Below, piece by piece: positions 1 through 64,000 of a stretch of 64,000 bases of DNA. The first letter of the stretch is position 1, and each line of letters begins with the position of its first letter. A program made the translations under genes and the position numbers. This DNA is from Candidatus Bathyarchaeota archaeon. GTDB lineage: Archaea > Thermoproteota > Bathyarchaeia > TCS64. The DNA is taken from contig JAOZHO010000015.1 in the NCBI GenBank assembly GCA_026014875.1, positions 62,001-126,000 of the forward strand, written 5' to 3'. The notes below the pieces were generated by a model that saw only the letters and a list, made by a program, of their open reading frames with translations, was not told where the DNA came from and did not search any database.

Positions 1-667
1 AACCGATCTTCACGTACTCGGGCACATCGGGGGCGTCCTCGATGTCGACGGTCCACTCCCAGACTCCCTCGTCTGGAACCATCTGGTCGGGATGCTCCAG
101 GATTCCCCCCTCGATGCTCCTGCCCCAAAGGTTCTGGTCGACGCTGTAGGGGCTGTCCACAGTCACGGGAATGGGGATCCCGTGCTCCTTGGCCCACTCG
201 ATCTGGCCGTTCCTGTCGAATTTCCACTCCCTGACGGGGGCGATGATCTGGAGGCCGGGGTTCAGCGCCTTGAAGGTGAGGTCGAACCTGACCTGGTCGT
301 TCCCTTTCCCCGTGCATCCGTGGGCCACCGCATCCGCGTCCTCCATCTCAGCCACCTCCACCACCTTCTTGGCGATGAGGGGCCTGCTGAGGCTGCTGCT
401 AACGGGATAGGTGCCCATGTAGAGGGCGTTGGCCTTCACGGCCGGGAAGACGTATTCCCTCGCGAACTCCTCCTTCCCGTCGAATGTGTAGTGGTTGAGG
501 ACTCCGAGGCTCCAGGCCTTCTCCTCCACCTCCTTGAGATCCGTCTGCTGCCCCACGTCCATGATGCAGCTGATTACGTCCATCCCGTACTCCGCCTGGA
601 TCCACTTCAACATCATGGATGTGTCCAGGCCGCCGGAGTAGGCGAGGACGACTTTCTTCTTGACCAT
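1..667 (-). CDS. argG: Argininosuccinate synthase (N-terminal part, cut by window edge)
   Basis: The enzyme joins citrulline and aspartate using ATP in arginine biosynthesis. The frame opens at ATG (667) and stays open for 222 codons to the window edge. The start reads MVKKKVVLAYSGGLDTS, with the N-type ATP-pyrophosphatase loop SGGLDTS at residues 11-17. Further on come the citrulline/aspartate-site segments GTYPVSSSLSRPLIAK and AHGCTGKGNDQVRF, both diagnostic of ArgG. The family is about 400 residues, so roughly the C-terminal half lies outside. It is divergent from the ACT-domain gene starting at 732; the two promoters share about 65 bp. Confidence 0.97.
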   Translation of the reverse strand, partial: MVKKKVVLAYSGGLDTSMMLKWIQAEYGMDVISCIMDVGQQTDLKEVEEKAWSLGVLNHYTFDGKEEFAREYVFPAVKANALYMGTYPVSSSLSRPLIAKKVVEVAEMEDADAVAHGCTGKGNDQVRFDLTFKALNPGLQIIAPVREWKFDRNGQIEWAKEHGIPIPVTVDSPYSVDQNLWGRSIEGGILEHPDQMVPDEGVWEWTVDIEDAPDVPEYVKIG

Positions 668-731
668 TGCGCATGCAACTCCAAACTTGGAATGGGAGTT
701 AGCACCGGGGCAAAGCTATATATTTTACGAC

Positions 732-1352
732 ATGAATGTTGCAGATATGCTCAAAGATAGCACAGATGGGACAAAATCGGTGGCCCAGGTCGTCAGGGAG
801 ACCATCAGCATGAGGCCCTCCCTCTTAGACGCACTGAAAATGCGGATAGTCAATTATTCAGCTCTAGCCCGGATGCTCCAATCCGAGATCGGGGAGGGGA
901 GCCTCGAGGCCGTCAAAGCGGCCATCATCAGGGTGAGCGAGGAACTGGAATCCGAGACAGGACTCCAGGAGGAGAAGATCCGGAGCATCCTGAGAGAGTC
1001 CGTCGTGAGGCTCCAGGACAAGATCTCAGTCATCATCTCCCCCGAGATGCTGGACATCCCCTATATCGTCACGGCCTACCTCACGGACAGCTACGTCTAC
1101 ATGCTTGACCAGACGATGCTCAAGACAGAGATTCCCGACTATGCTCATGAGACCAGGAACTTGGTCGCCCTCATCCTCATCAGCCCTGACAGGGTCGAGA
1201 CCACACCGGGATTCGTCGCATTCATCACTAACCTCCTCGCGAGCAGGGAGATCAACATCGTCGAGTTCATCAGCTGCTCCACCAACACAGTCATCGTCCT
1301 CGACGCTGCGGACGCCATTAACGCCTTCTCTCTCCTCCAGAACTTCACTTAA
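732..1352 (+). CDS. ACT-domain-containing regulatory protein
   Basis: The C-terminal third (from ETRNLVALILISP to the end) has the pattern of an ACT amino-acid-binding domain (beta strand, helix, then two strands with NIVEFISCSTNTVIVL), as in aspartokinase regulatory regions. The N-terminal 100 residues are helical. The frame is open further upstream, but a TATA-like box (CTATATATTTTA, about 715-726) lies inside that extension. ATG 732 or ATG 747 is therefore the likely start, perhaps leaderless. The effector is unknown. Position next to argG suggests, but does not show, a link with amino-acid metabolism. Confidence 0.75.
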   Translation: MNVADMLKDSTDGTKSVAQVVRETISMRPSLLDALKMRIVNYSALARMLQSEIGEGSLEAVKAAIIRVSEELESETGLQEEKIRSILRESVVRLQDKISVIISPEMLDIPYIVTAYLTDSYVYMLDQTMLKTEIPDYAHETRNLVALILISPDRVETTPGFVAFITNLLASREINIVEFISCSTNTVIVLDAADAINAFSLLQNFT

Positions 1353-1411
1353 CACTTCAAATCCTCTTTCATGGGAAAGCTTTAGTACCCAGGACGTTTC
1401 ATGGAATAGTA

Positions 1412-1720
1412 ATGGCGGAAATTTGCCCCGTCTGTGGCCTGCCGACAGATCTCTGCGTTTGTGAGGAGATGAGCAGGGAGGCCCAGAGGATACGGATTCG
1501 GATCGAGCTTCGGAAATGGGGAAAGAAATACACCATCGTCGACGGTATAGATTCTAAGGAGGTACGCCTAGACAAACTCGCGGCCACCCTGAAGTCGAAA
1601 TGCGCCTGCGGGGGCTCGGCGAAGAACGAGCAGATCCTCCTCCAGGGCGACCACAGGGCGATCGTAAAGGAAGTGCTGGTTGGGATGGGCTTCCCCTTGG
1701 AGAATATCGAGGTCCAATAG
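1412..1720 (+). CDS. Translation initiation factor aIF1 (SUI1 family)
   Basis: This is the archaeal eIF1 homologue, which acts in start-codon selection on the small ribosomal subunit. The 102-residue length fits. An N-terminal zinc-knuckle-like motif CPVCGLPTDLCVC (residues 5-17), typical of archaeal members, precedes the SUI1 fold (RIRIRIELRKWGKKYTIVDG, then CACGG, then LLQGDHR). A TATA-like element (AGCTTTAGTA) lies about 30 bp upstream. The next gene starts 2 bp after the stop, so the two are probably co-transcribed. Confidence 0.95.
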   Translation: MAEICPVCGLPTDLCVCEEMSREAQRIRIRIELRKWGKKYTIVDGIDSKEVRLDKLAATLKSKCACGGSAKNEQILLQGDHRAIVKEVLVGMGFPLENIEVQ

Positions 1721-1721
1721 A

Positions 1722-1940
1722 GTGAAAAGGGTGAGAGAGTTCTTGGATATACTTAAACAGGTCAAGCATGAGAGCCCTCAACCTATTTTCTGTCCGAAAT
1801 GCAGGAGCCACAACATCTATCCCAAGGACACATATGGCCTGTTCCCTTCTACATACAGCTGCAGGGATTGTGGCTACGAGGGAAACGTCGTACTCGAATT
1901 AGACCTCAAGGATAAGGATGAGCCCCCCATCACTCCCTAG
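1722..1940 (+). CDS. Small zinc-ribbon protein
   Basis: A 72-residue protein starting at GTG 1722, immediately after the aIF1 stop. It contains CPKCRSHNI and, about 20 residues later, CRDCGYEG, a four-cysteine zinc ribbon; the tail is acidic. An upstream-extended reading (from 1680) would overlap aIF1 and encode an unlikely N-terminus, so the GTG is preferred. The family resembles small archaeal zinc-ribbon proteins of unknown role; coupling with aIF1 hints at a translation or RNA context. Confidence 0.75.
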   Translation: MKRVREFLDILKQVKHESPQPIFCPKCRSHNIYPKDTYGLFPSTYSCRDCGYEGNVVLELDLKDKDEPPITP

Positions 1941-2044
1941 CCGGGTACAGAAAATCCATAGCCGTGCAACCGATGGAATCTCAGGAAACCGGCTCGTAAT
2001 CAGGGAGTTTAAATAACATCTGGAAACTAACCAACTTGGATCAC

Positions 2045-3022
2045 ATGGCCTCGGAGCAGATGGAGTACTACAAGGCGAAGTACCAGACCCTGGAGGACCT
2101 CCCGGGTGTGGGCCCCGCCACTGCATCCAAGCTCAGGGAGATCGGATTCAGAACAGTCGAGGCCGTGGCCACCGCTACAATCCACGAGATGGTCTCAGCC
2201 GGGATCGGGGAGACCACCGCCGAGAAAGTCATCAACGCCGCCAGAAAATCCATGGCCATCACCTTCGTCCGGGGAGACGAGCTGGTCAAGATCAGGAGCA
2301 ACATCAGACACCTCACCACGGGGTGCACCAGCCTCGACTACCTCCTCGGCGGAGGCATCGAGTCCCAGTCCATCACGGAGTTCTACGGCGAGTTCGGGAC
2401 GGGAAAGTCCCAGATCTGCCAGCAGCTCTGTCTCACGGTCCAGCTCCCCTACGAGCAGGGGGGTCTCGAGGGGGGCGCCCTCTACATCGACACAGAGAAC
2501 ACGTTCCGCCCCGAGAGGATCATCCAGATGGCCCCCAAGTTCAACCTCGACCCCGACGAGGCGCTGCGGAAGATCATCTTCGCCGAGGCGTACACATCGA
2601 ACCACCAGACGGTGCTCCTGGAGAACGCCGACGAGGTCATCAAGGAGAACAATATACGCCTCATCGTGGTGGACAGCGTCACGAGCCACTTCAGGAGCGA
2701 GTACCTGGGCCGGGAGATGCTGGCCCCGAGGCAGCAGGAGCTCAACAAGCATCTGCACAAGCTCATCAGGCTCTCCAGGGCGTTCAACACCGCCGTCGCG
2801 GTCACCAACCAGGTGATGGCCCAGCCCGACGCGTTCTTCGCGAAGGTGGTCAAGCCCGTCGGGGGGCACATCATGGGCCACACGTGCCACACCAGGATAT
2901 TCCTGCGGAAAGGACGAAGCAATTTGAGGATCGCCAAGCTTGTGGTGAGCCCCTTCCTCCCGGAGGGGGAGACCCCGTTCAGGATCACGGAGAGAGGCGT
3001 GGAGGGAGACGAAGATTACTAG
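2045..3022 (+). CDS. radA: DNA repair and recombination protein RadA
   Basis: This is the archaeal RecA/Rad51-family strand-exchange recombinase. An N-terminal helix-hairpin-helix domain (EDLPGVGPATASKLREIGF, about residues 17-35) precedes the ATPase core. The core shows Walker A GEFGTGKS (about 115-122), Walker B LIVVDSV and the ATP-cap/L2 region KPVGGHIMGHTCHTRIFLRK. Length (325) matches the family. A TATA-like TTTAAATA at 2008-2015 puts the transcript start near 2037, so ATG 2045, or TTG 2036 in the same frame, is the start. A conserved small gene follows 19 bp downstream. Confidence 0.97.
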   Translation: MASEQMEYYKAKYQTLEDLPGVGPATASKLREIGFRTVEAVATATIHEMVSAGIGETTAEKVINAARKSMAITFVRGDELVKIRSNIRHLTTGCTSLDYLLGGGIESQSITEFYGEFGTGKSQICQQLCLTVQLPYEQGGLEGGALYIDTENTFRPERIIQMAPKFNLDPDEALRKIIFAEAYTSNHQTVLLENADEVIKENNIRLIVVDSVTSHFRSEYLGREMLAPRQQELNKHLHKLIRLSRAFNTAVAVTNQVMAQPDAFFAKVVKPVGGHIMGHTCHTRIFLRKGRSNLRIAKLVVSPFLPEGETPFRITERGVEGDEDY

Positions 3023-3041
3023 GAAAAGGAAGAAAGGACTG

Positions 3042-3395
3042 ATGTCCACAAATAAAGCGAGAGACGACATAGTCTCATTCTTTGAGAACCTCAAGGACAG
3101 GAGGTTCGCGGACGCCGACAAGGCGATAAAATCCATAAGGGACAAGCGGTTCGGGGACACCGAGTTCCAGGACGGCTACACCAAGGCGCTTGAGGGCATC
3201 CTGGTGAGCATCCGCACCGGGGACGACCGGGACTTCCTCAACAGGGCCCCCTTCGACGCCAAGAACATGAAGAGGTACAAGAAGGGATTCAGGGACTATG
3301 TCAAAGGGGATGTCCACTCCCAGTTCGACGTGGGCTACTTCATGGCCTGGTCAGACTTTGTCCAGTACCGCCTGGACACCGAGAAGGCTTCCTAG
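3042..3395 (+). CDS. Conserved hypothetical protein downstream of radA
   Basis: A 117-residue soluble, highly charged protein beginning ATG-TCC-ACA at 3042, with no signal peptide or membrane segment. The sequence is rich in K, D, F and R with predicted helices. I do not recognise a domain. Same-strand placement 19 bp after radA suggests co-transcription; whether it serves recombination is not shown. Its stop overlaps the stop of the convergent membrane-protein gene (3392) by 4 bp. Confidence 0.7.
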   Translation: MSTNKARDDIVSFFENLKDRRFADADKAIKSIRDKRFGDTEFQDGYTKALEGILVSIRTGDDRDFLNRAPFDAKNMKRYKKGFRDYVKGDVHSQFDVGYFMAWSDFVQYRLDTEKAS

Positions 3396-3661
3396 CCCAT
3401 CGTCTGGATGATGGTGAAGAAGAAGACCCACGACGTTATCCAGGTGAAGAAGAAGGCACCCACGCCTATCTTCAGTCCACGCGTCCTCTCGACACCGTTC
3501 ATGTTGGAGAGGATGTCTGACAGCCCCAGATAGATTATCACCCCGAGCATAAACGTGGTCTGGCCCGCGAGATTGAAATAAACCTGCAATACCAAGGTGA
3601 TTATTGCCACGCCAACGGCCGCAGCAAGCTTCGTCCACCAGATCTTTTCAGAGGCCTTCAT
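3392..3661 (-). CDS. Small three-helix membrane protein, EMC6-like
   Basis: An 89-residue protein with three hydrophobic segments (about residues 11-28, 34-48 and 66-87), a short charged N-terminus and the loop NMNGVERTRGLKIG. Size and topology match the archaeal small membrane proteins annotated as EMC6-like (relatives of a subunit of the eukaryotic ER membrane insertase). The assignment is from layout and general resemblance, so it is tentative. It is transcribed convergently with the gene at 3042. Confidence 0.55.
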   Translation of the reverse strand: MKASEKIWWTKLAAAVGVAIITLVLQVYFNLAGQTTFMLGVIIYLGLSDILSNMNGVERTRGLKIGVGAFFFTWITSWVFFFTIIQTMG

Positions 3662-3891
3662 ATAACCCCATCCCGGGATACCATCTCATAGACCGATAAT
3701 CGCTATATAAGTGATTACCCGAGACGTCCACGCATCGCCAAGGAGCCCCACACAGCCATCCATCAGATTCAACTCGTTTTACTACGGACAAGACGTACAG
3801 TTTACAAGTTAGTTATTCAGGTACAAACGCGAGCTACATAACCCCTTTATTAGTTCTCATCGACCCGTAATCCGACTTCGGAGGCTAATCT

Positions 3892-5970
3892 TTGAATATT
3901 TCTAAAAAGGGAGGCAAATCGAGCCCCCCTAAAACACTATTGACGGCCTTGTTGACTCTGATGCTGACCCTGAGTTTACTGTCAATCAACGTCTTGGCTA
4001 GGAACGATTGGATTCCAACCAGCACCGCCCCGTTTTTCAAAGCGCCAAAACCAGTCGATCCCGTCTTCATCAACGGCGGAGATGACACCATCGAGATTGG
4101 TCCCAATCAAGAGTGGAACTCATGTTTCCTCGAGTACGACCTGATACGCGACCATAAATACCACGTCTTTCTCGTTGGAGATTTCGTGATCAAAGACACA
4201 GCCCCCGTGACCGACTACGACATTTACACGTATCTCCCCAACGTGCCCGTTCCAAGTGATGACCCAGATACGACCCACACTGAGTCCGCGGGGCTGCCTG
4301 AGCAAGTCGCCAACGACGCCGCGCACCAGTATTTCGTGCCGCCACAGTCGGGGGAGTACACTTTCGAGATCAGGTACGACGACAGAGACAGCAAGAACGT
4401 TAGTGAAATACTGCCCGCTATATTCATGCTCATCGAGCACATTGATGTCAACGAGTGGTACGACCAAAAACTCGAAGGTAGGAAAGGGGAGGATGAAGTG
4501 TGGAACACTGCTTGGGCGTACGAGGTCAACACTTCCTCCCCCCAGATCCGGGTGATGGTGGATGTCCCAAGTACCCTCGATATGTACGAGGTCCGTCTCT
4601 ACGCCATGGCAAACCCGGAGTCAGGATTCGGATATGACCTTTACGACGTTGGGGTGCCCTTCGGAGACTATTTCACAGCGTTTTTAGGGGAATATGGGGG
4701 ATACAATGCCTCGAGCAGGGGGGACAGGAACATCCTAGCTATGGACAGCGGGGAGTTCAAGGGCGACCCCCTCGAGTTCACGTACTATTCCCCGGGTAGA
4801 GAATCTGGAAATAACATATTCTATTACATCGTGCTAATAGCAGAACACGGAAAGGGGACCGTGGACTTCATCGTTCAGACCGACTTCTCCCCTCCCGAAC
4901 TTACCCTCGTGAATCCTCCCGAGCTAGTGATCGAGGACGATGACGCCGAGATCAAAGTAACTATCGATGACGAGGCGGATATTGAACGAGTCTGGATCAA
5001 TTACACAAATGATGGAGAGAACTGGTTCAAGGAAGATCTTAGACCGGGAGTAGTTGGATATGAGGTCACTCTAGAGAACTACTGGGCGGGGGACTTTGTG
5101 GAGTACATCGTCTACGCTGAGGACGAATTCGATAATGAGGGCTCCACGGGGTCCGGCTTCTATGTGAAGAAGACCGCGACAATATCCTGCAGCATCGCCG
5201 ACATGACCCTCATAGGCAATCAGGACGCCATGATAAGTGGCGTCACTACCCTCGAGTCGTCTCCTCTTCACGTAAATATCACGAACGGAGACTATGTCGA
5301 GAGCTTCGATATTGTAACCGGAGAAGACGGAGCATTCAGCCTGACCTTTAGGCCCCCCGTGCTGGGGGATTGGAGCGTCCAAGCCTATTTTGACGGGGAT
5401 AACATTTCCCTTCCGGCGGAGAGCAATGTCTTAACCTTCCTGGCGAGCAGCCAGAGGACTCAGGTTTCCGGGTCCCTCAGCGACACCATCGTCAAAAAAG
5501 CTGAGCCCCTCACGGTCTCCGGCTCCGTCGACCCCATTGTACAAGGAATGCAGGTTGAGGTCACACTGGTATCGGCCACTGCGAGCTTCTCCGAGAAGGT
5601 GTCCGTGGCCGGTGACGGCACGTACTCCTTCACGTTCTCTCCCCCGGAGACGGGGATCTGGAATGCCCTCTCCAGATACGGCGATGGGTTCACCTACGAG
5701 AGCTCTCAGAGCGGAATCCTCGAGTTCGAGGTCATCCCCCTCACGGTCTTTGACCAGATCACGGCCATTTATCTGATGATGATCAGGCCCCCGTTCATCT
5801 ATGGGGTGGTCGGGTTTGTGGGGCTCTGCATCTCTTCGGTCGCTTATGTGAAGCGGGAAGCTATAATCAAGGGTCTGCCGGGTAAACTGGGTAAATCTGG
5901 CAAGAAAAGGGGTAAAAAGAAGAAAAAGAACGGGAAAAACGGTGATAGATTCCGCCGTTCCAAGAAATAA
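3892..5970 (+). CDS. Secreted surface protein with Ig-like domains and C-terminal anchor
   Basis: A 692-residue exported protein with a TTG start, lysine-containing n-region and hydrophobic signal core (TLLTALLTLMLTLSLLSI). Next comes an extracellular region with a pre-peptidase-like N-terminal part and several beta-sandwich (Ig/Big-like) repeats; the segments at about residues 440-530 and 530-620 read as two similar domains. One membrane helix (about residues 632-653) precedes a 39-residue tail very rich in lysine and arginine, presumably cytoplasmic. It lies just upstream of a pilus gene set, suggesting a pilus-associated or S-layer-attached role. Confidence 0.7.
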   Translation: MNISKKGGKSSPPKTLLTALLTLMLTLSLLSINVLARNDWIPTSTAPFFKAPKPVDPVFINGGDDTIEIGPNQEWNSCFLEYDLIRDHKYHVFLVGDFVIKDTAPVTDYDIYTYLPNVPVPSDDPDTTHTESAGLPEQVANDAAHQYFVPPQSGEYTFEIRYDDRDSKNVSEILPAIFMLIEHIDVNEWYDQKLEGRKGEDEVWNTAWAYEVNTSSPQIRVMVDVPSTLDMYEVRLYAMANPESGFGYDLYDVGVPFGDYFTAFLGEYGGYNASSRGDRNILAMDSGEFKGDPLEFTYYSPGRESGNNIFYYIVLIAEHGKGTVDFIVQTDFSPPELTLVNPPELVIEDDDAEIKVTIDDEADIERVWINYTNDGENWFKEDLRPGVVGYEVTLENYWAGDFVEYIVYAEDEFDNEGSTGSGFYVKKTATISCSIADMTLIGNQDAMISGVTTLESSPLHVNITNGDYVESFDIVTGEDGAFSLTFRPPVLGDWSVQAYFDGDNISLPAESNVLTFLASSQRTQVSGSLSDTIVKKAEPLTVSGSVDPIVQGMQVEVTLVSATASFSEKVSVAGDGTYSFTFSPPETGIWNALSRYGDGFTYESSQSGILEFEVIPLTVFDQITAIYLMMIRPPFIYGVVGFVGLCISSVAYVKREAIIKGLPGKLGKSGKKRGKKKKKNGKNGDRFRRSKK

Positions 5971-6205
5971 GTGGATAAAATCCAGGGTCCCTTTCTATTC
6001 CCTTTCCTGTATATGGCTTTTTGAGGTTAATATGGATCAAAGATACTTTACAGGGTTCTATATGATAATAACCTGTTTTATAGACTTATTATTGGAATAT
6101 ATCGTTATTATCATTCCTTTTGTATAGATAATCGATAAAATCGTATAGATTCATAATTCCTTTATTAGAGATTAAGCGAGGTTTAGCTAATCCGGATAGG
6201 AGAGG

Positions 6206-6682
6206 ATTAGAACGAGAAAGATAGGTAATAGGAAAGCCGTGAGCCCTGTAATCGCCACCGTGATATTAGTCGCAGTCGCCATCACAGTCTCAGTCGCAGT
6301 AGCCTACTGGATGGGCGGGATCGCCGGCCAGTACACCAAGTTCGAGAAGGTCGAGATCCAATCGGCCATCGTCACCAAACCCCCCACCGGCAGTGGTAAC
6401 TGGACCATTCAGCTTAAAGTCAAAAATACCGGAACCGCAACCGCGACTCTGATAAGCGCCTTCGTGAACAACATCGAGGTAAGCCCCTACGACATTACTT
6501 TTGCCTTAGCGGGCCAGATCGCCACCAACCAGACCACAAGCACCTCAATAACTAGCGGTGGATCATTCGTTATCAACGTCTACATCAACAACTATTCGAC
6601 CCTCAGCTCGGGTACCACAGTGAACATCAAACTCCACAGCGCAGGCGGAATGGACTACATCAAACTGGTGGAGCTCATTTAG
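6206..6682 (+). CDS. Type IV pilin-like protein (class III signal peptide, non-standard start)
   Basis: The mature start VSPVIATVILVAVAIT followed by SVAVAYWMG is a classic archaeal pilin H-domain. The residues NRKA directly before it form the class III peptidase site, cleaved between A and V. The first canonical start, GTG 6239, encodes that V and would remove the whole charged n-region. Between the upstream in-frame stop (6197-6199) and 6239 there is no ATG, GTG or TTG, only ATT (6206) and ATA (6221). The region holds a purine-rich AGGAGAGG at 6198-6205. I therefore mark the full open frame; true start unresolved. The remainder is a beta-rich pilin body. Confidence 0.8.
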   Translation: MRTRKIGNRKAVSPVIATVILVAVAITVSVAVAYWMGGIAGQYTKFEKVEIQSAIVTKPPTGSGNWTIQLKVKNTGTATATLISAFVNNIEVSPYDITFALAGQIATNQTTSTSITSGGSFVINVYINNYSTLSSGTTVNIKLHSAGGMDYIKLVELI

Positions 6683-6706
6683 GCTTCCAACCTTTTTTTA
6701 TTTTCA
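6683..6706 (+). terminator. T-rich terminator after pilin gene
   Basis: Immediately after the pilin stop lies GGCTTCCAACC followed by a run of seven T and then ATTTTC. Archaeal RNA polymerase stops at such T-tracts without needing a hairpin. It could separate abundant pilin mRNA from the assembly-machinery genes that begin at 6725. Confidence 0.45.
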
Positions 6707-6724
6707 ATCATCGGCGGGTTCCCA

Positions 6725-8470
6725 TTGGGTTTACTGGACAAAGTCTTCAAGAGGAAGGAGAAGCCTCAGCCTGGCCTTAACGAGGGCGTGCACATAGAGA
6801 GGTTGAAGAGAGGCTTCACTGTCGTCGAGGATTACTATGTCCATAAGCCCTTCGCCCGCATCAAGATAGTGAAATCACGCTCCCTGGGGGCGGGATTGTA
6901 TTATTTCGTCGAAGAGAGCCCCCTGAGCGAGGGGGAGGAGGAGTCATACAACAAGATCATGGGGATACTCTCCAAGGAGATGGAGCCCCCCAAGGACGAC
7001 AGCCTGACCCCCTCCGAATACGTCCAGGAGCAGGCTGAGATCATCGCCGAGAAGTATTACCGTGCACTGGGGGGCCACACGAGGAAAGGTTGGAACAAGA
7101 TATTCTACTACGCAGTGAGGAACATAGCGGGTTACGGCCCCCTCCACGCAATAATGCTCGACCCCAACATCGAGGACATCAGCAACAACGGGCTGAACAC
7201 CCCCGTCTACATCTGGCACAGGAAGTACGAGAGCATCCCCTCCAACGTGACGTTCCTGGACGAACAGACGGCAAACGATTACATCGTGAAGCTCGCTCAC
7301 AGGAGCTTGAAGCACATATCGAGCGCGACGCCTATGTTCGACGGGATGCTCCCGGAGAAACACAGGATTGCCGCGACATTCATGAACGAGGTCTCCATGA
7401 AGGGGAGCACTTTTTGCATACGAAAGTTCAAGGCGGACCCCTTCAGCATCGCCGACCTCATAGACCTCGGCACCATCGACGCGAAGATCGCGGCCTACTT
7501 CTGGCTCATCCTGGAGCATAAGATGAGCTTCATGATCGTCGGAGGGACCGGGGCCGGGAAGACGAGCATGCTCAACGGCCTGCTGAGCCTGATGTCTAGG
7601 AACGACAAGATCGTGACCGTGGAGGAGGTCCCCGAGTTGAGCCCGCCCCTCCCCAACTGGACCCAGCTCCACAGCAGGCAGAGCTTCCAGTTCGGGGACG
7701 CCGCGGCTTCATCGATCTCCATCTTCGACCTCGTCAAGGTGAGCCTCAGGTACAGGCCGGATTACATCATAGTCGGTGAGATCAGGGGCGAGGAGGCATT
7801 CACCCTGTTCCAGGCTCTCGCTACAGGCCACGGCGGCCTCTGCACGATGCACGCCGACAGCCTCGACAACGTCATCAAGAGATTGACATCGCCCCCCATG
7901 AACGTATCCAAGGTCTATATTCCATTGATGAATAACGCCCTCCACATCCAGAGGGTGGAGCTCCCGAAGCCCCGGAACGGCCTGAACTTCGGGAGAAGGA
8001 TCAGGACCATCTGGGAGATCGAGGAGTTCGAGCAATACCGCGAGGTGGCAGTCTGGAACCCCCGGAACGACACTTTCGATACCTGGTTCGAGAACAGCAT
8101 CCTCCTGGAAAGAGTCGCCCTCATCACCGGCAAGACGAAGATGGCCCTCCTCGAGGAGCTGGAGGTCAGACAAAAGTTCCTCCACGAAATAGTGGAGAAA
8201 GGAATAAGGGATCAGAAAGAAGTGGCGGAGAAGATCCTCGAGTACTACTCCGACCATAAAGAGGAACCGAAGCCCCGTCGCTCGAAGAAAAAGAGGCAGA
8301 GGAAGAAAAAGGGGAGAACATCCATCGTCGAAGAGGGGAAAGAAGAAGGCGACATTCCCCATCCTATAACGAGAGAAGAGATCGATATTATCCTTCCCCA
8401 GGATATTATGCAGCACGAGACCATTGAACTTGAGTCTTCTCTCAACCCGTTGTCGGAGGGGGAGAAGTGA
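6725..8470 (+). CDS. Type II/IV secretion system ATPase (archaeal pilus assembly, GspE/TadA family)
   Basis: Cytoplasmic hexameric ATPase powering assembly of type IV pilus-like filaments. Length is 581. Walker A GGTGAGKTS is near residues 273-281, the Asp box/Walker B region IIVGEIRGEEAF near 349-360, and the His box GHGGLCTMHAD follows. The C-terminus has a Lys/Arg-rich stretch (about residues 514-532) and an acidic tail beyond the usual family core. Start is TTG 6725. The stop overlaps the next gene by 4 bp (GTGA), so ATPase and platform protein are translationally coupled. Confidence 0.93.
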   Translation: MGLLDKVFKRKEKPQPGLNEGVHIERLKRGFTVVEDYYVHKPFARIKIVKSRSLGAGLYYFVEESPLSEGEEESYNKIMGILSKEMEPPKDDSLTPSEYVQEQAEIIAEKYYRALGGHTRKGWNKIFYYAVRNIAGYGPLHAIMLDPNIEDISNNGLNTPVYIWHRKYESIPSNVTFLDEQTANDYIVKLAHRSLKHISSATPMFDGMLPEKHRIAATFMNEVSMKGSTFCIRKFKADPFSIADLIDLGTIDAKIAAYFWLILEHKMSFMIVGGTGAGKTSMLNGLLSLMSRNDKIVTVEEVPELSPPLPNWTQLHSRQSFQFGDAAASSISIFDLVKVSLRYRPDYIIVGEIRGEEAFTLFQALATGHGGLCTMHADSLDNVIKRLTSPPMNVSKVYIPLMNNALHIQRVELPKPRNGLNFGRRIRTIWEIEEFEQYREVAVWNPRNDTFDTWFENSILLERVALITGKTKMALLEELEVRQKFLHEIVEKGIRDQKEVAEKILEYYSDHKEEPKPRRSKKKRQRKKKGRTSIVEEGKEEGDIPHPITREEIDIILPQDIMQHETIELESSLNPLSEGEK

Positions 8471-10230
8471 ACATCCGTGATTTCTGCTACTCCAATTTCG
8501 GATGGCTGGGCAGAGGCCTCTTCACCATCATCCCAGGGTTCGAGAAGGACCTCGACTCCGCATACATGAAGATCCACCCCGAGGTCTACCTCAGTATCCT
8601 GGGCTTCGTGTCCCTTGTCTCGGTTTTCGCTTCGATTCTCGTTGGCATCTTGATGTTCGTTGGGTTGATCCCCTCGCTTTCCTTCCTGCCTTCGGGAGGC
8701 CTCCTATTTTCACCCATGATCCTAGTGATCCCGCTCCTCGTCTTGGTTTTGGGCGTCCTCTACCCGAAGACTGCGGCATCAAATAGGGTCGCAGGGCTGA
8801 AGATCGAGATACCCTACGCCTCGATGTACATCAGCACGATGACGAGCGGTGGGTTGTCGCCTTATGAGAGCATCCTGAGGCTGCGAAATATGGATCTCCT
8901 GCCGAATATGAGGGATGAGGTGGGGAGGATCGACATCATTGTCAAGTCCCAGGGGGTGGACCCGGTCAAGGCGATGGAGCAGGCGGCCAAGGTGATAGAC
9001 CTGAAGGATTACAAGGAGCTTCTCCTGGGCTACGCCTCATCGGTGCGCACTGGAGGGGACACACTACACTACCTGTTCAACCAGACGGAGAGCATGTTCA
9101 GGACCATGTCCACCCGGATCAAGACGCTGGGGGAGAACATGGGAATGCTCATGGAGGCCTACACCATCATCGGCATCCTCGGGGTCCTGGGGATCTTTCT
9201 CATCTTCGTGGTGGGGATGGCCCTCCCCGGCATGGGAATGGACCTCTCCCCGGCCCAGTTCTTCCTCTTCTCATTCATTGTCCTGCCCATGCTCTCGGTG
9301 GTCTTCATCTATTTCGCAGACGCATCCCAGATCAGCTATCCCATCTCAAACTGGAAGACATACACCGTCTTCGCACTGTGTCTCCCGGTAAGCGCCCTGA
9401 TCGGGTCTCAGCTGACGCTCCCCGCGTTCAATGATAGTTTCTTGGTCTTCCCTCCTCTCTATAATCTCATCCTCTGGCTGAGAGACCTCCTAAATCTCTC
9501 GGAGGGGACTGAAGCCGCACTGGGATTGGCGATTACTCTCATCTTGATTGCCCTACCGGGGGCCATAGCGGATATGTACTACATCGGCCGGGAGGGGAAG
9601 ATATTGGACGGGATCAACAATTTCCTCCGGGATCTCGTGGAGACCCGGAAGAGCGGGCTCGCCCCTGAGCGGTGCATACACGCCCTCGCCGGCCGGGATT
9701 ACGGGGCGTTCAGCAAGTACCTGGAGATCATCAGCATGAAGATCCACTGGGGCTATCCCCTGAGGAAGATATACGTGGAGTTCAGGCAGAAGATCAAGAA
9801 CTGGCTCGCCCTGGTGAACATATACCTCCTCGTCGACACCATCGAGGTGGGGGGCGGGACCGAGAAGAGCCTGGAGACTCTCGCTAACTTTGCTGAGTCG
9901 ACGAAGCATCTCGAGGACGAGAAGAGTGCGGTCCTCATGCCCCTGACCATCGTACCCTATATCGGGGCGGCTCTCTTCACGGGGACGACCGTCATGTTCC
10001 TCTCATTCTTCACGAATATGTCGATGTTGGGGGTCTCCATCGCCAAAGTCACGCTGTATAGGGTCCTCCTCACGCCTCTGGGGCTCCATACATGGATCCT
10101 GGGGCTCGTCACGGGGAAGATCGTCTCGGGGAGGGTCTCCGCCGGCTTTAAGCATTCGATCCTTCTCACGATAGTCTCGATTCTCGGGATCTGGGCGGTC
10201 TCAAATATGAGTGTCGGAGGGGGGATCTGA
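8467..10230 (+). CDS. Pilus assembly platform membrane protein (TadC/GspF family)
   Basis: The polytopic inner-membrane partner of the ATPase. It is 587 residues with two T2SSF-like halves; SMYISTMTSGGLSPYESILR in the first half and DLVETRKSGLAPERCIHALA in the second are matching cytoplasmic helical segments. At least eight hydrophobic segments are visible. GTG 8467 overlaps the ATPase stop. The 3' end overlaps the possible upstream-extended start of the next pilin-like gene. Confidence 0.9.
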   Translation: MNIRDFCYSNFGWLGRGLFTIIPGFEKDLDSAYMKIHPEVYLSILGFVSLVSVFASILVGILMFVGLIPSLSFLPSGGLLFSPMILVIPLLVLVLGVLYPKTAASNRVAGLKIEIPYASMYISTMTSGGLSPYESILRLRNMDLLPNMRDEVGRIDIIVKSQGVDPVKAMEQAAKVIDLKDYKELLLGYASSVRTGGDTLHYLFNQTESMFRTMSTRIKTLGENMGMLMEAYTIIGILGVLGIFLIFVVGMALPGMGMDLSPAQFFLFSFIVLPMLSVVFIYFADASQISYPISNWKTYTVFALCLPVSALIGSQLTLPAFNDSFLVFPPLYNLILWLRDLLNLSEGTEAALGLAITLILIALPGAIADMYYIGREGKILDGINNFLRDLVETRKSGLAPERCIHALAGRDYGAFSKYLEIISMKIHWGYPLRKIYVEFRQKIKNWLALVNIYLLVDTIEVGGGTEKSLETLANFAESTKHLEDEKSAVLMPLTIVPYIGAALFTGTTVMFLSFFTNMSMLGVSIAKVTLYRVLLTPLGLHTWILGLVTGKIVSGRVSAGFKHSILLTIVSILGIWAVSNMSVGGGI

Positions 10231-10237
10231 GGAAACT

Positions 10238-10708
10238 ATGGATAGACGCAGGGGGATGTCCTCCGTCCTCACCACGGTCCTGATGTGCGCCGTGGTCATC
10301 TCGATAGGGGTGAGCGTCTGGGGCTTCGCCAGCAGCGCCGCGACGGTGATGAGAACGGACTACTTCGACGAGGTCATGGAGTCCGTGTACAAGATCAAGG
10401 AGAGGTTCAGGATCGAGAATATTGCCGTGAACATGACGGCGGCTCCATCGATCCAGGTGTGGGTCCTCAACTACGGGGAGTACGAGGTGAACATCACGAG
10501 GATCAAGGTATCAGGGGGAGGAAACGAGTCGTATTACTATCCCCCATACAATAACGCTTCATCTAATGGTGTTGTCCTGAGCCCGGGTGAGTTCAGGAGG
10601 TTCAACGTCCCTCAGGATACCGTCGTGTTCTGGAAAGGGATCAACATCGCCGTAAGGGTCGAAAGCTCAAGGGAGAACAGGGCGTATGAGAACATACAGA
10701 TTCCGTAG
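10238..10708 (+). CDS. Pilin-like protein with class III signal peptide (minor pilin)
   Basis: From ATG 10238 the N-terminus reads MDRRRG followed by MSSVLTTVLMCAVVISIGV: a short charged n-region, a glycine at the cleavage site and a pilin H-domain, as expected for prepilin peptidase substrates. The ectodomain is small and beta-rich. A longer reading from GTG 10211 adds residues that overlap the platform gene and would lengthen the n-region. It is the sixth gene type of the locus and probably a minor pilin or adhesin tip. Confidence 0.8.
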   Translation: MDRRRGMSSVLTTVLMCAVVISIGVSVWGFASSAATVMRTDYFDEVMESVYKIKERFRIENIAVNMTAAPSIQVWVLNYGEYEVNITRIKVSGGGNESYYYPPYNNASSNGVVLSPGEFRRFNVPQDTVVFWKGINIAVRVESSRENRAYENIQIP

Positions 10709-11459
10709 GAAGAGGGGCGTAGCCTCCGTTCTCGGGATCCTCATCATGGTGGGGATACTGATCACCTCGATCCTCCCGACCTTCATATACGTGAACGAGG
10801 TGAACAACTACTACGACAGAACCGTCGTCGACCTCAAAATTGCCGACGAGGACCGGGACTACGAAGACCTGGAAGTACACGCATACGGACACAACGAGAC
10901 GACGGTGGACGTGCTCATCATCAATAGAGCGCCCCTGGCCAGCAATATCACTAGGATATGGGTGATAAACACTACGCTACAGGACGCCTGGATATTCAAC
11001 AGCACCAATTATCCCGTCTTGCCTCTCTACCTCAGCGCATCGGAGCAGACCTCCATCAGGATGGATTTCACGGGCATCAACGTTGAGGGCAGCAGCTACA
11101 GAATCGAGGTCACAACGGATAGGGGAAACAAATTCAGTTCAGCCACGAATCCGTTGACGTACACTTCGGGAACTTGGCAGACCGGAGCCATGGCGTTCAA
11201 CATCCAGATCATTATCCAATCAAAACAAGGCAACGACAGATATCTAATTCAGATATACGGACCAGAGAACCACTTCGATTTTGTCGACTCTAAAACCGTA
11301 CAAGGCCAGTTCTTCTCGGTCTTTTCCGTGCCTCAAGCGGGGCAATACAACGTAACAGTTCAGAACATCCAGAGTACTAATTATTTCGTTCCTACAAATC
11401 AGACAGTCGTCTTGAGTTGGATATACCCAACCGCTTATTGCCAGTTCGATGATACATGA
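10686..11459 (+). CDS. Pilin-like protein with class III signal peptide
   Basis: The N-terminus MRTYRFRRKRG then VASVLGILIMVGILITSI is again a charged n-region, glycine cleavage site and hydrophobic H-domain. The 257-residue protein has a beta-sandwich-like ectodomain (Thr/Asn-rich). Its start overlaps the preceding pilin gene by 23 bp in another frame, so the two are coupled. Convergent with the PAC2 gene, with a hairpin between them. Confidence 0.8.
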   Translation: MRTYRFRRKRGVASVLGILIMVGILITSILPTFIYVNEVNNYYDRTVVDLKIADEDRDYEDLEVHAYGHNETTVDVLIINRAPLASNITRIWVINTTLQDAWIFNSTNYPVLPLYLSASEQTSIRMDFTGINVEGSSYRIEVTTDRGNKFSSATNPLTYTSGTWQTGAMAFNIQIIIQSKQGNDRYLIQIYGPENHFDFVDSKTVQGQFFSVFSVPQAGQYNVTVQNIQSTNYFVPTNQTVVLSWIYPTAYCQFDDT

Positions 11460-11489
11460 AGCGTATCAGGATCGAGAAATGGAATAAAA

Positions 11490-11507
11490 AGAAGGCTCTA
11501 GCCTTCT
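11490..11507. terminator. Inverted repeat between convergent genes
   Basis: AGAAGGCT and AGCCTTCT form a perfect inverted repeat separated by two bases (usable as GAAGG stem with a 6-nt loop). It sits between the ends of the pilin gene (11459) and the PAC2 gene (11507), and A-tracts flank its left side. This is a plausible shared 3'-end signal; its role in archaeal termination is inference. Confidence 0.4.
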
Positions 11508-12247
11508 CAGCTGATGTACCGTATCTTCTTCTCGTCCTTCCTCTCGTGCTCCTCATAGTCCTCGTACTCCCCCAGGCTCTTGCGGATGGAGGCGTCGATC
11601 TTCTCGGCCCGCTTCACGAGCTGGGAGGTGTCGACATCGAGCTCGAGGATGGCGGATAGCTTGTCCAGAACGGCCTTCGAGGAGAGGTGCTGGGGGACGT
11701 TGGCGTACCTTATCTCGCCCATGAGGCAGACGCCGTGGATGCCCCGGTTCTTCGCGACCCCGATGAGTATGCCGTTGAGGCCGTTCACGGCCCCTTCGCC
11801 CTCCAGGAACTCGACGCCGTAGGCCTCGAGGGGCTCCTTGAGCTTCTCGTCGGTGTAGACGCCGTAGACCCTGGGGGTGTCAGGGTAGTCGCTGGGATAT
11901 GCGGCCATGGTGTAGATCATCTTGACGTCGTACTTCTCGGCGATGTCGATGATCTGCTCGGCGAGGGCGACGGCCTCCCCCGAGGTGGAGGGCTGGGAGT
12001 CCCCCACGCATATGATGATGTCCTTGTCGGGCACGGCGAAGAATCGGTGCCTGATGGAGGGGAGCTCCGCGAGACTGTCCTTGTAGACGATGACGTTCTG
12101 GGGGTACCGGATCTCGATGAACTTTTCCGCTTCCAGTCGGCGTCGGAGGTAGTCTGCCGAGATCTTTGCGAGGTATCCCATTCCCGGCCATGCTGCGATC
12201 ATTATGGGCTCCTTGAGTTGAGGTTGCGAGATGACGTCAATCTCCAT
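11507..12247 (-). CDS. PAC2 family protein (proteasome assembly chaperone-like)
   Basis: A 246-residue member of the PAC2 family (archaeal relatives of proteasome assembly chaperones). The N-terminal segment IMIAAWPGMGYLAKISADYL and the glycine-rich MYTMAAYPSDYPDTPRVYGV are characteristic, and the C-terminal helix is highly charged. ATG 12247 gives the expected N-terminus. It stands alone on the minus strand. The exact function in archaea is not established. Confidence 0.88.
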   Translation of the reverse strand: MEIDVISQPQLKEPIMIAAWPGMGYLAKISADYLRRRLEAEKFIEIRYPQNVIVYKDSLAELPSIRHRFFAVPDKDIIICVGDSQPSTSGEAVALAEQIIDIAEKYDVKMIYTMAAYPSDYPDTPRVYGVYTDEKLKEPLEAYGVEFLEGEGAVNGLNGILIGVAKNRGIHGVCLMGEIRYANVPQHLSSKAVLDKLSAILELDVDTSQLVKRAEKIDASIRKSLGEYEDYEEHERKDEKKIRYIS

Positions 12248-12585
12248 GGGACTCGCATTATGTGTGACCGAGTTTCCATTAAACCTTTTGTAGTCTTGGG
12301 CGTGAGGCGATGCTCGTGGGGTTGTTTCCTGTGATTCGCGCGGTAAACTGTCACATGTTATGGAAGGGGGTCCAACAGGGGGATCAGGTGAATCGATGTA
12401 AACCCACGGTGATTGCTGTACTGTGGTTTAGTCGGGGAACACAACGCGTGGATGTCCCACATTTCTGGGATGGTCTTTACACGCATGAGACAAAACGCAA
12501 ATAAGATCTGCGGTGCGCTGAGCGAGGATATGTCCTTTCCCTGCAACAGAATCATCATAAACAAAATTCGAGGCGTATAAGCGAA

Positions 12586-12698
12586 GCGGGAGATGCCTTG
12601 ATACGGGTGGGCGGAGCCTCTCGGATCCCTAAAATCTTCACGCTTAATCGAGCCTCCGCCAACCGGGTGTAACAGCACCCGGGAGATGGACCTCCCGC
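12586..12698. ncRNA. Candidate structured RNA or leader (three nested/adjacent perfect stems)
   Basis: In the gene-free stretch 12248-12736, GCGGGAG (12586) can pair with CTCCCGC (12692-12698) and enclose two further stems. These are GGCGGAG (12610-12616) with CTCCGCC (12654-12660), and CCGGGTG (63-69 of 126xx) with CACCCGG (76-82), a perfect 7-bp hairpin with a 6-nt loop. The arrangement is a closed three-way junction, stronger than chance for spacer DNA. Strand is unclear. On the minus strand TATA-like TTATACTT (about 12711-12718) sits about 25 bp before the outer stem. On the plus strand it would be a leader of the gene at 12737. It shows no SRP RNA or RNase P signature that I recognise. 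Confidence 0.4.
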
Positions 12699-12736
12699 CT
12701 TACATATAGAAAGTATAAGGTTAGTGGATTCGCCGA

Positions 12737-13075
12737 ATGTCGAAGAGCCTATGGTCGGAGGTGGAGGAGCGGATGCTCAGATTCATGTATCTCGCCGGCA
12801 CTTCCTTCGACGAGATCGGCCAGGCGTTTCCCGAGAGGTCCCCGAACGCTATCAGGCTCAAGGCCTCTAGGCTGGGCTTGAAGAGGCCGTATATCTCCTC
12901 ACCTATTCTCGAGTCCCCCAACGTTCTGAGATTTTCTGATGGGAACGGTGACTCGGGTTTCTTCTTCAGGTGCAGCGGCTGCGGGAGTTGGACGCACGCC
13001 CAAATAGAGGGTGAGGAAGATGTTCACATAGTGGAATGCCGCGAGTGCAGCACCATCTGCAGGTATGTAGCCTGA
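12737..13075 (+). CDS. Small SANT/Myb-like and zinc-ribbon protein
   Basis: A 112-residue protein. The N-terminal half (WSEVEERMLRFMYLAGTSFD, then AFPERSPNAIRLKASRLGLK) looks like a SANT/Myb or GcrA-like helix-turn-helix DNA-binding unit. The C-terminal half has CSGCGSW and CRECSTIC, a four-cysteine zinc-binding pair. A TATA-like AAGTATAAGG (about 12710-12719) is just upstream, suggesting a short leader. Probably a small DNA-binding regulator; target unknown. Confidence 0.7.
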   Translation: MSKSLWSEVEERMLRFMYLAGTSFDEIGQAFPERSPNAIRLKASRLGLKRPYISSPILESPNVLRFSDGNGDSGFFFRCSGCGSWTHAQIEGEEDVHIVECRECSTICRYVA

Positions 13076-13151
13076 CACGGTCCGTTTGTTTTGGGATGGC
13101 AAGGCTTTTCTCCCACCGGATTCGGGTTTCTCCGGGAGTGGATGCTGCGTT

Positions 13152-13589
13152 TTGAGGCGGGTGACTTTCGAGGTGGAGGGGAAACCGGTCCCCAAAGCGA
13201 GGGCGCGAGTGGTCACCAAGGGCAAGAGGAGGTTCGCCTTCACCCCCAAGAAGGTCAAAGAGTGGGAGACCGTCGTCAAGAAGGAGGCGAAGAAGCACTT
13301 CGAGAGACCCTTTGCCTGGCCCGTCATGGTCTCCCTGACATTCTATATGCACCGGCCCAAGACCAGGAGGCTCGACTTCTGGGTGGCGACGACTCCTGAT
13401 CTGGATAACCTCGAAAAGTCCGTTTTGGACGCCCTGAACGAGGTTGCGTATACCGATGACAAGCTCGTGGTGGTGAAGAGCTCGTCGAAGAGGTACGTCA
13501 CGGACGGCGTCCCCCGGGTTCGAATCACTGTCGCGTCCATCCAGGACCAGAAGAGCCTGCTCGATTATGAGGAGCGCCCCTCCGGTTGA
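13152..13589 (+). CDS. RusA-family crossover junction endodeoxyribonuclease-like protein
   Basis: The core (VTFEVEGKPVPKARARVV, PDLDNLEKSVLDALNEVAYT, DDKLVV) matches RusA: the conserved PD-DN-K segment and the following D-D pair form the metal-binding active site. RusA resolves Holliday junctions and is usually phage-borne. TTG 13152 or GTG 13161 is the likely start; the frame is open further upstream (13086) but encodes an unlikely leader. It stands apart from the usual archaeal resolvase Hjc, so horizontal origin is possible. Confidence 0.75.
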   Translation: MRRVTFEVEGKPVPKARARVVTKGKRRFAFTPKKVKEWETVVKKEAKKHFERPFAWPVMVSLTFYMHRPKTRRLDFWVATTPDLDNLEKSVLDALNEVAYTDDKLVVVKSSSKRYVTDGVPRVRITVASIQDQKSLLDYEERPSG

Positions 13590-13666
13590 GGAACGCCCTC
13601 GCCTCATGAAGCTGGAATCGATTTAGTTTATATAGGGAGCCAATAGTCTCCAGATCGGGTGCTGCA

Positions 13667-14218
13667 TTGGATCTCGATTTCAGTAGGAATCTAATTGTCC
13701 GGGAGGCGATGTCCAGCCCTGTCATCACGGTCGGGGAGAACGATTCTGCAGCAGATGCAGCCGGTGTGATGAAGGAGCATGGGATAGGCGCCATCATAGT
13801 GCATGGAGGGGATACCCAACCCGTGGGCATTGTCACCGAGAGAGACCTCGTCTACAGGGTAATCGCAGAGGGGAAATCTCCCAGCGAGATCACGGTCAAA
13901 GAGGTGATGTCCTCTCCGTTGATGACCGTGGAGCCGGAGGCGAGCCTCGAGGAAGCGATGGAAATGATGAACACGAACAGCATCAGGAGGCTCGGGGTGA
14001 TCTACAAGGGGAGCCTCGAGGGGGTGATCTCGGACAAGGACATCATCAGGATCATGCCCACCGTTATCGAGATCGTCCGAGAGAGATCCAAGATCCAGAG
14101 CGGAGACCAGTCTTCGGGGCCGTCCGTCGTGGGTTACTGCGACAGGTGCGAGATGTACACGCCGAACCTGAGAAGCGTAGACGGGGAGTTCCTCTGCGAA
14201 GACTGCAGGGCAGAATAG
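13667..14218 (+). CDS. CBS-domain pair protein with C-terminal zinc ribbon
   Basis: Two CBS motifs in tandem (VREAMSSPVITVGENDSAAD and VKEVMSSPLMTVEPEASLEE) make a Bateman module that binds adenine nucleotides or SAM. After it a short C-terminal ribbon has CDRCEMYTPN and CEDCRAE. The 183 residues start at TTG 13667, about 35 bp after TATA-like TTTATATAGG. Likely an energy- or ligand-sensing regulator; partner unknown. Confidence 0.85.
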   Translation: MDLDFSRNLIVREAMSSPVITVGENDSAADAAGVMKEHGIGAIIVHGGDTQPVGIVTERDLVYRVIAEGKSPSEITVKEVMSSPLMTVEPEASLEEAMEMMNTNSIRRLGVIYKGSLEGVISDKDIIRIMPTVIEIVRERSKIQSGDQSSGPSVVGYCDRCEMYTPNLRSVDGEFLCEDCRAE

Positions 14219-14321
14219 CGGTTCAACCAGGCCCCAACACAAGTTATCGATGCATCTCCAACTTGGAAACCGTTTTGTGTATCCGGGCGTATAAGGGTCC
14301 ATAGGTTTAACGAGGGATTGA

Positions 14322-14816
14322 ATGCCCCCATCCTTCCTGGTCGACGGAATGCTCGGCTCCCTCAACCGTTGGCTCCGGATCTGCGGATACGAGACTGAGT
14401 TCTCGAGGGACGCCTCCGACGATGAGCTTTTGGAACGGGGGAGGGAGAGGGGGCTAATCGTGCTGACGAGGGATAGACTCCTTCTCAGGGAGGCGAGGAG
14501 GAGCGGCGTGGATGCGTTCTTCGTGGAAGGGAGCAGCGACGAGGAGAGGCTTGCGTCTGTGGCCAGGGAGTATGGTCTCGTGCTTGACCCTGTGATGGCT
14601 CGATGCACCATTTGCGGCGGGAGGTTGAAAGAGGCATCACGGGATGAGATCGCCGGAGAAGTACCCCAGAATAGTCTGGAGGCGTATGACGGGTTCTGGA
14701 GGTGCAGTGGCTGTGGAAAAGTGTACTGGCGTGGGAGTCACTGGGCGAGGATCGTCGAGAAGGTCTCCGAGGCCTCGAGGATCGCAGGCGTGGTGAAGCC
14801 TGAAAATTCTTTATAA
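14322..14816 (+). CDS. Mut7-C RNAse-domain protein (DUF82)
   Basis: The PIN-like N-terminal half starts FLVDGMLGSLNRWLRICGY and continues ARRSGVDAFFV; the acidic residues D8 and D27/D30/D32 are as expected for the Mut7-C fold. The C-terminal half has a zinc ribbon CTICGGRL and CSGCGKVYWRGSHW. The 164-residue length fits the family. Predicted RNA-cleaving or RNA-processing role. Starts with ATG 14322 and sits 21 bp before the AMMECR1 gene, so probably one transcript. Confidence 0.88.
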   Translation: MPPSFLVDGMLGSLNRWLRICGYETEFSRDASDDELLERGRERGLIVLTRDRLLLREARRSGVDAFFVEGSSDEERLASVAREYGLVLDPVMARCTICGGRLKEASRDEIAGEVPQNSLEAYDGFWRCSGCGKVYWRGSHWARIVEKVSEASRIAGVVKPENSL

Positions 14817-14837
14817 GGCCCCTGACAGGGGGTATCG

Positions 14838-15476
14838 GTGGCGAAACAGTTGAGCTTCGAACTCGACCCGGAGGAGGGAGCATTCCTCGTTGGCTTTGCG
14901 AGGGGCTCCATCGAGGCGGCGCTGGGCGGCGGTGAGCCCCCCAGCCTAGGGGATGTCTCCGAGAAGCTGAGGACCGACTGCGGGGTGTTCGTCACGCTCA
15001 ACAAGGTTTCGGGACCCACCCATAGTCTCAGGGGGTGCATCGGGTTCCCCTATCCGGTGATGCCTCTGGTGGACGCAGTCTCGGAGGCGGCTGTGAGCGC
15101 TGCCCTGAGAGACCCCAGATTCCAGCCGGTGAGCCTCGAGGAGATGGGCTCCGTCGCCGTGGAGGTGAGCGTGCTCACGCCCCCCGAGAAGATCGTGGTG
15201 GAGTCCCCGGGGGAGTACCCCGATCACGTCCGGGTTGGGAGGGACGGGCTCATCGTGGATCGGGGCTCCAACAGGGGGTTGCTGCTGCCCCAGGTGGCGG
15301 TGGACTGGGGGTGGAGCGCCGAGGAGTTCCTCACCCAGTGCTGCATCAAGGCGTATCTCCCCCCTGACTCCTGGCTGACTCCGGGAACGGAAATATTCAG
15401 GTTCAGGGCCATCATCTTCGCGGAGGAGCAGCCCCGGGGAAGAGTGGTAAGAGTGGAGCTCAAGGACAGCTGCTGA
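14838..15476 (+). CDS. AMMECR1 domain protein
   Basis: A member of the widely conserved AMMECR1 family (TIGR00296-like in archaea). It shows the LRGCIGFPYPVMPLVDAVSE signature and later GLLLPQVAVDWGWSAEEFL and CIKAYLPPDSW. It starts at GTG 14838 and is 212 residues, close to the archaeal norm. Biochemical function is unknown; in many archaea it neighbours radical SAM or redox genes, which is not the case here. Confidence 0.93.
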   Translation: MAKQLSFELDPEEGAFLVGFARGSIEAALGGGEPPSLGDVSEKLRTDCGVFVTLNKVSGPTHSLRGCIGFPYPVMPLVDAVSEAAVSAALRDPRFQPVSLEEMGSVAVEVSVLTPPEKIVVESPGEYPDHVRVGRDGLIVDRGSNRGLLLPQVAVDWGWSAEEFLTQCCIKAYLPPDSWLTPGTEIFRFRAIIFAEEQPRGRVVRVELKDSC

Positions 15477-15486
15477 GGCGATACTG

Positions 15487-16674
15487 ATGGACTTTGATGG
15501 TTCGAAGATCTACCTGGGCCCGTGCGGAATCGGGCTGGGCCACGTGGGGAGGACCATCCCCGTCGCGAGGGAGCTGAAGCGCCGAGGGGCGGAGGTGATG
15601 TTCTCCACCTACCTGGAGGCGGTGGAGTTCGTGAGACGGCAGGGGTTCCCGGTGGTGAGGAGCCCCGCGATAAGCCTTGTGTCGGACTTGACGGGCCGGA
15701 TCGACCTCAAGGCGACTGTTCTGAGTCGGGGGGTCTCCACTCTCACGACGCTCGTGAGGCAGATCAAGGCTGAAGTGGAGTACATCAAGTCCTTCGGGCC
15801 CGATGTCGTTGTCTCTGACTCTCGTCTCTCCACGGTGGCCGCTGGGAAGCTCCTGGGGCTTCCGGTGGCCCTGATCCTCAACCAGTTCAGGCTCATGGTC
15901 CCCCCCGCGGAGCTCAACCAGAACTTCATCAGGATCGTCGACGGGGGGATCATGACGGTGCTCAGCGGGGGGTGGGGCTCCAGCGACGTCATCATCATCC
16001 CCGACTTTCCACGGCCCTACACGATCTGCCTCGACTCCCTCAGGATTCCCCGGCTGCATCAGGACCGTGTGCGGATAGGGGGTTTCATCCTCGAGAGGAG
16101 GCCGGAGGAGGTGCGAGGCTCGGAGCGGGTCAGGGCGGAGGTGGGGGCATCGGAGACCGACAAGGTGATCTACGCTGCCATCAGCGGGCCCAAGCAGGAG
16201 AAGGTACCCCTCATCAAGATGCTGAAGCCCATCTTCGAAGACTTCCCCGAGGACGTCAAGGTCGTGATGTCCACGGGGGACCCCGAGGGGGGATCCGAAC
16301 CTGTCACGTCTGGGAGCCTCACGGTGATCCCGTGGGTCGAGGACCGCTACAGGTACCTCAAGGCAGCGGACGCGATAATCTGCAGGGGAGGCCACAACAC
16401 GATAATGCAGTCCATCTGCTACGGCAAACCCAGCATCATCATCCCCACCCCCAACCATACGGAACAATACGCGAACACGAGGAGGGCGAAGGAGCTCGGG
16501 TTCGGCGAGGCGATCCACCAAGATGATGTGGACAGGGAGATGCTCCTCGAGTTGATCGAGATGTTGACGTTGAACCCGGAGTACGAGGAGAGATTCGGGA
16601 AGATCAACGCCATGGGCTTCACGGATGGCATCGAGAACGCCGTCGAAGCCATCCACGAGTTGCTATGCAAGTAA
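15487..16674 (+). CDS. Glycosyltransferase, GT28/MurG-like
   Basis: A GT-B fold enzyme: N-terminal glycine-rich acceptor loop GPCGIGLGHVGRTIPVARE and C-terminal UDP-sugar-binding region CRGGHNTIMQSICYGKPSII with IPTPNHTEQYANT. The length is 395. It probably transfers a sugar to a lipid carrier or glycan; donor and acceptor cannot be read from the sequence. It starts 8 bp after the AMMECR1 stop and likely shares its transcript. Confidence 0.85.
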   Translation: MDFDGSKIYLGPCGIGLGHVGRTIPVARELKRRGAEVMFSTYLEAVEFVRRQGFPVVRSPAISLVSDLTGRIDLKATVLSRGVSTLTTLVRQIKAEVEYIKSFGPDVVVSDSRLSTVAAGKLLGLPVALILNQFRLMVPPAELNQNFIRIVDGGIMTVLSGGWGSSDVIIIPDFPRPYTICLDSLRIPRLHQDRVRIGGFILERRPEEVRGSERVRAEVGASETDKVIYAAISGPKQEKVPLIKMLKPIFEDFPEDVKVVMSTGDPEGGSEPVTSGSLTVIPWVEDRYRYLKAADAIICRGGHNTIMQSICYGKPSIIIPTPNHTEQYANTRRAKELGFGEAIHQDDVDREMLLELIEMLTLNPEYEERFGKINAMGFTDGIENAVEAIHELLCK

Positions 16675-16893
16675 CTCGCCGGATGTTGCAGAACGTCATC
16701 CGAGAACAAGGTCTCCCTCTCTTCCTCTTCGGGGTCAGTTACCCTCGATGGGCCTAGACCGGATAGGAGGCCTTTCTGCCTAACGGATTGTTATAGCAAT
16801 ATGAAAAATTCTAACGTCGCGACCCAGATTATCCCTGGTCCGATGCCTTGGTTAAGAAATGCGTTCGCAAGGATGTCAGGGTACTCTCCCTGG

Positions 16894-17631
16894 TTAACCT
16901 GACATTATTATAACGACACGGGTTAGGACGAGGCCCAGGAAGACTATGAGCAAGTTGGCTGTGAGCAGGCTGTAGCGTTCCCTCAGCCCCTTCATCTTCT
17001 GGCCGAGGTTTCCGAAGGCCGGGTTCGTCAGCTCGATGAAGACCAGGAGCGCTACGAGGGTGAGGCTGGCGATCAGCCCAATGTTGATGGACCATCGGAT
17101 GGTGCTCTCGGAGAGCCCTATCGCATTCTTGTAGTAGGATATCGTGAAGCTGGAGGACATCGACGAAGAAGATGATGACGAAGAGGAGAGGAGCATCGTG
17201 GTCAGGCTGGAGAAAGATGCGAAGCTCATCCAGGCTTCCGGGGGGCTCTGGGGCATCAGGAGGGCCTGTTTGTATATTTCTCCGGTCTCCAGGTCCACGG
17301 CCTCTGCGTAGACCCGCACCGCCGAGCCCAGGGGGGGTGACGCTATGGTGAGGGTCGATGTTTGAGTGGAAAAGGCATCGAACGTTGATTCCGAGGTTAG
17401 TACTGCGTCTCCGTTTACGTACATTGTTAGGCTGTATTTTCGGGTTTCGTCAGCTGTGTTTTTTATGTTCGCTCGTATGATGAAGGGCTCGTTTTCTTTT
17501 GGTGTGCTGGGGAAATGGGATAGGTTGAGGACATCAGATGTCTGGTCGATGGAGTTGAAGAGTATGATGACTAGGAATAGGACGACATATGCCAGAGCGA
17601 TCGCTTTTACACCGTTTTTTTGTTTTGTCAT
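16894..17631 (-). CDS. Membrane protein with extracytoplasmic beta domain
   Basis: From ATG 17631 the protein begins with Lys/Arg residues and a hydrophobic segment (IALAYVVLFLVIIL). A beta-rich, CARDB-like extracytoplasmic domain of about 120 residues follows (NEPFIIRANIKNTADETRKY). Then come a serine run (nine to ten S near LLSSSSSSSSSM) and two to three further membrane helices. It may be a sensor or envelope protein. It is divergent from the HTH-PAS-GAF gene and shares its repeated operator region, so it is a plausible regulated target. Confidence 0.65.
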   Translation of the reverse strand: MTKQKNGVKAIALAYVVLFLVIILFNSIDQTSDVLNLSHFPSTPKENEPFIIRANIKNTADETRKYSLTMYVNGDAVLTSESTFDAFSTQTSTLTIASPPLGSAVRVYAEAVDLETGEIYKQALLMPQSPPEAWMSFASFSSLTTMLLSSSSSSSSSMSSSFTISYYKNAIGLSESTIRWSINIGLIASLTLVALLVFIELTNPAFGNLGQKMKGLRERYSLLTANLLIVFLGLVLTRVVIIMSG

Positions 17632-17674
17632 CTCAGTTTTCCCCGTTTCTGTTCTCCGCTCAACGTTCTTTGCC

Positions 17675-17762
17675 TTGCATAAGTGCATTGCATAGGCATA
17701 TATAAATCTACCCCTTTTGCATTGCATAAGCGCTATGCAGAAAGGCTAAGCATATATATATG
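17675..17762. promoter_or_regulatory. Divergent promoter with repeated TGCATTGCATA operator
   Basis: Between the two divergent genes there are two copies of a TTGCATAAG(T/C)G and TGCATTGCATA motif. One copy is at 17675-17698; the other at 17718-17739 includes inverted arms TGCATA and TATGCA. TATA-like boxes point both ways: ATATATAAAT (about 17698-17707) for the minus gene and CATATATATA (about 17751-17760) for the plus gene starting at 17789. Repeats abutting both boxes suggest a shared repressor/activator site, most simply for the adjacent HTH protein. Confidence 0.6.
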
Positions 17763-17788
17763 GAACAATATACAACCCCTCGAAGGCA

Positions 17789-19222
17789 ATGAACGGCTAC
17801 CAAGACGAGCTCAGCAAGATCAAAGTGATGCTCAAAGAAAATCCACTGGGCTTGACAGTCACAGACATCTCCAGGAGGATCAAAATCAACAGGAACTCCG
17901 TGGCGAAATACCTGGACGTCCTCAATATCTCGGGCCAGGTAGAGATGAGATCGATAGGGCCCGCAAAGGTCTACTATCTCTCCCAGAGGGTACCCCTATC
18001 GGCACTGCTGAACTACTCGTCGGATCACATAGTGGTCTACAACAGCGACCTCGTGGTGGTACAGGCTAACGACAGCTTCCTAGAATTCACGAATTCTTCA
18101 CGCGAAGAGATCATCAACAAACCTATGGAGGAGGCTCCAGCCCTCATCAGCAGGAATCCCGATCTCCTATCCGGGATTAGGGATGGGATAGCGGGCAAGG
18201 AGTCTTCCATTGAGGTCAGACTCCCATTCGGGGAGACCGGAATTTTCCTGAACATCAAGTTCATCCCCACCACCTTCGATGACGGTAGCCTCGGGGTGAC
18301 CCTGGTCATCGAGGACGTCACGGAGGAGAGGGTAGCCAGGGAGGAACTCGAGAGGCGAAGAGTCCTCAACGAGATGCTGCTGAACTCGCTCCCCCATCCG
18401 GCGCTCCTCGTCGGGAGGGACAGGGTCATCCTGGCCTCGAACCAGGTGGCTCGGGAGCTGGGGGCCGATGTGGAAGGACTATGCTGGCGGGATTTCATGC
18501 AGGGCGAACACATCTCCGAGAAGGCCAAGAAATATCTTTCTGAGAACGATGATGCGCCTCCTTGGACAATACATTGCTCATTCTGCCAAGCTGACTCTGC
18601 TTTGGACACCAATGAGCCTCAGAGGAACCCCCATATCGAAGCAATCGGAAAGATATGGGACACCTACTGGATCCCGCTGGGCGACGAACTCTTCCTCCAC
18701 TACGCGATAGACGTCTCCGATCAGAGGAAGATGGAGGAGACCCTCGAGGCACTCCACAGGAGCGCCATCACCCTCTCCAACGCTAAAAGCAGGAACGAGG
18801 TGGGCGAGATAACCCTCGATATTTTGGAGCGCGTCCTGGGATTCAACTGGGGCGGGATCCTCCGAGTGGACGAGGACAAGATCAGCGCCGAGCACTACAT
18901 GGGATTCGACATCCCCGAGGACTGGGCTCTGCCGCTGAGCGGCTCAGGTATCACCGTCAGGGCGGCCAAGACCGGGGTCACCCAGCTAGTGTATGATACC
19001 CGGATGGATCCTGATTACGTCTCTCCTCCGGTGCCGTACTCTATGGAGACCTTGTCCGAGCTAGCCGTCCCGGTGGTCGTGGAGGACAGGGTGGTCTCTG
19101 TCATAGACGTTCAGAGCTTCGACGTTGACGGTTTCGGTGACAACGAGAAGCGGCTACTGGAGATTCTCGGTCAGCACATCGCCTCCGCTCTGAGACGGCT
19201 GAAGGACGAGAACAATCTCTAA
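17789..19222 (+). CDS. HTH-PAS-PAS-GAF sensor regulator
   Basis: A 477-residue one-component regulator. The N-terminal winged-helix part (LKENPLGLTVTDISRRIKIN, RNSVAKYLDVL) ends in a wing YYLSQRVPLS. PAS 1 is about 75-185 and PAS 2 about 190-315, each introduced by a linker of the EDVTEERVAREELERR type. A GAF-like domain of about 150 residues follows (ITLDILERVLGFNWGGILRV). No histidine kinase ATPase domain is present, so it likely binds DNA directly in response to a ligand or redox signal. Confidence 0.85.
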   Translation: MNGYQDELSKIKVMLKENPLGLTVTDISRRIKINRNSVAKYLDVLNISGQVEMRSIGPAKVYYLSQRVPLSALLNYSSDHIVVYNSDLVVVQANDSFLEFTNSSREEIINKPMEEAPALISRNPDLLSGIRDGIAGKESSIEVRLPFGETGIFLNIKFIPTTFDDGSLGVTLVIEDVTEERVAREELERRRVLNEMLLNSLPHPALLVGRDRVILASNQVARELGADVEGLCWRDFMQGEHISEKAKKYLSENDDAPPWTIHCSFCQADSALDTNEPQRNPHIEAIGKIWDTYWIPLGDELFLHYAIDVSDQRKMEETLEALHRSAITLSNAKSRNEVGEITLDILERVLGFNWGGILRVDEDKISAEHYMGFDIPEDWALPLSGSGITVRAAKTGVTQLVYDTRMDPDYVSPPVPYSMETLSELAVPVVVEDRVVSVIDVQSFDVDGFGDNEKRLLEILGQHIASALRRLKDENNL

Positions 19223-19248
19223 GTCTTTCCCACAATATTTCATATGGG

Positions 19249-22107
19249 CTACTTGTTGTCCCAGTACTGACGGGTCTTCATGTACTGGATCTTCGCCTTC
19301 AGCAGGTCTGAGTAGAATGCTCTCTCGTTTTGGTGCATCCTGGATAGGACTTGGTAGGATGTGACGGGCCCGACGCCCCGGACCATCAGCGCCTCCACGG
19401 CCTTCCTACCGTAGCTGAGGACCATGTCAGCGGATTTCCTGCCCTGGGTGAGTGTGTCCCTCTCCTCCTCCGGGAGTTCTTCTCCCTCCCTCCACCGCCT
19501 GTAGCTCTCCATGAACGCGTCCTTGTCGTGGTACCTCCGCAAGACGGCGAGGAGTCCTGAACCGCAGTTGCCGCAGGTGGGCCTCTCAGGGATGTCCCGG
19601 ACCCGTTCCGATGTGCTCCATTCCCCGCAGTTCATGCATGCCAGCTTCACCTTCCTGGAGTGGATGCTCTTCTTCATGTACTCGAGCTGGTCCTCCCCGG
19701 TGATTGTGGTCTCCATGAACTCGGCGACGTCGGCGTACTTTTCCAGGATGTGCCGGGCGAGGGGGCTGGGGCTTTCAGCTAGCTTCGCGATGACCGCTAC
19801 CTCTCCTGAGGCTACCCCGGCGAGGATCTCCTTCACCGAGGGGAGGTCGAGTTTCTCCTGGTGGACCTCCCGGAGGGTCTCCGTGTAGATGGGGGTGTCC
19901 CTGTAGCGGACGTAGAGGTTCTCGAGGCTCTGGTAGTTCATGGTCTTGCCCCGGGGGATGACCCCGAAGCGCTCCGCGATGAACTTCATCCTGTAGCCGA
20001 AGGGGAACCGAGACTCGATGAACTCGTCCATGAGCCTGTCGGCGTCCTCCGGAGTGATTGTGAACAGCGTGTCCCGGATCTTGGCGAGGTCGAACTTGTC
20101 GAGCCTCCGGGGGGCCTCCACGAGGATGCGGTAGGGGTCGTTCCACCAGCCGTAGATGAGGTCGTGGTCGCTGAGGAGGGCGTCGAATATGGCGCCCAGG
20201 GTCCTGTTCACCCGCTCCCCGTAGCCGCTGTGGATAACGAGGTACTTGTCGTGAGCCTCGAGGAGGATGCGGTTCTTGGTGGGAATGGGAAACCCGGCCT
20301 CGGTGTGGGCCTCGATCTCGTCAGCGGCGGCCTTCACCGTGGCGGGGTCCGTTCCGAGCCGGGAGGCGAGGGCTTCGACGGCCTCCTCCTTGGAGCCCAG
20401 GCGTTCCATCTCGGCCGCTATCTCCTCCCTGAGGTCCCCCACCTCCTGGGCGACTTCCCGGGGCACCGGGATGAGTTCCCCGTCCCAGCCCGGCAGCGCG
20501 CCGAGGGGGTCCTCGGAGGGGAGGACGTGGAGGGCGCCCCGCTCCTCGTCGATCTGGATTATCCTCCAGACCCTGCCCCTCATGATGACGTTGAGGCCCC
20601 TCCTAGCCTTGAGGGTCCAGAACTCGTCCCCCACGGTGCCTATCATCTGGTCGGTGACGATGTTGATGAACGGGTAGCGTCGTTCGTCGTTGATCATCCC
20701 CAGGTTCTCATAGTAGTATCTCCTCCCCTTCTTGGTCATTCTCAGCTCATCTCCTCTCGCGATTAACCCTATCTCCCCCAGGAAGCCCATGTGCTCCCCG
20801 AACTCCCCCGACGTGAGCCCCCTGAAGGGCCAGGCCCGGGTAACCATGCCGTAAGCCTCCTCGAAGCTCGTCTCCTCCTCGTCGAGGCTCATCCCCACCA
20901 TCTGGTGAGCCAGAACGTCCCCGGCCCCGATGTGAAACTCGGTCCTCTCCAGCTCCCCCTTCCTAGCCTTCAGCGCAGTCACCAACGACTCCAATGCGTC
21001 CTCGCCATACGCCGAGACGATGATCCCCTCAGAGGGCTCTTTGAGAGTGTGACCCGCCCGGCCGACCCGCTGGATGAGTGTGGAGACCTGTCGGGGGCTG
21101 AGGTACTGGATGGTGAGGTCGACGTTCCCGATATCGATTCCCAACTGGAGGGTGCTGGTGCAGATGATCCCCTTGAGCTCCCCCGCCTTGAACCTGTCCT
21201 CGATGGCGTGGCGCTGCTCCCTGCTCAGGCTCCCGTGGTGCACCTCGATCAACGGCTCCATCCGCCCCAGCTTGTGGCCGAGGCTCTCCGCCTGCCCCCT
21301 CCCCTGGACGAAGACCAGCGTAGACTTCTTCCCCCCGATGAGATCCAGGATACGCCTCAGGCGAGCAGCGGCCTCCGGCGAGGTGCTGAGGTCTGAGGCG
21401 AGGTCGAAATCGTCTTCCCCCGCCTCGGGAAACTCGACATCATAGCTGTAGACCTTGTCCACCTCCACCTCGATGACGTTGACGGGATGGATGCCTCCTA
21501 GGAAGCCCGCGACCTCGTCAGGGTTCCCGACGGTTGCGGAGAGGCCGATGCGCTGGAGGGGGCCCTCTGCGACTTTCTCGAGGCGCTCGAGGCCGATGGT
21601 GAGCTGGGTCCCCCGTTTGGAGGCGGCGAGGTCGTGTATCTCGTCGACGATGACCCACCTGGCTGTCTTGAGGTGGTCCCTCATCGCCTTGCTGGGGAGG
21701 ATGGCCTGGAGGGTCTCGGGGGTGGTGATGAGGAACCGGGGGGGCTTCGCGGACTGCCTCCTCCTGTCCCGTTGGGAGGTGTCCCCGTGGCGGACCTGGA
21801 CCGTGACGCCGAGGCGGTCGGCCCAGTACATCATCCGCTTGTGGATGTCCCTGTTGAGGGCCCTGAGGGGGGTGAGGTAGACCACCTCGATGCCCCCGGG
21901 GGGCTGAGGCTCCTCCAGAAGGGCGCTGAAGACGGGGAGGAGGGCGGCCTCGGTCTTCCCGCTGGCCGTGGGGGCGATGAGTAGGACGTTCTCCCCCTCC
22001 ATGATGGGGCCTATCGCCTTCTCCTGGGGGGGAGTGGGCTCGGTGATGCCCAGTTCCCGGAGCCCTTCCCGGATCCTCGGGTGGAGGCGGGAGAAGACGG
22101 CGCTCAT
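19249..22107 (-). CDS. Lhr-type DEAD/DEAH ATP-dependent helicase
   Basis: Large (952-residue) superfamily 2 helicase. Motif I APTASGKTEAALLP is at residues 45-58, motif II DEIHDL near 155-160, and the second RecA domain shows STLQLGIDIG and QRVGRAGH. The Lhr-specific winged-helix and beta-sheet bundle follow. The C-terminus adds a zinc ribbon (CMNCGEWS, CGNCGSG) and a helix-hairpin-helix-like VRGVGPVTSYQVL. Roles in DNA repair or transcription-coupled processing are inferred from the family. Confidence 0.93.
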   Translation of the reverse strand: MSAVFSRLHPRIREGLRELGITEPTPPQEKAIGPIMEGENVLLIAPTASGKTEAALLPVFSALLEEPQPPGGIEVVYLTPLRALNRDIHKRMMYWADRLGVTVQVRHGDTSQRDRRRQSAKPPRFLITTPETLQAILPSKAMRDHLKTARWVIVDEIHDLAASKRGTQLTIGLERLEKVAEGPLQRIGLSATVGNPDEVAGFLGGIHPVNVIEVEVDKVYSYDVEFPEAGEDDFDLASDLSTSPEAAARLRRILDLIGGKKSTLVFVQGRGQAESLGHKLGRMEPLIEVHHGSLSREQRHAIEDRFKAGELKGIICTSTLQLGIDIGNVDLTIQYLSPRQVSTLIQRVGRAGHTLKEPSEGIIVSAYGEDALESLVTALKARKGELERTEFHIGAGDVLAHQMVGMSLDEEETSFEEAYGMVTRAWPFRGLTSGEFGEHMGFLGEIGLIARGDELRMTKKGRRYYYENLGMINDERRYPFINIVTDQMIGTVGDEFWTLKARRGLNVIMRGRVWRIIQIDEERGALHVLPSEDPLGALPGWDGELIPVPREVAQEVGDLREEIAAEMERLGSKEEAVEALASRLGTDPATVKAAADEIEAHTEAGFPIPTKNRILLEAHDKYLVIHSGYGERVNRTLGAIFDALLSDHDLIYGWWNDPYRILVEAPRRLDKFDLAKIRDTLFTITPEDADRLMDEFIESRFPFGYRMKFIAERFGVIPRGKTMNYQSLENLYVRYRDTPIYTETLREVHQEKLDLPSVKEILAGVASGEVAVIAKLAESPSPLARHILEKYADVAEFMETTITGEDQLEYMKKSIHSRKVKLACMNCGEWSTSERVRDIPERPTCGNCGSGLLAVLRRYHDKDAFMESYRRWREGEELPEEERDTLTQGRKSADMVLSYGRKAVEALMVRGVGPVTSYQVLSRMHQNERAFYSDLLKAKIQYMKTRQYWDNK

Positions 22108-22159
22108 CAGGAGTTTCTCGGCGGGGGCTGGTTTAAAGCCTATCCCGAGGGGACCCGTT

Positions 22160-23335
22160 TCACCCGAGCCTGCTCTTCATGAACGCCTCGAGCTTGTCGA
22201 AGACCCTGTTAAGGGGGCCGATTCCCGGAAGGTAGGGGACCCTGAAGTGGTTGACGGAGTGCTCCTCCCCGTAGTATGAACCGGGGTTCACGGCGATGCG
22301 AGTCTCGGCCTTCAGGTCCCGGGCGAACTCCAAGTCGTCCCTCCAAGGGCCTCCTTCGTCGATCTTGGGGAAGATGAAGAATGCGGCCTGGGGCTTCGTG
22401 GCTGAGAGGCCGGGGATCTTGTTGAGGCGTCTGTGGGAGAGGTCCCTCCGTTCCTTGAGTCTTTCCACCATCCCCCGGATGTGGTCGGTGGAGCCGTCGA
22501 AGGCGGCCATGGCGCCGTAGACGAGGGGGGTGGGGATGGTCCCGGCGACGCCCCGGTTGGCTATCAGCCTCTCTTTGAGCTCCCCGATCTTGTTCCCGGG
22601 GTCGTGGATGGAGATGTGGCCTATCCTCCAGCCGGTTGCGACGTAGTGCTTGGAGATGCTGTTCATGGTGATGACGGGGACGTCCCCGGCGACGGAGGCG
22701 AGGGGGTGGAACCGGGCCCCGCCGTATGTGAAGAGGCCGTAGATCTCGTCGCTGATGAGGGGGAATCCGTGCTCCCCCGCGATGTCTGCGACGGCTTTGA
22801 GGGTCTTCTCGTCGTAGAGGCAGCCGGTGGGGTTCTGGGGGTGTATGATGACGAGGGCCTTGGTTTTGGGGGTGATCTTCCGGCGGAGGTCGTCGATGTC
22901 GGGGATCCAGCCCTCCTCCTCGATGGTCCTGAAGAAAGTGGCCTTCCCCAGGGTGTTCCCGATCCTCTTGTAGGGGATGTAGGTGGGGTCGGTGAGGAGG
23001 AGCTCGTCCCCGGGCTCCACGATGTGGGGGAACGCGAGCCTTATCGCTCCTCCGACCCCCTGGGTGGGGATGATATCCTCGGGGGCGTACTGGACGCCGT
23101 TCACCCGCTTCTCCCAACCCAGGATGGACTCCGTGAGGCGGGCGTCGAGGCCCTCGAGCCTGTTGGGGTACATGTTGTAGCCTTCCTCGATGGCCTTGAC
23201 GACGGCGTCCTTCATGTGTCGGGGGGTGTCCCATCCTCCCTCGTAGATGTTGGGGTCCCCGGATATGAGGCGGTATATCTCGGCCCCATCCTCCTCTACT
23301 ACGTTGACTCCCTTGTAATCAGGATTCCTTAACAT
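22160..23335 (-). CDS. Class I/II aminotransferase (PLP-dependent)
   Basis: Fold-type I aminotransferase of 391 residues. The PLP lysine is in NSISKHYVATGWRIGH, the substrate/PLP contacts include HPQNPTGCLY and DEIYGLFTY, and the C-terminal arginine region is INHF-like (VNHFRVPYLPGIG). Such archaeal enzymes use aspartate, alanine or aromatic amino acids with 2-oxoglutarate; exact specificity is not visible. Start codon ATG 23335. Confidence 0.9.
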   Translation of the reverse strand: MLRNPDYKGVNVVEEDGAEIYRLISGDPNIYEGGWDTPRHMKDAVVKAIEEGYNMYPNRLEGLDARLTESILGWEKRVNGVQYAPEDIIPTQGVGGAIRLAFPHIVEPGDELLLTDPTYIPYKRIGNTLGKATFFRTIEEEGWIPDIDDLRRKITPKTKALVIIHPQNPTGCLYDEKTLKAVADIAGEHGFPLISDEIYGLFTYGGARFHPLASVAGDVPVITMNSISKHYVATGWRIGHISIHDPGNKIGELKERLIANRGVAGTIPTPLVYGAMAAFDGSTDHIRGMVERLKERRDLSHRRLNKIPGLSATKPQAAFFIFPKIDEGGPWRDDLEFARDLKAETRIAVNPGSYYGEEHSVNHFRVPYLPGIGPLNRVFDKLEAFMKSRLG

Positions 23336-23458
23336 GATAATCTGTGATCGACTTGATCCGTATAAAAAAGGAGCTAGTTCACCAGGGGGGTCTCCTCATA
23401 ACCGTGATTTTGATGGCGGCGCGTAAATGTTTTATCGCCTTGCGATCCCATCGCACTC

Positions 23459-23911
23459 ATGCTGTACTTCTCATATGGCTCATTCATGGACTCGGAGACC
23501 CTGAGGAGGCACGCCCCCAGCGCCCGATTCGTCGCGAGGGCGGTGCTCCCCAACTACGAGATCCAGTTCAACTTCCTCTCCAAGACCTACTCCGGCGGCG
23601 TAACAGGGATCGAGCCCGCCCCAGGCAAGCTGACCCGAGGCGTCGTCTTCGACGTCTCCCATGAAGACCTCCAAAACTTGGACACCGTCGAGGGGGTCCC
23701 TCAGGGGATCTACTACCGGCAGAGAATCCTAGTAGTGGACGAGGCAGGAAAGATATTGGAGGCCGAGACCTACAGGACCGCGGACCCCAAAGGGCCATTC
23801 AAGACCACGAGGAGATATCTGGGGCTCATGCTGGAGGGGGCTAAGGAGCACGGCCTCGACCCCGGGTATGTCCGGGAGCTTGAGGAGCACTACGCCACCC
23901 TCGACGTATAG
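23459..23911 (+). CDS. Gamma-glutamylcyclotransferase-like protein
   Basis: 150 residues of the gamma-glutamylcyclotransferase fold, with the N-terminal signature YFSYGSFMD (YGS loop) and the conserved catalytic-type acidic residue downstream (VFDVSHEDLQNLDTVEGVPQ). Proteins of this fold cyclise gamma-glutamyl groups, but many archaeal members lack a tested substrate. Starts at ATG 23459. Confidence 0.85.
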   Translation: MLYFSYGSFMDSETLRRHAPSARFVARAVLPNYEIQFNFLSKTYSGGVTGIEPAPGKLTRGVVFDVSHEDLQNLDTVEGVPQGIYYRQRILVVDEAGKILEAETYRTADPKGPFKTTRRYLGLMLEGAKEHGLDPGYVRELEEHYATLDV

Positions 23912-24121
23912 AACACCCATGGTTCCCGCAATGGGGGCTCAGTAGAGCCCGAGAATATGGCGCCCACTGTGAAGAGCGGCAGATGATATCCCCAACCCCC
24001 CCGGTGTTGGCTCTCATGAGGCATGAAAGGCGACTCGGGTTACCGGTGGCCTCGGATTATCTGTAAGAGTAAGTTTATATTCCAACTTTTTTATGGGATA
24101 CATGGACAAGGAGGAAGTTGT

Positions 24122-25759
24122 TTGGCATATTTGACTGGTCAGCCAGTTATAATCTTGAAGGAGGGCACGGAGCGGAGCAGGGACAGGGACGCCAGGAGGT
24201 CCAACATGATGGCGGCCCAGGTCATCTCCGAGGTCCTCAAGACCACCCTGGGCCCCCGGGGGATGGACAAGATGCTCATCGACAGCCTCGGGGACATCAC
24301 CATCACCAGCGACGGCGCCACGGTGCTCAACGAGATCGACGTGCAGCACCCCGCCGCGAAGATGCTCATCGAGGTCGCCAAGACCCAGGACGACGAGGTC
24401 GGAGACGGGACCACCACCGCGGTGATCTTCGCGGGGGAGCTCCTGAAGAAAGCGGGGGACCTCCTAGAGGACAACATCCACCCCTCGGTGATCATCTCAG
24501 GATACAGGAAGGCGGCCTCGAAGGCCCTAGAAGCCCTCGAGAAACTTTCCATGGATGTGGACATTGGCGACCTGGATACGATGATGAAGCTCTCCAACAC
24601 GTCGATGAGGAGCAAGATCGTCTCCTCGGAGAGGGACCATCTGTCTAAGATTGCGATCGAGGCCGTGGCCCAGATCGTGGAGGAGAGGGACGGCGGTGTG
24701 ATCGCTGACGTGGATAACATCCAGATCGTGAAGAAGGAGGGGAAGAGCCTCGGGGAGACCCAGCTCATCAGGGGGATCATCATCGACAAGGAGGCGGTCC
24801 ACGACGCGATGCCCAAGAAGATCGAGGATGCCAGGATCGCATTGATCGACGTCGCCCTGGAGGTGGAGAAAACAGAGTTCGACGCCGAGATCCGCATCAG
24901 GAGCCCCGACAGCATCAAGGCCTTCCTCGACAAGGAGGCCGAGATGCTCCAGAAGATGGTGGGCCAGGTTGTGGACAGCGGCGCCAACGTCCTATTCGCC
25001 CAGAAGGGGATCGACGACGTAGCCCAGAGCCTCCTCGCAAAGAAGGGGATACTGGCGGCGAGGCGGGTCAAGAAATCCGATATGGAAAAACTCGCCAAGG
25101 CCACGGGGGCCAGGATGATCTCCAACCTCAGCGACCTCAAAGAGGCCGACCTAGGCTCCTGCGAGACCGTCGATGAGAGGAAGATCGGGGACGACAAGAT
25201 GATCTTCGTGGAGGGCTGCAGCGACCCCAAGGCAGTCGCGATCTTCATCAGGGCGGGGCTGGAGAGGATGATCGACGAGGCCGAGAGAAGCCTCAACGAC
25301 GCCCTCTGCGTCATCGCAGACGTCACCGAGACCCCGAAGATGGTGGCCGGGGGGGGCTCCATCGAGGTGGAGCTCTCCAAGGTAGCACGAGCCTACGCCC
25401 CCCAGGAAGGGGGCCGGGAGCAGCTCGCCATCGAGGCCTTCGCAGATGCATTGGAGATCATACCCCGGACTCTGGCCGAAAACGCGGGCCTCGACACCCT
25501 GGACACCATGGTCGCGATCAGGTCGGCCCACGACAAGAAGAAAGGCGTGGCGATGGGGGTCAACGTCTTCGGCGAGGGGGTCATCGACATGCTCAAAGAG
25601 GGGGTCGTCGAGCCCACCGTGGTGAAGAAGCAGGCCATCGAGTCCGCAGTCGATGTCGCCTCCATGATCCTCAGGATCGACGACGTCGTAGCGGCAACGT
25701 CCCCAGATATGGGAGGGGGACCTCCCGGCGGGATGCCCGACATGGACGAGGAGATGTAA
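24122..25759 (+). CDS. Thermosome (group II chaperonin) subunit 1
   Basis: CCT/thermosome ATPase subunit, about 545 residues from TTG 24122. Evidence for this start: Shine-Dalgarno GGAGGAAG just upstream, and a TATA-like GTTTATATT (about 24072). The ATP-binding motifs TLGPRGMDKML, GDGTTTAVI and the late GGG-S-E stretch (VAGGGSIEVEL) are conserved. The C-terminus is DMGGGPPGGMPDMDEEM, a short glycine-methionine tail. A long N-terminal extension in the same frame is unlikely. Confidence 0.95.
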   Translation: MAYLTGQPVIILKEGTERSRDRDARRSNMMAAQVISEVLKTTLGPRGMDKMLIDSLGDITITSDGATVLNEIDVQHPAAKMLIEVAKTQDDEVGDGTTTAVIFAGELLKKAGDLLEDNIHPSVIISGYRKAASKALEALEKLSMDVDIGDLDTMMKLSNTSMRSKIVSSERDHLSKIAIEAVAQIVEERDGGVIADVDNIQIVKKEGKSLGETQLIRGIIIDKEAVHDAMPKKIEDARIALIDVALEVEKTEFDAEIRIRSPDSIKAFLDKEAEMLQKMVGQVVDSGANVLFAQKGIDDVAQSLLAKKGILAARRVKKSDMEKLAKATGARMISNLSDLKEADLGSCETVDERKIGDDKMIFVEGCSDPKAVAIFIRAGLERMIDEAERSLNDALCVIADVTETPKMVAGGGSIEVELSKVARAYAPQEGGREQLAIEAFADALEIIPRTLAENAGLDTLDTMVAIRSAHDKKKGVAMGVNVFGEGVIDMLKEGVVEPTVVKKQAIESAVDVASMILRIDDVVAATSPDMGGGPPGGMPDMDEEM

Positions 25760-25762
25760 GCG

Positions 25763-27433
25763 ATGAGCGTGGGAGGGCAGCCGATAATCATCCTGAGAGA
25801 GGGCACAGAGAGGGAGCGGGGCAGGGACGCGAGGCGGAACAACATCATGGCCGCCCGGGTCGTCGCCGACGCCGTGAAGACCAGCCTGGGCCCCCGGGGG
25901 ATGGACAAGATGCTGGTGGACAGCTTCGGGGACGTCACCATCACCAACGACGGGGCCACGATGCTCCAGGAGATGGACGTCCAGCACCCCGCCGCGAAGA
26001 TGATGGTGGAGATCTCCAAGACCCAAGACGACGAGGTCGGGGACGGCACCACCAGCGTCGTGGTCATCGCCGGGGAGCTCCTGGGTAAGGCGGTGGAGCT
26101 CATGGACAAGAAGGTCCACCCCACGGTGATCATCGACGGCTACAGGAACGCCCAGAAGAGAGCCATGGAGATCCTGGAGGATATCGCTATCGGCGTCGAT
26201 CCCCTGGATAAGGAGATGCTCGCGAAGGTCGCGACGACAGCCATGGCGAGCAAACTCATCTCGGGGAGCAGGGACTACATCGCGGGCCTCGCCATCGAGG
26301 CGGTGCTCCAGATCGCCGAGGAATCCGACGGGGGCCACGAGGTGGACCTCGATATGATAAAGCTCGAGAAGAAACCCGGGGGCGCCGTCACGGACACCAC
26401 CCTCATCAAGGGGCTATTGGTGGACAAGGAGGTGGTCCACGAGGGGATGCCCAAGCGGGTCAAGGACGCCACCATCGGGCTCCTCAACGCCGCCATGGAG
26501 ATCGAGAAGACCGAGTTCGAAGCCAAGATCCACATCGAGACCCCGGAGGAGATGCAGGCCTACCTGGACCGGGAGGAGGAGATGCTCCGGGAGATGGTCA
26601 AGAAGGTGAAAGACGCCGGGATCACCGTGCTCTTCAGCCAGAAGGGGATCGACGACATGATACAGCACTTCCTGTCCCGGGAGGGGATTCTCGCCGCGCG
26701 GAGGCTCAGCAAGAGCGACGTCGAGGCCCTCGCGAAGGCGACGGGGGCCAAGGTGGTGAACAGCATCAAGGAGCTCACCGCCGAGGACACGGGCTACGCC
26801 GAGAACGTGGAGGAGAGGAAGATCGGGGACGACAAGATGCTCTTCGTGGAGGGCTGCAGGAACCCCAAGGCGGTCTCCATCCTCATCAGGGGAGGCACCG
26901 AGAGGGTGGTGGACGAGGCCGAGAGAAGCCTCCACGACGCCCTCTGCGTCATCAGGGACGTCGTCGAGGACCCCAAGGTCGTCGCCGGCGGGGGGGCCCC
27001 GGAGGTCGAGGTGGCCCGGAGGCTCAGGGAGTACGCCGAGACGGTGACGGGCCGGGAGAGACTCGCAGTCAACAAGTACGCCGACGCCATCGAGGTGATC
27101 CCCGTCACCCTGGCGGAGAACTCGGGGATGGACCCCATAGACGCCCTCAGCGAGATGCAGTCCAGGCACACCAAGGGAGAACTCTGGGCAGGCGTCAACG
27201 GCCTCGAAGGGAAGATCTCCGACATGGCCGAACTCGACGTCTACGAGCCCCTGGCCGTGAAGGCCCAGGCCCTCAAGTCAGCCACCGAGTCATCGACGAT
27301 GCTGCTCAAGATCGATGACATCATCGCCGCGGCGAAGATGAGCATGCCCCCTGGTCCCCCGGGCGGGGGCATGGGCGGCATGGGTGGAATGGGCGGGATG
27401 CCTCCCGGCATGGGCGGTATGCCCCCTATGTGA
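25763..27433 (+). CDS. Thermosome (group II chaperonin) subunit 2
   Basis: Second CCT-type subunit of 556 residues, starting at ATG 25763 only 3 bp after the first stop, so both probably come from one operon and form a hetero-oligomer. It shares SLGPRGMDKML and GDGTTSVVV. It differs in a repeated C-terminal tail of GG-M-type units (GGMGGMGGMGG, then PPGMGG), the classic chaperonin tail projecting into the cavity; subunit 1 has only a shorter version. Confidence 0.96.
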   Translation: MSVGGQPIIILREGTERERGRDARRNNIMAARVVADAVKTSLGPRGMDKMLVDSFGDVTITNDGATMLQEMDVQHPAAKMMVEISKTQDDEVGDGTTSVVVIAGELLGKAVELMDKKVHPTVIIDGYRNAQKRAMEILEDIAIGVDPLDKEMLAKVATTAMASKLISGSRDYIAGLAIEAVLQIAEESDGGHEVDLDMIKLEKKPGGAVTDTTLIKGLLVDKEVVHEGMPKRVKDATIGLLNAAMEIEKTEFEAKIHIETPEEMQAYLDREEEMLREMVKKVKDAGITVLFSQKGIDDMIQHFLSREGILAARRLSKSDVEALAKATGAKVVNSIKELTAEDTGYAENVEERKIGDDKMLFVEGCRNPKAVSILIRGGTERVVDEAERSLHDALCVIRDVVEDPKVVAGGGAPEVEVARRLREYAETVTGRERLAVNKYADAIEVIPVTLAENSGMDPIDALSEMQSRHTKGELWAGVNGLEGKISDMAELDVYEPLAVKAQALKSATESSTMLLKIDDIIAAAKMSMPPGPPGGGMGGMGGMGGMPPGMGGMPPM

Positions 27434-27461
27434 CAGTGGAATCATTTCCCGGCGCCCGACC

Positions 27462-27481
27462 GCGGGCCCTTTTTTCTTCTG
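27462..27481 (+). terminator. T-tract terminator after thermosome operon
   Basis: CGCGGGCCC followed by a run of six T, then CTTCT, 30 bp past the second thermosome stop. GC-rich stretch plus T-run is consistent with an archaeal intrinsic terminator. Confidence 0.5.
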
Positions 27482-27585
27482 TATAAGATTCGAGTTCATC
27501 TAATGGGGTTCAATCTAATCCACTCTGGTATCAACACTTGAATTGGCGAACGCGCCCGATGTGGGAACACCCACGGTTAACTGGT

Positions 27586-27906
27586 TTACTCGAGGCGCTC
27601 CATGATGAAGGAGACGGGGCGTATGCCGTCGGTGCAGCAGGTGATCGCGGTGCCCTTCTCCACCCAGGGATAAAAGTTCCCGCCGTACGCTAGAACCGCG
27701 ACGTCCTTGTAGACGTCCCTCCAGGCCCAGTTGCAGAAGCCCTCTGGCATCGCGCCATCGCTCTCCACGATGAACTCCGAGTCGTCCTGGTAGGCGGTGC
27801 AGATGGTGTACTTGTTCCCCGAGGGGGAGGTGGGTACGTCGCCGTCGAAGATGACCGACGGATCTACTCGCTTCAATACCTTGATCCTGACTCTTGATCT
27901 AGCCAT
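27586..27906 (-). CDS. TIGR04076-family protein
   Basis: A 106-residue protein from ATG 27906. It shows the TIGR04076-style pattern VRIKVLKRVDPSVIFDGDVP, then FCNWAWRDVYKDVAVLAYGG and a Cys-Cys pair near the C-terminus (AITCCTDGIRPV). Members are small archaeal/bacterial proteins with conserved cysteines and unknown function, often beside redox enzymes. An earlier in-frame ATG (27915) is only three codons upstream. Confidence 0.75.
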   Translation of the reverse strand: MARSRVRIKVLKRVDPSVIFDGDVPTSPSGNKYTICTAYQDDSEFIVESDGAMPEGFCNWAWRDVYKDVAVLAYGGNFYPWVEKGTAITCCTDGIRPVSFIMERLE

Positions 27907-28009
27907 TCCAATCAACTGAATGGCTATTCTCGCTGCGGAATAATAGGTTTTTCAAAGACCGATGTTGGTGGCTCAAGATCGGATTAGTATCCGCATTACT
28001 TCTGCGTGT

Positions 28010-28252
28010 TCACCCTCCCGCTATGGGGGGAAAGAGGGCGACCCTGTCTCCGTCCGATATCGCGTGGCCCGGGCTCTTCGATATACCGTTCACGAAGGCC
28101 CTCTTCACCTCGTCGGGGGGCACTTTGAGCAGTGCGTAGAGCTCTGCGAGGGTGGTCCCGTCGGGGAGCTCCAGCTCCATCGCTTCCCCCAAGCCGTAGT
28201 CGGGTGCGTATCTCCTCAGCGCCGCGTAGAGCCTGCAATCGACCTTGATCAT
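28010..28252 (-). CDS. MoaD/ThiS-family sulfur carrier protein 2
   Basis: An 80-residue beta-grasp protein ending in FPPIAGG, the diglycine tail that is activated as thiocarboxylate. It matches MoaD-type carriers that donate sulfur for molybdopterin (tungstopterin) synthesis. ATG 28252 overlaps the stop of the previous MoaD-like gene (ATGA). Third gene of the AOR/MoaD/MoaD group. The two carriers may serve different partner enzymes. Confidence 0.88.
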   Translation of the reverse strand: MIKVDCRLYAALRRYAPDYGLGEAMELELPDGTTLAELYALLKVPPDEVKRAFVNGISKSPGHAISDGDRVALFPPIAGG

Positions 28253-28536
28253 CCCTCGTCCCCGCCTCTCTTGGGGAAGTACTGCCGGTACAGGAGCTGC
28301 ATGTCGTCGGGGAAGACGCCCAGGCGGTCTCCGTCTTTGACTTTGCGGTCCAGAGCCGAGACTTCGCCGTTCAGGAAGATGTTGCGCCCCAGCTCCTCGG
28401 GGGGGATCCCTATGCGCCTGATGATGTCCGAGATGGTCTCCTCTCCCCTCGCCTCCATTGGCAGGACGGCCTCCCTCCTCGGGTTGGTGTCCCCGGTGAA
28501 CCGTCTGAGCTTCCCGTAGAGGTGGACATCGATCAT
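28249..28536 (-). CDS. MoaD/ThiS-family protein 1 (non-canonical tail)
   Basis: A 95-residue beta-grasp protein (MIDVHLYGKLRRFT, then NGEVSALDRKVKDGDRLGVF). Unlike its neighbour it has no terminal diglycine; it continues with QLLYRQYFPKRGGDEG and has GG four residues before the end. Whether it is cleaved, inactive, or an AOR-specific partner is unknown. It starts at ATG 28536, with a TATA-like TATAAAAGG (minus strand, about 28545-28555) in front. Confidence 0.75.
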   Translation of the reverse strand: MIDVHLYGKLRRFTGDTNPRREAVLPMEARGEETISDIIRRIGIPPEELGRNIFLNGEVSALDRKVKDGDRLGVFPDDMQLLYRQYFPKRGGDEG

Positions 28537-28594
28537 CGCATCTCACCTTTTATAGATAGAAAAAAAGGGAATGAAAGTTTCCCGGTCTCCATCA

Positions 28595-30343
28595 CTAGGG
28601 GTGGACCCTGTCCAGGTCCTCGTCGGATACGTCGAAGACGTTGTTATGGGGCGGAAGCTTCTCGTAGCTCATGAACTCGGGGAGCCTGTCGTGGGCCTTG
28701 GTGAACCCCGCCTTGGCGTTGAAGTCCAGCTCCAGCTTGAGGACCTCGCTCCCGATCCTAGCGATGTCGTCGGTGGTCCATTTGGTCCCCAGGATGGCGT
28801 TGCAACTCTCCACGGTGCCCTTCATTCCTTCATCGTTGTCGAGGATCCCGAAGGTGATGAAAAGGCAATAGCCCGTTGCGTCGATGAATCCCGTGGTCTC
28901 CTGGAAGCTTCTCGCGAGCTCGGCCTTGTCAGCGTCCAACGCCTCGACGTCCCCTCCGACCCCCAGGATCTCGGGGGAAATGGTGTAACCCGCGGTGTGG
29001 TCAGCCCCCATGGGGGTGGTGGCGTAGGTTACGCCGATGCCCTTCACAGCCCTGGGGGAGTATGCGGGCATGTTCTGGCCCTTGACCCCCGGGACTCGGA
29101 CGACGCCGTAGACGCTACCCGTGGTCGCGGCTCCGTTCCCCAGGACCCTCCCCAGGGGGGTGCCGCTCCCGATCTCCTTCATCAGCTCGATGGCCTTCTC
29201 GGCGTCCCCGAACTCGGCGAGGCCGGCCTCCATCGCGACCGCAATGGTGCCCCCCGCCTCGATGGTGTCCAGCCCGTAGTCGTTGCACATCCAGATGAGT
29301 TCCGCGATGGCGTCCAGGTCGTCGATTCCGCAGTTGGCCCCGAAGGCCCAGTCGGACTCGTACTCGATGCAGGAGACGTGTTCGGAGCCGTCGGGCCGCG
29401 CCCATACGTTGGAGCACTTTATGATGCAGCCGGGATGGCAGGCGTGCCCGGTCATGCCGGCGCCTCCCCTCTCTTGGATGGTCTCCCTGATGGTCTCCCC
29501 CGAGGTCGCGGCGGCTCCCTCGAAGCGCCCGTCGCTGAAGTTCCTCGTGGGCAGCCCCCCGGCCTCGTTCATAACGTCGATGAGGATGGCGGTCCCGTAT
29601 TGGTTCAGGCCTCCCTCCGGCTTGGTTACGTCGTGGGTCATCAGTGCGTCGATGAGCTTCCCGGTTCCCTTCTTGAAGAGGTCCCTGTCAGGGATATCCA
29701 CGCCGGGGGCTCCCTTGTCGTCCACCACGATGAACTTGAGCCCCTTGCTCCCCAGGACGGCGCCCAGGCCCCCCCTTCCGGCGTACCTGCTGGGGCGGTT
29801 GTCGATGTCGTTGAAGCAGACCCCGGCGCTGGACATGAGCATCTCCCCTGCGACGCCTGTGGCCGCCAGGCCAACGTCTTCCCCATACTTGGCCAGGATG
29901 GAGGGGTAAACCTCGTGGAGGCCTTTCCCCGCCCAATTGTCGGCGCTGTGTAGTTGAGCCCCGTCCTTGTCCAGCTTCAGGAGCCAGAAGTTTCCCTTCT
30001 TCTTGGGCTGGCCCTCGATCACGAGGGCGTGGATCCCGAGCCTCGCCATCTTTTGGCTGAACTGCGTGCCGGCGTTGGCCTCCTTGATGCCCCCCGTTAG
30101 GGGGGACTTTCCCCCGACGGAGATACGCCCCGAGCTGGGGGCGGAGGTTCCCGTGACGATGCCTGGGGCGAACACTATCTTGTTGTTGGGACCCAGGGGG
30201 TGGCATAGGGGGTCCACCTCGTCGCAGACGATGCTGTCGGTGAGCCACCGGCCCCCCATCTCCCTGTATTTCTTGGGTACTTTCTGTTCCGTTATCTTCA
30301 GATCCGTCATGTCGAGACGGATGATCTTTTTCTCGGATGACAC
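28595..30343 (-). CDS. Aldehyde:ferredoxin oxidoreductase (tungsten-pterin)
   Basis: AOR-family enzyme of 582 residues. N-terminal domain: RLDMTDLKITEQKVPKKYRE and the pterin-binding GKSPLTGGIKEANAGTQFSQ. The Cys ligands of the [4Fe-4S] cluster are in GHACHPGCIIKCSN, with a fourth at CLFITFGI. It oxidises aldehydes to acids using ferredoxin and needs a tungsten- or molybdenum-bis-pterin. The two MoaD-like genes immediately downstream (minus strand) fit a cofactor-supply operon. Confidence 0.94.
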   Translation of the reverse strand: MSSEKKIIRLDMTDLKITEQKVPKKYREMGGRWLTDSIVCDEVDPLCHPLGPNNKIVFAPGIVTGTSAPSSGRISVGGKSPLTGGIKEANAGTQFSQKMARLGIHALVIEGQPKKKGNFWLLKLDKDGAQLHSADNWAGKGLHEVYPSILAKYGEDVGLAATGVAGEMLMSSAGVCFNDIDNRPSRYAGRGGLGAVLGSKGLKFIVVDDKGAPGVDIPDRDLFKKGTGKLIDALMTHDVTKPEGGLNQYGTAILIDVMNEAGGLPTRNFSDGRFEGAAATSGETIRETIQERGGAGMTGHACHPGCIIKCSNVWARPDGSEHVSCIEYESDWAFGANCGIDDLDAIAELIWMCNDYGLDTIEAGGTIAVAMEAGLAEFGDAEKAIELMKEIGSGTPLGRVLGNGAATTGSVYGVVRVPGVKGQNMPAYSPRAVKGIGVTYATTPMGADHTAGYTISPEILGVGGDVEALDADKAELARSFQETTGFIDATGYCLFITFGILDNDEGMKGTVESCNAILGTKWTTDDIARIGSEVLKLELDFNAKAGFTKAHDRLPEFMSYEKLPPHNNVFDVSDEDLDRVHP

Positions 30344-30441
30344 TTTTAGTGCCTCACCAGTATTAAGGTTCAGAAGGTATTAAAGACTTCAAGGTCGCGC
30401 GTGCGAAAGGCTCAAGATAACGATGTACGCGCGTATGGAAT

Positions 30442-31197
30442 TTATTTTATCCCATAGAGTATTCCGCTGCCACCGGTCATGTGTTTAAACCTCAACGCTA
30501 ATGGGACGTCGATGAACTCTGATGATTCGACGAAATTTACCTCCCTCAACCCCCAGCCTTTAACGACTTCAAGGAAATCGTCGCCGTAAAACTCATCGTT
30601 GAAGAGGTCCTGAAAAGCGTAAGACCCCCCATCTCTCAAGACACGTAGGGCCTCGGCTATCAGCTGCGTCCTATCCTGAGACCTAATCGAATGGAACACG
30701 AAGTTGCTCAACACCGCGTCGAACTCCCCGTCGCCGAAGGGAAGGTCCACTGCACTGGCTTTCTCAAAACTCACCCTGTCCGAGACACCCATGATCTCTG
30801 CGTTTCTTTCGCATCTCTGTTTCGAATACGTCCAAGGCTCCCCCCAGTAATCGATGCCCTTCACGAGGGATGAGGGATATTTAGCTGCGAGGAGCAATGC
30901 GATGGGCCCACTGCCCGTGCCTATGTCCAGGGCTTTCCCGTTTCCATCCCACTTCAAATGTTCAATCAGGAGATTCCAGAACTGTCTCTGCATGCTCTTA
31001 TCATCCTTCTCGAGCAGCCAATACACGTACACGAGATAGAGGAAAAGCCCGAGGAGCAGCAACGACCCTATCTTCAATATTCCGTTAACTATTAGATTGT
31101 TGAAAAGAAAAGTGGCAAGATAGGAAACGACAGAGACGATGAAGATGAACCCCAAAACTTTTTGGGGAGCCCAGTTACCAAAGTCTGGCTTCTCCAT
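30442..31197 (-). CDS. Membrane-anchored class I SAM methyltransferase
   Basis: The N-terminal region has two hydrophobic segments (about residues 13-35 and 41-62). The SAM-binding domain follows: motif I ALDIGTGSGPIALLLA, with acidic VKGIDYW at strand 2, then DAVLSNFVFHSI. 251 residues. Substrate not evident; two membrane helices suggest a lipid or quinone-like target. Start ATG 31197. Confidence 0.8.
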   Translation of the reverse strand: MEKPDFGNWAPQKVLGFIFIVSVVSYLATFLFNNLIVNGILKIGSLLLLGLFLYLVYVYWLLEKDDKSMQRQFWNLLIEHLKWDGNGKALDIGTGSGPIALLLAAKYPSSLVKGIDYWGEPWTYSKQRCERNAEIMGVSDRVSFEKASAVDLPFGDGEFDAVLSNFVFHSIRSQDRTQLIAEALRVLRDGGSYAFQDLFNDEFYGDDFLEVVKGWGLREVNFVESSEFIDVPLALRFKHMTGGSGILYGIK

Positions 31198-31200
31198 GGT

Positions 31201-31371
31201 TTAACGTGCTCGAAAATGCATGTAAGTTTTATTGACGCTTATCATCGACGTGTGTGGGCTTAGGTGAGGGCCCCCGGGATGTGGTGGAGTACTCTCCTCG
31301 GCGACCTCGTCCACCCTGCCGTTCGAGCGTAGGTCTCCGCTTGAGAGCATCTCGATGATCTCGTCGGCCAT
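31201..31371 (-). pseudogene. Short remnant resembling the start of a HEAT-repeat protein
   Basis: A 56-codon minus-strand frame from ATG 31371 reads MADEIIEMLSSGDLRSNGRV, then DEVAEESTPP, and ends by 31201. The opening has the amphipathic helix spacing typical of HEAT-repeat protein N-termini, but the rest is missing. It abuts the methyltransferase start. Either a truncated gene or a tiny protein. Confidence 0.35.
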
Positions 31372-31470
31372 ACCATCATGGAGGGTTCCCTTTCATTGTC
31401 AACAATCTTTCCCCGAGAACGCCGAAGACTGTCTCAAGCCATAAGTACAGCATCATTACAGGTTTCACCC

Positions 31471-32682
31471 ATGAGCATCCGGACAAAGTTCTCCCAGAGA
31501 ATCGACGCCCTGACACCCGAACTCATCGGGCTGACCCAGGAGCTAGTTAAAACGCCCAGCGAGAACCCCCCGGGGGACGAGAGAGAGGTCTCCGGGGTGG
31601 TCTCGGAGCGCCTCGAGGCCCTCGGCTTCAACGTGGAGCTCGTGGAGTCTGAGCCCAGGAGGGTGAACACCCTCGGCAAGCTGGAGGGATCCGGGGGAGG
31701 CAGGAACTTCCTCTTCAACGGCCACTACGACACCGTCCCCGTGGGGGACCTCAACTTCTGGTCCGTGGACCCCTTAGGGGGCCTCGTGAAGGAGGGCAGG
31801 ATCTACGGGAGAGGCTCGGGGGACATGAAGGGCGCCATCGCATCGGCCATCGTCGCAGCGAAGGCCCTGGGCGAGGCGGGGATAAGACTCAAGGGGGACT
31901 TTATGATCCACGGGGTCGCCGACGAGGAGATCTTCGGGAGATACGGGACGAGGTTCCTCGCGGAGAAGGGCTACGTGAGCCCCAAGAATGTGGACATGGC
32001 CGTGGTGGGGGAGGGGTCAATGAAGGACGGGAGGATCCACGCCAGGACCGCGGTTAGGGGCCGTGTCATGGTGAAGCTGCTGGCGAAGGGCAAGTCGGCC
32101 CACAGCAGCAGGCCCCAGGCCGGGGTCAACGCGGTGCTCAAGATGAGCAGGGTGCTCCTCGCCATCGAAGCCCACGGATTCGATTTCCCGCCCCACCATC
32201 TCCTCCCCGCCCCCACCATCGCCCCGGGGACCGTGATCAAGGGGGGCACCAAGGGGAACGTGATACCGGAGCTCTGCGAGTCCACCTCGGACGTCAGGAT
32301 CGTCCCCGGGATGACCGTGGAGGGGGTGCTCGGGGAGATACAGGGTATCGTGGACGGGCTCAAGGAGGAGGACCCGGAGCTGGACGTCGAGGTCTCCTCC
32401 CCCCTGAACAAGCCCCCCAGCGAGATCCCAGCCACCCACGAGCTCTTCAGGATCGCCGACGAGGCTGTGAGGGCCACCGTGGGCTACGAGCTGAAGCCCG
32501 TAGGGACATCGGGCTCCAACGACACCTCCTGGCTCACCACGGTCGCCGGCATCCCCGCGATGGCTTTCGGACCGGGCGGGGGAAACGCCCACGGGGCCGA
32601 CGAGTGGACATCCATAGAGACGCTCGTGGATTTCGCCAAGATCTACGGTCTCATGGCCATGGATATCTGCGGCGTGGAGTAG
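31471..32682 (+). CDS. M20-family peptidase/deacylase (ArgE/DapE-like)
   Basis: A 403-residue metal-dependent hydrolase from ATG 31471. Zinc-site residues are visible in FNGHYDTVPVGD (His/Asp), GRGSGDMKGAIAS (bridging Asp), the catalytic Glu pair in VADEEIFGRYG and the C-terminal FGPGGGNAHGADEW (His ligand). The lid domain includes AKGKSAHSSRPQAG. Acts on N-acyl amino acids or small peptides; exact substrate unknown. An in-frame upstream extension (from 31378) is poorly conserved-looking. Confidence 0.88.
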   Translation: MSIRTKFSQRIDALTPELIGLTQELVKTPSENPPGDEREVSGVVSERLEALGFNVELVESEPRRVNTLGKLEGSGGGRNFLFNGHYDTVPVGDLNFWSVDPLGGLVKEGRIYGRGSGDMKGAIASAIVAAKALGEAGIRLKGDFMIHGVADEEIFGRYGTRFLAEKGYVSPKNVDMAVVGEGSMKDGRIHARTAVRGRVMVKLLAKGKSAHSSRPQAGVNAVLKMSRVLLAIEAHGFDFPPHHLLPAPTIAPGTVIKGGTKGNVIPELCESTSDVRIVPGMTVEGVLGEIQGIVDGLKEEDPELDVEVSSPLNKPPSEIPATHELFRIADEAVRATVGYELKPVGTSGSNDTSWLTTVAGIPAMAFGPGGGNAHGADEWTSIETLVDFAKIYGLMAMDICGVE

Positions 32683-32702
32683 GAGAACACACGCGGGCGA
32701 TG

Positions 32703-33605
32703 CTATGCTGAATCGGCTTCGCCGCTGGCCTCGAGCTCGTTGAGCCTCTTCACTTCCTCCAGGGCCCTCACGGCGACCTCGATCATGTCGGGCTCCGGCT
32801 CCTGGGTGGTGAGGCGCTGCATCGCGAGGCCCGGGACGATGACCAGCTTCATGATGGGGGAGTCACTGTACTTGGCGCTGAGCTTCAGTATCTCGTAGGA
32901 GATGGCCCCCAGGACGGGGATGAGGACGATCCTGTAGGCGATCCTCATCGCGAATGTGGACCGGGGGAGGACGGAGAACAGTATGATGCTGATGATCACC
33001 ACGATGAACAGGAAGCTGGTGCCGCACCGGGGGTTGAGCCTCGAGAACCCGGCCACTGTCTCCGTGTCCATGCTGGCCCCCGCCTCGTGGGCGTTGATGG
33101 CCTTGTGCTCGGCCCCGTGGTACTGGAGGACCCTCCTGAATTCGTCCCACCGGGAGACGATGTAGAGGTAGAGGACGAAGAGGGTTAGGCGGACCGCGGA
33201 CTCGGCGACGTTGAGGAGGAAACCGGTGAGCCCCAGATAGGTGGCGAGGAGGAAGGGGACCACCATGAAGAATCCGCTCATCACCGTGACGCCGACGATG
33301 ACCAGGAGGTACTCCTTCCATGTGAACTCCTCGTCCTCCTCCTCCATGGCGATGTTCGCCGAGTGGAATATCCCCTTGACCCCGTAATACATGGTCTCGA
33401 AGAGGAGGATTATCCCCCGTATGAAGGGGAGCCCCAGCACCCGGTTCCGCCTCACCAGGGAGCTGATCTCCTGGCTGTGGGTGGAGATGCCGTCGTCGGG
33501 CTGCCTCACGCATAGCACCATGTGGCTGCCGGAGCGCATCATCACCCCCTCGATGAGGGCCTGGCCGCCGAACGCGAGGGACTGTTCCTCCTTCTTGGAT
33601 GCCAT
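32703..33605 (-). CDS. DUF1385 family membrane protein
   Basis: From ATG 33605 the N-terminus MASKKEEQSLAFGGQALIEG then VMMRSGSHMVL is the conserved DUF1385 (YqhQ-like) opening. Later YHGAEHKAINAHEAG and RLNPRCGTSFLFIVVIISII are the other hallmark. Five to six membrane helices, 300 residues. Function unknown. TATA-like GGTAAATAAAAG about 25-35 bp upstream supports this start over the longer frame from 33800. Confidence 0.88.
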   Translation of the reverse strand: MASKKEEQSLAFGGQALIEGVMMRSGSHMVLCVRQPDDGISTHSQEISSLVRRNRVLGLPFIRGIILLFETMYYGVKGIFHSANIAMEEEDEEFTWKEYLLVIVGVTVMSGFFMVVPFLLATYLGLTGFLLNVAESAVRLTLFVLYLYIVSRWDEFRRVLQYHGAEHKAINAHEAGASMDTETVAGFSRLNPRCGTSFLFIVVIISIILFSVLPRSTFAMRIAYRIVLIPVLGAISYEILKLSAKYSDSPIMKLVIVPGLAMQRLTTQEPEPDMIEVAVRALEEVKRLNELEASGEADSA

Positions 33606-33757
33606 GGGATGATTGATGAAACCTCGGCGGTAAATAAAAGATATCTCGGAGGATTGACCAGTGACAGGGGATAGATGATTCAACCCCCTGACCCGGAGTG
33701 ACCCTTTCTCCAGGGACGAGTCTACCGGGTAACTCTGACAGAAATAAAGGGGATTGG

Positions 33758-34273
33758 TCAGCCCCTGCTCTCCAGGACCCTCAGGGTCTCCCTGCACCAC
33801 GCGGGCATGTCCGGCGGGGTGCGGCTGGTCACCAGGTTGCCGTCCACCACGACCTCCTGGTCCAGGTATTCTCCCCCGGCGTTCCTGACGTCGGTGATGA
33901 CGGCCCTAAAGCACGTCAGCTTCCTCCCCCGGAGGATATCGGCCTCCACCAGCAGCTGGGCTGCGTGGCAGATGGCGGCGATGACGAGCCCCTTCGCGTC
34001 CGCATCCCTGACGAGCTGCACGAGCCCAGGCTTGGTCCTCATCCGGTCCGGCGCCCATCCCCCCGGCACGATCACCGCGGCGTACTCGTCCAGATCGACG
34101 TCCTTTGGGCTGAGGGTCGACGTGATGGAGCCCCCTTTCTTGCCGCTGTAGACGACGCCGGCCTCGGGGCCGACGACCTCGACTCGATATCCCGCCTCCT
34201 GGAACCTGTAGTAGGGGTAGAGGAGTTCGACGTCCTCGAACCCGTTCTCCACGAGAACAGCTATTTTAGCCAT
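33758..34273 (-). CDS. DJ-1/PfpI family protein (intracellular protease/glyoxalase-like)
   Basis: 172-residue DJ-1/PfpI protein from ATG 34273: MAKIAVLVENGFEDVELLYP (conserved Glu in GFED), the nucleophile-elbow AAICHAAQLLVEA with the catalytic Cys, and KYLDQEV-like C-terminus (GGEYLDQEVVVDGNLVTSRT). Family members include the archaeal PfpI protease and deglycases. It stands alone on the minus strand. Confidence 0.9.
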   Translation of the reverse strand: MAKIAVLVENGFEDVELLYPYYRFQEAGYRVEVVGPEAGVVYSGKKGGSITSTLSPKDVDLDEYAAVIVPGGWAPDRMRTKPGLVQLVRDADAKGLVIAAICHAAQLLVEADILRGRKLTCFRAVITDVRNAGGEYLDQEVVVDGNLVTSRTPPDMPAWCRETLRVLESRG

Positions 34274-34555
34274 TTCAGTCACAGCTTGATATCTCGGTTG
34301 GAGGCTTATCAAGGTTAGCAGGAGCTGTGGGCTCGTCTCCTCGGTTCAATATTTCACCCTAACAGGATCACTCCGGGGTAGAACCTGAGACGCCATCTAG
34401 AATACTCGGCATATTTACTACAACCGTATATTGAACATCAGTACCCCCACTTTCATCCGAACCCAGAAGCGGGAAAGGATAGAGCTTCATACGTTTCCCT
34501 AAGATGATGAAAATCTTTAATTGAGCAAAACCCAGTTTGAGAGAGTCTGATCTCC

Positions 34556-35503
34556 ATGGGAGCACACATCGCGATTGTGGGAAACGGGCGCATAGGACGC
34601 CCCACCGCATACACGCTCTTCAGCGAGCGCCTCGGAGACGAGTACAGCCTCGTCGACGTGAAACCCGGCCAGGCCTGGGCCTTCGGGGAGGAGCTGAGGC
34701 ACGTGGCGGCGAGCCTGAGGTACGACGTCAAGATCAACACCTACGAGAAAGACGAGGGCGTGAAGGGGGCCGACCTCGTCGTGGTCTGCCCGGGGAAGCC
34801 CCGGATACCCGGGGTCCAGATGGACCGGAGGGAGCTGGTGGGCGCGAACGCCGAGATCGTCAACCACATAGCGGAGGTGATGCCCGGGAACAACCCGGAT
34901 GCGATCTGGGTCATAGTCACCAACCCCGTGGACGCCATGGCCACCCTCTTCAAGAAGGTCTCGGGGGCCGACTATGTCATCGGCACCGGGGACCACCCCG
35001 ACACCCTCAGGATGAGGACAAAGGTCTCCCTGGATCTCGGGGTTCCCGTCTCCAAGATCGAGGGCTTCGTCGGGGGGGAGCACGGCTCCGCGGCCTACCC
35101 CCTCTGGTCCACCATCAGTGTGGGGGGGAAGCCCCTGGAGGATTATCTCTCTGGATCCGGGAAGGAGCTGGACAGGGAGGCGGTGACCGGATACGTGCGG
35201 GGGGTCTCCAAGAAGGTGGTGGACATCATCGGGGGCACCGAGGTGGGGCCCGCCGCGGGGTTCAGGGACATCGTGCGCTCCATCCTGGAGGACCGGGGGG
35301 AGACCTACAGCGTGGCCCAGAGCCTGCAGCTCCCGGGGATACCGGAACCAGTGAACGTCAACGTCCCCACGAGGGTCGGCAAAGTGATTGGCCCCAACAT
35401 CTGGGACGAACTTAGCGAGGAAGACAGGGCCAACATCGCCAAGGCCGCCAAGGCCATCTACGCCAACTACCAGACCGGCATGAAGGCCGTAGGCAAAGCC
35501 TAG
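34556..35503 (+). CDS. Lactate/malate dehydrogenase family protein
   Basis: 315-residue NAD(P)-dependent 2-hydroxyacid dehydrogenase. Rossmann motif GNGRIGRP (residues 9-16) and the NAD-type Asp in LVDVKPG are at the N-terminus. Substrate-binding arginines are plausible in GKPRIPGVQMDRREL, then VTNPVDAMATLF. The active-site His is in GGEHGSAAYPLWS. The usual GT-LDS-R segment reads GTGDHPDTLRMRTKVSLDLG, an unusual variant. Substrate (malate vs other) not certain. Confidence 0.85.
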   Translation: MGAHIAIVGNGRIGRPTAYTLFSERLGDEYSLVDVKPGQAWAFGEELRHVAASLRYDVKINTYEKDEGVKGADLVVVCPGKPRIPGVQMDRRELVGANAEIVNHIAEVMPGNNPDAIWVIVTNPVDAMATLFKKVSGADYVIGTGDHPDTLRMRTKVSLDLGVPVSKIEGFVGGEHGSAAYPLWSTISVGGKPLEDYLSGSGKELDREAVTGYVRGVSKKVVDIIGGTEVGPAAGFRDIVRSILEDRGETYSVAQSLQLPGIPEPVNVNVPTRVGKVIGPNIWDELSEEDRANIAKAAKAIYANYQTGMKAVGKA

Positions 35504-35703
35504 ACGCTCCCCAAGGGCGGACAGCGACCTGGGTCACGGCACCTTTCCCGGGAACATCTTCTTGCGTAGAGGCGTCGATGTTCCTCCTGAACTCTATGCA
35601 GACCACCTTACCATCCCCGTCTTTCCCCGCGAGGCCGGCTGCAACCGAGCTGCCCCAACGAAGCATCAGATCGCTTAAAGTCCCCGCCCCCGTTGGCTAT
35701 CCG

Positions 35704-36237
35704 ATGCAGCGCATCAACATCGTCGGGACTACAGGTTCTGGGAAGACCACAGTGGCGAGGAGGATCGCCGAGGCGCTGGGGTGCCCCCACGTCGAGCTCG
35801 ATGCGCTGCACTGGGAGCCCGGCTGGGAGGAGGCCCCCGGCGATGAGTTGAGGGAGCGGGTGTCGGAGGCGACCCGGGGAAGCTCGTGGGTCGTGGACGG
35901 GAACTACGGCAAGGTCCGGGACATCGTCTGGGGCCGGGCCGACACAGTCATCTGGCTCGACTACAGGTTCCCCCGGATCTTCCTGAGGCTGCTGTGGCGC
36001 ACCCTGCGGAGGGGGGTCCTGAGGGAGGAGATCTGGAACGGCAACCGGGAGAGCCTGACCATGGCGCTCAGCAAGGACTCCATACTGCTTTGGGCGATCA
36101 CCAGCTACCCGAAAAATAAGGAGGAATATCCTAAACTGATGGCGGATCCTGAATACACTCACATCCGGTTCCTCCGTCACAGCTCGCCTCGGGAAACCGA
36201 GGAATGGCTAAAGTCGCTGGGAAGCAGTTCTGATTGA
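35704..36237 (+). CDS. P-loop kinase-like protein (DNA topology modulation / AdK-like)
   Basis: 178 residues from ATG 35704 with Walker A GTTGSGKTTVARRIAE (residues 7-22), then a conserved ELDALHWEPGW and WVVDGNYGKVRDIVWGRADT. This pattern matches small P-loop NTPases annotated as 'topology modulation' or adenylate-kinase-like proteins. The phosphate acceptor is unknown. Confidence 0.8.
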   Translation: MQRINIVGTTGSGKTTVARRIAEALGCPHVELDALHWEPGWEEAPGDELRERVSEATRGSSWVVDGNYGKVRDIVWGRADTVIWLDYRFPRIFLRLLWRTLRRGVLREEIWNGNRESLTMALSKDSILLWAITSYPKNKEEYPKLMADPEYTHIRFLRHSSPRETEEWLKSLGSSSD

Positions 36238-36244
36238 GCCTGCC

Positions 36245-36673
36245 TCACTCCAGCTCGAATATGAAGTGGCAGCACTCGTCGCCGTCCATCAGGGTCTTGG
36301 GTCTCCTGAACCTGATGTCCGGGTTGAACCCCTCGACGACGGCATAGTCCCCCATGCAGATCATCTTCATCCCCACGTCTGCGGCGTTGAACCTCTGAAA
36401 GTTCTCGGCGTGAGCGCACCGGGTGACGACGACCTCCAGGGCCTCCCGGCTCTTCCTCACCACCCGGTACTCGTGGACCCTCTCGATGAAGAGCCTGAAG
36501 AGGTACTCGGGATCGCTCCTCCCGGTCTCCTCGGCGATCTCCCTCCACCTCTCCCTGCTCCGTGCGTTCTTGTACTCGGCCAGCGCCTCTAGAGCCCCGG
36601 CGCCGTACTCCTCCTCGAGGAAGCGGGCCGCGGAGACGAGGAGCATGTCCCGATTGAAGATATCCTTCGACAT
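36245..36673 (-). CDS. L-2-amino-thiazoline-4-carboxylic acid hydrolase-like protein
   Basis: About 142 residues from ATG 36673. The segment VVVTRCAHAENFQRFNAADV then GMKMICMGDYAVVEGFNPDI, with a C-terminal DGDECCHFIFELE, resembles the ATC-hydrolase family (Pfam 14196 type). Two Cys residues in the C-terminal strand are typical. Physiological substrate in archaea unknown. Confidence 0.7.
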   Translation of the reverse strand: MSKDIFNRDMLLVSAARFLEEEYGAGALEALAEYKNARSRERWREIAEETGRSDPEYLFRLFIERVHEYRVVRKSREALEVVVTRCAHAENFQRFNAADVGMKMICMGDYAVVEGFNPDIRFRRPKTLMDGDECCHFIFELE

Positions 36674-36703
36674 ATGATTCAAACCCCCAGTGCGTTTATA
36701 GCC

Positions 36704-37150
36704 CTAGGGGACACTCCTGAGGACCTCTCCAGCCCAGCTGGCCGCCCGCTCGAGCTCCCCCTCCTTAAGGGGTCCCTTGGTGGCCTCGACGAAGAATCCC
36801 TCGGGCTCCACGATGAGGTTGCCTCCCTTCTTCTTCAGGGGGTTGGCGATCCTCCCCGCCGCGTAGCCGAAGACCTTCGCCAGTCCCGAGGAGAATCGGG
36901 TATCAAACGATGCTATGTTGATGCCCTCTATGGCGGTCGCCGGGGCTTTCCTGAGGAAGATCTGGACCGCTCCCATCGGCCTGCCTCCGTGGGTGGGGGA
37001 GCCGACGATGAGGAGATCGACTGATTCAAGTTCTGACGGGCCCGCCTCGCTCGCGTGGAGCACTCTCGCCCCGGGGATGGCGTCCCCGATGGCTCTGGCG
37101 ATCTTCTCGGTGTTACCGTATTGCGAGTCATATACAACCAGGACTTTCAC
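36704..37150 (-). CDS. Flavodoxin family protein
   Basis: 148 residues; the phosphate-binding loop YDSQYGNTEKIARAIGDAI (FMN) and the LIVGSPTHGG segment are the standard flavodoxin signatures. Long enough to be a complete short-chain flavodoxin. Carries electrons to unknown partners. Confidence 0.92.
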   Translation of the reverse strand: MKVLVVYDSQYGNTEKIARAIGDAIPGARVLHASEAGPSELESVDLLIVGSPTHGGRPMGAVQIFLRKAPATAIEGINIASFDTRFSSGLAKVFGYAAGRIANPLKKKGGNLIVEPEGFFVEATKGPLKEGELERAASWAGEVLRSVP

Positions 37151-37248
37151 TTGGATTCCCCGGTATAATGGGGCTTTATTGAGAGATAAACCCTGAGTTC
37201 CGGTGCCTGTTATCTATCAGGTATCCCCAGTTCATTGGGAGAGCCTCG

Positions 37249-37806
37249 ATGATCGACCTCAGTGAATGGCATCGTGAGGACCCCGATGGATCCATGAGAG
37301 TCCAAGGGGGCAGGGTCAGCTGGGTGAAGGCCGACAGGAGCGCCGTGAGGTACATCGGCAGAGAGGCCCAGGTGAAGGATGGCTTCCGCCACAGCTTCAC
37401 GGTCTGCATCGAGGAGGGCCACGTGGAGGACGAGCTGAACCGGGGTCTCCTCAGGCTCTGGGAACTCAGGCGGGGCTGGGAGGACCGGATCTGGATCTAC
37501 GCCCGGAAGACCCAGGCCGGTTGGACGGTCCACTTCGAGCAGCGGCATCAGGGACAGGACCTCTGGGCCTTCCACGGAGAGGACCCCCTCGCCTGGGGAC
37601 GGAGATACACGGTCGAACTCCAGAGGACCGGGGACATGCACAGGCTCCGAGTCATGAACGGAGAGACTGATGAGGTGTGTGTCGACTCCGGGGAGGTCAA
37701 GGGCTTGAGCCAATCCTTCGACTGGATCTGGATCGCATCCACACTCAAATCCCGCAGGAACAACGGGAACTGGAGCACCGGCTACATAGAGAACCTGATA
37801 ATATAG
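37249..37806 (+). CDS. Concanavalin A-like (LamG/GH16-fold) domain protein
   Basis: 185 residues; alternating strands with WIYARKTQAGWTVHFEQR, then RRYTVELQRTGDMHRLRVMN and a closing W-I-A-STL, the usual pattern of a jelly-roll lectin/glucanase-like domain. No signal peptide or catalytic E-x-D-x-E motif is visible. Likely a carbohydrate- or ligand-binding protein; assignment from fold pattern only. Confidence 0.5.
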   Translation: MIDLSEWHREDPDGSMRVQGGRVSWVKADRSAVRYIGREAQVKDGFRHSFTVCIEEGHVEDELNRGLLRLWELRRGWEDRIWIYARKTQAGWTVHFEQRHQGQDLWAFHGEDPLAWGRRYTVELQRTGDMHRLRVMNGETDEVCVDSGEVKGLSQSFDWIWIASTLKSRRNNGNWSTGYIENLII

Positions 37807-37857
37807 CTCACTCTCGGCACACGCGAGCCGTTCCAGATAAACCAATACGCAAGTGGA

Positions 37858-38781
37858 CTAGGGAATCAATAACGGGCTCCTGTTCTGTCTGCTCATCCAG
37901 AGAAGGGCGGTTATTAGTCCCAGCCACACGGCGGCTGCCGGAAAGCCGGGGATTCCGATCTGTTTTTTCGCGGGCGCGACGACGGTGATCTCGAAGGATG
38001 TTTGCGCGTCGTCGCCCATTACCCATTCGTCGTTCAGTCTGTAGGGAACCTCCGCCTGATACGTGTAGGTTCCCGGGTCTGTTGGGGCGTCAAATTCTAG
38101 GCTGTATGTTTTGGATGCCTCTGAGCCTACGGTGTCCTCTGTCTGATCCTCGTAGACGCCTGTTTCAGGGTTGTAGATGCCGGGTTTGATGGATGTGGTC
38201 GAGTCGAAGATCCATCCCACCTTCAGGTCTACCGAGGCCAATGCTCCGGGGGCTACTTCTTCGTCGTATGTTATGTCCTCGATCCAGATCTCTCTGCGTC
38301 CCAGTTCCCGGATGGCGATGTGGAACTCGTGGAGGTGTTTTATCGTGTAACTTTCGGGTCCCGCGAGGCTCTCTCCAACCTGAAAGTAGACCACGATGTC
38401 CCACAACCCGGGCATATCGGCGGCGGGGGTGTCCTTTATGGGGACCCGGGACTCTATCTGGTAGTCCCCGAAGTCGCCGGACCATCCGGATGAGGACTCT
38501 GCGCCAAAGTCCTCGTAGAAGTATAGTTCTCCTGCGGGGTTGTAGACCTCGATTCGGTGGGTCTCCGTGCCCGTGGGGTTGAACATTATCACCTTGATGT
38601 AGATCGCCTCGTCATCGGGAGAGAAGTTGACCACCGAGTCCGTGCTGCTGTCGCTGTCCCCTGAGTAGTCATAGGTCACGGGGGGGTTGACGTAGGGCTC
38701 ATCTGTCACCTGTGCGCCTACGCATGAAACGACCAGGGAGAAGAACATCAGGGTCAGGAGAATTGATCGTGTATACTTCAT
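37858..38781 (-). CDS. Secreted Ig-like domain protein with C-terminal membrane anchor
   Basis: 307 residues: signal peptide (MKYTRSILLTLMFFSLVVSC, then VGAQ), two or three beta-sandwich domains, and a C-terminal hydrophobic segment just after IPGFPAAAVWLG, followed by basic residues. The PGF just before a terminal helix is reminiscent of archaeosortase PGF-CTERM tails, but only by appearance. Surface protein of unknown ligand. Convergent with the gene at 37249. Confidence 0.7.
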   Translation of the reverse strand: MKYTRSILLTLMFFSLVVSCVGAQVTDEPYVNPPVTYDYSGDSDSSTDSVVNFSPDDEAIYIKVIMFNPTGTETHRIEVYNPAGELYFYEDFGAESSSGWSGDFGDYQIESRVPIKDTPAADMPGLWDIVVYFQVGESLAGPESYTIKHLHEFHIAIRELGRREIWIEDITYDEEVAPGALASVDLKVGWIFDSTTSIKPGIYNPETGVYEDQTEDTVGSEASKTYSLEFDAPTDPGTYTYQAEVPYRLNDEWVMGDDAQTSFEITVVAPAKKQIGIPGFPAAAVWLGLITALLWMSRQNRSPLLIP

Positions 38782-38960
38782 CTAGTTCACCTGACTACAG
38801 TTTCTTGAAATACCTAAAAGTTTATGCAATCACCTAAAACCTGAGCAAATTATAATACTAGTCCAAAATGCTGGCGACTATTCAGACTAACAATCAAGGA
38901 AGCCCATTCCAACGATATTACCGAAAAAAACTAAAAAAACAACTAAACACAGGGGAGAAC

Positions 38961-38998
38961 AATGGAAGCTGGGATTAGATTTGAATAAATGATCCCGC
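38961..38998 (-). repeat. tRNA T-arm-like element A
   Basis: In the gene-poor 38782-39091 spacer, the minus strand reads ATCATTTATTCAAATCTAA then TCCCAGCTTCC. This is like the last third of a tRNA (TTCAAATC T-loop followed by an acceptor-like CCC). The plus-strand flank GGGGAGAACAATGG resembles flanks of copies E and F. No D-arm or anticodon arm is recognisable. The rest of the spacer is AT-rich with the promoter of the AbrB gene and shows nothing else. Confidence 0.45.
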
Positions 38999-39091
38999 TT
39001 GAAGTACCCACCTTTAAGGCATTATTTGGTGAAATGTTTAAATTTGGGAATTTCTTGATATTTGGTGGAGCTGGTCTGATTGGAGGAAAGC

Positions 39092-39322
39092 GTGGTTAAA
39101 AGGATGGACTCTCAGGGGCGTGTCTCCATCCCCGTGGAGTGGCGGAGGGGCTGGAAATCAGACAGGGTGGTGCTGAGGCGCCTCGGGGACAGGATCGAGG
39201 TGACCCCCATCGAGCCCGTCCCCCCCTCCAGCCTCTTCGACTCCATCGAGGCGGGGGACGACGTGGACTTCACGGACCCCCACTCCCTGAGAAAATCCCT
39301 CGTGGAGCCGGGGGAGCCTTGA
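39092..39322 (+). CDS. AbrB/MazE-like antitoxin
   Basis: 76 residues from GTG 39092, with Shine-Dalgarno GGAGG at 39082-39086 (a longer TTG start at 39080 is also in frame). The swapped-hairpin core VVKRMDSQGRVSIPVEWRRG is classic AbrB. The tail binds the neighbouring toxin. It overlaps the PIN gene by 4 bp (TTGA), the standard VapBC layout, and probably autoregulates this operon. Confidence 0.85.
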   Translation: MVKRMDSQGRVSIPVEWRRGWKSDRVVLRRLGDRIEVTPIEPVPPSSLFDSIEAGDDVDFTDPHSLRKSLVEPGEP

Positions 39323-39747
39323 GGTTCATCGACTCCAACGTCTTCCTCCACGCCCTCCTGAGGCCCCGCAGGGAGCTCACCGGGGAGGAGCTCCGGGTCA
39401 AGGAGAGCGCCAAGGGGATCATAACGGGTATCGAGGGGGGAGAGGCTGTGGCCACCTCCACGGTCCACCTCTCGGAGGTGATCAACATCGTCGAGTCCGG
39501 GCTCGGGCTCCAGAGGTCCCGGGGGCTTCTGGCCTGGGCCATCACGACGCCCAACTTGGTTGTGTACCCCACGAGCCTCAGGGATTACGAGGGGGCCCTC
39601 GTGGTGGCGAGGGAGGAGAATGTGAGCGTCAACGACGCATTGGTATACCAGTTGATGAGGGAGCACGAGCTGGACGAGGTATATTCCTTCAACAAGCACT
39701 TCGACCGACTGAGGGGCATAACGAGATTACCCCTCAGCCAGGACTAA
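39319..39747 (+). CDS. PIN-domain toxin (VapC-like)
   Basis: About 142 residues beginning with TTG 39319, overlapping the antitoxin stop. The opening RFIDSNVFLHALL carries the first catalytic Asp, VHLSEVINIVE the conserved acidic residue, and VSVNDALVYQLMRE, then VYSFNKHFDRL the final D/D-like set. PIN RNases cleave tRNA or mRNA when free of antitoxin. Confidence 0.85.
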   Translation: MRFIDSNVFLHALLRPRRELTGEELRVKESAKGIITGIEGGEAVATSTVHLSEVINIVESGLGLQRSRGLLAWAITTPNLVVYPTSLRDYEGALVVAREENVSVNDALVYQLMREHELDEVYSFNKHFDRLRGITRLPLSQD

Positions 39748-39844
39748 TTTTGAACACTGGAAAAACATCGCCGGGTCATAAGATTCACACGGAACCGGGA
39801 ACATACGAACCCCTTGTCAGATGCTACCACTCACAACAACCGGT

Positions 39845-39923
39845 AGCGGAGGGGTAGGTTTGAACAATCGACCTTTGGGTCATTAGCCTTACGGGCTAAC
39901 CTGTCTGCTACATGTGCACCGCT
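39845..39923 (-). pseudogene. Degenerate tRNA-like element B (initiator tRNA-Met-like)
   Basis: Minus-strand 79-nt element with a 7-bp acceptor-like stem (AGCGGTG against CTCCGCT, 6 of 7 pairs), D-region AGCAGACAGGTTAGC, and an anticodon-loop-like CTAATGA where initiator tRNA-Met has CTCATAA. The 3' portion is GGTCGATTGTTCAAACC. Layout follows an archaeal initiator tRNA-Met, but the anticodon position reads AAT and the T-stem is mostly unpaired, so it is probably not functional. Confidence 0.6.
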
Positions 39924-39933
39924 GAGGGCCCCC

Positions 39934-39982
39934 CCCAATTCTTATCCTCAATGGAATGGGCATCCGAGTGGTTTCGATAAAA
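39934..39982. repeat. 49-bp dispersed repeat copy 1
   Basis: CCCAATTCTTATCCTC followed by GGAATGGGCATCCGAG and GGTTTCGATAAAA. It aligns without gaps to 44488-44536 at 38 of 49 positions by eye. It lies between tRNA-like element B and repeat B2, in the gene-free spacer 39748-40097. Confidence 0.55.
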
Positions 39983-39996
39983 CCGACACTTTTCTC

Positions 39997-40032
39997 GCTG
40001 AGGGCGGGGGGCTCCTAGATTTAAACAAGAAC
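39997..40032. repeat. Short repeat B2 of the GGGGCTCC-AGATTTA family
   Basis: GCTGAGGGCGGGGGGCTCC then TAGATTTAAACAAGAAC. It shares the GC-rich block followed by AGATTTA with repeats at 50971, 55223 and 58791. On the minus strand it looks like a T-loop/acceptor half of a tRNA. No gene is present between 39748 and 40097. Confidence 0.45.
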
Positions 40033-40097
40033 GGAAGAAAGAGCATTAGAAAAAAGTCTGATTTGAAATCACTGGACGTTCAACTTGGGCAAATTCT

Positions 40098-40439
40098 TTA
40101 GTTTAGGAACTTTGTCGGCTCGGTGGGGAACGGTACTTTTACCACTAGGATTCTCAGTCTCTCGTCGCTTTCATTGTACCAGCAATGCATGATGCCCTTC
40201 GGGCTGTCAATCATGGTGTCTTTCGCCACCTCTTTTTTCTCGTCGCCGATCTCTACTACGCCTCTCCCCTCAAGCACATAGAAGAAGACATCAACAGGGG
40301 TGATGTGTTGTCTGAGTTTTTCCCCCGGCTCCAGGGTAATCTGCATTATCGAGGCATGTTCCGAAGTGTAGAGTTTCTGGGACTTTACGCCGTGGGGGTT
40401 CTTCACCACCTCGGCTTCGTCGATGCGAATGGCCTTCAT
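40098..40439 (-). CDS. Cupin-domain protein
   Basis: 113 residues with a single cupin barrel: EPGEKLRQHITPVDVFFYVL, then GRGVVEIGDEKKEVAKDTMI and GIMHCWYNESDERLRILVVK. Two of the usual metal-site histidines (LRQHITP and MHCW) are visible. Function unknown; possibly a small-molecule sensor or epimerase-like enzyme. Confidence 0.85.
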   Translation of the reverse strand: MKAIRIDEAEVVKNPHGVKSQKLYTSEHASIMQITLEPGEKLRQHITPVDVFFYVLEGRGVVEIGDEKKEVAKDTMIDSPKGIMHCWYNESDERLRILVVKVPFPTEPTKFLN

Positions 40440-40481
40440 TTTATCAATGTTAAGAGTTTATAGCGCGGGATATAACCTCTG

Positions 40482-40940
40482 CTAGTCATGGGCCTGATTT
40501 TTTCCCTCGCGTAATGTTTCGTATGCTTTCTGGGCTCTTTCATTCCTGAATTTTGTAAGCTTGAACGCGGAGAAGGGCTGCATTTCCGTAAATGGGTTTC
40601 TGAACCTGACGCTGTTGGCGTGGAGCATGATGAAGCCCATTCTGATGGCTTCCCGCAGCGACCCGTTCTCGTTGTTTTGAAAGGCATCCATGGCTTTCTT
40701 TATCTGCTCTTCCTCCACCCAGGCGCTTATCCTTGTTCTCTCGTCGCCGAAGGAGAGCTTGGAGAACGATCGAGATATTCCGAAGGCCCCCTCTATTATT
40801 ATGGGTGCTTCTTCTCTGTAGCCTATTCCCAGATCGATCAGATCTCTTACTATGTCACTCAGATGACGGTCTGCAATATCGGCCATCTTTTGCATTTGCT
40901 CTTTTAATATGCTCTCGATTCTTATGGCGATGAGCTTCAT
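40482..40940 (-). CDS. Possible ribbon-helix-helix regulator or antitoxin-like protein
   Basis: 152 residues. The N-terminus MKLIAIRIESILKEQMQKMA then DIADRHLSDIVRDLIDLGIG is like a ribbon-helix-helix with a beta strand and two helices. The rest is helical and charged. I do not recognise a full family. A TATA-like region (ACATATATATA, about 40960-40972) lies in front. Possibly a regulator of the neighbouring NapH-like gene. Confidence 0.5.
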   Translation of the reverse strand: MKLIAIRIESILKEQMQKMADIADRHLSDIVRDLIDLGIGYREEAPIIIEGAFGISRSFSKLSFGDERTRISAWVEEEQIKKAMDAFQNNENGSLREAIRMGFIMLHANSVRFRNPFTEMQPFSAFKLTKFRNERAQKAYETLREGKNQAHD

Positions 40941-41009
40941 GCCGTGTATGACAGATTGGCATATGTATATATATGTCTGTTTGTATGATAAAGCGTCATA
41001 TAACGAGAG

Positions 41010-41825
41010 ATGTGGGCCATGATAAATCCAGTTTTGCTCAGCAAGTTAGCTCTATGGGTTATAACCATAGTTGCGGCGACAATACTCCTCAGAGGAAAGA
41101 AAATTAACAGCGGGAACAGATTCGGGTTTCTAATTGCTGGGACAATATTATTCGGTTTTATTTATGGTCAGCTTTCCCCGTTGAACCCCAACCCCATGTC
41201 GCTCCTGAACAATCTATTGTTGAATCTGAAGGGGGCTCCCGTGCCCGTACCCCTCCAGCTCTCAATCATAATGCTGTTGTTGATGCTGGGTTTCGTAATC
41301 ATCTCAAACAGGAGCATATGCGGCTGGGGTTGCCAGCTAGGCTTACTCCAGGATGCGCTCTACCGTGTCCCCGCTCCAAAATTCAATGTCTCCAAAAAAG
41401 TCACAGCCACAACCCGCATACTGTTTTTCATTGTTTTCACGGTTTTACTCTTCTACTCCGGGATGAATGTTCTGGGGTTACTGGATCCATTTGGAGTATT
41501 CCAGTTATCCCTGACAACCATCAGCGGCTTAACCCTGCTATCAATAATCTTGGCAAGTACGGTGTTCTACCGACCCTGGTGCAGGTTCCTTTGCCCTTTC
41601 GGTTTAACGGGGTTGGTAGCGGAGCAGTTCAGCCTTTTCAGACCCAGGATTAACAGGGATGAGTGTGTAAACTGTATGCAATGCGTAGCAGCTTGTCCTA
41701 CCGGGGCTATGAAGGATTTTTTCGATGAGAACAGTTTCCACAATGATTGCTTTGCCTGCGGAGAATGCATCCAAGCGTGTAAAGTTGATGCATTAAACTG
41801 GTCAAGGAATCAAAGAAGCACGTAA
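41010..41825 (+). CDS. NapH/MauN-like membrane 4Fe-4S protein
   Basis: 271 residues with about five hydrophobic segments in the first 190. Two Cys motifs typical of this family are NRSICGWGCQLG and YRPWCRFLCPFG. The C-terminus carries two ferredoxin cluster motifs, CVNCMQCVAACP and CFACGECIQACK. Likely an electron-transfer membrane protein; the enzyme it serves is not in the window. Confidence 0.88.
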   Translation: MWAMINPVLLSKLALWVITIVAATILLRGKKINSGNRFGFLIAGTILFGFIYGQLSPLNPNPMSLLNNLLLNLKGAPVPVPLQLSIIMLLLMLGFVIISNRSICGWGCQLGLLQDALYRVPAPKFNVSKKVTATTRILFFIVFTVLLFYSGMNVLGLLDPFGVFQLSLTTISGLTLLSIILASTVFYRPWCRFLCPFGLTGLVAEQFSLFRPRINRDECVNCMQCVAACPTGAMKDFFDENSFHNDCFACGECIQACKVDALNWSRNQRST

Positions 41826-42048
41826 AAACTGCATGCGCTGAATCCTAGCCAAGAAATGCGCTGCGCATTTTTCTTAATCAGGTTTCAACTGTTTAACCAG
41901 TGAATTCCCCAAGAACATAACCCCGGATCCCAAGTCGAAAAAACTCGCCGATGAATATCCTTTATCGACTGTCCACTGACACGGAAAAAGTGTGGCGTGA
42001 GCATTAATAAAGTCATGAACCGTTAGCTCAAACGTAGAAATGATTGAT

Positions 42049-42130
42049 AGCGGGGGGCAGGTTTTAGCTACCGACCTTGGTGGTATGAGTTCCTTAGGCT
42101 AGCCTGGTTTCCCTAACATATTACCTCCGC
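42049..42130 (-). pseudogene. Degenerate tRNA-like element C (tRNA-Met-like)
   Basis: In the 41826-42197 gene-free spacer. The minus-strand element of about 82 nt starts GCGGAGG, with acceptor-like pairing to CCCCGC at the 3' end. An anticodon-loop region contains ACTCATACC (CAT retained). The 3' half is AAGGTCGGTAGCTAAAACC then TGCCCCCCGCT. The order matches initiator tRNA-Met; stems are broken at several positions. Very likely a relic. Confidence 0.55.
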
Positions 42131-42197
42131 AGAGGCTCGTCCTGAGTCAATATCCGTGAAGGCCCTATTCAGGTTCGCTACTATTCTTACCGGTATT

Positions 42198-42476
42198 TCA
42201 CGATTTTTTATATACCCTCTTTCTGGCATCAAGGTGAGTGACGTATACTGTATTCTCATCCTTTTCAACTGTGAAAATAATCCTGTACCTGCTCACCCTT
42301 ATCCTGAATGTTTTCTTCATGCCTCTTATTGTTGCGACATCCATCTCCCTGAGAGACATTGGATAACTCTCAAGTTTCTCCATGGCTTCAGTTATCGCGA
42401 GTTTCTGCCTTTGGTTTTCGATGCCTTTCAGAAACCTGTGAACTCTTAGATGCACGATCACCCTGTACCTAGGCAC
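42198..42476 (-). CDS. RelE/ParE-type toxin
   Basis: 92 residues with the RelE-like fold pattern: FRIRVSRYRIIFTVEKDENT, ending in HLDARKRVYKK. Positively charged groove residues are visible. Such toxins cleave mRNA on the ribosome or poison gyrase. Its gene overlaps the antitoxin gene by 8 bp at the start, fitting a single operon transcribed from the minus strand. Confidence 0.85.
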   Translation of the reverse strand: MPRYRVIVHLRVHRFLKGIENQRQKLAITEAMEKLESYPMSLREMDVATIRGMKKTFRIRVSRYRIIFTVEKDENTVYVTHLDARKRVYKKS

Positions 42477-42681
42477 CTTTGAGTGCCTCGAGGGTCACGT
42501 AATCCCCTTCCTTCATACTCTTTATCGATGATTGGATCTCAGCTATCTCTTCCTCGCTGAGCTTGACCTCGGGTAGACCCCTGATAATCACTTCCTCTAG
42601 GATGGATTCAATCTGGCTCAGCCTCTCGTTCACCTTCCTGACCTCCTCGTATATGGTCTCCAAGGTAGGTTGAGTATCCAT
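42469..42681 (-). CDS. Putative antitoxin partner of RelE
   Basis: About 70 residues starting at ATG 42681 (MDTQPTLETIYEEVRKVNER), a coiled-coil-like helical N-terminus, an acidic segment (LSEEEIAEIQSSIKSMKEGD) and a short C-terminus. Small, acidic, precedes and overlaps the RelE-type toxin gene. The sequence does not match a recognised antitoxin fold for certain. Confidence 0.65.
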   Translation of the reverse strand: MDTQPTLETIYEEVRKVNERLSQIESILEEVIIRGLPEVKLSEEEIAEIQSSIKSMKEGDYVTLEALKGA

Positions 42682-42770
42682 TTCAGACGGGGAATAACAT
42701 CCTCTACGAGCCTTATACACTTTTCTTTAGGAGATGCCGAGAATTATGATGCTTGATTCGATGTAAAAAA

Positions 42771-42814
42771 ATTTAAACTACCTACCTTGGGGTTATGAGC
42801 CTCGCTGGCCGACA
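42771..42814 (-). pseudogene. tRNA-Met-like fragment D (anticodon loop and T-region)
   Basis: Minus strand: CCAGCGAGGCTCATAACCCC then AAGGTAGGTAGTTTAAATT. The loop CTCATAA is exactly that of an archaeal initiator tRNA-Met anticodon loop, followed by GGT and a T-loop-like TTTAAAT; no acceptor stem is found. Positioned in the short spacer between the RelE-antitoxin gene and the guaA remnant. Confidence 0.45.
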
Positions 42815-42950
42815 CTAATTCATATCAACCTCGGCGAAATCCGTCCCTTCCTCACGTCCATTGTTCGTTAATCGCAAACATCCTGGGATGCGTGATTAAG
42901 CTATAGAGATTCGAGGAAGAGACCACGGCCCTCAGGAGCCTCCCCGTGTT

Positions 42951-43110
42951 CTAAGCGCTCATCCCCAGGTCGTGCCCGAACTCCTCAAAGCAGAGAGGGT
43001 AGGCGTCGTAGGGGAGTATCTCGGAGTAGACGTTCATTTCCCTGACCCTGCGGGCGATGAGGGGGCGGTACTGGCCGCCGAAGTCCAGGAGGGCTATGCC
43101 GTCGAGCCTC
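42951..43110 (-). pseudogene. Truncated GMP synthase (guaA, glutaminase part) remnant
   Basis: The minus-strand frame ends at 42951 and contains [20 protein letters not shown] then [20 protein letters not shown], which is the start of the glutamine amidotransferase domain of GMP synthase (usual DFGGQY and VYSE). It stops after about 50 residues, with nothing of the catalytic Cys or ATP domain following. This is either a decayed copy or a gene-conversion leftover. Confidence 0.7.
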
Positions 43111-43210
43111 TGGTCTCCCCTTGATAGGGTATGGTGGAGGCGTCCGTCTCTTATCTGGATTTGTCGAGGGGGGCACAATGTTATAAAACGCACAGGTAAA
43201 ACATGCTGAC

Positions 43211-44218
43211 ATGAGTTCCATCAAGGTCAAAGTCCCCGCGTGGGAATGGCATGGCTGGAAGACCGAGGAGCTGGAGTTCCCCGATGGCTGGACCGTCCAC
43301 GAGCAGCGGATGGCGGGCCACGACGCCAAGGCCTTGACCCCCGGGGAGATATCGGAGAGCCTCGAGCACCCCGTCGGCGCCAAGCCCCTCAGGGATCTGG
43401 CCAGGGGCAAGAGGCGCTGCGTCATCCTGTTCGACGACATGACAAGGCCCACCAAGACCCGGCAGATGCTCCCCGCCGTCCTGAACGAGCTGCACGCGGG
43501 CGGCTTGGAGGACGATCAGATAGTCTTCGTGATGGCGCCCGGCTCCCATGGGCCCCGCCTCCTCTCGGATTTCCAGAAGAAGCTGGGGAGGGACGTGCCC
43601 GAGAGGTTCCTGGTGTTCAACCATAACGCCTACGAGAACCTGGAGTACCTGGGGGACACCGCCCAGGGGACGCCGGTGAAGATCAACAGGGAGGTGATGA
43701 GCTGCGACCTCAAGATCACCATAGGCTGCCTCATGCACCACCAATCGTATGGCTTCGGCGGGGGCTCCAAGATGCTTCTGCCCGGCGTGGCGGGGATAGA
43801 CTCGATCTACCCCAACCACCATCTGAACGAGGGGACGGGGCCGGGGAGGATTCAGGAGAACACCCGGAGGAAGGACTCGGAGGAGGCGGCCAGGATGGCG
43901 GGCATCGACTTCGTGGTCAACGCCCTGATCAACGCAGACTGCGACGTGACGAGGATCGTCTGCGGCGACGTGGTCGAGGCCCACAGGGAAGGGATCAAGG
44001 CCGCCCGGAAGCACTACGTCACCGAGGTGATCCCCGACGCCGACGTCTCCATAGGCAACGGTTACCCGATGGCGGACGAGGCCTACAAGGCCCTCCACAT
44101 CGCCCGGGAGTCGGTCAGGCCGGGGGGCGACCTCGTCTTCCTCATCTACACGCCGGAGGGGTGCAGGGTCCACTACTACAAGGGGCAGTTCGGCTCCGAC
44201 TACGGGGGTAGGGGGTGA
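43211..44218 (+). CDS. LarA-like nickel-pincer racemase family (DUF2088), upstream part
   Basis: 335 residues to an in-frame TGA. The family (lactate racemase LarA) uses a nickel pincer cofactor. The N-terminal LarA domain has [20 protein letters not shown] and the lower domain has [20 protein letters not shown], then [15 protein letters not shown]. Frame and content continue past the TGA (44219-44446), so this is probably a nonsense mutant, or readthrough occurs. No lar maturation genes are adjacent. Substrate could be any 2-hydroxyacid. Confidence 0.75.
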
Positions 44219-44446
44219 AGCCCCGAGCCCTACATCAGCAAGCCCTGGAAGATGGGGCGGATAATCTGCGTCTCCCCTGAGATCAGCAAAGTAGACGAGG
44301 GCATCTACGGGCTGGGCTCCCAGTGGGTTAAGTCATGGGGGGAGGCACTCGGGCTGCTCGAGGAGAAGCATGGCTCCGACGCTACGGTCGCGCTCTACCC
44401 GACTGCTGCCATGCAGATCTCGGAGAAGAACGTTAGAAACACATAG
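44219..44446 (+). pseudogene. C-terminal continuation of LarA-like gene after in-frame TGA
   Basis: The codons right after the TGA at 44216-44218 stay in the same frame for 75 codons (SPEPYISKPWKMGRIICVSP, then WGEALGLLEEKHGSDATVAL and YPTAAMQI). This matches the expected C-terminal section of the family, which normally totals about 410-420 residues. A single TGG-to-TGA change would explain it. Confidence 0.7.
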
Positions 44447-44487
44447 ATGGTTGCTTGTTCACCATCTTTTTCCATTCTCTTCTTTCT

Positions 44488-44536
44488 CCCAACTCTTATC
44501 CTCGCCAGAATCGGCATCTGAGGGGTTCCAAGAAAA
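44488..44536. repeat. 49-bp dispersed repeat copy 2
   Basis: CCCAACTCTTATCCTC then GAATCGGCATCTGAG and GGGTTCCAAGAAAA, pairing with 39934-39982. It sits just after the LarA-like gene and ahead of the convergent M20 peptidase (44562-45908). Confidence 0.55.
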
Positions 44537-44561
44537 GAGGGAGTATGTTCCATACAGTCAT

Positions 44562-45908
44562 TCATTTCAGAAAATCTTTGGCAAGGTGACGGTAAACCCT
44601 CTGGGTGAGTTCCACCGTTCTCACGCTTACTCTTTCGTTGGACCCGTGGGCGAGGTCTGCCAGATGGCTCGGGGGCGTCTCGGGGTCGAAGAGGGAGAAA
44701 CCGTAGGCCTCGACGCCCTGCTCACGCATGAATCTGCAGTCGGTCGCTCCGGGCATTATCAGGGGGACCAAGGTCCCGCCGGGTATCTCTTTCCTCACGG
44801 CTTTCTCCATGGCGTCAACGAACTCGGACCGGGCGGGGCTGGAGCTGCCGAATGACATCAACCCCCTCTCGTCGCCTGGAGGGTCTTCGATGGCGGCTTC
44901 ATCCGCCAGTGGGCCGAGCGCTTTTCTCAGATGAGAGATGACATAGTCCTCGTCTTGGCCGGGGAGGGTCCTTATGTCCAAGTCGACGTAGGCGGTCTCG
45001 GGTATGATGTTCACCTTCACCCCGCCGTGCACGATGTTCGGGGATACCGTCATCCTGCTGAGCCCGTGTACCATCCTCGCCATCATAGGCTCACTGCTCC
45101 TCAACCTGCCCAACGTGAGGGGGAGGAGCCACGGGTTGGTCAACATCAGGCGTTGGACGAACCCCAGGCCCAGGCCCTCCGCTATGTGGCCGAGGTATTC
45201 AGTGGTCAGGGGAGGGCTGTACCTGGATAGGCGGGTCACCGCTTCGCTCAGCTTCACCACCGCGTTATCGCTCAAATAAGGCATGGAGCCGTGGCCCGCC
45301 TTCCCCTTGAACGATATGCGCTTCCTCGCCACCCCTTTCTCCCCAATCATGAAGGCTATCTTGCCAGGGGCGATGGATATCCCCCCCGCCTCGGTGACCG
45401 CGTAGTCGGCTTCGACAAGCTCGGGATGATTCTCTATCATCCATCGGACTCCGTGTGTTCCCCCAGTCTCCTCGTCGGAGACCACGAGCAATATCAGTTC
45501 CCCTCTTGGATGGAACCCTTCCTCGTGTAGTTCTATGAAGGCTTGCACCTGTGCCGCGACGATGAAGAGCATGTCCAGCGCCCCTCGACCCCAGACGTAT
45601 CCATCCTTGACAATGCCCGAGAACGGGTCCTCCTCCCAGGAATCGACGTTCTCCACGGGCACCACGTCGACGTGGGCGGGGCCGAACATCAGCCTGGGTC
45701 CATCATCCCCCTTGATCCTCGCGACCAGGTTTCCCCTGTTGGGCGCCGACTCGAAGACCCGGCTCTCAATACCGTGCTCCCGTAATCTTCTTTGAACGGT
45801 TTTTATGGATTTCAGCTCGTCGCCGGGAGGGTTCACGCACTTGTTCTGTATGAGCTCCGACAGTAGACTGATCGTATCACTCGAGGAGGCGTTTTCCATG
45901 GCTGACAC
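44562..45908 (-). CDS. M20-family peptidase/deacylase
   Basis: 448 residues. Zinc-site pattern: FGPAHVDVVPVENV (His/Asp), GRGALDMLF (bridging Asp), VVSDEETGGTHGV (catalytic Glu-Glu), and the C-terminal DLAHGSNERV (His). Typical for aminoacylase/DapE-like hydrolases with the lid domain between. It differs clearly from the one at 31471, so it is a separate paralogue rather than a duplicate. Starts ATG 45908 (a later ATG is four codons in). Confidence 0.88.
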   Translation of the reverse strand: MSAMENASSSDTISLLSELIQNKCVNPPGDELKSIKTVQRRLREHGIESRVFESAPNRGNLVARIKGDDGPRLMFGPAHVDVVPVENVDSWEEDPFSGIVKDGYVWGRGALDMLFIVAAQVQAFIELHEEGFHPRGELILLVVSDEETGGTHGVRWMIENHPELVEADYAVTEAGGISIAPGKIAFMIGEKGVARKRISFKGKAGHGSMPYLSDNAVVKLSEAVTRLSRYSPPLTTEYLGHIAEGLGLGFVQRLMLTNPWLLPLTLGRLRSSEPMMARMVHGLSRMTVSPNIVHGGVKVNIIPETAYVDLDIRTLPGQDEDYVISHLRKALGPLADEAAIEDPPGDERGLMSFGSSSPARSEFVDAMEKAVRKEIPGGTLVPLIMPGATDCRFMREQGVEAYGFSLFDPETPPSHLADLAHGSNERVSVRTVELTQRVYRHLAKDFLK

Positions 45909-45935
45909 CCGTTTTACTGGTTAAATATGAAATTT

Positions 45936-46310
45936 TCAAGATATAAGATCACCATCTGAATCTGTGTATTTTTTTATCCCAATTCTTATCCCGGCTCCGG
46001 TATACACACCCAGGCTGGCTTTAACGGGCTCACATGGTAACCCTTTTCTCAGCGGTATCTTTTTCGTGATGATGCCAAATGACACGCGTATATGTGTGGG
46101 ATAGATATCTACATCCAATTTTCTGAAGTTGATGAGGGTGAAGAACAGGTCTAAGAACAAATATGATACCAAGAGATAGGGTTCCCTTGAATTAGCGAAA
46201 ATCTGGACTACCATAAGAGGTGTCAGTAGGGCTATGAACAAGCCCAAAGCTATGGACATCCACTGGCCGAGACATATCTTTTCTTGATAGACGGGTGACT
46301 CAAAATCCAA
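45936..46310 (-). CDS. Small membrane protein with possible PH-like C-terminus
   Basis: 124 residues: two hydrophobic segments (ALGLFIALLTPLMVVQIFA and LLVSYLFLDLFFTLINF), then a soluble part (DIYPTHIRVSFGIITKKIPL) resembling a shortened bacterial-PH-like domain. It may be truncated. Function unknown. Confidence 0.55.
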   Translation of the reverse strand: MDFESPVYQEKICLGQWMSIALGLFIALLTPLMVVQIFANSREPYLLVSYLFLDLFFTLINFRKLDVDIYPTHIRVSFGIITKKIPLRKGLPCEPVKASLGVYTGAGIRIGIKKYTDSDGDLIS

Positions 46311-46508
46311 CTTAACCGAACAGGTGGTGACTACTACTTTCCGCGTATTCAGGGTGGGGGGTCAATATTTTTCCCCCACACACATCCATAAAAAATATCA
46401 GGAGGAGAACACTGAGTCAAAGATGCTTTATCATTCACGTGAGCGAACCAAGAATCCTAGATGACCTATTAAAGAACAAAAAGGTAGACACTTGAGGAGA
46501 CGTTTCTC

Positions 46509-46925
46509 TTGGAATGCAAAGAATCCGATTCTAAAAAGAATGATGAAACTAAGAAACATCTCCTGAGCAGTGGCATTCCATGCATGATTCATAACTGTGT
46601 CCAATGTTGCATAGAGACGCGTATGCCTCTATCGCGTTTTGATATAGAGAGAATCTCACGGCAGGGATACAGATTCAAAGATTTTGTCGTGAAACGAAAA
46701 AGAGAGCGTCGTTTGAAAAACCGTAATGGTCGATGCGTTTTTCTCGGGGACAATGGTTGCATAATATACTCTTTCAGACCCGAAGGATGCCGGCTTTATC
46801 CACTGGTATATAATGAGAATAATGGGAAAGTCGTTGTTCATGGCTCATGTCCATACGGTCATGAGTTCAAAGTCAGCAGAGAGGATATAGAGAATTTACA
46901 TGTTCTCTTCAAGAAACTCTCCTAA
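46509..46925 (+). CDS. YkgJ-type cysteine-cluster protein
   Basis: 138 residues. The Cys pattern CMIHNCVQCCIETRMPLS, then CVFLGDNGCIIY and FRPEGCRLYPLVYN, then CPYGHEF is the putative Fe-S/zinc-binding signature of this uncharacterised family. Start codon is TTG (46509). More AT-rich than core genes nearby. Confidence 0.8.
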   Translation: MECKESDSKKNDETKKHLLSSGIPCMIHNCVQCCIETRMPLSRFDIERISRQGYRFKDFVVKRKRERRLKNRNGRCVFLGDNGCIIYSFRPEGCRLYPLVYNENNGKVVVHGSCPYGHEFKVSREDIENLHVLFKKLS

Positions 46926-47096
46926 AAAGAGTAATAACATCAAAGGCGCGCCCCCCTCGCTCGGGTCAATAACAGTCTATGTATATATTTATATATTAGA
47001 ATAATAGAATAAAGGAGATATGTCCGCGATAATCCCGGAGGCATACCGAACTCGCCCCGGGGGAAAACGTGAACAAAACCACGGTAGGACAAACAA

Positions 47097-48167
47097 ATGA
47101 CGGCAACGCTGATCAACGAGATGATGGCGTCGGGGCTCGACACGCTGGTCGACTACCTCACAGCCCACGTGCTCCTGTGCCTTATTCCCGCGTTCTTCCT
47201 ATCCGGGGCGTTCAACGCGCTGATTCCGACCCAGACGATACTCAGGTACATGGGAGAGGGAAAAGGAGCGGCCAAGAAGGGCGTAGCCTACATCTTCGCA
47301 TCCACGAGCGGCCTCATAATCGAGGTCTGCTCCTGCACCATACTGCCCCTCTTCGCAGGGATCTGGAAGAAAGGGGCGGGGTTCGGGCCTGCCATCGCTT
47401 TCCTCTTCGCAGGTCCAGGGATCACTCTGCTGTCAACTCCCCTGACCGCGTCGATACTCGGCCCGGGGTTCGCAGTGATCAAACTGGGGATCTCGATAGT
47501 CATGGCTATCGCGATCGGCTTGGCGATGGAGCTCACTTTCAGGGAAGTGGCCGACCCTGAGGCCAGGAAGGGGTTCGCAACCGTGGAGGCGGAAGAGTCG
47601 GCGGGGAGGAAGACCCATGAGACCGCACTCTTCTTCGGGGCGCTCACACTCATCATGATCGCCGGCACGGCGCCCATAGATCTGACCTTGAAGCTCGCCC
47701 TGGTGGGCTTCTTTTCGCTCATCACGGCGTTCTTCGCCTTCAGGTATTATGCCCGAGAGGAGATCGATGCGTGGATGCGGGAGACCTACGAGTTCATGAA
47801 GATGATCTTCCCCGTGCTGCTGCTGGGGGTCTTCGCGTCGGGGGTCCTGAAGCCCCTGATTCCTCAGCAGCTGGTGGCGAACCTGACGGGCCGGAACACC
47901 CTCCTCGCCAATGGGATCGCCGCGCTCTTCGGGACGGTGGCGTATTTCCCGACCCTCGTGGAGGTCCCCGTCGCCAAGATGTTTCTCGATATGGGGATGC
48001 ACAGGGGGCCCCTGATGAGCTACCTCCTGGTGGACCCGGGGGTGTCGCTGCAGACGCTGCTGGTGGTGAACACCATCATCGGGCCTAGGAGGACCCTCAT
48101 GTACGCCGTCTACATGCTGGGCTTCGGGATCATCGCGGGATATATGTATGGAATGCTCATTGTGTGA
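47097..48167 (+). CDS. ArsP/DUF318-type permease
   Basis: 356 residues with about eight to nine hydrophobic helices. Signature EVCSCTILPLFAGIWKKGAG, then GFGPAIAFLFAGPGITLLST of the 'predicted permease' (organoarsenical/thiol transporter) family. The CSC cysteines may bind the metal(loid). ATG 47097 fits; it is followed 2 bp later by a thioredoxin-like gene, and an ArsR-type repressor lies convergent nearby. Confidence 0.85.
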   Translation: MTATLINEMMASGLDTLVDYLTAHVLLCLIPAFFLSGAFNALIPTQTILRYMGEGKGAAKKGVAYIFASTSGLIIEVCSCTILPLFAGIWKKGAGFGPAIAFLFAGPGITLLSTPLTASILGPGFAVIKLGISIVMAIAIGLAMELTFREVADPEARKGFATVEAEESAGRKTHETALFFGALTLIMIAGTAPIDLTLKLALVGFFSLITAFFAFRYYAREEIDAWMRETYEFMKMIFPVLLLGVFASGVLKPLIPQQLVANLTGRNTLLANGIAALFGTVAYFPTLVEVPVAKMFLDMGMHRGPLMSYLLVDPGVSLQTLLVVNTIIGPRRTLMYAVYMLGFGIIAGYMYGMLIV

Positions 48168-48169
48168 GG

Positions 48170-48409
48170 ATGAATATGAAGAAGATAGAGGTACTCGGAT
48201 CGGGCTGCCCCAAATGCCGCAAGCTGGAGGCCATGGTGAGAGACGCCGTGGCGAAGCACGGATTAGAGGCGGAGGTCACCCACGTCTACGACATGGCAAA
48301 GATATTGGAGTACGGGGTCATGTTGACGCCCGCCCTCGTCGTGGACGGGGAGCTTAAGACCTCGGGCAAGCTACCGTCAGAGGCAGAGCTTCTCAAGGCC
48401 CTCGGATAG
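48170..48409 (+). CDS. Thioredoxin-fold redox-active disulfide protein
   Basis: About 79 residues with MKKIEVLGSGCPKCRKLE, a CPKC motif, and cis-Pro region MLTPALVVDG. Matches the small archaeal 'redox-active disulfide protein 2' type (TIGR00412). Coupled to the permease by overlapping GTG/TGA, so likely a permease-associated redox or metal-transfer partner. Confidence 0.88.
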   Translation: MNMKKIEVLGSGCPKCRKLEAMVRDAVAKHGLEAEVTHVYDMAKILEYGVMLTPALVVDGELKTSGKLPSEAELLKALG

Positions 48410-48420
48410 ACGGCCGAGAG

Positions 48421-48768
48421 CTAGCTCAAACCATATTTTTTCGCGATCTCCCTGCCCACCAAATCGATCATGTTCTCGTCGATGGCGTCGATCATGTTGT
48501 AGATGTGGGGATCGACCATCGTGTAGAAGATCTTGGTGCCCTCCTTGGAGGAGACTATCAGCCCCGACTCCTCCAGGAGCCGGAGGTGCCTGGAGACCGT
48601 GGGCTGGCTTTGGCCGATGAGGGGTATGATCTCGCACTGGCATCGGTCTCCCGCCCTCAGTATCTCGAGTATCTTCAGGCGGTTGGGGTCGCCGACGACC
48701 TTGAAGAGCCTCGCCTTGAACTCTAGGTCCTTCTCGTCAGGCAGAACGGTACTCGTGTTCAACGTCAT
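48421..48768 (-). CDS. ArsR-family winged-helix repressor
   Basis: 115 residues. wHTH with FKVVGDPNRLKILEILRAGD, then QSQPTVSRHLRLLEESGLI as recognition helix. The RCQCEI motif at the helix carries two cysteines in the position of the metal(loid) sensor of ArsR (CxC). Convergent with the permease operon; the palindrome just upstream (48784-48801) is a probable operator. Confidence 0.9.
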   Translation of the reverse strand: MTLNTSTVLPDEKDLEFKARLFKVVGDPNRLKILEILRAGDRCQCEIIPLIGQSQPTVSRHLRLLEESGLIVSSKEGTKIFYTMVDPHIYNMIDAIDENMIDLVGREIAKKYGLS

Positions 48769-48783
48769 GATCTCTGGAACATC

Positions 48784-48801
48784 TAAATATTTAAATATTT
48801 A
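48784..48801. promoter_or_regulatory. 18-bp perfect palindrome upstream of ArsR
   Basis: TAAATATTTAAATATTTA is its own reverse complement and sits 16 bp upstream of the ArsR start. It overlaps an AT-rich promoter region, so it may be the operator of the repressor and its own TATA element at the same time. Confidence 0.55.
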
Positions 48802-48891
48802 TTTAGTTTCGTCGGAAAAAGAGGGTATCATTCACGTAGCCTATTGGCTGTACCATCACCGGCTCCAGCAATGCCATTGGAACAGCTCCGT

Positions 48892-49611
48892 TTATTGGTT
48901 GGAATCCTCGGCTTTCTTCTCCTTATTTACGATGCGGATTCCAGCCCAGTCGAGTTGACCGTGCTCTCCTCCGCCGCATTCTACGCAGAAGTACTCGTCC
49001 CCCTTCTTGACGGCTTTGGTCTCCATCACCTTCTCGCCGCAGGTGGGGCAGATGTGGCTGTCTAGGAGGCGGCTGTAGCTGGGAAGTTCAACCTTCACTC
49101 GCTCGATCTTGAATATCTTCTCGGCAGGTATACTAAGGACGTTGAAGCAGTGCCGTCTGTTGAGTTCCATCATCTTGGCTTCCTCTCCTGGTGTGGCGTT
49201 ACGTTGGTTGACTATCTCCCTGTAGCGCTCCTGTGTCTCGGGGTTCTTGTCCTTCAGGAGGTCGCCGAGGTCGGGGCGGCTTGACAGCCTGATGCCCTCG
49301 CCGTTTCTCTTCACGAGGCTGAAGGCGGTCTTACCGTGGTCGTGGTAGACTAGGCTGTTGTTTCCGAAGCTGCAGCCTGTGACCATCTGTATGCCGTCGC
49401 TGAAGCAGTTGTTGGTCTCTACGACGGCTATCACGTGCTCCATTCCGGTGTTTTCTTTCACATCCAGTGTCTTCATGGCGTGGTGGGCGGCTATTACTCC
49501 CATGGCACTTCCCACGCAGTGGTGTCCATGTATCAGCGCTGTGAGGTGCAATAATCCGGCTAAGTCGTTTTCCTCAATTTTTTTCTCGACTGCTATTCTT
49601 GTTTGATTCAA
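48892..49611 (-). CDS. FmdE-family (formylmethanofuran dehydrogenase subunit E-like) protein with zinc ribbon
   Basis: About 239 residues from a TTG start (49611; 49620 also in frame). FmdE-like core: LLHLTALIHGHHCVGSAMGV, then ETNNCFSDGIQMVTGCSFGN. The C-terminal zinc ribbon is CPTCGEKVMETK and FCVECGG. The longer frame up to 49764 runs into repeat E and is probably not translated. The role of stand-alone FmdE proteins is unclear; metal handling or molybdopterin-linked formyl metabolism is possible. Confidence 0.7.
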   Translation of the reverse strand: MNQTRIAVEKKIEENDLAGLLHLTALIHGHHCVGSAMGVIAAHHAMKTLDVKENTGMEHVIAVVETNNCFSDGIQMVTGCSFGNNSLVYHDHGKTAFSLVKRNGEGIRLSSRPDLGDLLKDKNPETQERYREIVNQRNATPGEEAKMMELNRRHCFNVLSIPAEKIFKIERVKVELPSYSRLLDSHICPTCGEKVMETKAVKKGDEYFCVECGGGEHGQLDWAGIRIVNKEKKAEDSNQ

Positions 49612-49717
49612 GGCGCCCAACTCAATAATACTTTCTCCAATAACTGTAATACGGGTTATAATTTTTCTGTATGATAAGATGCCTGCGATGATGAAAGAAC
49701 CCCCCCAAAAAAAAGGG

Positions 49718-49766
49718 AACACACACGAGAATGGAGGCAGAGGGTAGATTTGAATTATCGACATTG
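49718..49766 (-). repeat. tRNA T-arm-like element E
   Basis: Minus strand ATGTCGATAATTCAAATC then TACCCTCTGCC: a T-loop with short 3' arm, followed on the minus-strand 3' side by CTCCATTCTCGTGTGTGTT. That flank is shared in outline with copies F and I (ATTCTCGCGTG). Lies upstream of the FmdE-like gene start, between two minus-strand genes. Confidence 0.5.
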
Positions 49767-49791
49767 TTTTTCAGATTTGGGTTTTGACCCT

Positions 49792-50331
49792 CTAAACGCT
49801 TCTTATCATATTGAGTTGAGCCCAGACGCCGGCTCTCTCCGCGCGCTCTCTCAGATAGGGCCAGTCTAATGTGACGTCTTCTCTCTCTAGGACGCTCTTG
49901 ACGTCCTGCTCATCGATGACGCCCCGGTCGGACCTAGCCAACTTGGAGACGATAAAGTCCTCGGGGGATATCATCCACACCTCGACCCCCGCCAGGGTCG
50001 CCTTCCTGCGCCTCCTCAGGGTCTCACCATCCCAGACCACCCCGTCGGGCTGCCTCCAGATCTCTATCTCGTAGTCGGTGAGCCTGTCGTGGAGGAGGCA
50101 CACGGGGTTCTGGAACGATCCGAGGGACACCGAATAGTCCGCCCTCTCAGCCTCCTCGAGGAACCGGGTGAAGCCCTCCTCCGTCGTCAAAGCGACGGCG
50201 ACATCTATGTCCAGGGTCACCCTTATCCTGCCATACATGGGGAGGACGTATCCCCCGATGAGCATGTAGTCGATCCCCTGATCCTCGAAAAAGGCTACCA
50301 CTCGATCAAGGGTCTCAGCGATCTCCGACAA
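49792..50331 (-). CDS. Nucleotidyltransferase-like protein (AbiEii/MNT-type toxin)
   Basis: 179 residues with the minimal nucleotidyltransferase core LIGGYVLPMYGRIRVTLDID (GG followed by D-I-D). This pattern is seen in AbiEii-type toxins and small NTases. The remainder is helical. It overlaps the adjacent winged-helix gene by 17 bp, the usual AbiE order. Substrate could be tRNA or a protein; not visible here. Confidence 0.7.
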   Translation of the reverse strand: MSEIAETLDRVVAFFEDQGIDYMLIGGYVLPMYGRIRVTLDIDVAVALTTEEGFTRFLEEAERADYSVSLGSFQNPVCLLHDRLTDYEIEIWRQPDGVVWDGETLRRRRKATLAGVEVWMISPEDFIVSKLARSDRGVIDEQDVKSVLEREDVTLDWPYLRERAERAGVWAQLNMIRSV

Positions 50332-50707
50332 TTCCGTTCAACTCCAGAAATGCCCGATAGGGGTCCCGTCCCCGGGCGATGAGCCTGTTCACGTACCCCG
50401 CGTCGGCCCTGGCCCTGAGGAGATCGTTCCTGCTGCTCCTCAGGGGCATCCTCCTCAGCCTGTGAAACGCCTCCAGGTAGCCCTCGCCCAGGATCGTGGT
50501 CGAGACGATCCGCGCCGGCCTGCCCCTTCCATCCCCTCTTTCCAGAGTCACCTCCACTAAACCCCCGGCCTCCATCCTCTTGATCAACGAGACCACAACC
50601 TGGGTCCGCCTCCGCATAACCCTTGATAGCTCCCTCACGCCGAGGGGCCTCTCTTTGACCGCGCTGAGCAGCTGCGCCTCCACCTCGACGGACAATATAT
50701 TTCCCAT
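50315..50707 (-). CDS. Winged-helix antitoxin-like protein (AbiEi-like)
   Basis: 130 residues. wHTH N-terminus: MGNILSVEVEAQLLSAVKER, then PLGVRELSRVMRRRTQVVVS and a wing LVEVTLERGDGRGR. Followed directly by the nucleotidyltransferase gene. Together they are a likely type IV AbiE-like toxin-antitoxin pair. Confidence 0.7.
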   Translation of the reverse strand: MGNILSVEVEAQLLSAVKERPLGVRELSRVMRRRTQVVVSLIKRMEAGGLVEVTLERGDGRGRPARIVSTTILGEGYLEAFHRLRRMPLRSSRNDLLRARADAGYVNRLIARGRDPYRAFLELNGIVGDR

Positions 50708-50821
50708 CCGGAAACTTAATCACAGGAAACAGAACAGGAACCATATTTAAACATTATCAACGCGAAAACAGCGAAAAATCACACCGAACAGTGAACGCCC
50801 GGGAACCCTTATCCTAAGCCA

Positions 50822-50868
50822 GCCGCACGCGAGAATAGTAGCGGGGGGCAGATTTGAATAAACGACCG
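50822..50868 (-). repeat. tRNA T-arm/acceptor-like element F
   Basis: In the 50708-51164 gene-free spacer. Minus strand GGTCGTTTATTCAAATC then TGCCCCCCGCTACTATT: the last 30 nt look exactly like the 3' part of a tRNA with a CCGCTA end. The plus-strand flank GCACGCGAGAATAGTAG matches the flanks of copies E and I. No convincing anticodon arm. Confidence 0.5.
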
Positions 50869-50970
50869 GGGAATCATTCATCCGGCGTCACAGGTTCTGG
50901 TTGATCGGGGCCAACAATCCATATTTTATTCCATAATTCATCGGATCTGGATCAAACCTATCATCCGAAT

Positions 50971-51012
50971 GGTGCGGGGGGTGGGACTCCCACCCAGATT
51001 TACTAGTAAAAG
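50971..51012. repeat. Repeat G with perfect GGGTGGGA/TCCCACCC hairpin
   Basis: GTGCGGGGGGTGGGACTCCC then ACCCAGATTTACTAGTAAAA. The inverted repeat at 50979-50995 (GGGTGGGA and TCCCACCC with a single base between) can form a hairpin; AGATTTACTAGTAAA follows. Belongs to the same family as B2, H and I. It lies just ahead of the island's first AT-rich gene. Confidence 0.5.
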
Positions 51013-51164
51013 GATAATTAGTTGTAGCGGATCCTTTCATTTCAATAAAATACCGAATGAAGGGTCATTTCTGTAGGAGTCTCGTGAATTCACGACAGGG
51101 ATACTACTCAAATCTCCCGCACATGAATAGCTAGTCTTAAGATAATTAGCCCCAAATATTGTCT

Positions 51165-52130
51165 ATGGAGACTCTGTTTTTCGATCAAAACTTACTTGGT
51201 GTTGCGCGATATTTAGAGAATAAAGGTACAAAAGTCCGCGATATAACTGAAATTTTAGGACATAAGGATACAAGGCAGGGCGTCCCCGACGATTCAATTA
51301 TCGATCATTTGAGAGACAAGTCTTCACTAATTTTGGTAACAAAAGATAAGGGACTGGCTAGGAAAGCACGAGAACATAATATCAAAGTCATTTTAATAGA
51401 CGAAACTGAGGTGCTTGCGACTGAGGTACTTTGCCGTATTGCTGCGCGAGTTCACACAATAGATGTGGAATCTATAATAGAATCACTTCAATCATTTTCA
51501 TCTGGTTATAGGTCTCGAAAATATGATGAACAATTCAACGACTTTTGGGTGTGGAAAAATCACGTCGAAAAAACAGAGTCAATTCTGGATGAAACCCATA
51601 TCGATGAGACATGGAATCGACTCCGAAAAATCCTCGGTGGTTGGCAGACATATCGAGGAACAAGAAACGAGTATCCTTACCGCGACCTGAAAAAGAGCTT
51701 GATCGATGTTGCTGAATCAATCAAAGTGTTGAACGAGTTCTCATTCCTAGATTTTTGGAAAATCCCTACAGAAAGTCTTGAAGATATATGGAACGCTCTG
51801 GGCAGGGTGAAGGAACCTGAAGGAAAAACGAACGAGGAGGGTAGGTATTTCGTCATAGCTGTATGTAAACCCCTGATGCTTCTATGGGGACAGACACTAG
51901 CTTTTGATCAACGTGTACGATTTTCTTTACCGCGTCAATTCGATGTCAGTATGGAAGATCGTAAATGGACATTTTCTAAATGGCACAGCGTAATGACATC
52001 AATCACAAAATGGGTGAAAAATCAACCTGATCTCGTAACATTTCTAGAGGAAGAATCAGCACGGAGATACGGTGAACAAATGAAGATACCCTATGGAAGA
52101 TTTCTGGACATTCACTTTTTTGAAAAATAA
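51165..52130 (+). CDS. PIN-like (DUF5615) N-terminal domain fused to unknown C-terminus
   Basis: 321 residues from ATG 51165 (TTG 51159 also possible). The first ~100 residues are PIN-like: METLFFDQNLLGVARYLENK, then LILVTKDKGLARKA and VILIDETEVLATEV. These put acidic residues D, D, D/E in the right positions for an RNase. The remaining 200 residues are helical and charged with no recognisable domain. AT-rich codon use; unlikely to be core. Likely a defence or toxin-like module. Confidence 0.6.
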   Translation: METLFFDQNLLGVARYLENKGTKVRDITEILGHKDTRQGVPDDSIIDHLRDKSSLILVTKDKGLARKAREHNIKVILIDETEVLATEVLCRIAARVHTIDVESIIESLQSFSSGYRSRKYDEQFNDFWVWKNHVEKTESILDETHIDETWNRLRKILGGWQTYRGTRNEYPYRDLKKSLIDVAESIKVLNEFSFLDFWKIPTESLEDIWNALGRVKEPEGKTNEEGRYFVIAVCKPLMLLWGQTLAFDQRVRFSLPRQFDVSMEDRKWTFSKWHSVMTSITKWVKNQPDLVTFLEEESARRYGEQMKIPYGRFLDIHFFEK

Positions 52131-52132
52131 CT

Positions 52133-52153
52133 TGGCTCGGTGGGATTCGAACC
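52133..52153 (-). pseudogene. tRNA 3'-end fragment J (T-loop and acceptor)
   Basis: Minus strand GGTTCGAATCCCACCGAGCCA is a complete T-loop plus 3' acceptor half of a tRNA. The matching 5' part (TGGCTCG at the start of a tRNA) is absent upstream. This 21-bp piece looks like the conserved 3' block used by integrases as an attachment site, or the remains of a broken tRNA gene. It sits between two convergent genes. Confidence 0.55.
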
Positions 52154-52231
52154 AGATTAGCAACACGCAATCAAACATGATGTCATGTCCTGATACGGAC
52201 TTGATGAAAAGACAATATACACAATCGGTAT

Positions 52232-52894
52232 TTAGATCGAAATATGTGCACGCCTATTGCATGCTTGGGTGGCGCTATTTTTTTCGATTATCACAGCTAT
52301 CCAGACATTTCGATGCTCGGTGTCAACCTTTGTAGGAAACTCAACAGGATTCCCTCGGGTTACTACATATGTTTTTTCTAACGTTTCTAGCGATTCGAGA
52401 TTTGGGTTTGAAACTGCAACAACTGCTACGACCTTGGCATTCTGTTTGAACCCATTTTTAATTCGAGTTCCTTTTCTATCGTCGGAAGTGATGGCTTTGA
52501 ATTCAAATTCCTGGAAATCACTTTTTGCTTTAGAGGAGTGTCTTATGCACCCAATATCAATCAGGTCGCCATAGAATACATCCTCAATGCCTTCCCCTGC
52601 AGCAACATTAACATTTACTAGGAATTTCTTCTTTCTTCGAATTGATTGAGAAAGTGCATCGAGTATTTTCTCATTCTTAGATTTACTGTGGCCGATTTCC
52701 TTTTCTTTGAATATTATTGTGGCTGTAAGACAAAATTTATTCTTATGAGTTGTAGAGGAGACTAATAGTTTTTGTAGAGTCATATTGGTTTTGGCGATAT
52801 CCTGCTGGATGAAGGAGTTGACCTCTTCTTCAAATCTAGATACAGCATGTGATTCCGAGGTGTTGGAGCTGTGAATTACTTTCACACGAACCAT
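52232..52894 (-). CDS. Hypothetical protein of the AT-rich island
   Basis: 220 residues starting ATG 52894 (MVRVKVIHSSNTSESHAVSR). No motif recognised; mixed alpha/beta with KFLVNVNVAAGEGIEDVFYG, then DIGCIRHSSKAKSDFQEFEF. Convergent with the PIN-like gene. Function unknown. Confidence 0.45.
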   Translation of the reverse strand: MVRVKVIHSSNTSESHAVSRFEEEVNSFIQQDIAKTNMTLQKLLVSSTTHKNKFCLTATIIFKEKEIGHSKSKNEKILDALSQSIRRKKKFLVNVNVAAGEGIEDVFYGDLIDIGCIRHSSKAKSDFQEFEFKAITSDDRKGTRIKNGFKQNAKVVAVVAVSNPNLESLETLEKTYVVTRGNPVEFPTKVDTEHRNVWIAVIIEKNSATQACNRRAHISI

Positions 52895-53126
52895 AATATA
52901 TCATAGACATCGATAGTAGTTATCAAGTTTTTTACATACTCGTAACCTTGACGAAGAAGGTATTCAAATCAAACTGGGTCATACGTTCCACCCTATATCA
53001 AACAAACTAGATGGTTCTCTCTAACCGTGATTGAACGAATGGGATTGTGCGTACACTTGCAAGCCTGATGATTAACATTCAGTAATAAATAGTTTTTATA
53101 TGAAAATATTCTAAATATCTATATAT

Positions 53127-53957
53127 ATGTCCCAGAAAGAAGAGAACTTCATAAATTTTGTGAGTTATTTGTGGGAAAAACATCCTGAATGTTTTACCAG
53201 TAATCCATGGACAGAGAGACTTGATGGGGAAGAATGGGCGTTCTCTGTGTTTTTAAGAACAATTATTTGGAATGATCCAGAATCAATCAAACTTTATAAG
53301 AAAATTCAAGGGTACAAGGGAACACTAGAGAAATATAGAACTCTGTCTCCGTCGCAATTCGAAGAATGGTTCGATGAGCAACAAAGTTCAATATTAATCG
53401 GTGGAAAGAACCAAGGAGGAGCTCATAGAAAACAGTTCCATAAAAAAGATAATCCTAGGGCATTGCGTAAATACTTGGATAAAACATCAATTGGTCAGAT
53501 AGACTTCTTTAAGGGTAAGAGTTTTGACCAGTTATATCAAGAAATAAAACAAATCCCTTCTATTGGGAAATTATTGTCATTCGATATTTTGAGTAGACTA
53601 GTACAAACAAGACATAATTATCTAGAACTCAATCCATTGAAAGCTTATGAAACTGGAGGGGGTCCTATCAAAGGCCTCCAAGCAATATATGGTAAAAGTC
53701 TTTCAAAACCCGAATTGATGGAACTATATCAACAACTGGGAGAAAAAATTCAAGTTGTCGCAGATATTCCACCAAGAATCTTTTGGTTTGAATTAGAGAA
53801 CATATTATGCATCTATCAGAAAAAAAATATCAAAGAAAAAAGTATGAAAATGTTGTCTGGACATCTAAATCCATTAAAGTATTCTCATTTATACGCCAAG
53901 GAATTCTGCTCAAGTGAGCGAGGATGTAATGACGACGCCCAGAACGAATGTTGTTGA
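53127..53957 (+). CDS. DNA-glycosylase-fold protein, similar to thymine-pyrophosphorylase (TOPP)-type proteins
   Basis: 276 residues. The segment IPSIGKLLSFDILSRLVQTR then GGGPIKGLQAIYGKS recalls alpha-glutamyl/putrescinyl thymine pyrophosphorylase proteins linked to hypermodified phage DNA (HhH-like glycine loop, then a GPG/GP-GL loop). I assign only the glycosylase fold with moderate confidence and the modified-base link as inference. It starts at ATG 53127; the next gene may contribute a reader-nuclease. AT-rich. Confidence 0.4.
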   Translation: MSQKEENFINFVSYLWEKHPECFTSNPWTERLDGEEWAFSVFLRTIIWNDPESIKLYKKIQGYKGTLEKYRTLSPSQFEEWFDEQQSSILIGGKNQGGAHRKQFHKKDNPRALRKYLDKTSIGQIDFFKGKSFDQLYQEIKQIPSIGKLLSFDILSRLVQTRHNYLELNPLKAYETGGGPIKGLQAIYGKSLSKPELMELYQQLGEKIQVVADIPPRIFWFELENILCIYQKKNIKEKSMKMLSGHLNPLKYSHLYAKEFCSSERGCNDDAQNECC

Positions 53958-54134
53958 ACGCACGGGATTATTTGTGAAATAAATACCAAGGGGGATCTAA
54001 ATATCTTCTATGATCAGAGTATTCCCTCTTTTACTCGCACACGTGACCCGTGGATATATCTCCCGTCTCTCTCCCCTTTATTTGGCAAGGCTGGATGTTA
54101 AAATCTTAATAATGTTGTAGTTTAAATAATAATT

Positions 54135-55151
54135 ATGCCAAAATTCTTAACATTTTCACCAACGCACGTCTCTGGTGAAAAAGAAAATGCATGGAACCAT
54201 TTTCTCGCTGGTGGGTACATAGCTATCGGTTGGATTTGGGGAGATGACCTTTCAGGGAAATCGATTGAAAAAGTCGTTGAAATAATTCAAATGCATGCTT
54301 ACGCTAATGAGGCATATGCTATAGAGGCTTTTACTAAATTTCTTGCTCTTGAAAAAGGAGATTATATTGCGATTAATAATACAAATGATGGTCTATTTGG
54401 TATTGGCATTATTACCTCCGAATATAAATATGAACCTGATAAACATCCTACAGGTGGCGACGAAAAAAATTTTTACTCGCATTATCGAGATGTAGATTGG
54501 ATTTACACCAATTATGTGAAAAGAAAAGATGTGATCAATCCCGGAGAAAAAGGTTGGAAACCATATGGAACGGTAGGAAGTATGCTTGAAGAAGTTCCTC
54601 CCTATATCAAAAGGATTATAGGGGAAGAATTGCCGAAAGAAACTCCTGACGAAGTAATTCGACCAGAAAAGTATCTTGGAGTTATTGAATCTATTGAACG
54701 ATTAAAAAATGATCAAAATCATTCTGAAAGAGATCATGAATCATTAGTGGAACATTTTCTTGTTGCACTTGGTTATGGTGGGAATCAAGAAATTAAATAT
54801 CGTCGAGGTCGTATTGATGTCGCAATAAGTATGGATGATAATATTGTGGTAATTATAGAGGTAAAAAAGGATTGGAATTTAAATGCTCAATATTATCCAC
54901 AAGTTGTTCAACAAGGATATATGTATGCTTTAGATCAAGGAGTAAGATATGTTCTTATTACGAATGGTGATTATTACGCAATTTTTGATCGATTAAAAGG
55001 CTTATCGACCACCACAAATTTAATTGGTGAATTCAGACTCAGTTCTTTGAAAAACGAAGATTTAGAAATAATCAATATTTTATCGCCCGAAAAAATGAAT
55101 AAACCTGATCTGAAGGACCTTTTCCAAAATCTATCAGAAAATTTTCCATAA
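54135..55151 (+). CDS. Predicted modified-base reader fused to PD-(D/E)XK nuclease
   Basis: 338 residues. The N-terminal ~150 residues (GGYIAIGWIWGDDL, then IEAFTKFLALEKGDYIAINN) have a PUA/EVE-like look (W-rich start with GDYIAI strands). The C-terminal half has the PD-(D/E)XK core RRGRIDVAISMDDNIVVIIE then VKKDW (D, then E-x-K), preceded by an acidic helix HESLVEHFLVALGYGG. Fusions of a base-reader to such a nuclease are known for type IV-like restriction; substrate here is inferred. Confidence 0.55.
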   Translation: MPKFLTFSPTHVSGEKENAWNHFLAGGYIAIGWIWGDDLSGKSIEKVVEIIQMHAYANEAYAIEAFTKFLALEKGDYIAINNTNDGLFGIGIITSEYKYEPDKHPTGGDEKNFYSHYRDVDWIYTNYVKRKDVINPGEKGWKPYGTVGSMLEEVPPYIKRIIGEELPKETPDEVIRPEKYLGVIESIERLKNDQNHSERDHESLVEHFLVALGYGGNQEIKYRRGRIDVAISMDDNIVVIIEVKKDWNLNAQYYPQVVQQGYMYALDQGVRYVLITNGDYYAIFDRLKGLSTTTNLIGEFRLSSLKNEDLEIINILSPEKMNKPDLKDLFQNLSENFP

Positions 55152-55222
55152 GTTCCATGGCTCAAAGCGCGGCGGATTTTTAGAAATATATATTATTAAC
55201 TAAATTATTGTGCGGATATTTG

Positions 55223-55265
55223 CGCACACGCGCAGTGGGGCTCCCAACAGATTTACTGGTAGCTA
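55223..55265. repeat. Repeat H of the AGATTTACTAGTA family
   Basis: GCGCACACGCGCAGTGGGGC then TCCCAACAGATTTACTGGTA. TGGG-GCT-CCCA forms a short hairpin; the trailing AGATTTACTGGTA parallels G (50971) and I (58791). Located between the reader-nuclease gene and the NUDIX gene. Confidence 0.5.
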
Positions 55266-55333
55266 TTCTTAAAATCCGCGGGACCTTGAGATCATGATAA
55301 CTTTTCGCGTGCGCGCCCGTTGAAGGAAAGGGA

Positions 55334-55741
55334 CTAGTATTGAATGACTTTCAACATCTCCGTAGCGATGATGTACGACATGAAGTTATCCTCGGTCAGT
55401 CTCTCGAGCTCGACGTATTCGGCTCTCACGAATTTCCCCTCGGGGTTCGGATGGACCGCTTCGCCGACAATATTTGCGCTGTATATTAATTGTAGACAGT
55501 GAGTCGTGCGATCCTCGTAGATGGCCTCGTCAGCATGCAAGAGGCCTAGAACCTCGATCTCGAAGCCCGTCTCTTCCCTGAGCGCCCTCACGACAGTCTC
55601 AGTCAACTCCTCGCCTGGTTTCGTCCAACCGCCAGGGAGGGCCCAGAACGGTTCATCGTTCTCGTTGTGTCTCACCACCAGTATTCTCGTGTCTTTTATC
55701 AAGACCACACTGACTCGGATAGGTAATGGAGCTTTATCCAC
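55334..55741 (-). CDS. NUDIX hydrolase
   Basis: 135 residues with the complete Nudix box GGWTKPGEELTETVVRALRE then ETGFEI (G-x5-E-x7-R-E-x2-E-E). Hydrolyses nucleoside-diphosphate derivatives; substrate undetermined. Surrounding codon use is intermediate. Confidence 0.93.
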   Translation of the reverse strand: MDKAPLPIRVSVVLIKDTRILVVRHNENDEPFWALPGGWTKPGEELTETVVRALREETGFEIEVLGLLHADEAIYEDRTTHCLQLIYSANIVGEAVHPNPEGKFVRAEYVELERLTEDNFMSYIIATEMLKVIQY

Positions 55742-55789
55742 AGTTTCTCGGGTAAGCCTTGAGGGGTATTTGATTCTATATGCCCCGGC

Positions 55790-55846
55790 GTGAATGGTTG
55801 TTCTAGCGAAAATCGAACTCGTATCGGAGGGCCCTCAACCATTCAC
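55790..55846. repeat. tRNA-like minihelix K with 11-bp terminal inverted repeat
   Basis: GTGAATGGTTG (55790-55800) and CAACCATTCAC (55836-55846) are perfectly inverted. The interior on the minus strand reads GAGGGCCCTCC then ACGAGTTCGATTTTCGC, a T-arm-like hairpin (CGAG with TTCG pairs). The structure resembles an acceptor stem plus T-arm without D or anticodon arms. It lies between the NUDIX start and the 225-residue gene's end, so it may also act as a 3' signal. Confidence 0.5.
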
Positions 55847-55848
55847 CT

Positions 55849-56526
55849 CTATAACTTGATTTTCTCAAGAATATCTATCGCTTGTTTGAATCCATTTTCT
55901 CGTACTCTATCCCAGATATACCAAGGGATATCGGGATTCTTAGGCTCAACGATGATCGAGAAGGCAGGCTTATTGTTTCGTTTCAGCGCTGGATCGATTA
56001 TTAAAGATAAAAGACACGCCTCTGAATCCAATTGAAAGATTATTCTGCGCTCTTGCTCCACTATTGTTTTTACCTCAACAGCTCTATGGAGTTTTATTAT
56101 CTCCTTCTGAAATTTATCGTCAATATAGCAGTTGACGTAGGCCACATCGTCTCTGCTCTCAGATAGGTGCCCCTCACAGCTGGACCACGTTTCAAGGCCT
56201 AATTCTTCATTAAATATCCGCACTTCATTGGCTATGCCTTCATCCACATCGGTTCTATAGTCCCCCTCAATATGACCTCCTTTACGTGCTCCTCGCTTCC
56301 TATTTTCTGGCGGTGGAGTGCGAAGTCGGAATCCGCTGCTTTCCCTCAGTAACGCTATTTTGTGACATGCTTCTCGAAAATTATCAAGTGATACGTCATC
56401 ACTTGTTGAGAGTATTGCACATTGGCCTTCTATCCTCAATGGGCAAGGTGGGTCATCATCACAGTCAAGGTGAACACCTGAGTCTAAATCTTGGGGGCTC
56501 ATCCATTCCTCGTAAGTTATTTTCAT
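55849..56526 (-). CDS. Hypothetical protein with Cys-rich N-terminus and SCEGH motif
   Basis: 225 residues from ATG 56526. N-terminal CDDDPPCPLRIEGQCAIL (possible metal-binding cysteines); middle WSSCEGHLSESRDDVAYVNC resembles the SC-GH segment of proteins with an active-site Ser/Cys and His. C-terminus IPWYIWDRVRENGFKQAIDI. No family assigned. Lies ahead of the nuclease operon genes and shares their AT-richness. Confidence 0.45.
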   Translation of the reverse strand: MKITYEEWMSPQDLDSGVHLDCDDDPPCPLRIEGQCAILSTSDDVSLDNFREACHKIALLRESSGFRLRTPPPENRKRGARKGGHIEGDYRTDVDEGIANEVRIFNEELGLETWSSCEGHLSESRDDVAYVNCYIDDKFQKEIIKLHRAVEVKTIVEQERRIIFQLDSEACLLSLIIDPALKRNNKPAFSIIVEPKNPDIPWYIWDRVRENGFKQAIDILEKIKL

Positions 56527-56557
56527 TTACGATGCCTCCAACCGTGCGCTGATGAGT

Positions 56558-57061
56558 TTACTCGAACTCTATTTTTCCTTCGTTGTCGATCCTGGCTACA
56601 AGCCATTCATATTTGCTATTCTCAATAGACGTTTTGGCTTGTTCTCGTAGCCTGTTTATCATCGGATTCTCGAGCTTTTTTGATAAGAAAATAAGATCCG
56701 TGATTTCTTTAGACTTGTTCATATCCTGGAACACAAGGAAATCTACAGGATTTAAAACAGGTTTAATGTCACTTGGGTCAAATTTCATTCTTCGAAAGTC
56801 CTGTTTAATCGCATTGTTGAACACCACCTCAGCCTGTCTTCTACCCTCAGCCCTCGCAGCCTCCCGCAGCTCACCCTTAACCGCGTCAAACTCAGCCTCC
56901 CTACCACTGAGAAGCCTCTCCCTATACTCGTAGTAATCCAGCCAGGTATTCTCAGTCTCAGCCTTCGTCTTCAACTTCAAATCGGAGAGACGGACAATTT
57001 TTCCGCAATCTGGGCAGACGCAGAGTATCTTTCTGAACTCTTGAAACTCCTCGAGCGCCAT
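56558..57061 (-). CDS. Degenerate Holliday-resolvase-like endonuclease paralogue (Endonuc_Holl family)
   Basis: About 167 residues from ATG 57061, overlapping the stop of the upstream paralogue (TGATG). N-terminal zinc-like CVCPDCGKIVRLSDLK. The nuclease-fold segment KPVLNPVDFLVFQDMNKSKE then LIFLSKKLENPM keeps the leading D but has FLSKK where the active paralogue has the E-x-K (FIEVKSG). Probably a catalytically impaired partner subunit. Confidence 0.65.
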   Translation of the reverse strand: MALEEFQEFRKILCVCPDCGKIVRLSDLKLKTKAETENTWLDYYEYRERLLSGREAEFDAVKGELREAARAEGRRQAEVVFNNAIKQDFRRMKFDPSDIKPVLNPVDFLVFQDMNKSKEITDLIFLSKKLENPMINRLREQAKTSIENSKYEWLVARIDNEGKIEFE

Positions 57062-57537
57062 CAAAACACCCTGTACTTAACCCGATTATCCTCGACTGCC
57101 TCTTTGACCAGTTTCTGGTGCTTGTTTAACCTCGCTTTTCCGCTCTTGACTTCGATGAAGCTGATGGAGTCTATGTTATTCTCGGATAAGCCGTTGAATG
57201 TGAGTAGATCGATGGGGTCGCCGAGGAATCTGCAGTCAGGTAATTGCCATTTGAAATCCTCCATCATTGGGAGGATTTTTTCCAGAGTTTTTCCGATGTT
57301 GACCGATCTTGTTGTGATGGTGGCTTTCTCAGTGGTTAGTTTCTTATTTTTTTCTAGTTTTGCATTTCGCTCCCGTAGTTCTTCTTCGTATCGTTCCTGG
57401 ATCTCTAGTACCTCGGGTGGGAATGGCTTGGTTCCGTCGAATAGTAGTAGGTCTGATAGCTTGTGCTCAGCTCCGCATGGACATTCTGCATAAAGGTCGG
57501 ATTTCTTGAGGCGATCAATAATTTTCTGAGTGCTCAA
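57061..57537 (-). CDS. Holliday-resolvase-like endonuclease (Endonuc_Holl, PF10107-type)
   Basis: 158 residues with the nuclease core CRFLGDPIDLLTFNGLSENN then SISFIEVKSGKARLN and HQKLVKEAVEDNRVKYRVF. The GDPID / E-x-K pattern is intact and a Cys pair CPCGAEHKLSD is present. The N-terminal half is a coiled-coil. Coupled to its degenerate paralogue; suggests a heteromeric nuclease. Confidence 0.85.
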   Translation of the reverse strand: MSTQKIIDRLKKSDLYAECPCGAEHKLSDLLLFDGTKPFPPEVLEIQERYEEELRERNAKLEKNKKLTTEKATITTRSVNIGKTLEKILPMMEDFKWQLPDCRFLGDPIDLLTFNGLSENNIDSISFIEVKSGKARLNKHQKLVKEAVEDNRVKYRVF

Positions 57538-57544
57538 ATGGAGT

Positions 57545-58621
57545 TCACATTACCTTATTTCGTTCTTGCGTCAACTCTTGTAAGAACTGAATGAATTTTC
57601 TTGCTTCAGGCATCTTGATATACCCGGTATAACCGGACCATTGTTCAAGAATATCCCTTTCTGCATAACTCTTCTGATCACCGGGTGTTCCATACCTCCA
57701 TGGTTCTCGGTCTGAAGGAAGAATTGATAACAACTTCTCCTCACTGATATTGAAATATTCTCTAAATCTTAGATCATAGAGCTGCCAACGAAGACCATGT
57801 TCTGAGTCGCTGTCGGTTGGAATTAAATTAAATATCGCGGATCTTTTCGTTTCCCTGAATTCTCCCGTAAATGCAATTGAACTCCTTGTCCTATTTGTAC
57901 CGCGGAGATACTGCTGCAGCTCATTAAACAAATATGAATAGACTTCGCCTACGCCTCTTTCATCTGAAATCTCTTGGAGTTGCTCATATGTTAAGTTAGG
58001 TCTTCTCTTTGAACTAGTGCTCGGAGTAACCGGTACTCGAGACGGTTCAATCAAGAAAGTACGTGCAAGAAATTCATCTTTGCCTTCCTTGAAATAATTG
58101 AATGTAATCGCATTAATGGCTACTCTATAATTTTCTGACAAATAGTTGATAATCCGTTGGCTGCTACTATCAATCTTGGAACCAACAACAAGCATTCTAA
58201 GTTCCTCGTTAATAGATTCAGGAAGACTTTGATTGAATTTAGTTTGATAAGCTTCTTCAAAACTCACATTTTTCAAGTATCTCTCAGCAATTCTCTGTAC
58301 TTTTTCAGGTGAGAGGTGTTTTACCCATGAAGCATAATCGAGAACTTGAGCGGTAATCTCTCGGGGGGTTTTATCTCTTTTTAGTTCTATAATGATGAGG
58401 TCTCCTTTCTCATCGATGCATAGTAAGTCGATTACTCCACCATAATCGGTTTCACATTGTCTATCGATAACGAGGAGATTCTGTGCTATAATTGAAATAT
58501 CTGAGGCGATCCAACTTTCTAAACGCTCTTCGAGATCTAGTTTTGGTTTATGAATTTCTTCTAGTGTGTTCTTCTTAATTTTCCAAAGTCTTACTTCAGG
58601 TGTACCGGTATTAGTTTGCAT
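57545..58621 (-). CDS. NucS/DUF91-like PD-(D/E)XK nuclease protein
   Basis: 358 residues. The nuclease core is DYGGVIDLLCIDEKGDLIII then ELKRDKTPREI, with LDYASWVKHLSPEKVQRIAE as the flanking helix (D, E-x-K intact). It resembles NucS-type nucleases at the core only; the C-terminal 150 residues (from EISDERGVGEVYSYLFNELQ) are unfamiliar. Seven bp separate it from the resolvase-like gene, so a three-gene operon is likely. Confidence 0.75.
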   Translation of the reverse strand: MQTNTGTPEVRLWKIKKNTLEEIHKPKLDLEERLESWIASDISIIAQNLLVIDRQCETDYGGVIDLLCIDEKGDLIIIELKRDKTPREITAQVLDYASWVKHLSPEKVQRIAERYLKNVSFEEAYQTKFNQSLPESINEELRMLVVGSKIDSSSQRIINYLSENYRVAINAITFNYFKEGKDEFLARTFLIEPSRVPVTPSTSSKRRPNLTYEQLQEISDERGVGEVYSYLFNELQQYLRGTNRTRSSIAFTGEFRETKRSAIFNLIPTDSDSEHGLRWQLYDLRFREYFNISEEKLLSILPSDREPWRYGTPGDQKSYAERDILEQWSGYTGYIKMPEARKFIQFLQELTQERNKVM

Positions 58622-58790
58622 AATACTCCTTGATCTAAAAGATAATCGCTCAAATATAAGAATAAAAAATGAATCACATCTAAAATCACAATACTATTCC
58701 GCACGCGTAAAAAAAATAAATAAGAGGATTCCGATTTACCTTGGGCCTTTCTCGTAGATGTGAATCAGTGCTGAACTGAAGATAGAACAA

Positions 58791-58844
58791 CGCGCACGCG
58801 AAAATTATGGAGGCGGGAAGCTAACACAGATTTTCTAGTAAATG
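58791..58844. repeat. Repeat I of the AGATTTACTAGTA family
   Basis: CGCGCACGCGAAAATTATGG then AGGCGGGAAGCTAACACAGA and TTTTCTAGTAAATG. Shares the CGCACGCGA-ATTATGGAGGCGGG flank with E and F and the CTAGTAAA end with G. It lies between the nuclease operon and the DUF6884 gene. Confidence 0.5.
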
Positions 58845-58869
58845 TCTTGTTCACGGTCTGGTGTTTTCA

Positions 58870-59304
58870 TTAGTCGTAGTCTTGTAAGCGAACATTATAC
58901 CACTGTAACTGTTCACCTTGTCTCAATCCTTTTAAAGGAACTTGAACCCGGATACCATCGCTTCGTATTAAAGGAATGAGATTCTCTCGGTACTCCAACC
59001 CTGCATGAAAAAAAATCTCACTAATTTCCTTAAAATCTAACTTGTCTTTAAGCTGCTTGTACACTCTTTCTGCCCACTGCTTCTTCTCTTTTCTCCTCAT
59101 GGTCTTGAGAGTCTGCTCATAGGGTTCAATAACTTCATGGGGTAAGAGCAGACCGTGTTTAGCACTAATGATGGCTACCTTGTCGTATTGTTCAATGGCA
59201 AAGTCATAGGCTTTTGAGAAGAGCGCTGATGGCTGATACATCTCCTCCGCTCTGCAGGGGTAGTTTTGCTTCGACTTTGAACAGCTTATTAATCCCAGTT
59301 TCAT
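58870..59304 (-). CDS. DUF6884-family protein
   Basis: About 144 residues from ATG 59304, beginning MKLGLISCSKSKQNYPCRAE then MYQPSALFSKAYDFA. The KHGLLLPHEVIEPYEQTL motif is characteristic. Members occur in phage/defence contexts; catalytic role uncertain. Divergent from the glycosylase gene at 59346. Confidence 0.75.
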   Translation of the reverse strand: MKLGLISCSKSKQNYPCRAEEMYQPSALFSKAYDFAIEQYDKVAIISAKHGLLLPHEVIEPYEQTLKTMRRKEKKQWAERVYKQLKDKLDFKEISEIFFHAGLEYRENLIPLIRSDGIRVQVPLKGLRQGEQLQWYNVRLQDYD

Positions 59305-59345
59305 ATCCTGCCTCAATTTTCATATACGGCTAAATCATATTTAGA

Positions 59346-60332
59346 ATGAGTGTCTTGAAGGCTATCTGCTCCCGCTGCGAGATTGAATACACAGTTGATG
59401 AATATCAAAAAGACCGATTCTGCAAAAATTGCGGGGCACATCTCAAGCTAGTGACGTCACCGATTGTAAGAAAAGCAGACTTTGAAGGAGAAAATGACGA
59501 CCGTTTCATGTACGATACTATCTTGGCCACATCCATCGGCAGGGTACTTCATGATCAATTCCAGAACAAAACAGGTTACTTTGAAGGACATGTGATGCCC
59601 GAATACATACCCCCCTCAATCGATGAAGGAAGCAGAGAGTTGGCCCTATACTACACATTTGTAATTGCTGTTGATTATCAGACAGATGCTCATAAGCTAT
59701 GGAGAAACGCGAGGCGTCTTTACAGTCAGAGTCCTGAGTATTTTGAACCAGAGAACATCATTAATGTCTCCGATGATGAGTTGAAAGCCTTTGTAAGGAG
59801 CCTCGGAGCCCGGTTCCCCAATAATGGAGCAAAGGCCTGGAAGGATATTTCAAGGATTTTAATCAGGCAATATGATGGGGACCCACGTAACATTACACGG
59901 GAGCCGCTGACCTCGAGAGAGGTGTGGAGGAGGCTGGATAAGTTTCCTTACATCAGGGGAAAGAAGATAGGAACGCTATATCTCAGGGTCATGGGGGATC
60001 TTGGTCTTTTCAAGATCTCGGACCTAGATCAGCTTGACGTGGCGGTTGATGTCCAGGTGTCCCGCTTCACGTTCTATACGGGAGTTCTCACTCCATTAGA
60101 GGCGATGACGGGGTGTGTGCATAATCCTCCGATTAAACCTGCGATTGAACGGGTGTGGAGGCAAGCTGCGAAAAGTGTTGGGTGTGCTCCTTGGCAGTTG
60201 GATATGCCGATGTGGGTCATTGCATCTAAACAGTGTACGGGAAAGTGGTGCGATCCATGTCCTGTAAATGAACTCTGTAAACAGAATTTTGATGCTAGCA
60301 TTCAAGGAAATAACCTATCGTATAGACCTTGA
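59346..60332 (+). CDS. HhH-GPD glycosylase-like protein with 4Fe-4S cluster and N-terminal zinc ribbon
   Basis: 328 residues: N-terminal zinc ribbon CSRCEIEY and CKNCGAHL; core with FPYIRGKKIGTLYLRVMGDL (HhH) and LDVAVDVQVSRFTF (catalytic Asp position of HhH-GPD); C-terminal cluster ligands CTGKWCDPCPVNELC (C-x4-C-x2-C-x5-C). Similar in plan to endonuclease III or an excision glycosylase for a modified base. Followed by an exonuclease, which fits a repair or base-editing pathway. Confidence 0.65.
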   Translation: MSVLKAICSRCEIEYTVDEYQKDRFCKNCGAHLKLVTSPIVRKADFEGENDDRFMYDTILATSIGRVLHDQFQNKTGYFEGHVMPEYIPPSIDEGSRELALYYTFVIAVDYQTDAHKLWRNARRLYSQSPEYFEPENIINVSDDELKAFVRSLGARFPNNGAKAWKDISRILIRQYDGDPRNITREPLTSREVWRRLDKFPYIRGKKIGTLYLRVMGDLGLFKISDLDQLDVAVDVQVSRFTFYTGVLTPLEAMTGCVHNPPIKPAIERVWRQAAKSVGCAPWQLDMPMWVIASKQCTGKWCDPCPVNELCKQNFDASIQGNNLSYRP

Positions 60333-60392
60333 AAGGAGAGATCTGAGTTTTTCGGAAGGCATTTACTTCTCACTTGATTTTTCATTAATAGG

Positions 60393-60953
60393 ATGGTCCA
60401 GATCTTCTTTGATATTGAGACGTACAGTCCCCATGTTTCTGGGCCGAGGCTGTGTGATAAAGTCATCAGCATAGCGTATAAGATTGGGGACTCCGATGTC
60501 GTGGTGTTGAAGGAGTGGGAGCTGGGTGAGAAGGCGGTCCTCACTCGGTTTCTTGATGTGATTCAGAGTCAGGATAGGCCTAATATCATCGGTCATAATA
60601 TTCTCAGGTTTGATATTCCGGTTATTGTATGTCGCTCATTGGAAAATGGTCTTGGACGGCTTGGGGAGATATACTCTGTTTTCAGGGAACCGTATGGGAT
60701 TGATACATTACAATGCTTGCTGCCTTCGAATCGAATGTATTTCAGAGGATTAGGCCTCGCTGCATGTGCTGAAAGGCTCGGCATATCCTTGGCGAGCGAG
60801 AATAGTTCATCGATCCAGGAGCTGTATGAAAGAGGGGAATATGAGAAAATCGTCCATCATAATGTTGAGGATGCCCTGGTTACCGAGAGGTTATACTATC
60901 ATCTCATGAATTGTGATTTCGATCCGTTCAACGTTGGGAGAGAGATTAGATAA
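60393..60953 (+). CDS. DEDD-type 3'-5' exonuclease (DnaQ-like / pol B N-terminal-type)
   Basis: 186 residues. Exo I IFFDIETYSP (Asp-Glu), Exo II IIGHNILRFDIPVIV and Exo III HHNVEDALVTERLYYHL (D-E-D-D set). Stand-alone exonuclease fold as found in DNA polymerase proofreading domains. Start ATG 60393; its stop overlaps the start of the tiny downstream gene (TAATG). Confidence 0.8.
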   Translation: MVQIFFDIETYSPHVSGPRLCDKVISIAYKIGDSDVVVLKEWELGEKAVLTRFLDVIQSQDRPNIIGHNILRFDIPVIVCRSLENGLGRLGEIYSVFREPYGIDTLQCLLPSNRMYFRGLGLAACAERLGISLASENSSSIQELYERGEYEKIVHHNVEDALVTERLYYHLMNCDFDPFNVGREIR

Positions 60954-61096
60954 TGGTAGCCTGGATTCTCCTATTGGTCGTTCTGGTTGTCTTCGTTGTT
61001 CTCATGAACGGGAATAACATCGAGGATGAGGATGATCTTGAGCTTCTCGAGGAGGAGGTTTTACTCCTCTACGATGAAGAAGAAGATTTACCCTGA
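60953..61096 (+). CDS. Tiny single-pass membrane protein with acidic tail
   Basis: 47 residues: MVAWILLLVVLVVFVVLMNG as membrane helix, then NIEDEDDLELLEEEVLLLYD and EEEDLP. Overlaps the exonuclease stop by one base, so it is translationally coupled. Role unknown; may anchor the exonuclease or sense membrane damage. Confidence 0.55.
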   Translation: MVAWILLLVVLVVFVVLMNGNNIEDEDDLELLEEEVLLLYDEEEDLP

Positions 61097-61163
61097 GATT
61101 GACCATTATTCGGAAAACCTCGGAATTCTGGCTTTTCACCCATAGAAAGACATTTTTAAAGGA

Positions 61164-63662
61164 TTAGATTTTTAATGGTTCTAATAATTCGAGCAGTTCT
61201 TCTCTGGTCCATCCTGCGAAACCACCGGTGGCGCTAAGCACCGAATCAGCAATTCCCCGCTTTTTTTCCAATATCTTTTCTATTCGTTCCTCAAGAGTTC
61301 CTTCAGTTAATACATGGTGAACAAACACTGTCTTCTTCTGACCAATACGATGAACTCGGTCCGTGGCCTGATCCTCAACCGCTGGATTCCACCAACGATC
61401 AACATGTAAAACATGATTAGCACCGGTCAATGTTATCCCCTGACCAGCAGCAAGCAAACTACACAGAGCAACATTAATCTCCTGTTCATTGAAACGGTCA
61501 ATCAACTCCTGTCTATTGCGAGTCGAACCATCAATACGGATATAACTAAGGCCAGCTTCCACAACAAATCGTTCGAACAAATCAAGAGTTCCTAGGAAGT
61601 GACTGAAAAGCACTACCTGATCCTCACTATCAACAATTTCTTGTATCTTCTCACAAAAAATATCGAATTTCTCTGATCTACCGTGAATAGGCGTCTTATT
61701 CCCAGTTATTAGAGCGGGGTGATCACAAACCTGTTTTAATTTTGTTATTATCGCTAAAATGTTTATTCGACTAACATTCACGCCTTTCTGAAGAGATACG
61801 CGAATTGGATTTACGTTTAAATCTTGTATTTGCCCATATAGAGCCCTCTGCTCCGTGGTCAAACTACAGGTACCATTCATGGGAATCTTATCTGGAAGGT
61901 CTTTAGCAACGTCTTTCTTTAATCGACGTAGAACAAAGGGGTTAATCCGTTTAGCCAGATACTTTGCTTTTTCTTGGTCCCCGTCAATGATTGGTTTCTC
62001 GATTTTTGAGACGAAGCCACCATAAGAGCCAAGATGCCCCTTCATCAGGAAATCAAAGAGAGACCACAACTCTGCAGGCCGATTCTCTATGGGGGTACCA
62101 CTTAACACGAATCTGTGAGCGGCATTCAAACTCTTAATAGCCTTGCTTCGCTTTGCCTGAGGGTTCTTAATTCGAGTCCCTTCATCAAGAATCAGGTAAT
62201 AGAAAGGAACCTTCTGCAATATCTCCACATCATTAGTCGCAGTTGCGTACGTCGTAATGAATATTCGAGGATTTTTACTGAAGAATAGTTTACTGTTTCG
62301 CATTGGTCCATGATAAATTTTAATACGAGCGTCAACCCACGCTTTTCTAATTTCTCGCTCCCAGAAACGTAACACTGAACGAGGACAAATAATCAGACTA
62401 TGGTGATCGGGGTTTTCTTCATAATAGTTTAACCGCATGTTAATTATAGATTGAATAGTTTTCCCGAGCCCCATATCATCAGCAAGAATACCATGGAGAT
62501 AATGGTCAGAAAGCCAGTTCAACCATTGAATACCTGCTCTCTGATAACCTCTCAAATCGATGCCATTACTTACCAGAGTTTTTTCAAGATCATCGGGAAG
62601 TCTATAATCGAAATCAAACTCAAAACCAGTTAATTCATCCTCAAATCGTTGATACTCTTCTGAAACGCTCTTTAGACCACCAATATGAGCAATGAGCTCC
62701 TCTAACGACTGGAACTTTGTAATATCTGTCCGTAACCCATCTTTGTCGAATTGCACACCAAGTTCATTCAATTGTTCCTGTAGTTCCTTGATCTGGTTTT
62801 CATCGTACTTCGCCCACGTTTTATCACCAATTTTGACATATCCGTTCTTACCATTCTGAAACAAGTCAAGAGGAAGAATATGTTCTCCAATTTGATAATT
62901 CACAACAAAGTCAAGCCAACCCTTGTCTCCCATGTTAAGGGAGAATAAAGGAACCATTTCCTCGTCTAAAACTTCAAAGGTCTCAATTCCTCCGAGGAGT
63001 ACTGCGTTGAAATTCAGTTTTAGGAACGCCAGGTCTCGTTTTAAAAACTCTGGAATGTCTATATCGGGTATGTAGAATTGTTCAGAGTCTATATACTTTC
63101 GAATTTGATCGTTTTCCTCGACTGGAGTCAGGTAAAACTCGTTCTCAATTCGTGAATACTCTGGGTCAGGTGTACTTTGGAGGTCGCCTTTTAGTATTAA
63201 TTCGTCTTTTCCTTTTCGTTGATATCCAATTTCGCCTTCAATTCCTTCGTTTTGAGTATACGATAATTTTGCGACTCTAGGCAATGGCTTTTCATGAATA
63301 ATGATTTCATTGGATGCTTCTGTTTCTTCGATTTTTTCTTTCTCTCTTAGATAATTGAGAACGGACGGATATACCTGGGAAGTGATTACTCCTTCCTCAG
63401 TGATTTTAGCGTTAAGTGCTCTTAATGCGAGTAGAGTATCAAAGTCGTCTCGGGATAATACGTGTTTGATCTTGTCTGTTTCCCAGATGAATCCATGTCT
63501 CCATAAAGCATTCACGTCTCGGACAGGCGTTCGGCTATCTTCTTCGAACCTGTATACTCTGATTTCGTTTAACCCTTCCTGGTAATCTACTTCAAATTCT
63601 AATGATATTGGGATTATCTGGACGCCTTGGAACCATGAGATGACTCGTGAAATGAGGCTCAT
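61164..63662 (-). CDS. SNF2-family helicase/translocase
   Basis: 832 residues from ATG 63662, overlapping the stop of the partner gene (ATGA). Helicase motifs: I LADDMGLGKTIQS, II LILDEGTRIKNPQAKRSKAI, III-IV FVLSGTPIENRPAELWSLFD, V-VI LLAAGQGITLTGANHV and QATDRVHRIGQKKT. The first ~350 residues are an unusual N-terminal region without known domains. SNF2 enzymes remodel or restrict DNA; in defence islands they often pair with a nuclease or unknown partner. Confidence 0.9.
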   Translation of the reverse strand: MSLISRVISWFQGVQIIPISLEFEVDYQEGLNEIRVYRFEEDSRTPVRDVNALWRHGFIWETDKIKHVLSRDDFDTLLALRALNAKITEEGVITSQVYPSVLNYLREKEKIEETEASNEIIIHEKPLPRVAKLSYTQNEGIEGEIGYQRKGKDELILKGDLQSTPDPEYSRIENEFYLTPVEENDQIRKYIDSEQFYIPDIDIPEFLKRDLAFLKLNFNAVLLGGIETFEVLDEEMVPLFSLNMGDKGWLDFVVNYQIGEHILPLDLFQNGKNGYVKIGDKTWAKYDENQIKELQEQLNELGVQFDKDGLRTDITKFQSLEELIAHIGGLKSVSEEYQRFEDELTGFEFDFDYRLPDDLEKTLVSNGIDLRGYQRAGIQWLNWLSDHYLHGILADDMGLGKTIQSIINMRLNYYEENPDHHSLIICPRSVLRFWEREIRKAWVDARIKIYHGPMRNSKLFFSKNPRIFITTYATATNDVEILQKVPFYYLILDEGTRIKNPQAKRSKAIKSLNAAHRFVLSGTPIENRPAELWSLFDFLMKGHLGSYGGFVSKIEKPIIDGDQEKAKYLAKRINPFVLRRLKKDVAKDLPDKIPMNGTCSLTTEQRALYGQIQDLNVNPIRVSLQKGVNVSRINILAIITKLKQVCDHPALITGNKTPIHGRSEKFDIFCEKIQEIVDSEDQVVLFSHFLGTLDLFERFVVEAGLSYIRIDGSTRNRQELIDRFNEQEINVALCSLLAAGQGITLTGANHVLHVDRWWNPAVEDQATDRVHRIGQKKTVFVHHVLTEGTLEERIEKILEKKRGIADSVLSATGGFAGWTREELLELLEPLKI

Positions 63663-64000
63663 GGGTAGTTCTCCGATAATGTTTTGAACCATAGAGGCAT
63701 TGTTCGCCACTCTGGGAAACTACCCAGAAGGTATTCTGTTACAATTTGTGAGGCCTCTTGATCGCCGTTATATGAGGTGACGAAGGTGGAAGGTTTTACT
63801 ATGTTTAATTTGTCAAGTTCGAGTTCCACTGTTTTCTGTAATCTGTTTTTTGGGTTGTATTCATTCGTTATACTGTTGATTTTTCGATTTGCGTCTCGGA
63901 TCTTTTTTGAATATTCGTTTCGGATGGATTGTTTACCTTGAAATTCGCCTCTTAATCGCTGGGGTAGTTTTCTTCGAGTGCGAGAAATCCACTGCTGAAT
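63659..64000 (-). CDS. Unidentified partner of SNF2 helicase (C-terminal part, cut by window edge)
   Basis: The frame is open from the window edge to TGA at 63659-63661, giving 113 visible residues. They are basic and helical (IRNEYSKKIRDANRKINSIT) and end VTEYLLGSFPEW, then WFKTLSENYP. ATGA overlap with the SNF2 gene shows strict coupling. No domain recognised from this part; the rest lies outside the window. Confidence 0.6.
   Translation of the reverse strand: MQQWISRTRRKLPQRLRGEFQGKQSIRNEYSKKIRDANRKINSITNEYNPKNRLQKTVELELDKLNIVKPSTFVTSYNGDQEASQIVTEYLLGSFPEWRTMPLWFKTLSENYP

What the first reader, a model, noticed from the sequence alone, without database searches (positions are those of the whole stretch)
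54135..55151. Predicted base-reader/PD-(D/E)XK fusion beside a glycosylase-fold protein
Seen: C-terminal nuclease core (D, E-x-K), and an N-terminal W/G-rich beta region with EVE/PUA-like spacing. The gene before it (53127) has a glycosylase-like glycine pattern resembling thymine pyrophosphorylase-type proteins. Established: EVE-type readers fused to nucleases can act against modified DNA. Inference: the two genes may act against, or process, modified phage DNA.
Basis: partly seen in the sequence, partly recalled or inferred. Interest (0 to 1): 0.75.

Follow-up and report, generated by a model that had tools for sequence, protein, structure and literature searches.

The report
Modified-DNA nuclease beside glycosylase-fold protein
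On a mobile genetic element inserted in an archaeal chromosome, one gene encodes what looks like an enzyme that recognises chemically altered (viral) DNA and cuts it, and the gene before it encodes a distant, probably base-handling relative of the enzymes phages use to decorate thymine, so the pair is a plausible piece of anti-virus defence, although nothing shows that the two genes work together.

Summary
gp54135 (338 aa) has an N-terminal domain resembling PUA-superfamily modified-base readers (EVE/YTH/ASCH) and a C-terminal PD-(D/E)XK nuclease (D228, E242-x-K244). It matches PADLOC candidate family PDC-S02 (6.7e-13). gp53127 (276 aa) exceeds Pfam cut-offs for ADDT and HMUDK_hel, aligns along its whole length with phage HMUDK_hel, and its model ranks a phage 5-phosphomethyl-dU glycinyltransferase first, then AlkA, MutY and OGG1. 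It is a divergent helix-hairpin-helix glycosylase-fold protein. It lacks the Asp/Glu/Arg residues conserved in phage relatives and has no kinase partner on the element, so its chemistry is unknown. Both genes lie inside a ~35.8-kb integrative element in tRNA-Leu (22-bp direct repeats, integrase) that also carries an Hma-like system. They are 177 bp apart with separate TATA-like boxes; a 60%-identical gp54135 relative elsewhere has no gp53127 partner; and no gp53127 relative was found in my genome and virus searches. Interesting parts in a defence-type setting; a two-gene system is unproven.

The parts
54135..55151 (+). gp54135, 338 aa: predicted modified-base reader + PD-(D/E)XK nuclease fusion (PDC-S02 family)
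54135..54632 (+). N-terminal domain, residues 1-166: PUA-superfamily (EVE/YTH/ASCH-like) reader, inferred
   Evidence: hhalign to EVE 72%; Foldseek/VIA best matches 6yex, YTHDF2, 1zce, MJECL36, PH1033, 3iuw over residues 1-128; model pLDDT 40
54633..55151 (+). C-terminal PD-(D/E)XK nuclease domain, D228, E242-x-K244
   Evidence: Pfam DUF7149, HSDR_N_2 over cut-off; motif conserved in G032 relative
53127..53957 (+). gp53127, 276 aa: divergent helix-hairpin-helix glycosylase-fold protein of the HMUDK_hel/ADDT superfamily
53093..53102 (+). TATA-box-like element TTTTTATATG about 29 bp upstream of the gp53127 ATG (leaderless-type archaeal promoter, inferred)
   Evidence: sequence
54104..54112 (+). 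TATA-box-like element TCTTAATAA about 27 bp upstream of the gp54135 ATG (own promoter, inferred)
   Evidence: sequence
50968..50989 (+). left attachment-site repeat AATGGTGCGGGGGGTGGGACTC, identical to the tRNA-Leu 3' end at contig C24:148769-148790; left edge of the ~35.8-kb integrative element
   Evidence: GC drop at the same place
51159..52130 (+). PIN/Mut7-C-like protein at the left end of the element
   Evidence: weak Pfam Mut7-C 0.0021, below cut-off
52232..52894 (-). 220-aa protein of unknown family between the att repeat and gp53127
   Evidence: no family
57545..58621 (-). NucS_C-like PD-(D/E)XK nuclease, PDC-S11 candidate defence gene
   Evidence: PADLOC 9.8e-71, NucS_C

Best explanation
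The window's right-hand part is the left portion of a ~35.8-kb integrative mobile element inserted in a tRNA-Leu gene of an archaeon, and it carries defence-type cargo. gp54135 is a modification-dependent (type IV-like) restriction endonuclease: its N-terminal PUA-superfamily domain recognises a modified base in incoming DNA and its C-terminal PD-(D/E)XK domain cuts the DNA (fold and motif supported by comparison; binding, base identity and cutting inferred). gp53127 is a stand-alone, divergent member of the helix-hairpin-helix glycosylase-fold superfamily used by phages for thymine hypermodification. Lacking a kinase partner on the element and the acidic residues invariant in phage HMUDK_hel proteins, it most likely engages (flips) modified bases as an independent defence factor, either excising them or acting as a sensor, rather than building a hypermodified base (inferred). 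The two genes are probably separate cargo genes that share a target class, not one system.
For: gp54135: PDC-S02 6.7e-13 over 21-280; PD-(D/E)XK domain above Pfam cut-offs; reader domain shared with an McrB-type protein, phmmer 6.3e-6, and PDC-S02 nucleases; EVE hhalign 72%; the EVE-HNH enzyme VcaM4I is the first Foldseek match, with YTH, EVE and ASCH chains over residues 1-128 and restriction/Holliday-junction nucleases over about 190-300. gp53127: Pfam; PWT27-29, F39, R44, D50, HhH hairpin IPSIGK with G147, G177-x-G179-x-I-x-G183-L184, E224-xxx-C228-xxx-K232 shared with phage HMUDK_hel; hhalign 89%/P 2e-6 and 27.9 vs shuffle maximum 14.1; VIA-align: PUGT 8z2n Z 7.4 (191 residues, 4.2 A), then AlkA 5.9/5.4, MutY 4.2, OGG1 4.2; BFVD best match is a phage '5-hmdU DNA kinase helical domain' protein. 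Element: 22-bp att repeats and integrase beside tRNA-Leu, GC 35-45% versus 55-62%, Hma-like ATPase-methylase-helicase genes, other PDC genes. Published: a system with a 5-hydroxymethyluracil kinase domain is experimentally anti-phage and aGPT-Pplase is a predicted defence domain (PMC13092281); base-excising anti-phage glycosylases exist (PMC13160076); EVE-PD-(D/E)XK is a known architecture (PMC7641849).
Against: The gp54135 model is poor (pLDDT 40, pTM 0.32, two sequences), so its structure matches have low TM-scores. gp53127 has R157, N169, I229, I235 where phage HMUDK_hel have D (33/33), D (30/33), E (33/33), R (32/33), so catalysis may be lost or different. A profile from phage HMUDK_hel alone scored gp53127 barely above shuffles with plain hmmsearch (7.9 vs 7.2 bits). 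Z 7.4 for a helical model is within the range the tool warns about, although the nine top rows are all one fold. No experiment of any kind.
Confidence: 0.6

Rival explanations
1. The two genes form one two-component system against hypermodified DNA: gp53127 excises or strips the modified base (as BapA/Brig3 do for 5hmC) and gp54135 reads the modified base and cuts nearby.
For: Adjacent, same strand, both in the same 35%-GC segment, each with a fold for handling modified DNA; a two-gene precedent exists in Brig3-BapA.
Against: 177-bp gap with a separate TATA-like box before each gene; the 60%-identical gp54135 relative in G032 has no gp53127 partner; gp53127 not found near any PDC-S02 relative fetched, within 1.5-kb flanks.
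Confidence: 0.12
2. gp53127 is a DNA hypermodification enzyme of the mobile element, used to modify the element's own or a virus's DNA (counter-defence).
For: Its nearest named families (HMUDK_hel, ADDT, aGPT-Pplase) are phage hypermodification proteins, and the best PDB match is a glycinyltransferase acting on 5-PmdU in DNA.
Against: No phage-type P-loop kinase gene on the element, although it directly precedes HMUDK_hel in M6-like phages (20 of 77 loci); no thymidylate-synthase-like hydroxymethylase was recognised among the element genes scanned; conserved acidic residues missing; the element's own gp54135 would threaten modified DNA (inference).
Confidence: 0.17
3. gp53127 is a degenerate, non-catalytic base-flipping domain that only senses modified bases or regulates a partner.
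For: Loss of D157, D169, E229, R235 equivalents with retention of structural motifs.
Against: E224 and C228-xxx-K232, conserved across HMUDK_hel and largely in ADDT, are retained; the role of those residues is not known to me.
Confidence: 0.25
4. gp54135 is an ordinary Mrr/HsdR-type nuclease whose N-terminal domain binds sequence rather than a modified base.
For: C-domain relatives are HsdR_N/Mrr; a relative sits beside a type I restriction gene, HsdR in L134.
Against: The N-domain recurs on an McrB-type protein and resembles EVE/YTH/ASCH readers.
Confidence: 0.2

Closest known systems
PDC-S02 (PADLOC candidate single-gene defence family; relatives here have an N-terminal reader-like domain and an Mrr- or NucS-like nuclease)
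   Same: HMM match 6.7e-13 across both domains, same two-domain order
   Different: Only ~20% identical to the archaeal members fetched; C-domain closer to DUF7149/HSDR_N_2 than to Mrr_cat
EVE-PD-(D/E)XK and EVE-HNH modification-dependent restriction enzymes (e.g. VcaM4I, PMC7897488; Bell et al. 2020, PMC7641849)
   Same: PUA-superfamily-like reader N-terminal to a nuclease; VcaM4I is the first structural match
   Different: No Pfam EVE match; nuclease is PD-(D/E)XK, not the HNH of VcaM4I
HMUDK_hel, 5-hmdU DNA kinase helical domain proteins of phages M6, ViI, phiW-14
   Same: Full-length alignment, HhH hairpin, GxGxIxGL and ExxxCxxxK motifs
   Different: No P-loop kinase partner gene; D157, D169, E229, R235 equivalents absent; 276 aa versus roughly 290-420
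ADDT / PUGT 5-phosphomethyl-dU glycinyltransferase (8z2m, 8z2n; PaMx11 gp46)
   Same: Best structural match Z 7.4 over 191 residues; Pfam ADDT over cut-off
   Different: No profile-profile match to phage ADDT sequences (score 1.6)
HhH DNA glycosylases (AlkA, MutY, OGG1)
   Same: Fold family, Z 4-6
   Different: No recognisable catalytic Asp at the aligned position (N169); no FeS-type Cys cluster after the fold core
Brig1/Brig3-BapA anti-phage glycosylase systems (PMC13160076)
   Same: Idea: base handling as anti-phage defence
   Different: Brig proteins are uracil-DNA-glycosylase superfamily, not HhH

Membership tests
PD-(D/E)XK nuclease | D...ExK catalytic motif in a recognised PD-(D/E)XK family | tested here: met
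   D228, E242-x-K244; DUF7149 and HSDR_N_2 above cut-off for the isolated domain; conserved in G032 relative
PDC-S02 candidate defence family | PADLOC HMM match over both domains | tested here: met
   PDLC04806 6.7e-13, residues 21-280
EVE domain proper (PF01878) | Pfam EVE match above cut-off | tested here: not met
   no match in own genome or protein
PUA/EVE/YTH/ASCH reader superfamily | PUA-type beta-barrel fold | tested here: inconclusive
   hhalign 72% to EVE; EVE/YTH/ASCH chains dominate residues 1-128, but model pLDDT 40
Modification-dependent restriction endonuclease (type IV) | cleaves modified, not unmodified DNA | not testable with these tools
   biochemistry needed
HMUDK_hel/ADDT/aGPT superfamily (HhH glycosylase-type fold) | significant profile match and fold | tested here: met
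   two Pfam models above cut-off; hhalign 27.9 vs shuffle max 14.1; PUGT and HhH glycosylases fill the nine top VIA rows
HMUDK_hel (phage 5-hmdU DNA kinase helical protein) | residues invariant in 33 phage relatives (D157, E229) and near-invariant R235, D169 | tested here: not met
   R, I, I, N in gp53127
HMUDK_hel (phage 5-hmdU DNA kinase helical protein) | P-loop kinase gene alongside (seen in M6-like phages) | tested here: not met
   none in the element; the only hit on the contig stretch searched is C24:97578-98237 (window 35578), outside the element
ADDT amino acid:DNA transferase | profile similarity to characterised phage ADDT | tested here: inconclusive
   Pfam ADDT over cut-off and PUGT top by structure, but no hhalign match to 24 phage ADDT sequences
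HhH-GPD DNA glycosylase | catalytic Asp downstream of the HhH hairpin | tested here: inconclusive
   aligned position is N169; the alignment is to HMUDK_hel, not to a glycosylase structure
Two-gene defence system gp53127-gp54135 | conserved co-occurrence of the two genes | tested here: inconclusive
   one 60% relative of gp54135 found, without gp53127; gp53127 unique in 398 phylum genomes and by pattern scans of GTDB, so there was almost nothing to count

The most novel reading that the evidence does not exclude
gp53127 is a new class of anti-virus base-excision (or base-stripping) enzyme, built on the phage thymine-hypermodification HhH fold and turned against hypermodified thymine in archaeal virus DNA, with gp54135 cutting the same modified DNA: phage-type hypermodification biochemistry repurposed as immunity in an archaeal mobile element.
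Probability: 0.12. Interest if true: 0.75.

Novelty: new variant of a known kind. Interest (0 to 1): 0.45.

Why it matters
If gp53127 acts on modified bases, it would extend a superfamily known mainly from phage DNA hypermodification into archaeal defence cargo, without the kinase it accompanies in M6-like phages. That makes a general question testable: whether this fold can be used for immunity, as the anti-phage system with a 5-hmdU kinase domain reported in PMC13092281 hints. It would also hint that archaeal viruses carry hypermodified thymine-type bases. gp54135 itself would be one more modification-dependent nuclease.

Tried and rejected
gp53127 relatives: tblastn in phages and plasmids, none even at E 10 in phages; pattern scans of IMG/VR (15, 68) and GTDB (18, 67), none; 32 order and 398 phylum genomes, only itself. 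These scans are motif-limited, so absence is weak. gp54135: no phage match, one weak plasmid C-domain match, none in IMG/VR (16, 74). Foldseek alone found nothing significant for gp53127; only the VIA second look did. An hmmsearch with a phage-only HMUDK_hel HMM was at noise level; hhalign with the same alignment was not. Comparison to phage ADDT by hhalign failed. The idea that gp53127 belongs to a hypermodification operon was tested and not supported. Uracil-DNA-glycosylase-type (Brig) identity was not pursued: Brig3 is another fold.

Full report
Observation. Both ORFs exist exactly as described: 53127-53957 (276 aa) and 54135-55151 (338 aa), both on the + strand.

Setting. GC falls from 55-62% to about 35-45% at window position ~50.9 kb. 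Reading on past the window end, I found a tyrosine integrase at C24:147239-148216 next to a tRNA-Leu at C24:148771-148856. A 22-bp exact direct repeat, AATGGTGCGGGGGGTGGGACTC, occurs at the tRNA end (C24:148769-148790) and at window 50968-50989, right at the GC drop (BLAST E 6e-7 within the contig). The region is therefore a ~35.8-kb integrative element. It carries a D5-like primase, an N6/N4 DNA methylase, a HATPase-domain protein, and a DUF499 ATPase + DUF1156 methylase + SNF2/NOV_C helicase set. PADLOC recognises that set as HmaC/HmaB/HmaA-like; it resembles the archaeal COG1743-DUF499-SWI2/SNF2 system described in PMC7641849 and Hma of PMC8565338. Near the finding are further PADLOC candidates: PDC-S11 (NucS-like, 57545-58621), PDC-M57A (DUF6884, 58870-59316) and an SNF2 helicase with DpdE/ZorD similarity (61164-63710). 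This is mobile, defence-type cargo.

gp54135. PADLOC PDC-S02 matches residues 21-280 at 6.7e-13. The isolated C-terminal half exceeds the Pfam cut-offs for DUF7149 and HSDR_N_2, with D228 and E242-x-K244. The N-terminal domain has no Pfam name but recurs in an McrB-type protein of the same phylum (L022, phmmer 6.3e-6) and in Mrr- and NucS-type nucleases. Its GD-hairpin aligns with EVE domains at 72% hhalign probability, against 1% for the unrelated A8 profile. Yet the first Foldseek match among 350,542 PDB chains is VcaM4I, an EVE-HNH restriction enzyme, followed by many YTH domains and the EVE protein 1zce, mixed with cap-snatching endonucleases. VIA-align lists MJECL36, PH1033, VcaM4I, an ASCH protein and Mmi1/YTHDF2 over residues 1-128, and Hjc, Cas4-type, splicing-endonuclease and type II restriction nucleases over ~190-300, together with some unrelated folds such as pyrophosphatases. 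I infer a modification-dependent restriction endonuclease; the modified base is unknown.

gp53127. Pfam gives ADDT 28.4 bits (cut-off 26.2), HMUDK_hel 26.5 (25) and aGPT-Pplase3 23.5 (25). Phage members were collected from M6, phiW-14 and ViI and 77 IMG/VR loci. gp53127 aligns over its whole length with HMUDK_hel, sharing PWT27-29, F39, R44, D50, a helix-hairpin-helix turn (IPSIGK, G147), G177-x-G179-x-I-x-G183-L184 and E224-xxx-C228-xxx-K232. hhalign of gp53127 alone to HMUDK_hel gives 89% and P 2e-6, with gp54135 as negative control at 0.3%; a second run scores 27.9 against a maximum of 14.1 over 150 shuffles. The AlphaFold2 model (34 sequences, pLDDT 65.5, core ~85) is all-helical. VIA-align ranks the 5-PmdU glycinyltransferase PUGT first (Z 7.4 and 7.0), then AlkA, MutY and OGG1. 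Z 7.4 is not decisive for a helical model, but all nine top rows are this one fold, and BFVD's best match is a phage HMUDK_hel protein. I conclude gp53127 is a divergent member of this superfamily. It is not an HMUDK_hel or ADDT in the strict sense: positions invariant or nearly so in 33 phage relatives (D157, D169, E229, R235) are R, N, I, I. Also, the P-loop kinase gene that directly precedes HMUDK_hel in M6-like phages (20 of 77 loci with a simple HMM) has no counterpart on the element.

Do the genes act together? Evidence is thin. They are 177 bp apart; TTTTTATATG lies 29 bp before one ATG and TCTTAATAA 27 bp before the other, as expected for separate leaderless archaeal transcripts (inference from sequence only). 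The closest gp54135 relative, 60% and 55% identical in its two halves in G032, is broken into two frames and stands alone in an ordinary chromosomal region. gp53127 has no detectable relative in 32 order-level or 398 phylum-level genomes, nor in pattern scans of GTDB and IMG/VR confirmed against gp53127 itself, so co-occurrence could hardly be tested.

How it probably works. gp54135: the reader domain recognises a modified base in invading DNA and the PD-(D/E)XK domain cuts (steps inferred from fold and family). gp53127: engages a flipped, probably thymine-derived, modified base; excision, group transfer or pure sensing cannot be told apart from sequence. Published precedents make a defence role reasonable: a system with a 5-hydroxymethyluracil kinase domain is experimentally anti-phage and aGPT-Pplase is predicted defensive (PMC13092281), and anti-phage glycosylases Brig1/Brig3 exist on a different fold (PMC13160076).

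Verdict. gp54135 is a new member of a known kind; gp53127 is an unusual variant of a known kind in an unexpected setting.

Noticed in passing
window 50968-50989 and contig C24:148769-148790: 22-bp exact direct repeat between the GC drop and the 3' end of tRNA-Leu beside an integrase: bounds of a ~35.8-kb integrative element.
   Followed up: yes
C24:126678-135108 (L004:2679-11109): DUF499 ATPase, DUF1156 DNA methylase and SNF2/NOV_C helicase, an Hma-like system, with a 131-aa gene in between.
   Followed up: partly
window 59346-60332: A second predicted HhH-GPD-type glycosylase (TIGR03252/Nth/AGOG-like, weak) with N-terminal zinc ribbon and a C-x4-C-x2-C-x5-C cluster, divergent from a DUF6884 (PDC-M57A) gene and followed by a PolB-exonuclease-like gene.
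   Followed up: partly
window 56558-57537: Two tandem Holliday-junction-endonuclease-related proteins (Endonuc_Holl), one strong and one weak match, next to a NucS-like PDC-S11 gene.
   Followed up: no
C24:140026-142747 (L004:16027-18748): Neighbouring genes, one with a HATPase domain, that look by eye like a small topoisomerase VI-type pair on the mobile element; the other has no Pfam hit.
   Followed up: no
window 61164-63710: SNF2 helicase with strong DpdE/ZorD similarity (6e-118) but no other Dpd or Zorya genes recognised nearby.
   Followed up: no
L047:10328-11106 (G032:C22:90327-91105): The 60%-identical relative of gp54135 is split into two overlapping frames and lacks the middle (~residues 127-204): a decaying copy.
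   Followed up: partly
L161:1483-2373: An archaeal EVE protein with a C-terminal nuclease-like segment, another EVE-PD-(D/E)XK candidate.
   Followed up: no

Follow-up and report, generated by a model that had tools for sequence, protein, structure and literature searches.

A rare, mobile archaeal gene pair coding for a COG4741 nuclease and its degenerate paralogue, with a possible role in virus-host conflict

The window, by which we mean the whole 64,000-nucleotide stretch analyzed here, comes from a 2.5-Mb genome of Candidatus Bathyarchaeota and contains three neighboring nuclease-like ORFs, which we confirmed in position and as lying on the minus strand. The first of these, at 57545-58621 (358 aa), codes for a NucS_C-domain nuclease (Pfam NucS_C 1.7e-6, with an intact GGVID...IIIELK signature; PADLOC candidate family PDC-S11). 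Its stop codon is separated by 7 nt from the TTG start of gene A (57061-57537; 158 aa), which specifies a predicted catalytic nuclease of the PF10107/COG4741 family (Endonuc_Holl; 8e-27). Gene B (56558-57061; 167 aa; PF10107 1.8e-5) specifies a degenerate paralogue of A, or pseudo-nuclease; its ORF spans 56558-57064, with the ATG at 57061 as the likely start. The stop codon of A and the start codon of B overlap in a TGATG at 57059-57063, and, with the spacing seen in other A-B pairs (below), this makes translational coupling of the two genes likely. The pair lies in a low-GC island, with a GC content of 0.41 over 51-64 kb versus 0.58 over the first 46 kb of the window.

In A, the helix glutamate corresponding to the first Glu of the family motif (E86; 57280-57282), the catalytic aspartate of GDPID (D110; 57208-57210), and the E-V-K of FIEVK (E129-K131; 57145-57153) are all intact, and a cysteine pair (C19 and C21; 57475-57483) provides putative metal ligands. 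B retains the aspartate in an NPVDF motif (D107; 56741-56743) and has FLSKK in place of FIEVK, with S-K-K (residues 127-129; 56675-56683) at the position of the E-V-K of A, and a C-x-C-x-x-C motif (C14, C16, and C19; 57005-57022) that likewise could bind metal. The sequence-only reading of this locus had described a NucS-like protein with intact D and E-x-K residues, an Endonuc_Holl-type protein with intact GDPID and E-x-K, a paralogue with FLSKK at the latter site, and the TGATG overlap, all of which are borne out by the profile matches and the sequence.

Both A (94.4 bits) and B (25.1 bits) score above the PF10107 gathering cut-off of 23.8 and are the sole matches to this family in the genome. 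They align with each other over their full length (157 columns; hhalign probability 99.7), which, with the recurring arrangement of an intact and a degenerate copy, rules out a chance likeness. Judged by its residues, B is a homologue of the PF10107 proteins but does not qualify as a member sharing their activity. COG4741 was predicted in 2005 to be an endonuclease family distantly related to the archaeal Holliday junction resolvases, with a minimal PD-(D/E)XK core and an N-terminal transmembrane (TM) helix, and with roles that were offered as speculative (PMC1189080). A and B have the nuclease core in common with COG4741/PF10107, and A also shares the E-(V/I)D-E(V/I)K motif reported in PMC1189080; in contrast to the members with the N-terminal TM helix, they have a Cys hairpin, lack the TM segment, and occur as a predicted active/inactive pair. 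No functional work on COG4741 nucleases after the 2005 prediction was found in the literature, and the A-B pair itself was found neither there nor among the PADLOC models, with none of the families in PADLOC-DB 2.0.0 matching either protein. The terms "Holliday" and "AHJR" were not found in a survey of phosphorothioate systems (PMC10853773), and sequence searches gave no convincing solved relative of A or B.

The pair occurs 20 times in all, in members of several archaeal phyla and on one viral contig, and A always precedes B. A search of 257 genomes of the same class recovered tandem A-B pairs in six genomes besides that of the window (7/257 Bathyarchaeia, about 3%). A scan with a B profile, covering one genome per species, returned 15 loci: five Bathyarchaeota contigs already found and ten new ones from Thermoplasmatota, Nanoarchaeota (2), archaeon UBA543, Methanoregula, Micrarchaeota, Methanomassiliicoccales, uncultured archaeon LFW-252, Pacearchaeota, and Thaumarchaeota. 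Additional pairs come from one IMG/VR contig, from G535, a genome of the same phylum whose pair is deep-branching, and from G1131. Three further samples at the phylum level, all with their seed genome included, gave frequencies of 1/295, 2/279, and 1/243 (around 1% or less). Every B lies directly 3' of an A, with both genes on one strand, and overlaps it by 4 or 1 nt or abuts it, other than in G535 with its 14-nt gap; of the 19 pairs measured, 18 have a distance of -4 to 0 nt from the A stop to the B start, and the G1131 pair also overlaps by 4 nt. No B without an A was seen among the genomes and viral contigs searched; B was not found in plasmids, and the homologues of A in plasmids and phages are all distant and partial. 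The A-B pair is a rare, patchy, and mobile two-gene unit with a recognizable signature, namely CxCPxC, TWLD, and PVDF in the absence of E-x-K, all encoded immediately 3' of an intact A.

The residues E86, D110, E129, and K131 are all kept in A in 20/20 pairs, and the family active site E-(V/I)D-E(V/I)K is present in every A copy. In B, the helix Glu is gone in 20/20 pairs (N, K, T, or Q in the 19 aligned) and the Glu of E-x-K in 19/20 (S, T, or A in 18 of the 19 aligned), often together with the Lys, and the Asp is kept in all 19 pairs aligned. The G1131 pair shows the same residue pattern as the other pairs, and the sole B to retain the second Glu is that of G535. Among 161 distinct homologues, drawn from viral contigs and archaeal genomes, 148 have E-D-E/D-K; the other 13 are ten B copies without both glutamates, the G535 B, one sequence with N for K, and one with a gap at the motif. 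As 11 of these 13 are B copies and 148 sequences are intact, the loss of the active site is a property of B and not of the family. The G535 pair (L059, 1495-2516) is itself deep-branching, and its B has E-S-K and no helix Glu; this could possibly be an intermediate in the loss of activity.

In a 41-row tree, the B sequences fall on one side of a single branch (99/93) and the A sequences likewise (95/81), consistent with the origin of both from one duplication. The pairwise distances of A and B are correlated (r = 0.87), indicating that the two travel together. The window B groups with the copies from G052, Thermoplasmatota, Nanoarchaeota, and Methanoregula, and not with those of other Bathyarchaeia; hence, the pair does not track the host phylogeny. 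For the closest pair of genomes (G129/G130), dN/dS (NG86) is about 0.07 in A and 0.10 in B, an estimate limited to this one comparison because synonymous sites are saturated in most others. With this comparison and its conserved motifs, B looks to be under purifying selection; these two features and the full length of all copies rule out B being a decaying pseudogene.

By a simple hydropathy scan, a TM-like N-terminus is present in 130/138 other homologues, compared with 0/19 A and 0/19 B proteins, and a CxC or CxxC motif lies near the N-terminus in 18/19 of each. AlphaFold2 monomer models of A and B (pLDDT 77 and 82, with low pTM values of 0.36 and 0.49) predict a hairpin, a helix of 45-50 residues, and a small core; Foldseek searches with these moderate-confidence models found no match. 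The presence of two or three cysteines per chain suggests a metal site common to both chains. The comparison here is with the intermolecular Zn site of the Rad50 zinc hook (PMC6969161, PMC9569753), where a short Cys motif is similarly placed beside a long helix, this being an analogy only. On the IMG/VR contig (L055, 9630-10495), A is missing its N-terminal Cys hairpin together with a large part of the long helix, and B is full length.

Clustering of the flanking genes revealed no gene family that accompanies the pair throughout. In at least 11/18 loci, counting the PDC-S11 gene of the window, it has genes of restriction, modification, or defence nearby, with the neighbors picked selectively by position and not exhaustively. 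Adjacent to the pair or within about two genes of it are a D12 methylase (L040), GmrSD (L043), NERD-UvrD, DndB, and a DndC-like protein (L044), N6_N4 methylases (L045 and L047), AbiEii (L046), a C5 methylase and a Cas4-like nuclease (L048), a Cas4-like nuclease (L050), a type IV-like PLD nuclease (L052), and a C5 methylase (L055). There is no obvious defence gene among the neighbors checked in 7/18 loci, and in a small control 1/10 ordinary genes of the window contig gave a PADLOC match. No constant modification partner was found: in 6/18 loci, methylases or Dnd genes are no more than about two genes away from the pair, but their type varies. Defence islands gather unrelated genes, which counts against a defence reading. 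The neighborhoods support the possible defence setting proposed in the sequence-only reading. In a provirus-like region of Bathyarchaeia (L027 in G052, 3909-15617), genes for a terminase large subunit and a tyrosine integrase flank the pair; the IMG/VR contig bearing it also carries a tape-measure-like gene, and terminase-like and other shared viral genes lie near the pair of G071. At one further locus (L049, 10782-13703), the pair adjoins DUF790 and an XPB-like helicase gene.

In XPF-ERCC1 and other catalytic/pseudo-nuclease heterodimers, one of two paralogous nuclease domains is catalytic and the other inactive. A-B has this catalytic/inactive pairing in common with XPF-ERCC1 but matches neither the XPF nor the ERCC1 families and is a mobile archaeal cassette. 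The heterodimeric restriction enzymes like BspD6I (PMC6261011) are also restriction-type nucleases of two different subunits, but no sequence similarity to A-B is evident, and A-B has no constant methyltransferase partner. The reading we favor, with a probability of roughly 0.55, is that A-B is a nuclease built as a heteromer of a catalytic and a pseudo-nuclease subunit and is used in virus-host conflict. Its parts differ in strength: that A and B constitute one functional unit is very probable; that they form a heteromer is likely, given their constant co-occurrence and the catalytic loss in only one partner; and a function of the unit in defence or inter-element conflict, as its neighborhoods suggest, is on balance probable. 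The sequence-only reading had taken the degenerate protein to be a structural or recognition subunit of a nuclease complex. What stands of this is a non-catalytic partner of A, as B is always with A, conserved, and consistently without the catalytic residues; the structural or recognition function itself is kept below as a proposal.

In the favored reading, A would be the cutting subunit, with the minimal PD-(D/E)XK core (E86, D110, E129, K131) and a long helix headed by the Cys hairpin, and B its paralogue, from which the catalytic glutamates, and in many cases the Lys as well, disappeared once the gene had been duplicated. B might then contribute structure and recognition, much as ERCC1 does for XPF, and would probably be held to A by the long helices and a Cys-metal site common to both chains; both this site and DNA as the substrate are inferred. 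The unit would probably target foreign DNA, working as a restriction nuclease either on its own or in association with modification, and would also be carried by some archaeal viruses. As the pair recurs in scattered archaea and a few archaeal viruses, often near antiviral genes, it probably represents a two-part DNA-cutting machine of virus-host conflict that has so far gone undescribed. A more specific version, which we offer tentatively and at somewhat less than even odds, is an undescribed, horizontally mobile archaeal defence system in which a soluble two-subunit PD-(D/E)XK nuclease has its pseudo-nuclease twin recognize invader DNA, an intermolecular metal site joins the chains, and G535 represents a stage with E-x-K still present in B. 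The conserved soluble active/inactive pair within COG4741 offers a compact, testable unit with a clear sequence signature and an example of a pseudo-nuclease subunit arising by one duplication in archaea.

The main rivals to this explanation would make A-B a toxin with its inhibitor, an enzyme of DNA repair, or a viral function for taking over the host. Under the first of these, B would be the inhibitor, acting as an antitoxin or immunity partner of a toxic nuclease A until infection frees the latter. A compact, overlapping, mobile, and stand-alone two-gene module, whose B never occurs without A and which is found in islands and proviruses, would be in keeping with such a role. However, the putative antitoxin is coded by the second gene, is as large as A and about as conserved (mean identity 46% versus 48%), and has its own invariant N-terminal and C-terminal motifs with no regulator domain seen, making this explanation unlikely.

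Three points favor A-B being a host enzyme of DNA repair or Holliday-junction processing and not of defence: the family is named after the archaeal Holliday junction resolvases, repair is the role of XPF-ERCC1 and comparable catalytic/inactive pairs, and DUF790 and the XPB-like helicase adjoin one pair. Such a role is improbable for a pair that is present in only about 3% of Bathyarchaeia and, in other archaeal phyla, in around 1% or less of the genomes sampled, whose distribution does not follow the species tree, and which occurs in provirus-like regions with no constant repair neighbor. It is about equally improbable that A and B are virus-encoded functions for host takeover or superinfection exclusion captured by cells: the terminase and integrase genes around the G052 pair, the tape-measure-like gene of the IMG/VR contig, and the viral genes near the G071 pair would fit such an origin, but viral genes are nearby in only 3 loci versus the at least 11/18 with defence or restriction/modification genes, and the A of the viral copy lacks its N-terminal part.

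The NucS-like gene matches the PADLOC PDC-S11 model PDLC04916 over residues 9-207 (9.8e-71) but reaches 30.9 bits against the NucS equivalog cut-off of 216, and a much stronger NucS match is coded on a separate contig of the genome; hence, it is not NucS. It has a NucS_C nuclease core and is outside the A-B unit: no NucS-like gene was found beside the other A-B pairs among the loci examined, indicating that it is not part of a conserved unit. Searches of 18 other pair-bearing genomes or records gave only weak domain-level matches to it, and its good orthologues in Bathyarchaeia (G073, G100, G115, G135, G176, and G196) are all in genomes without the pair. The proposal in the sequence-only reading that the three genes form one three-nuclease operon and a single complex, for which the 7-nt gap in the window genome speaks, is thus scarcely credible, and as a conserved unit it is already refuted by these neighborhood and whole-genome searches, in which the pair recurs and the triple does not.

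The low-GC island occupies about 51000-64000 of the window and continues to about position 140000 of the contig (C24), with a GC content of about 0.41-0.44 against 0.58 upstream; it codes for several nucleases, a SNF2 helicase, a DUF6884 protein, and a NUDIX protein. Within it, a 276-aa protein (53127-53957, plus strand) matches ADDT (1.7e-6), HMUDK_hel (5e-6), and aGPT-Pplase3 (4e-5), which are families linked to phage DNA-base hypermodification. A further candidate nuclease of the island (54135-55151, plus strand; 338 aa) contains an HSDR_N-like PD-(D/E)XK region and matches the PADLOC family PDC-S02 (6.7e-13). On the other side of the three genes, a 328-aa protein (59346-60332, plus strand) gives a weak match of the HhH-GPD type (TIGR03252 1.3e-5), and its C-terminal GKWCDPCPVNELC motif resembles an Fe-S site.
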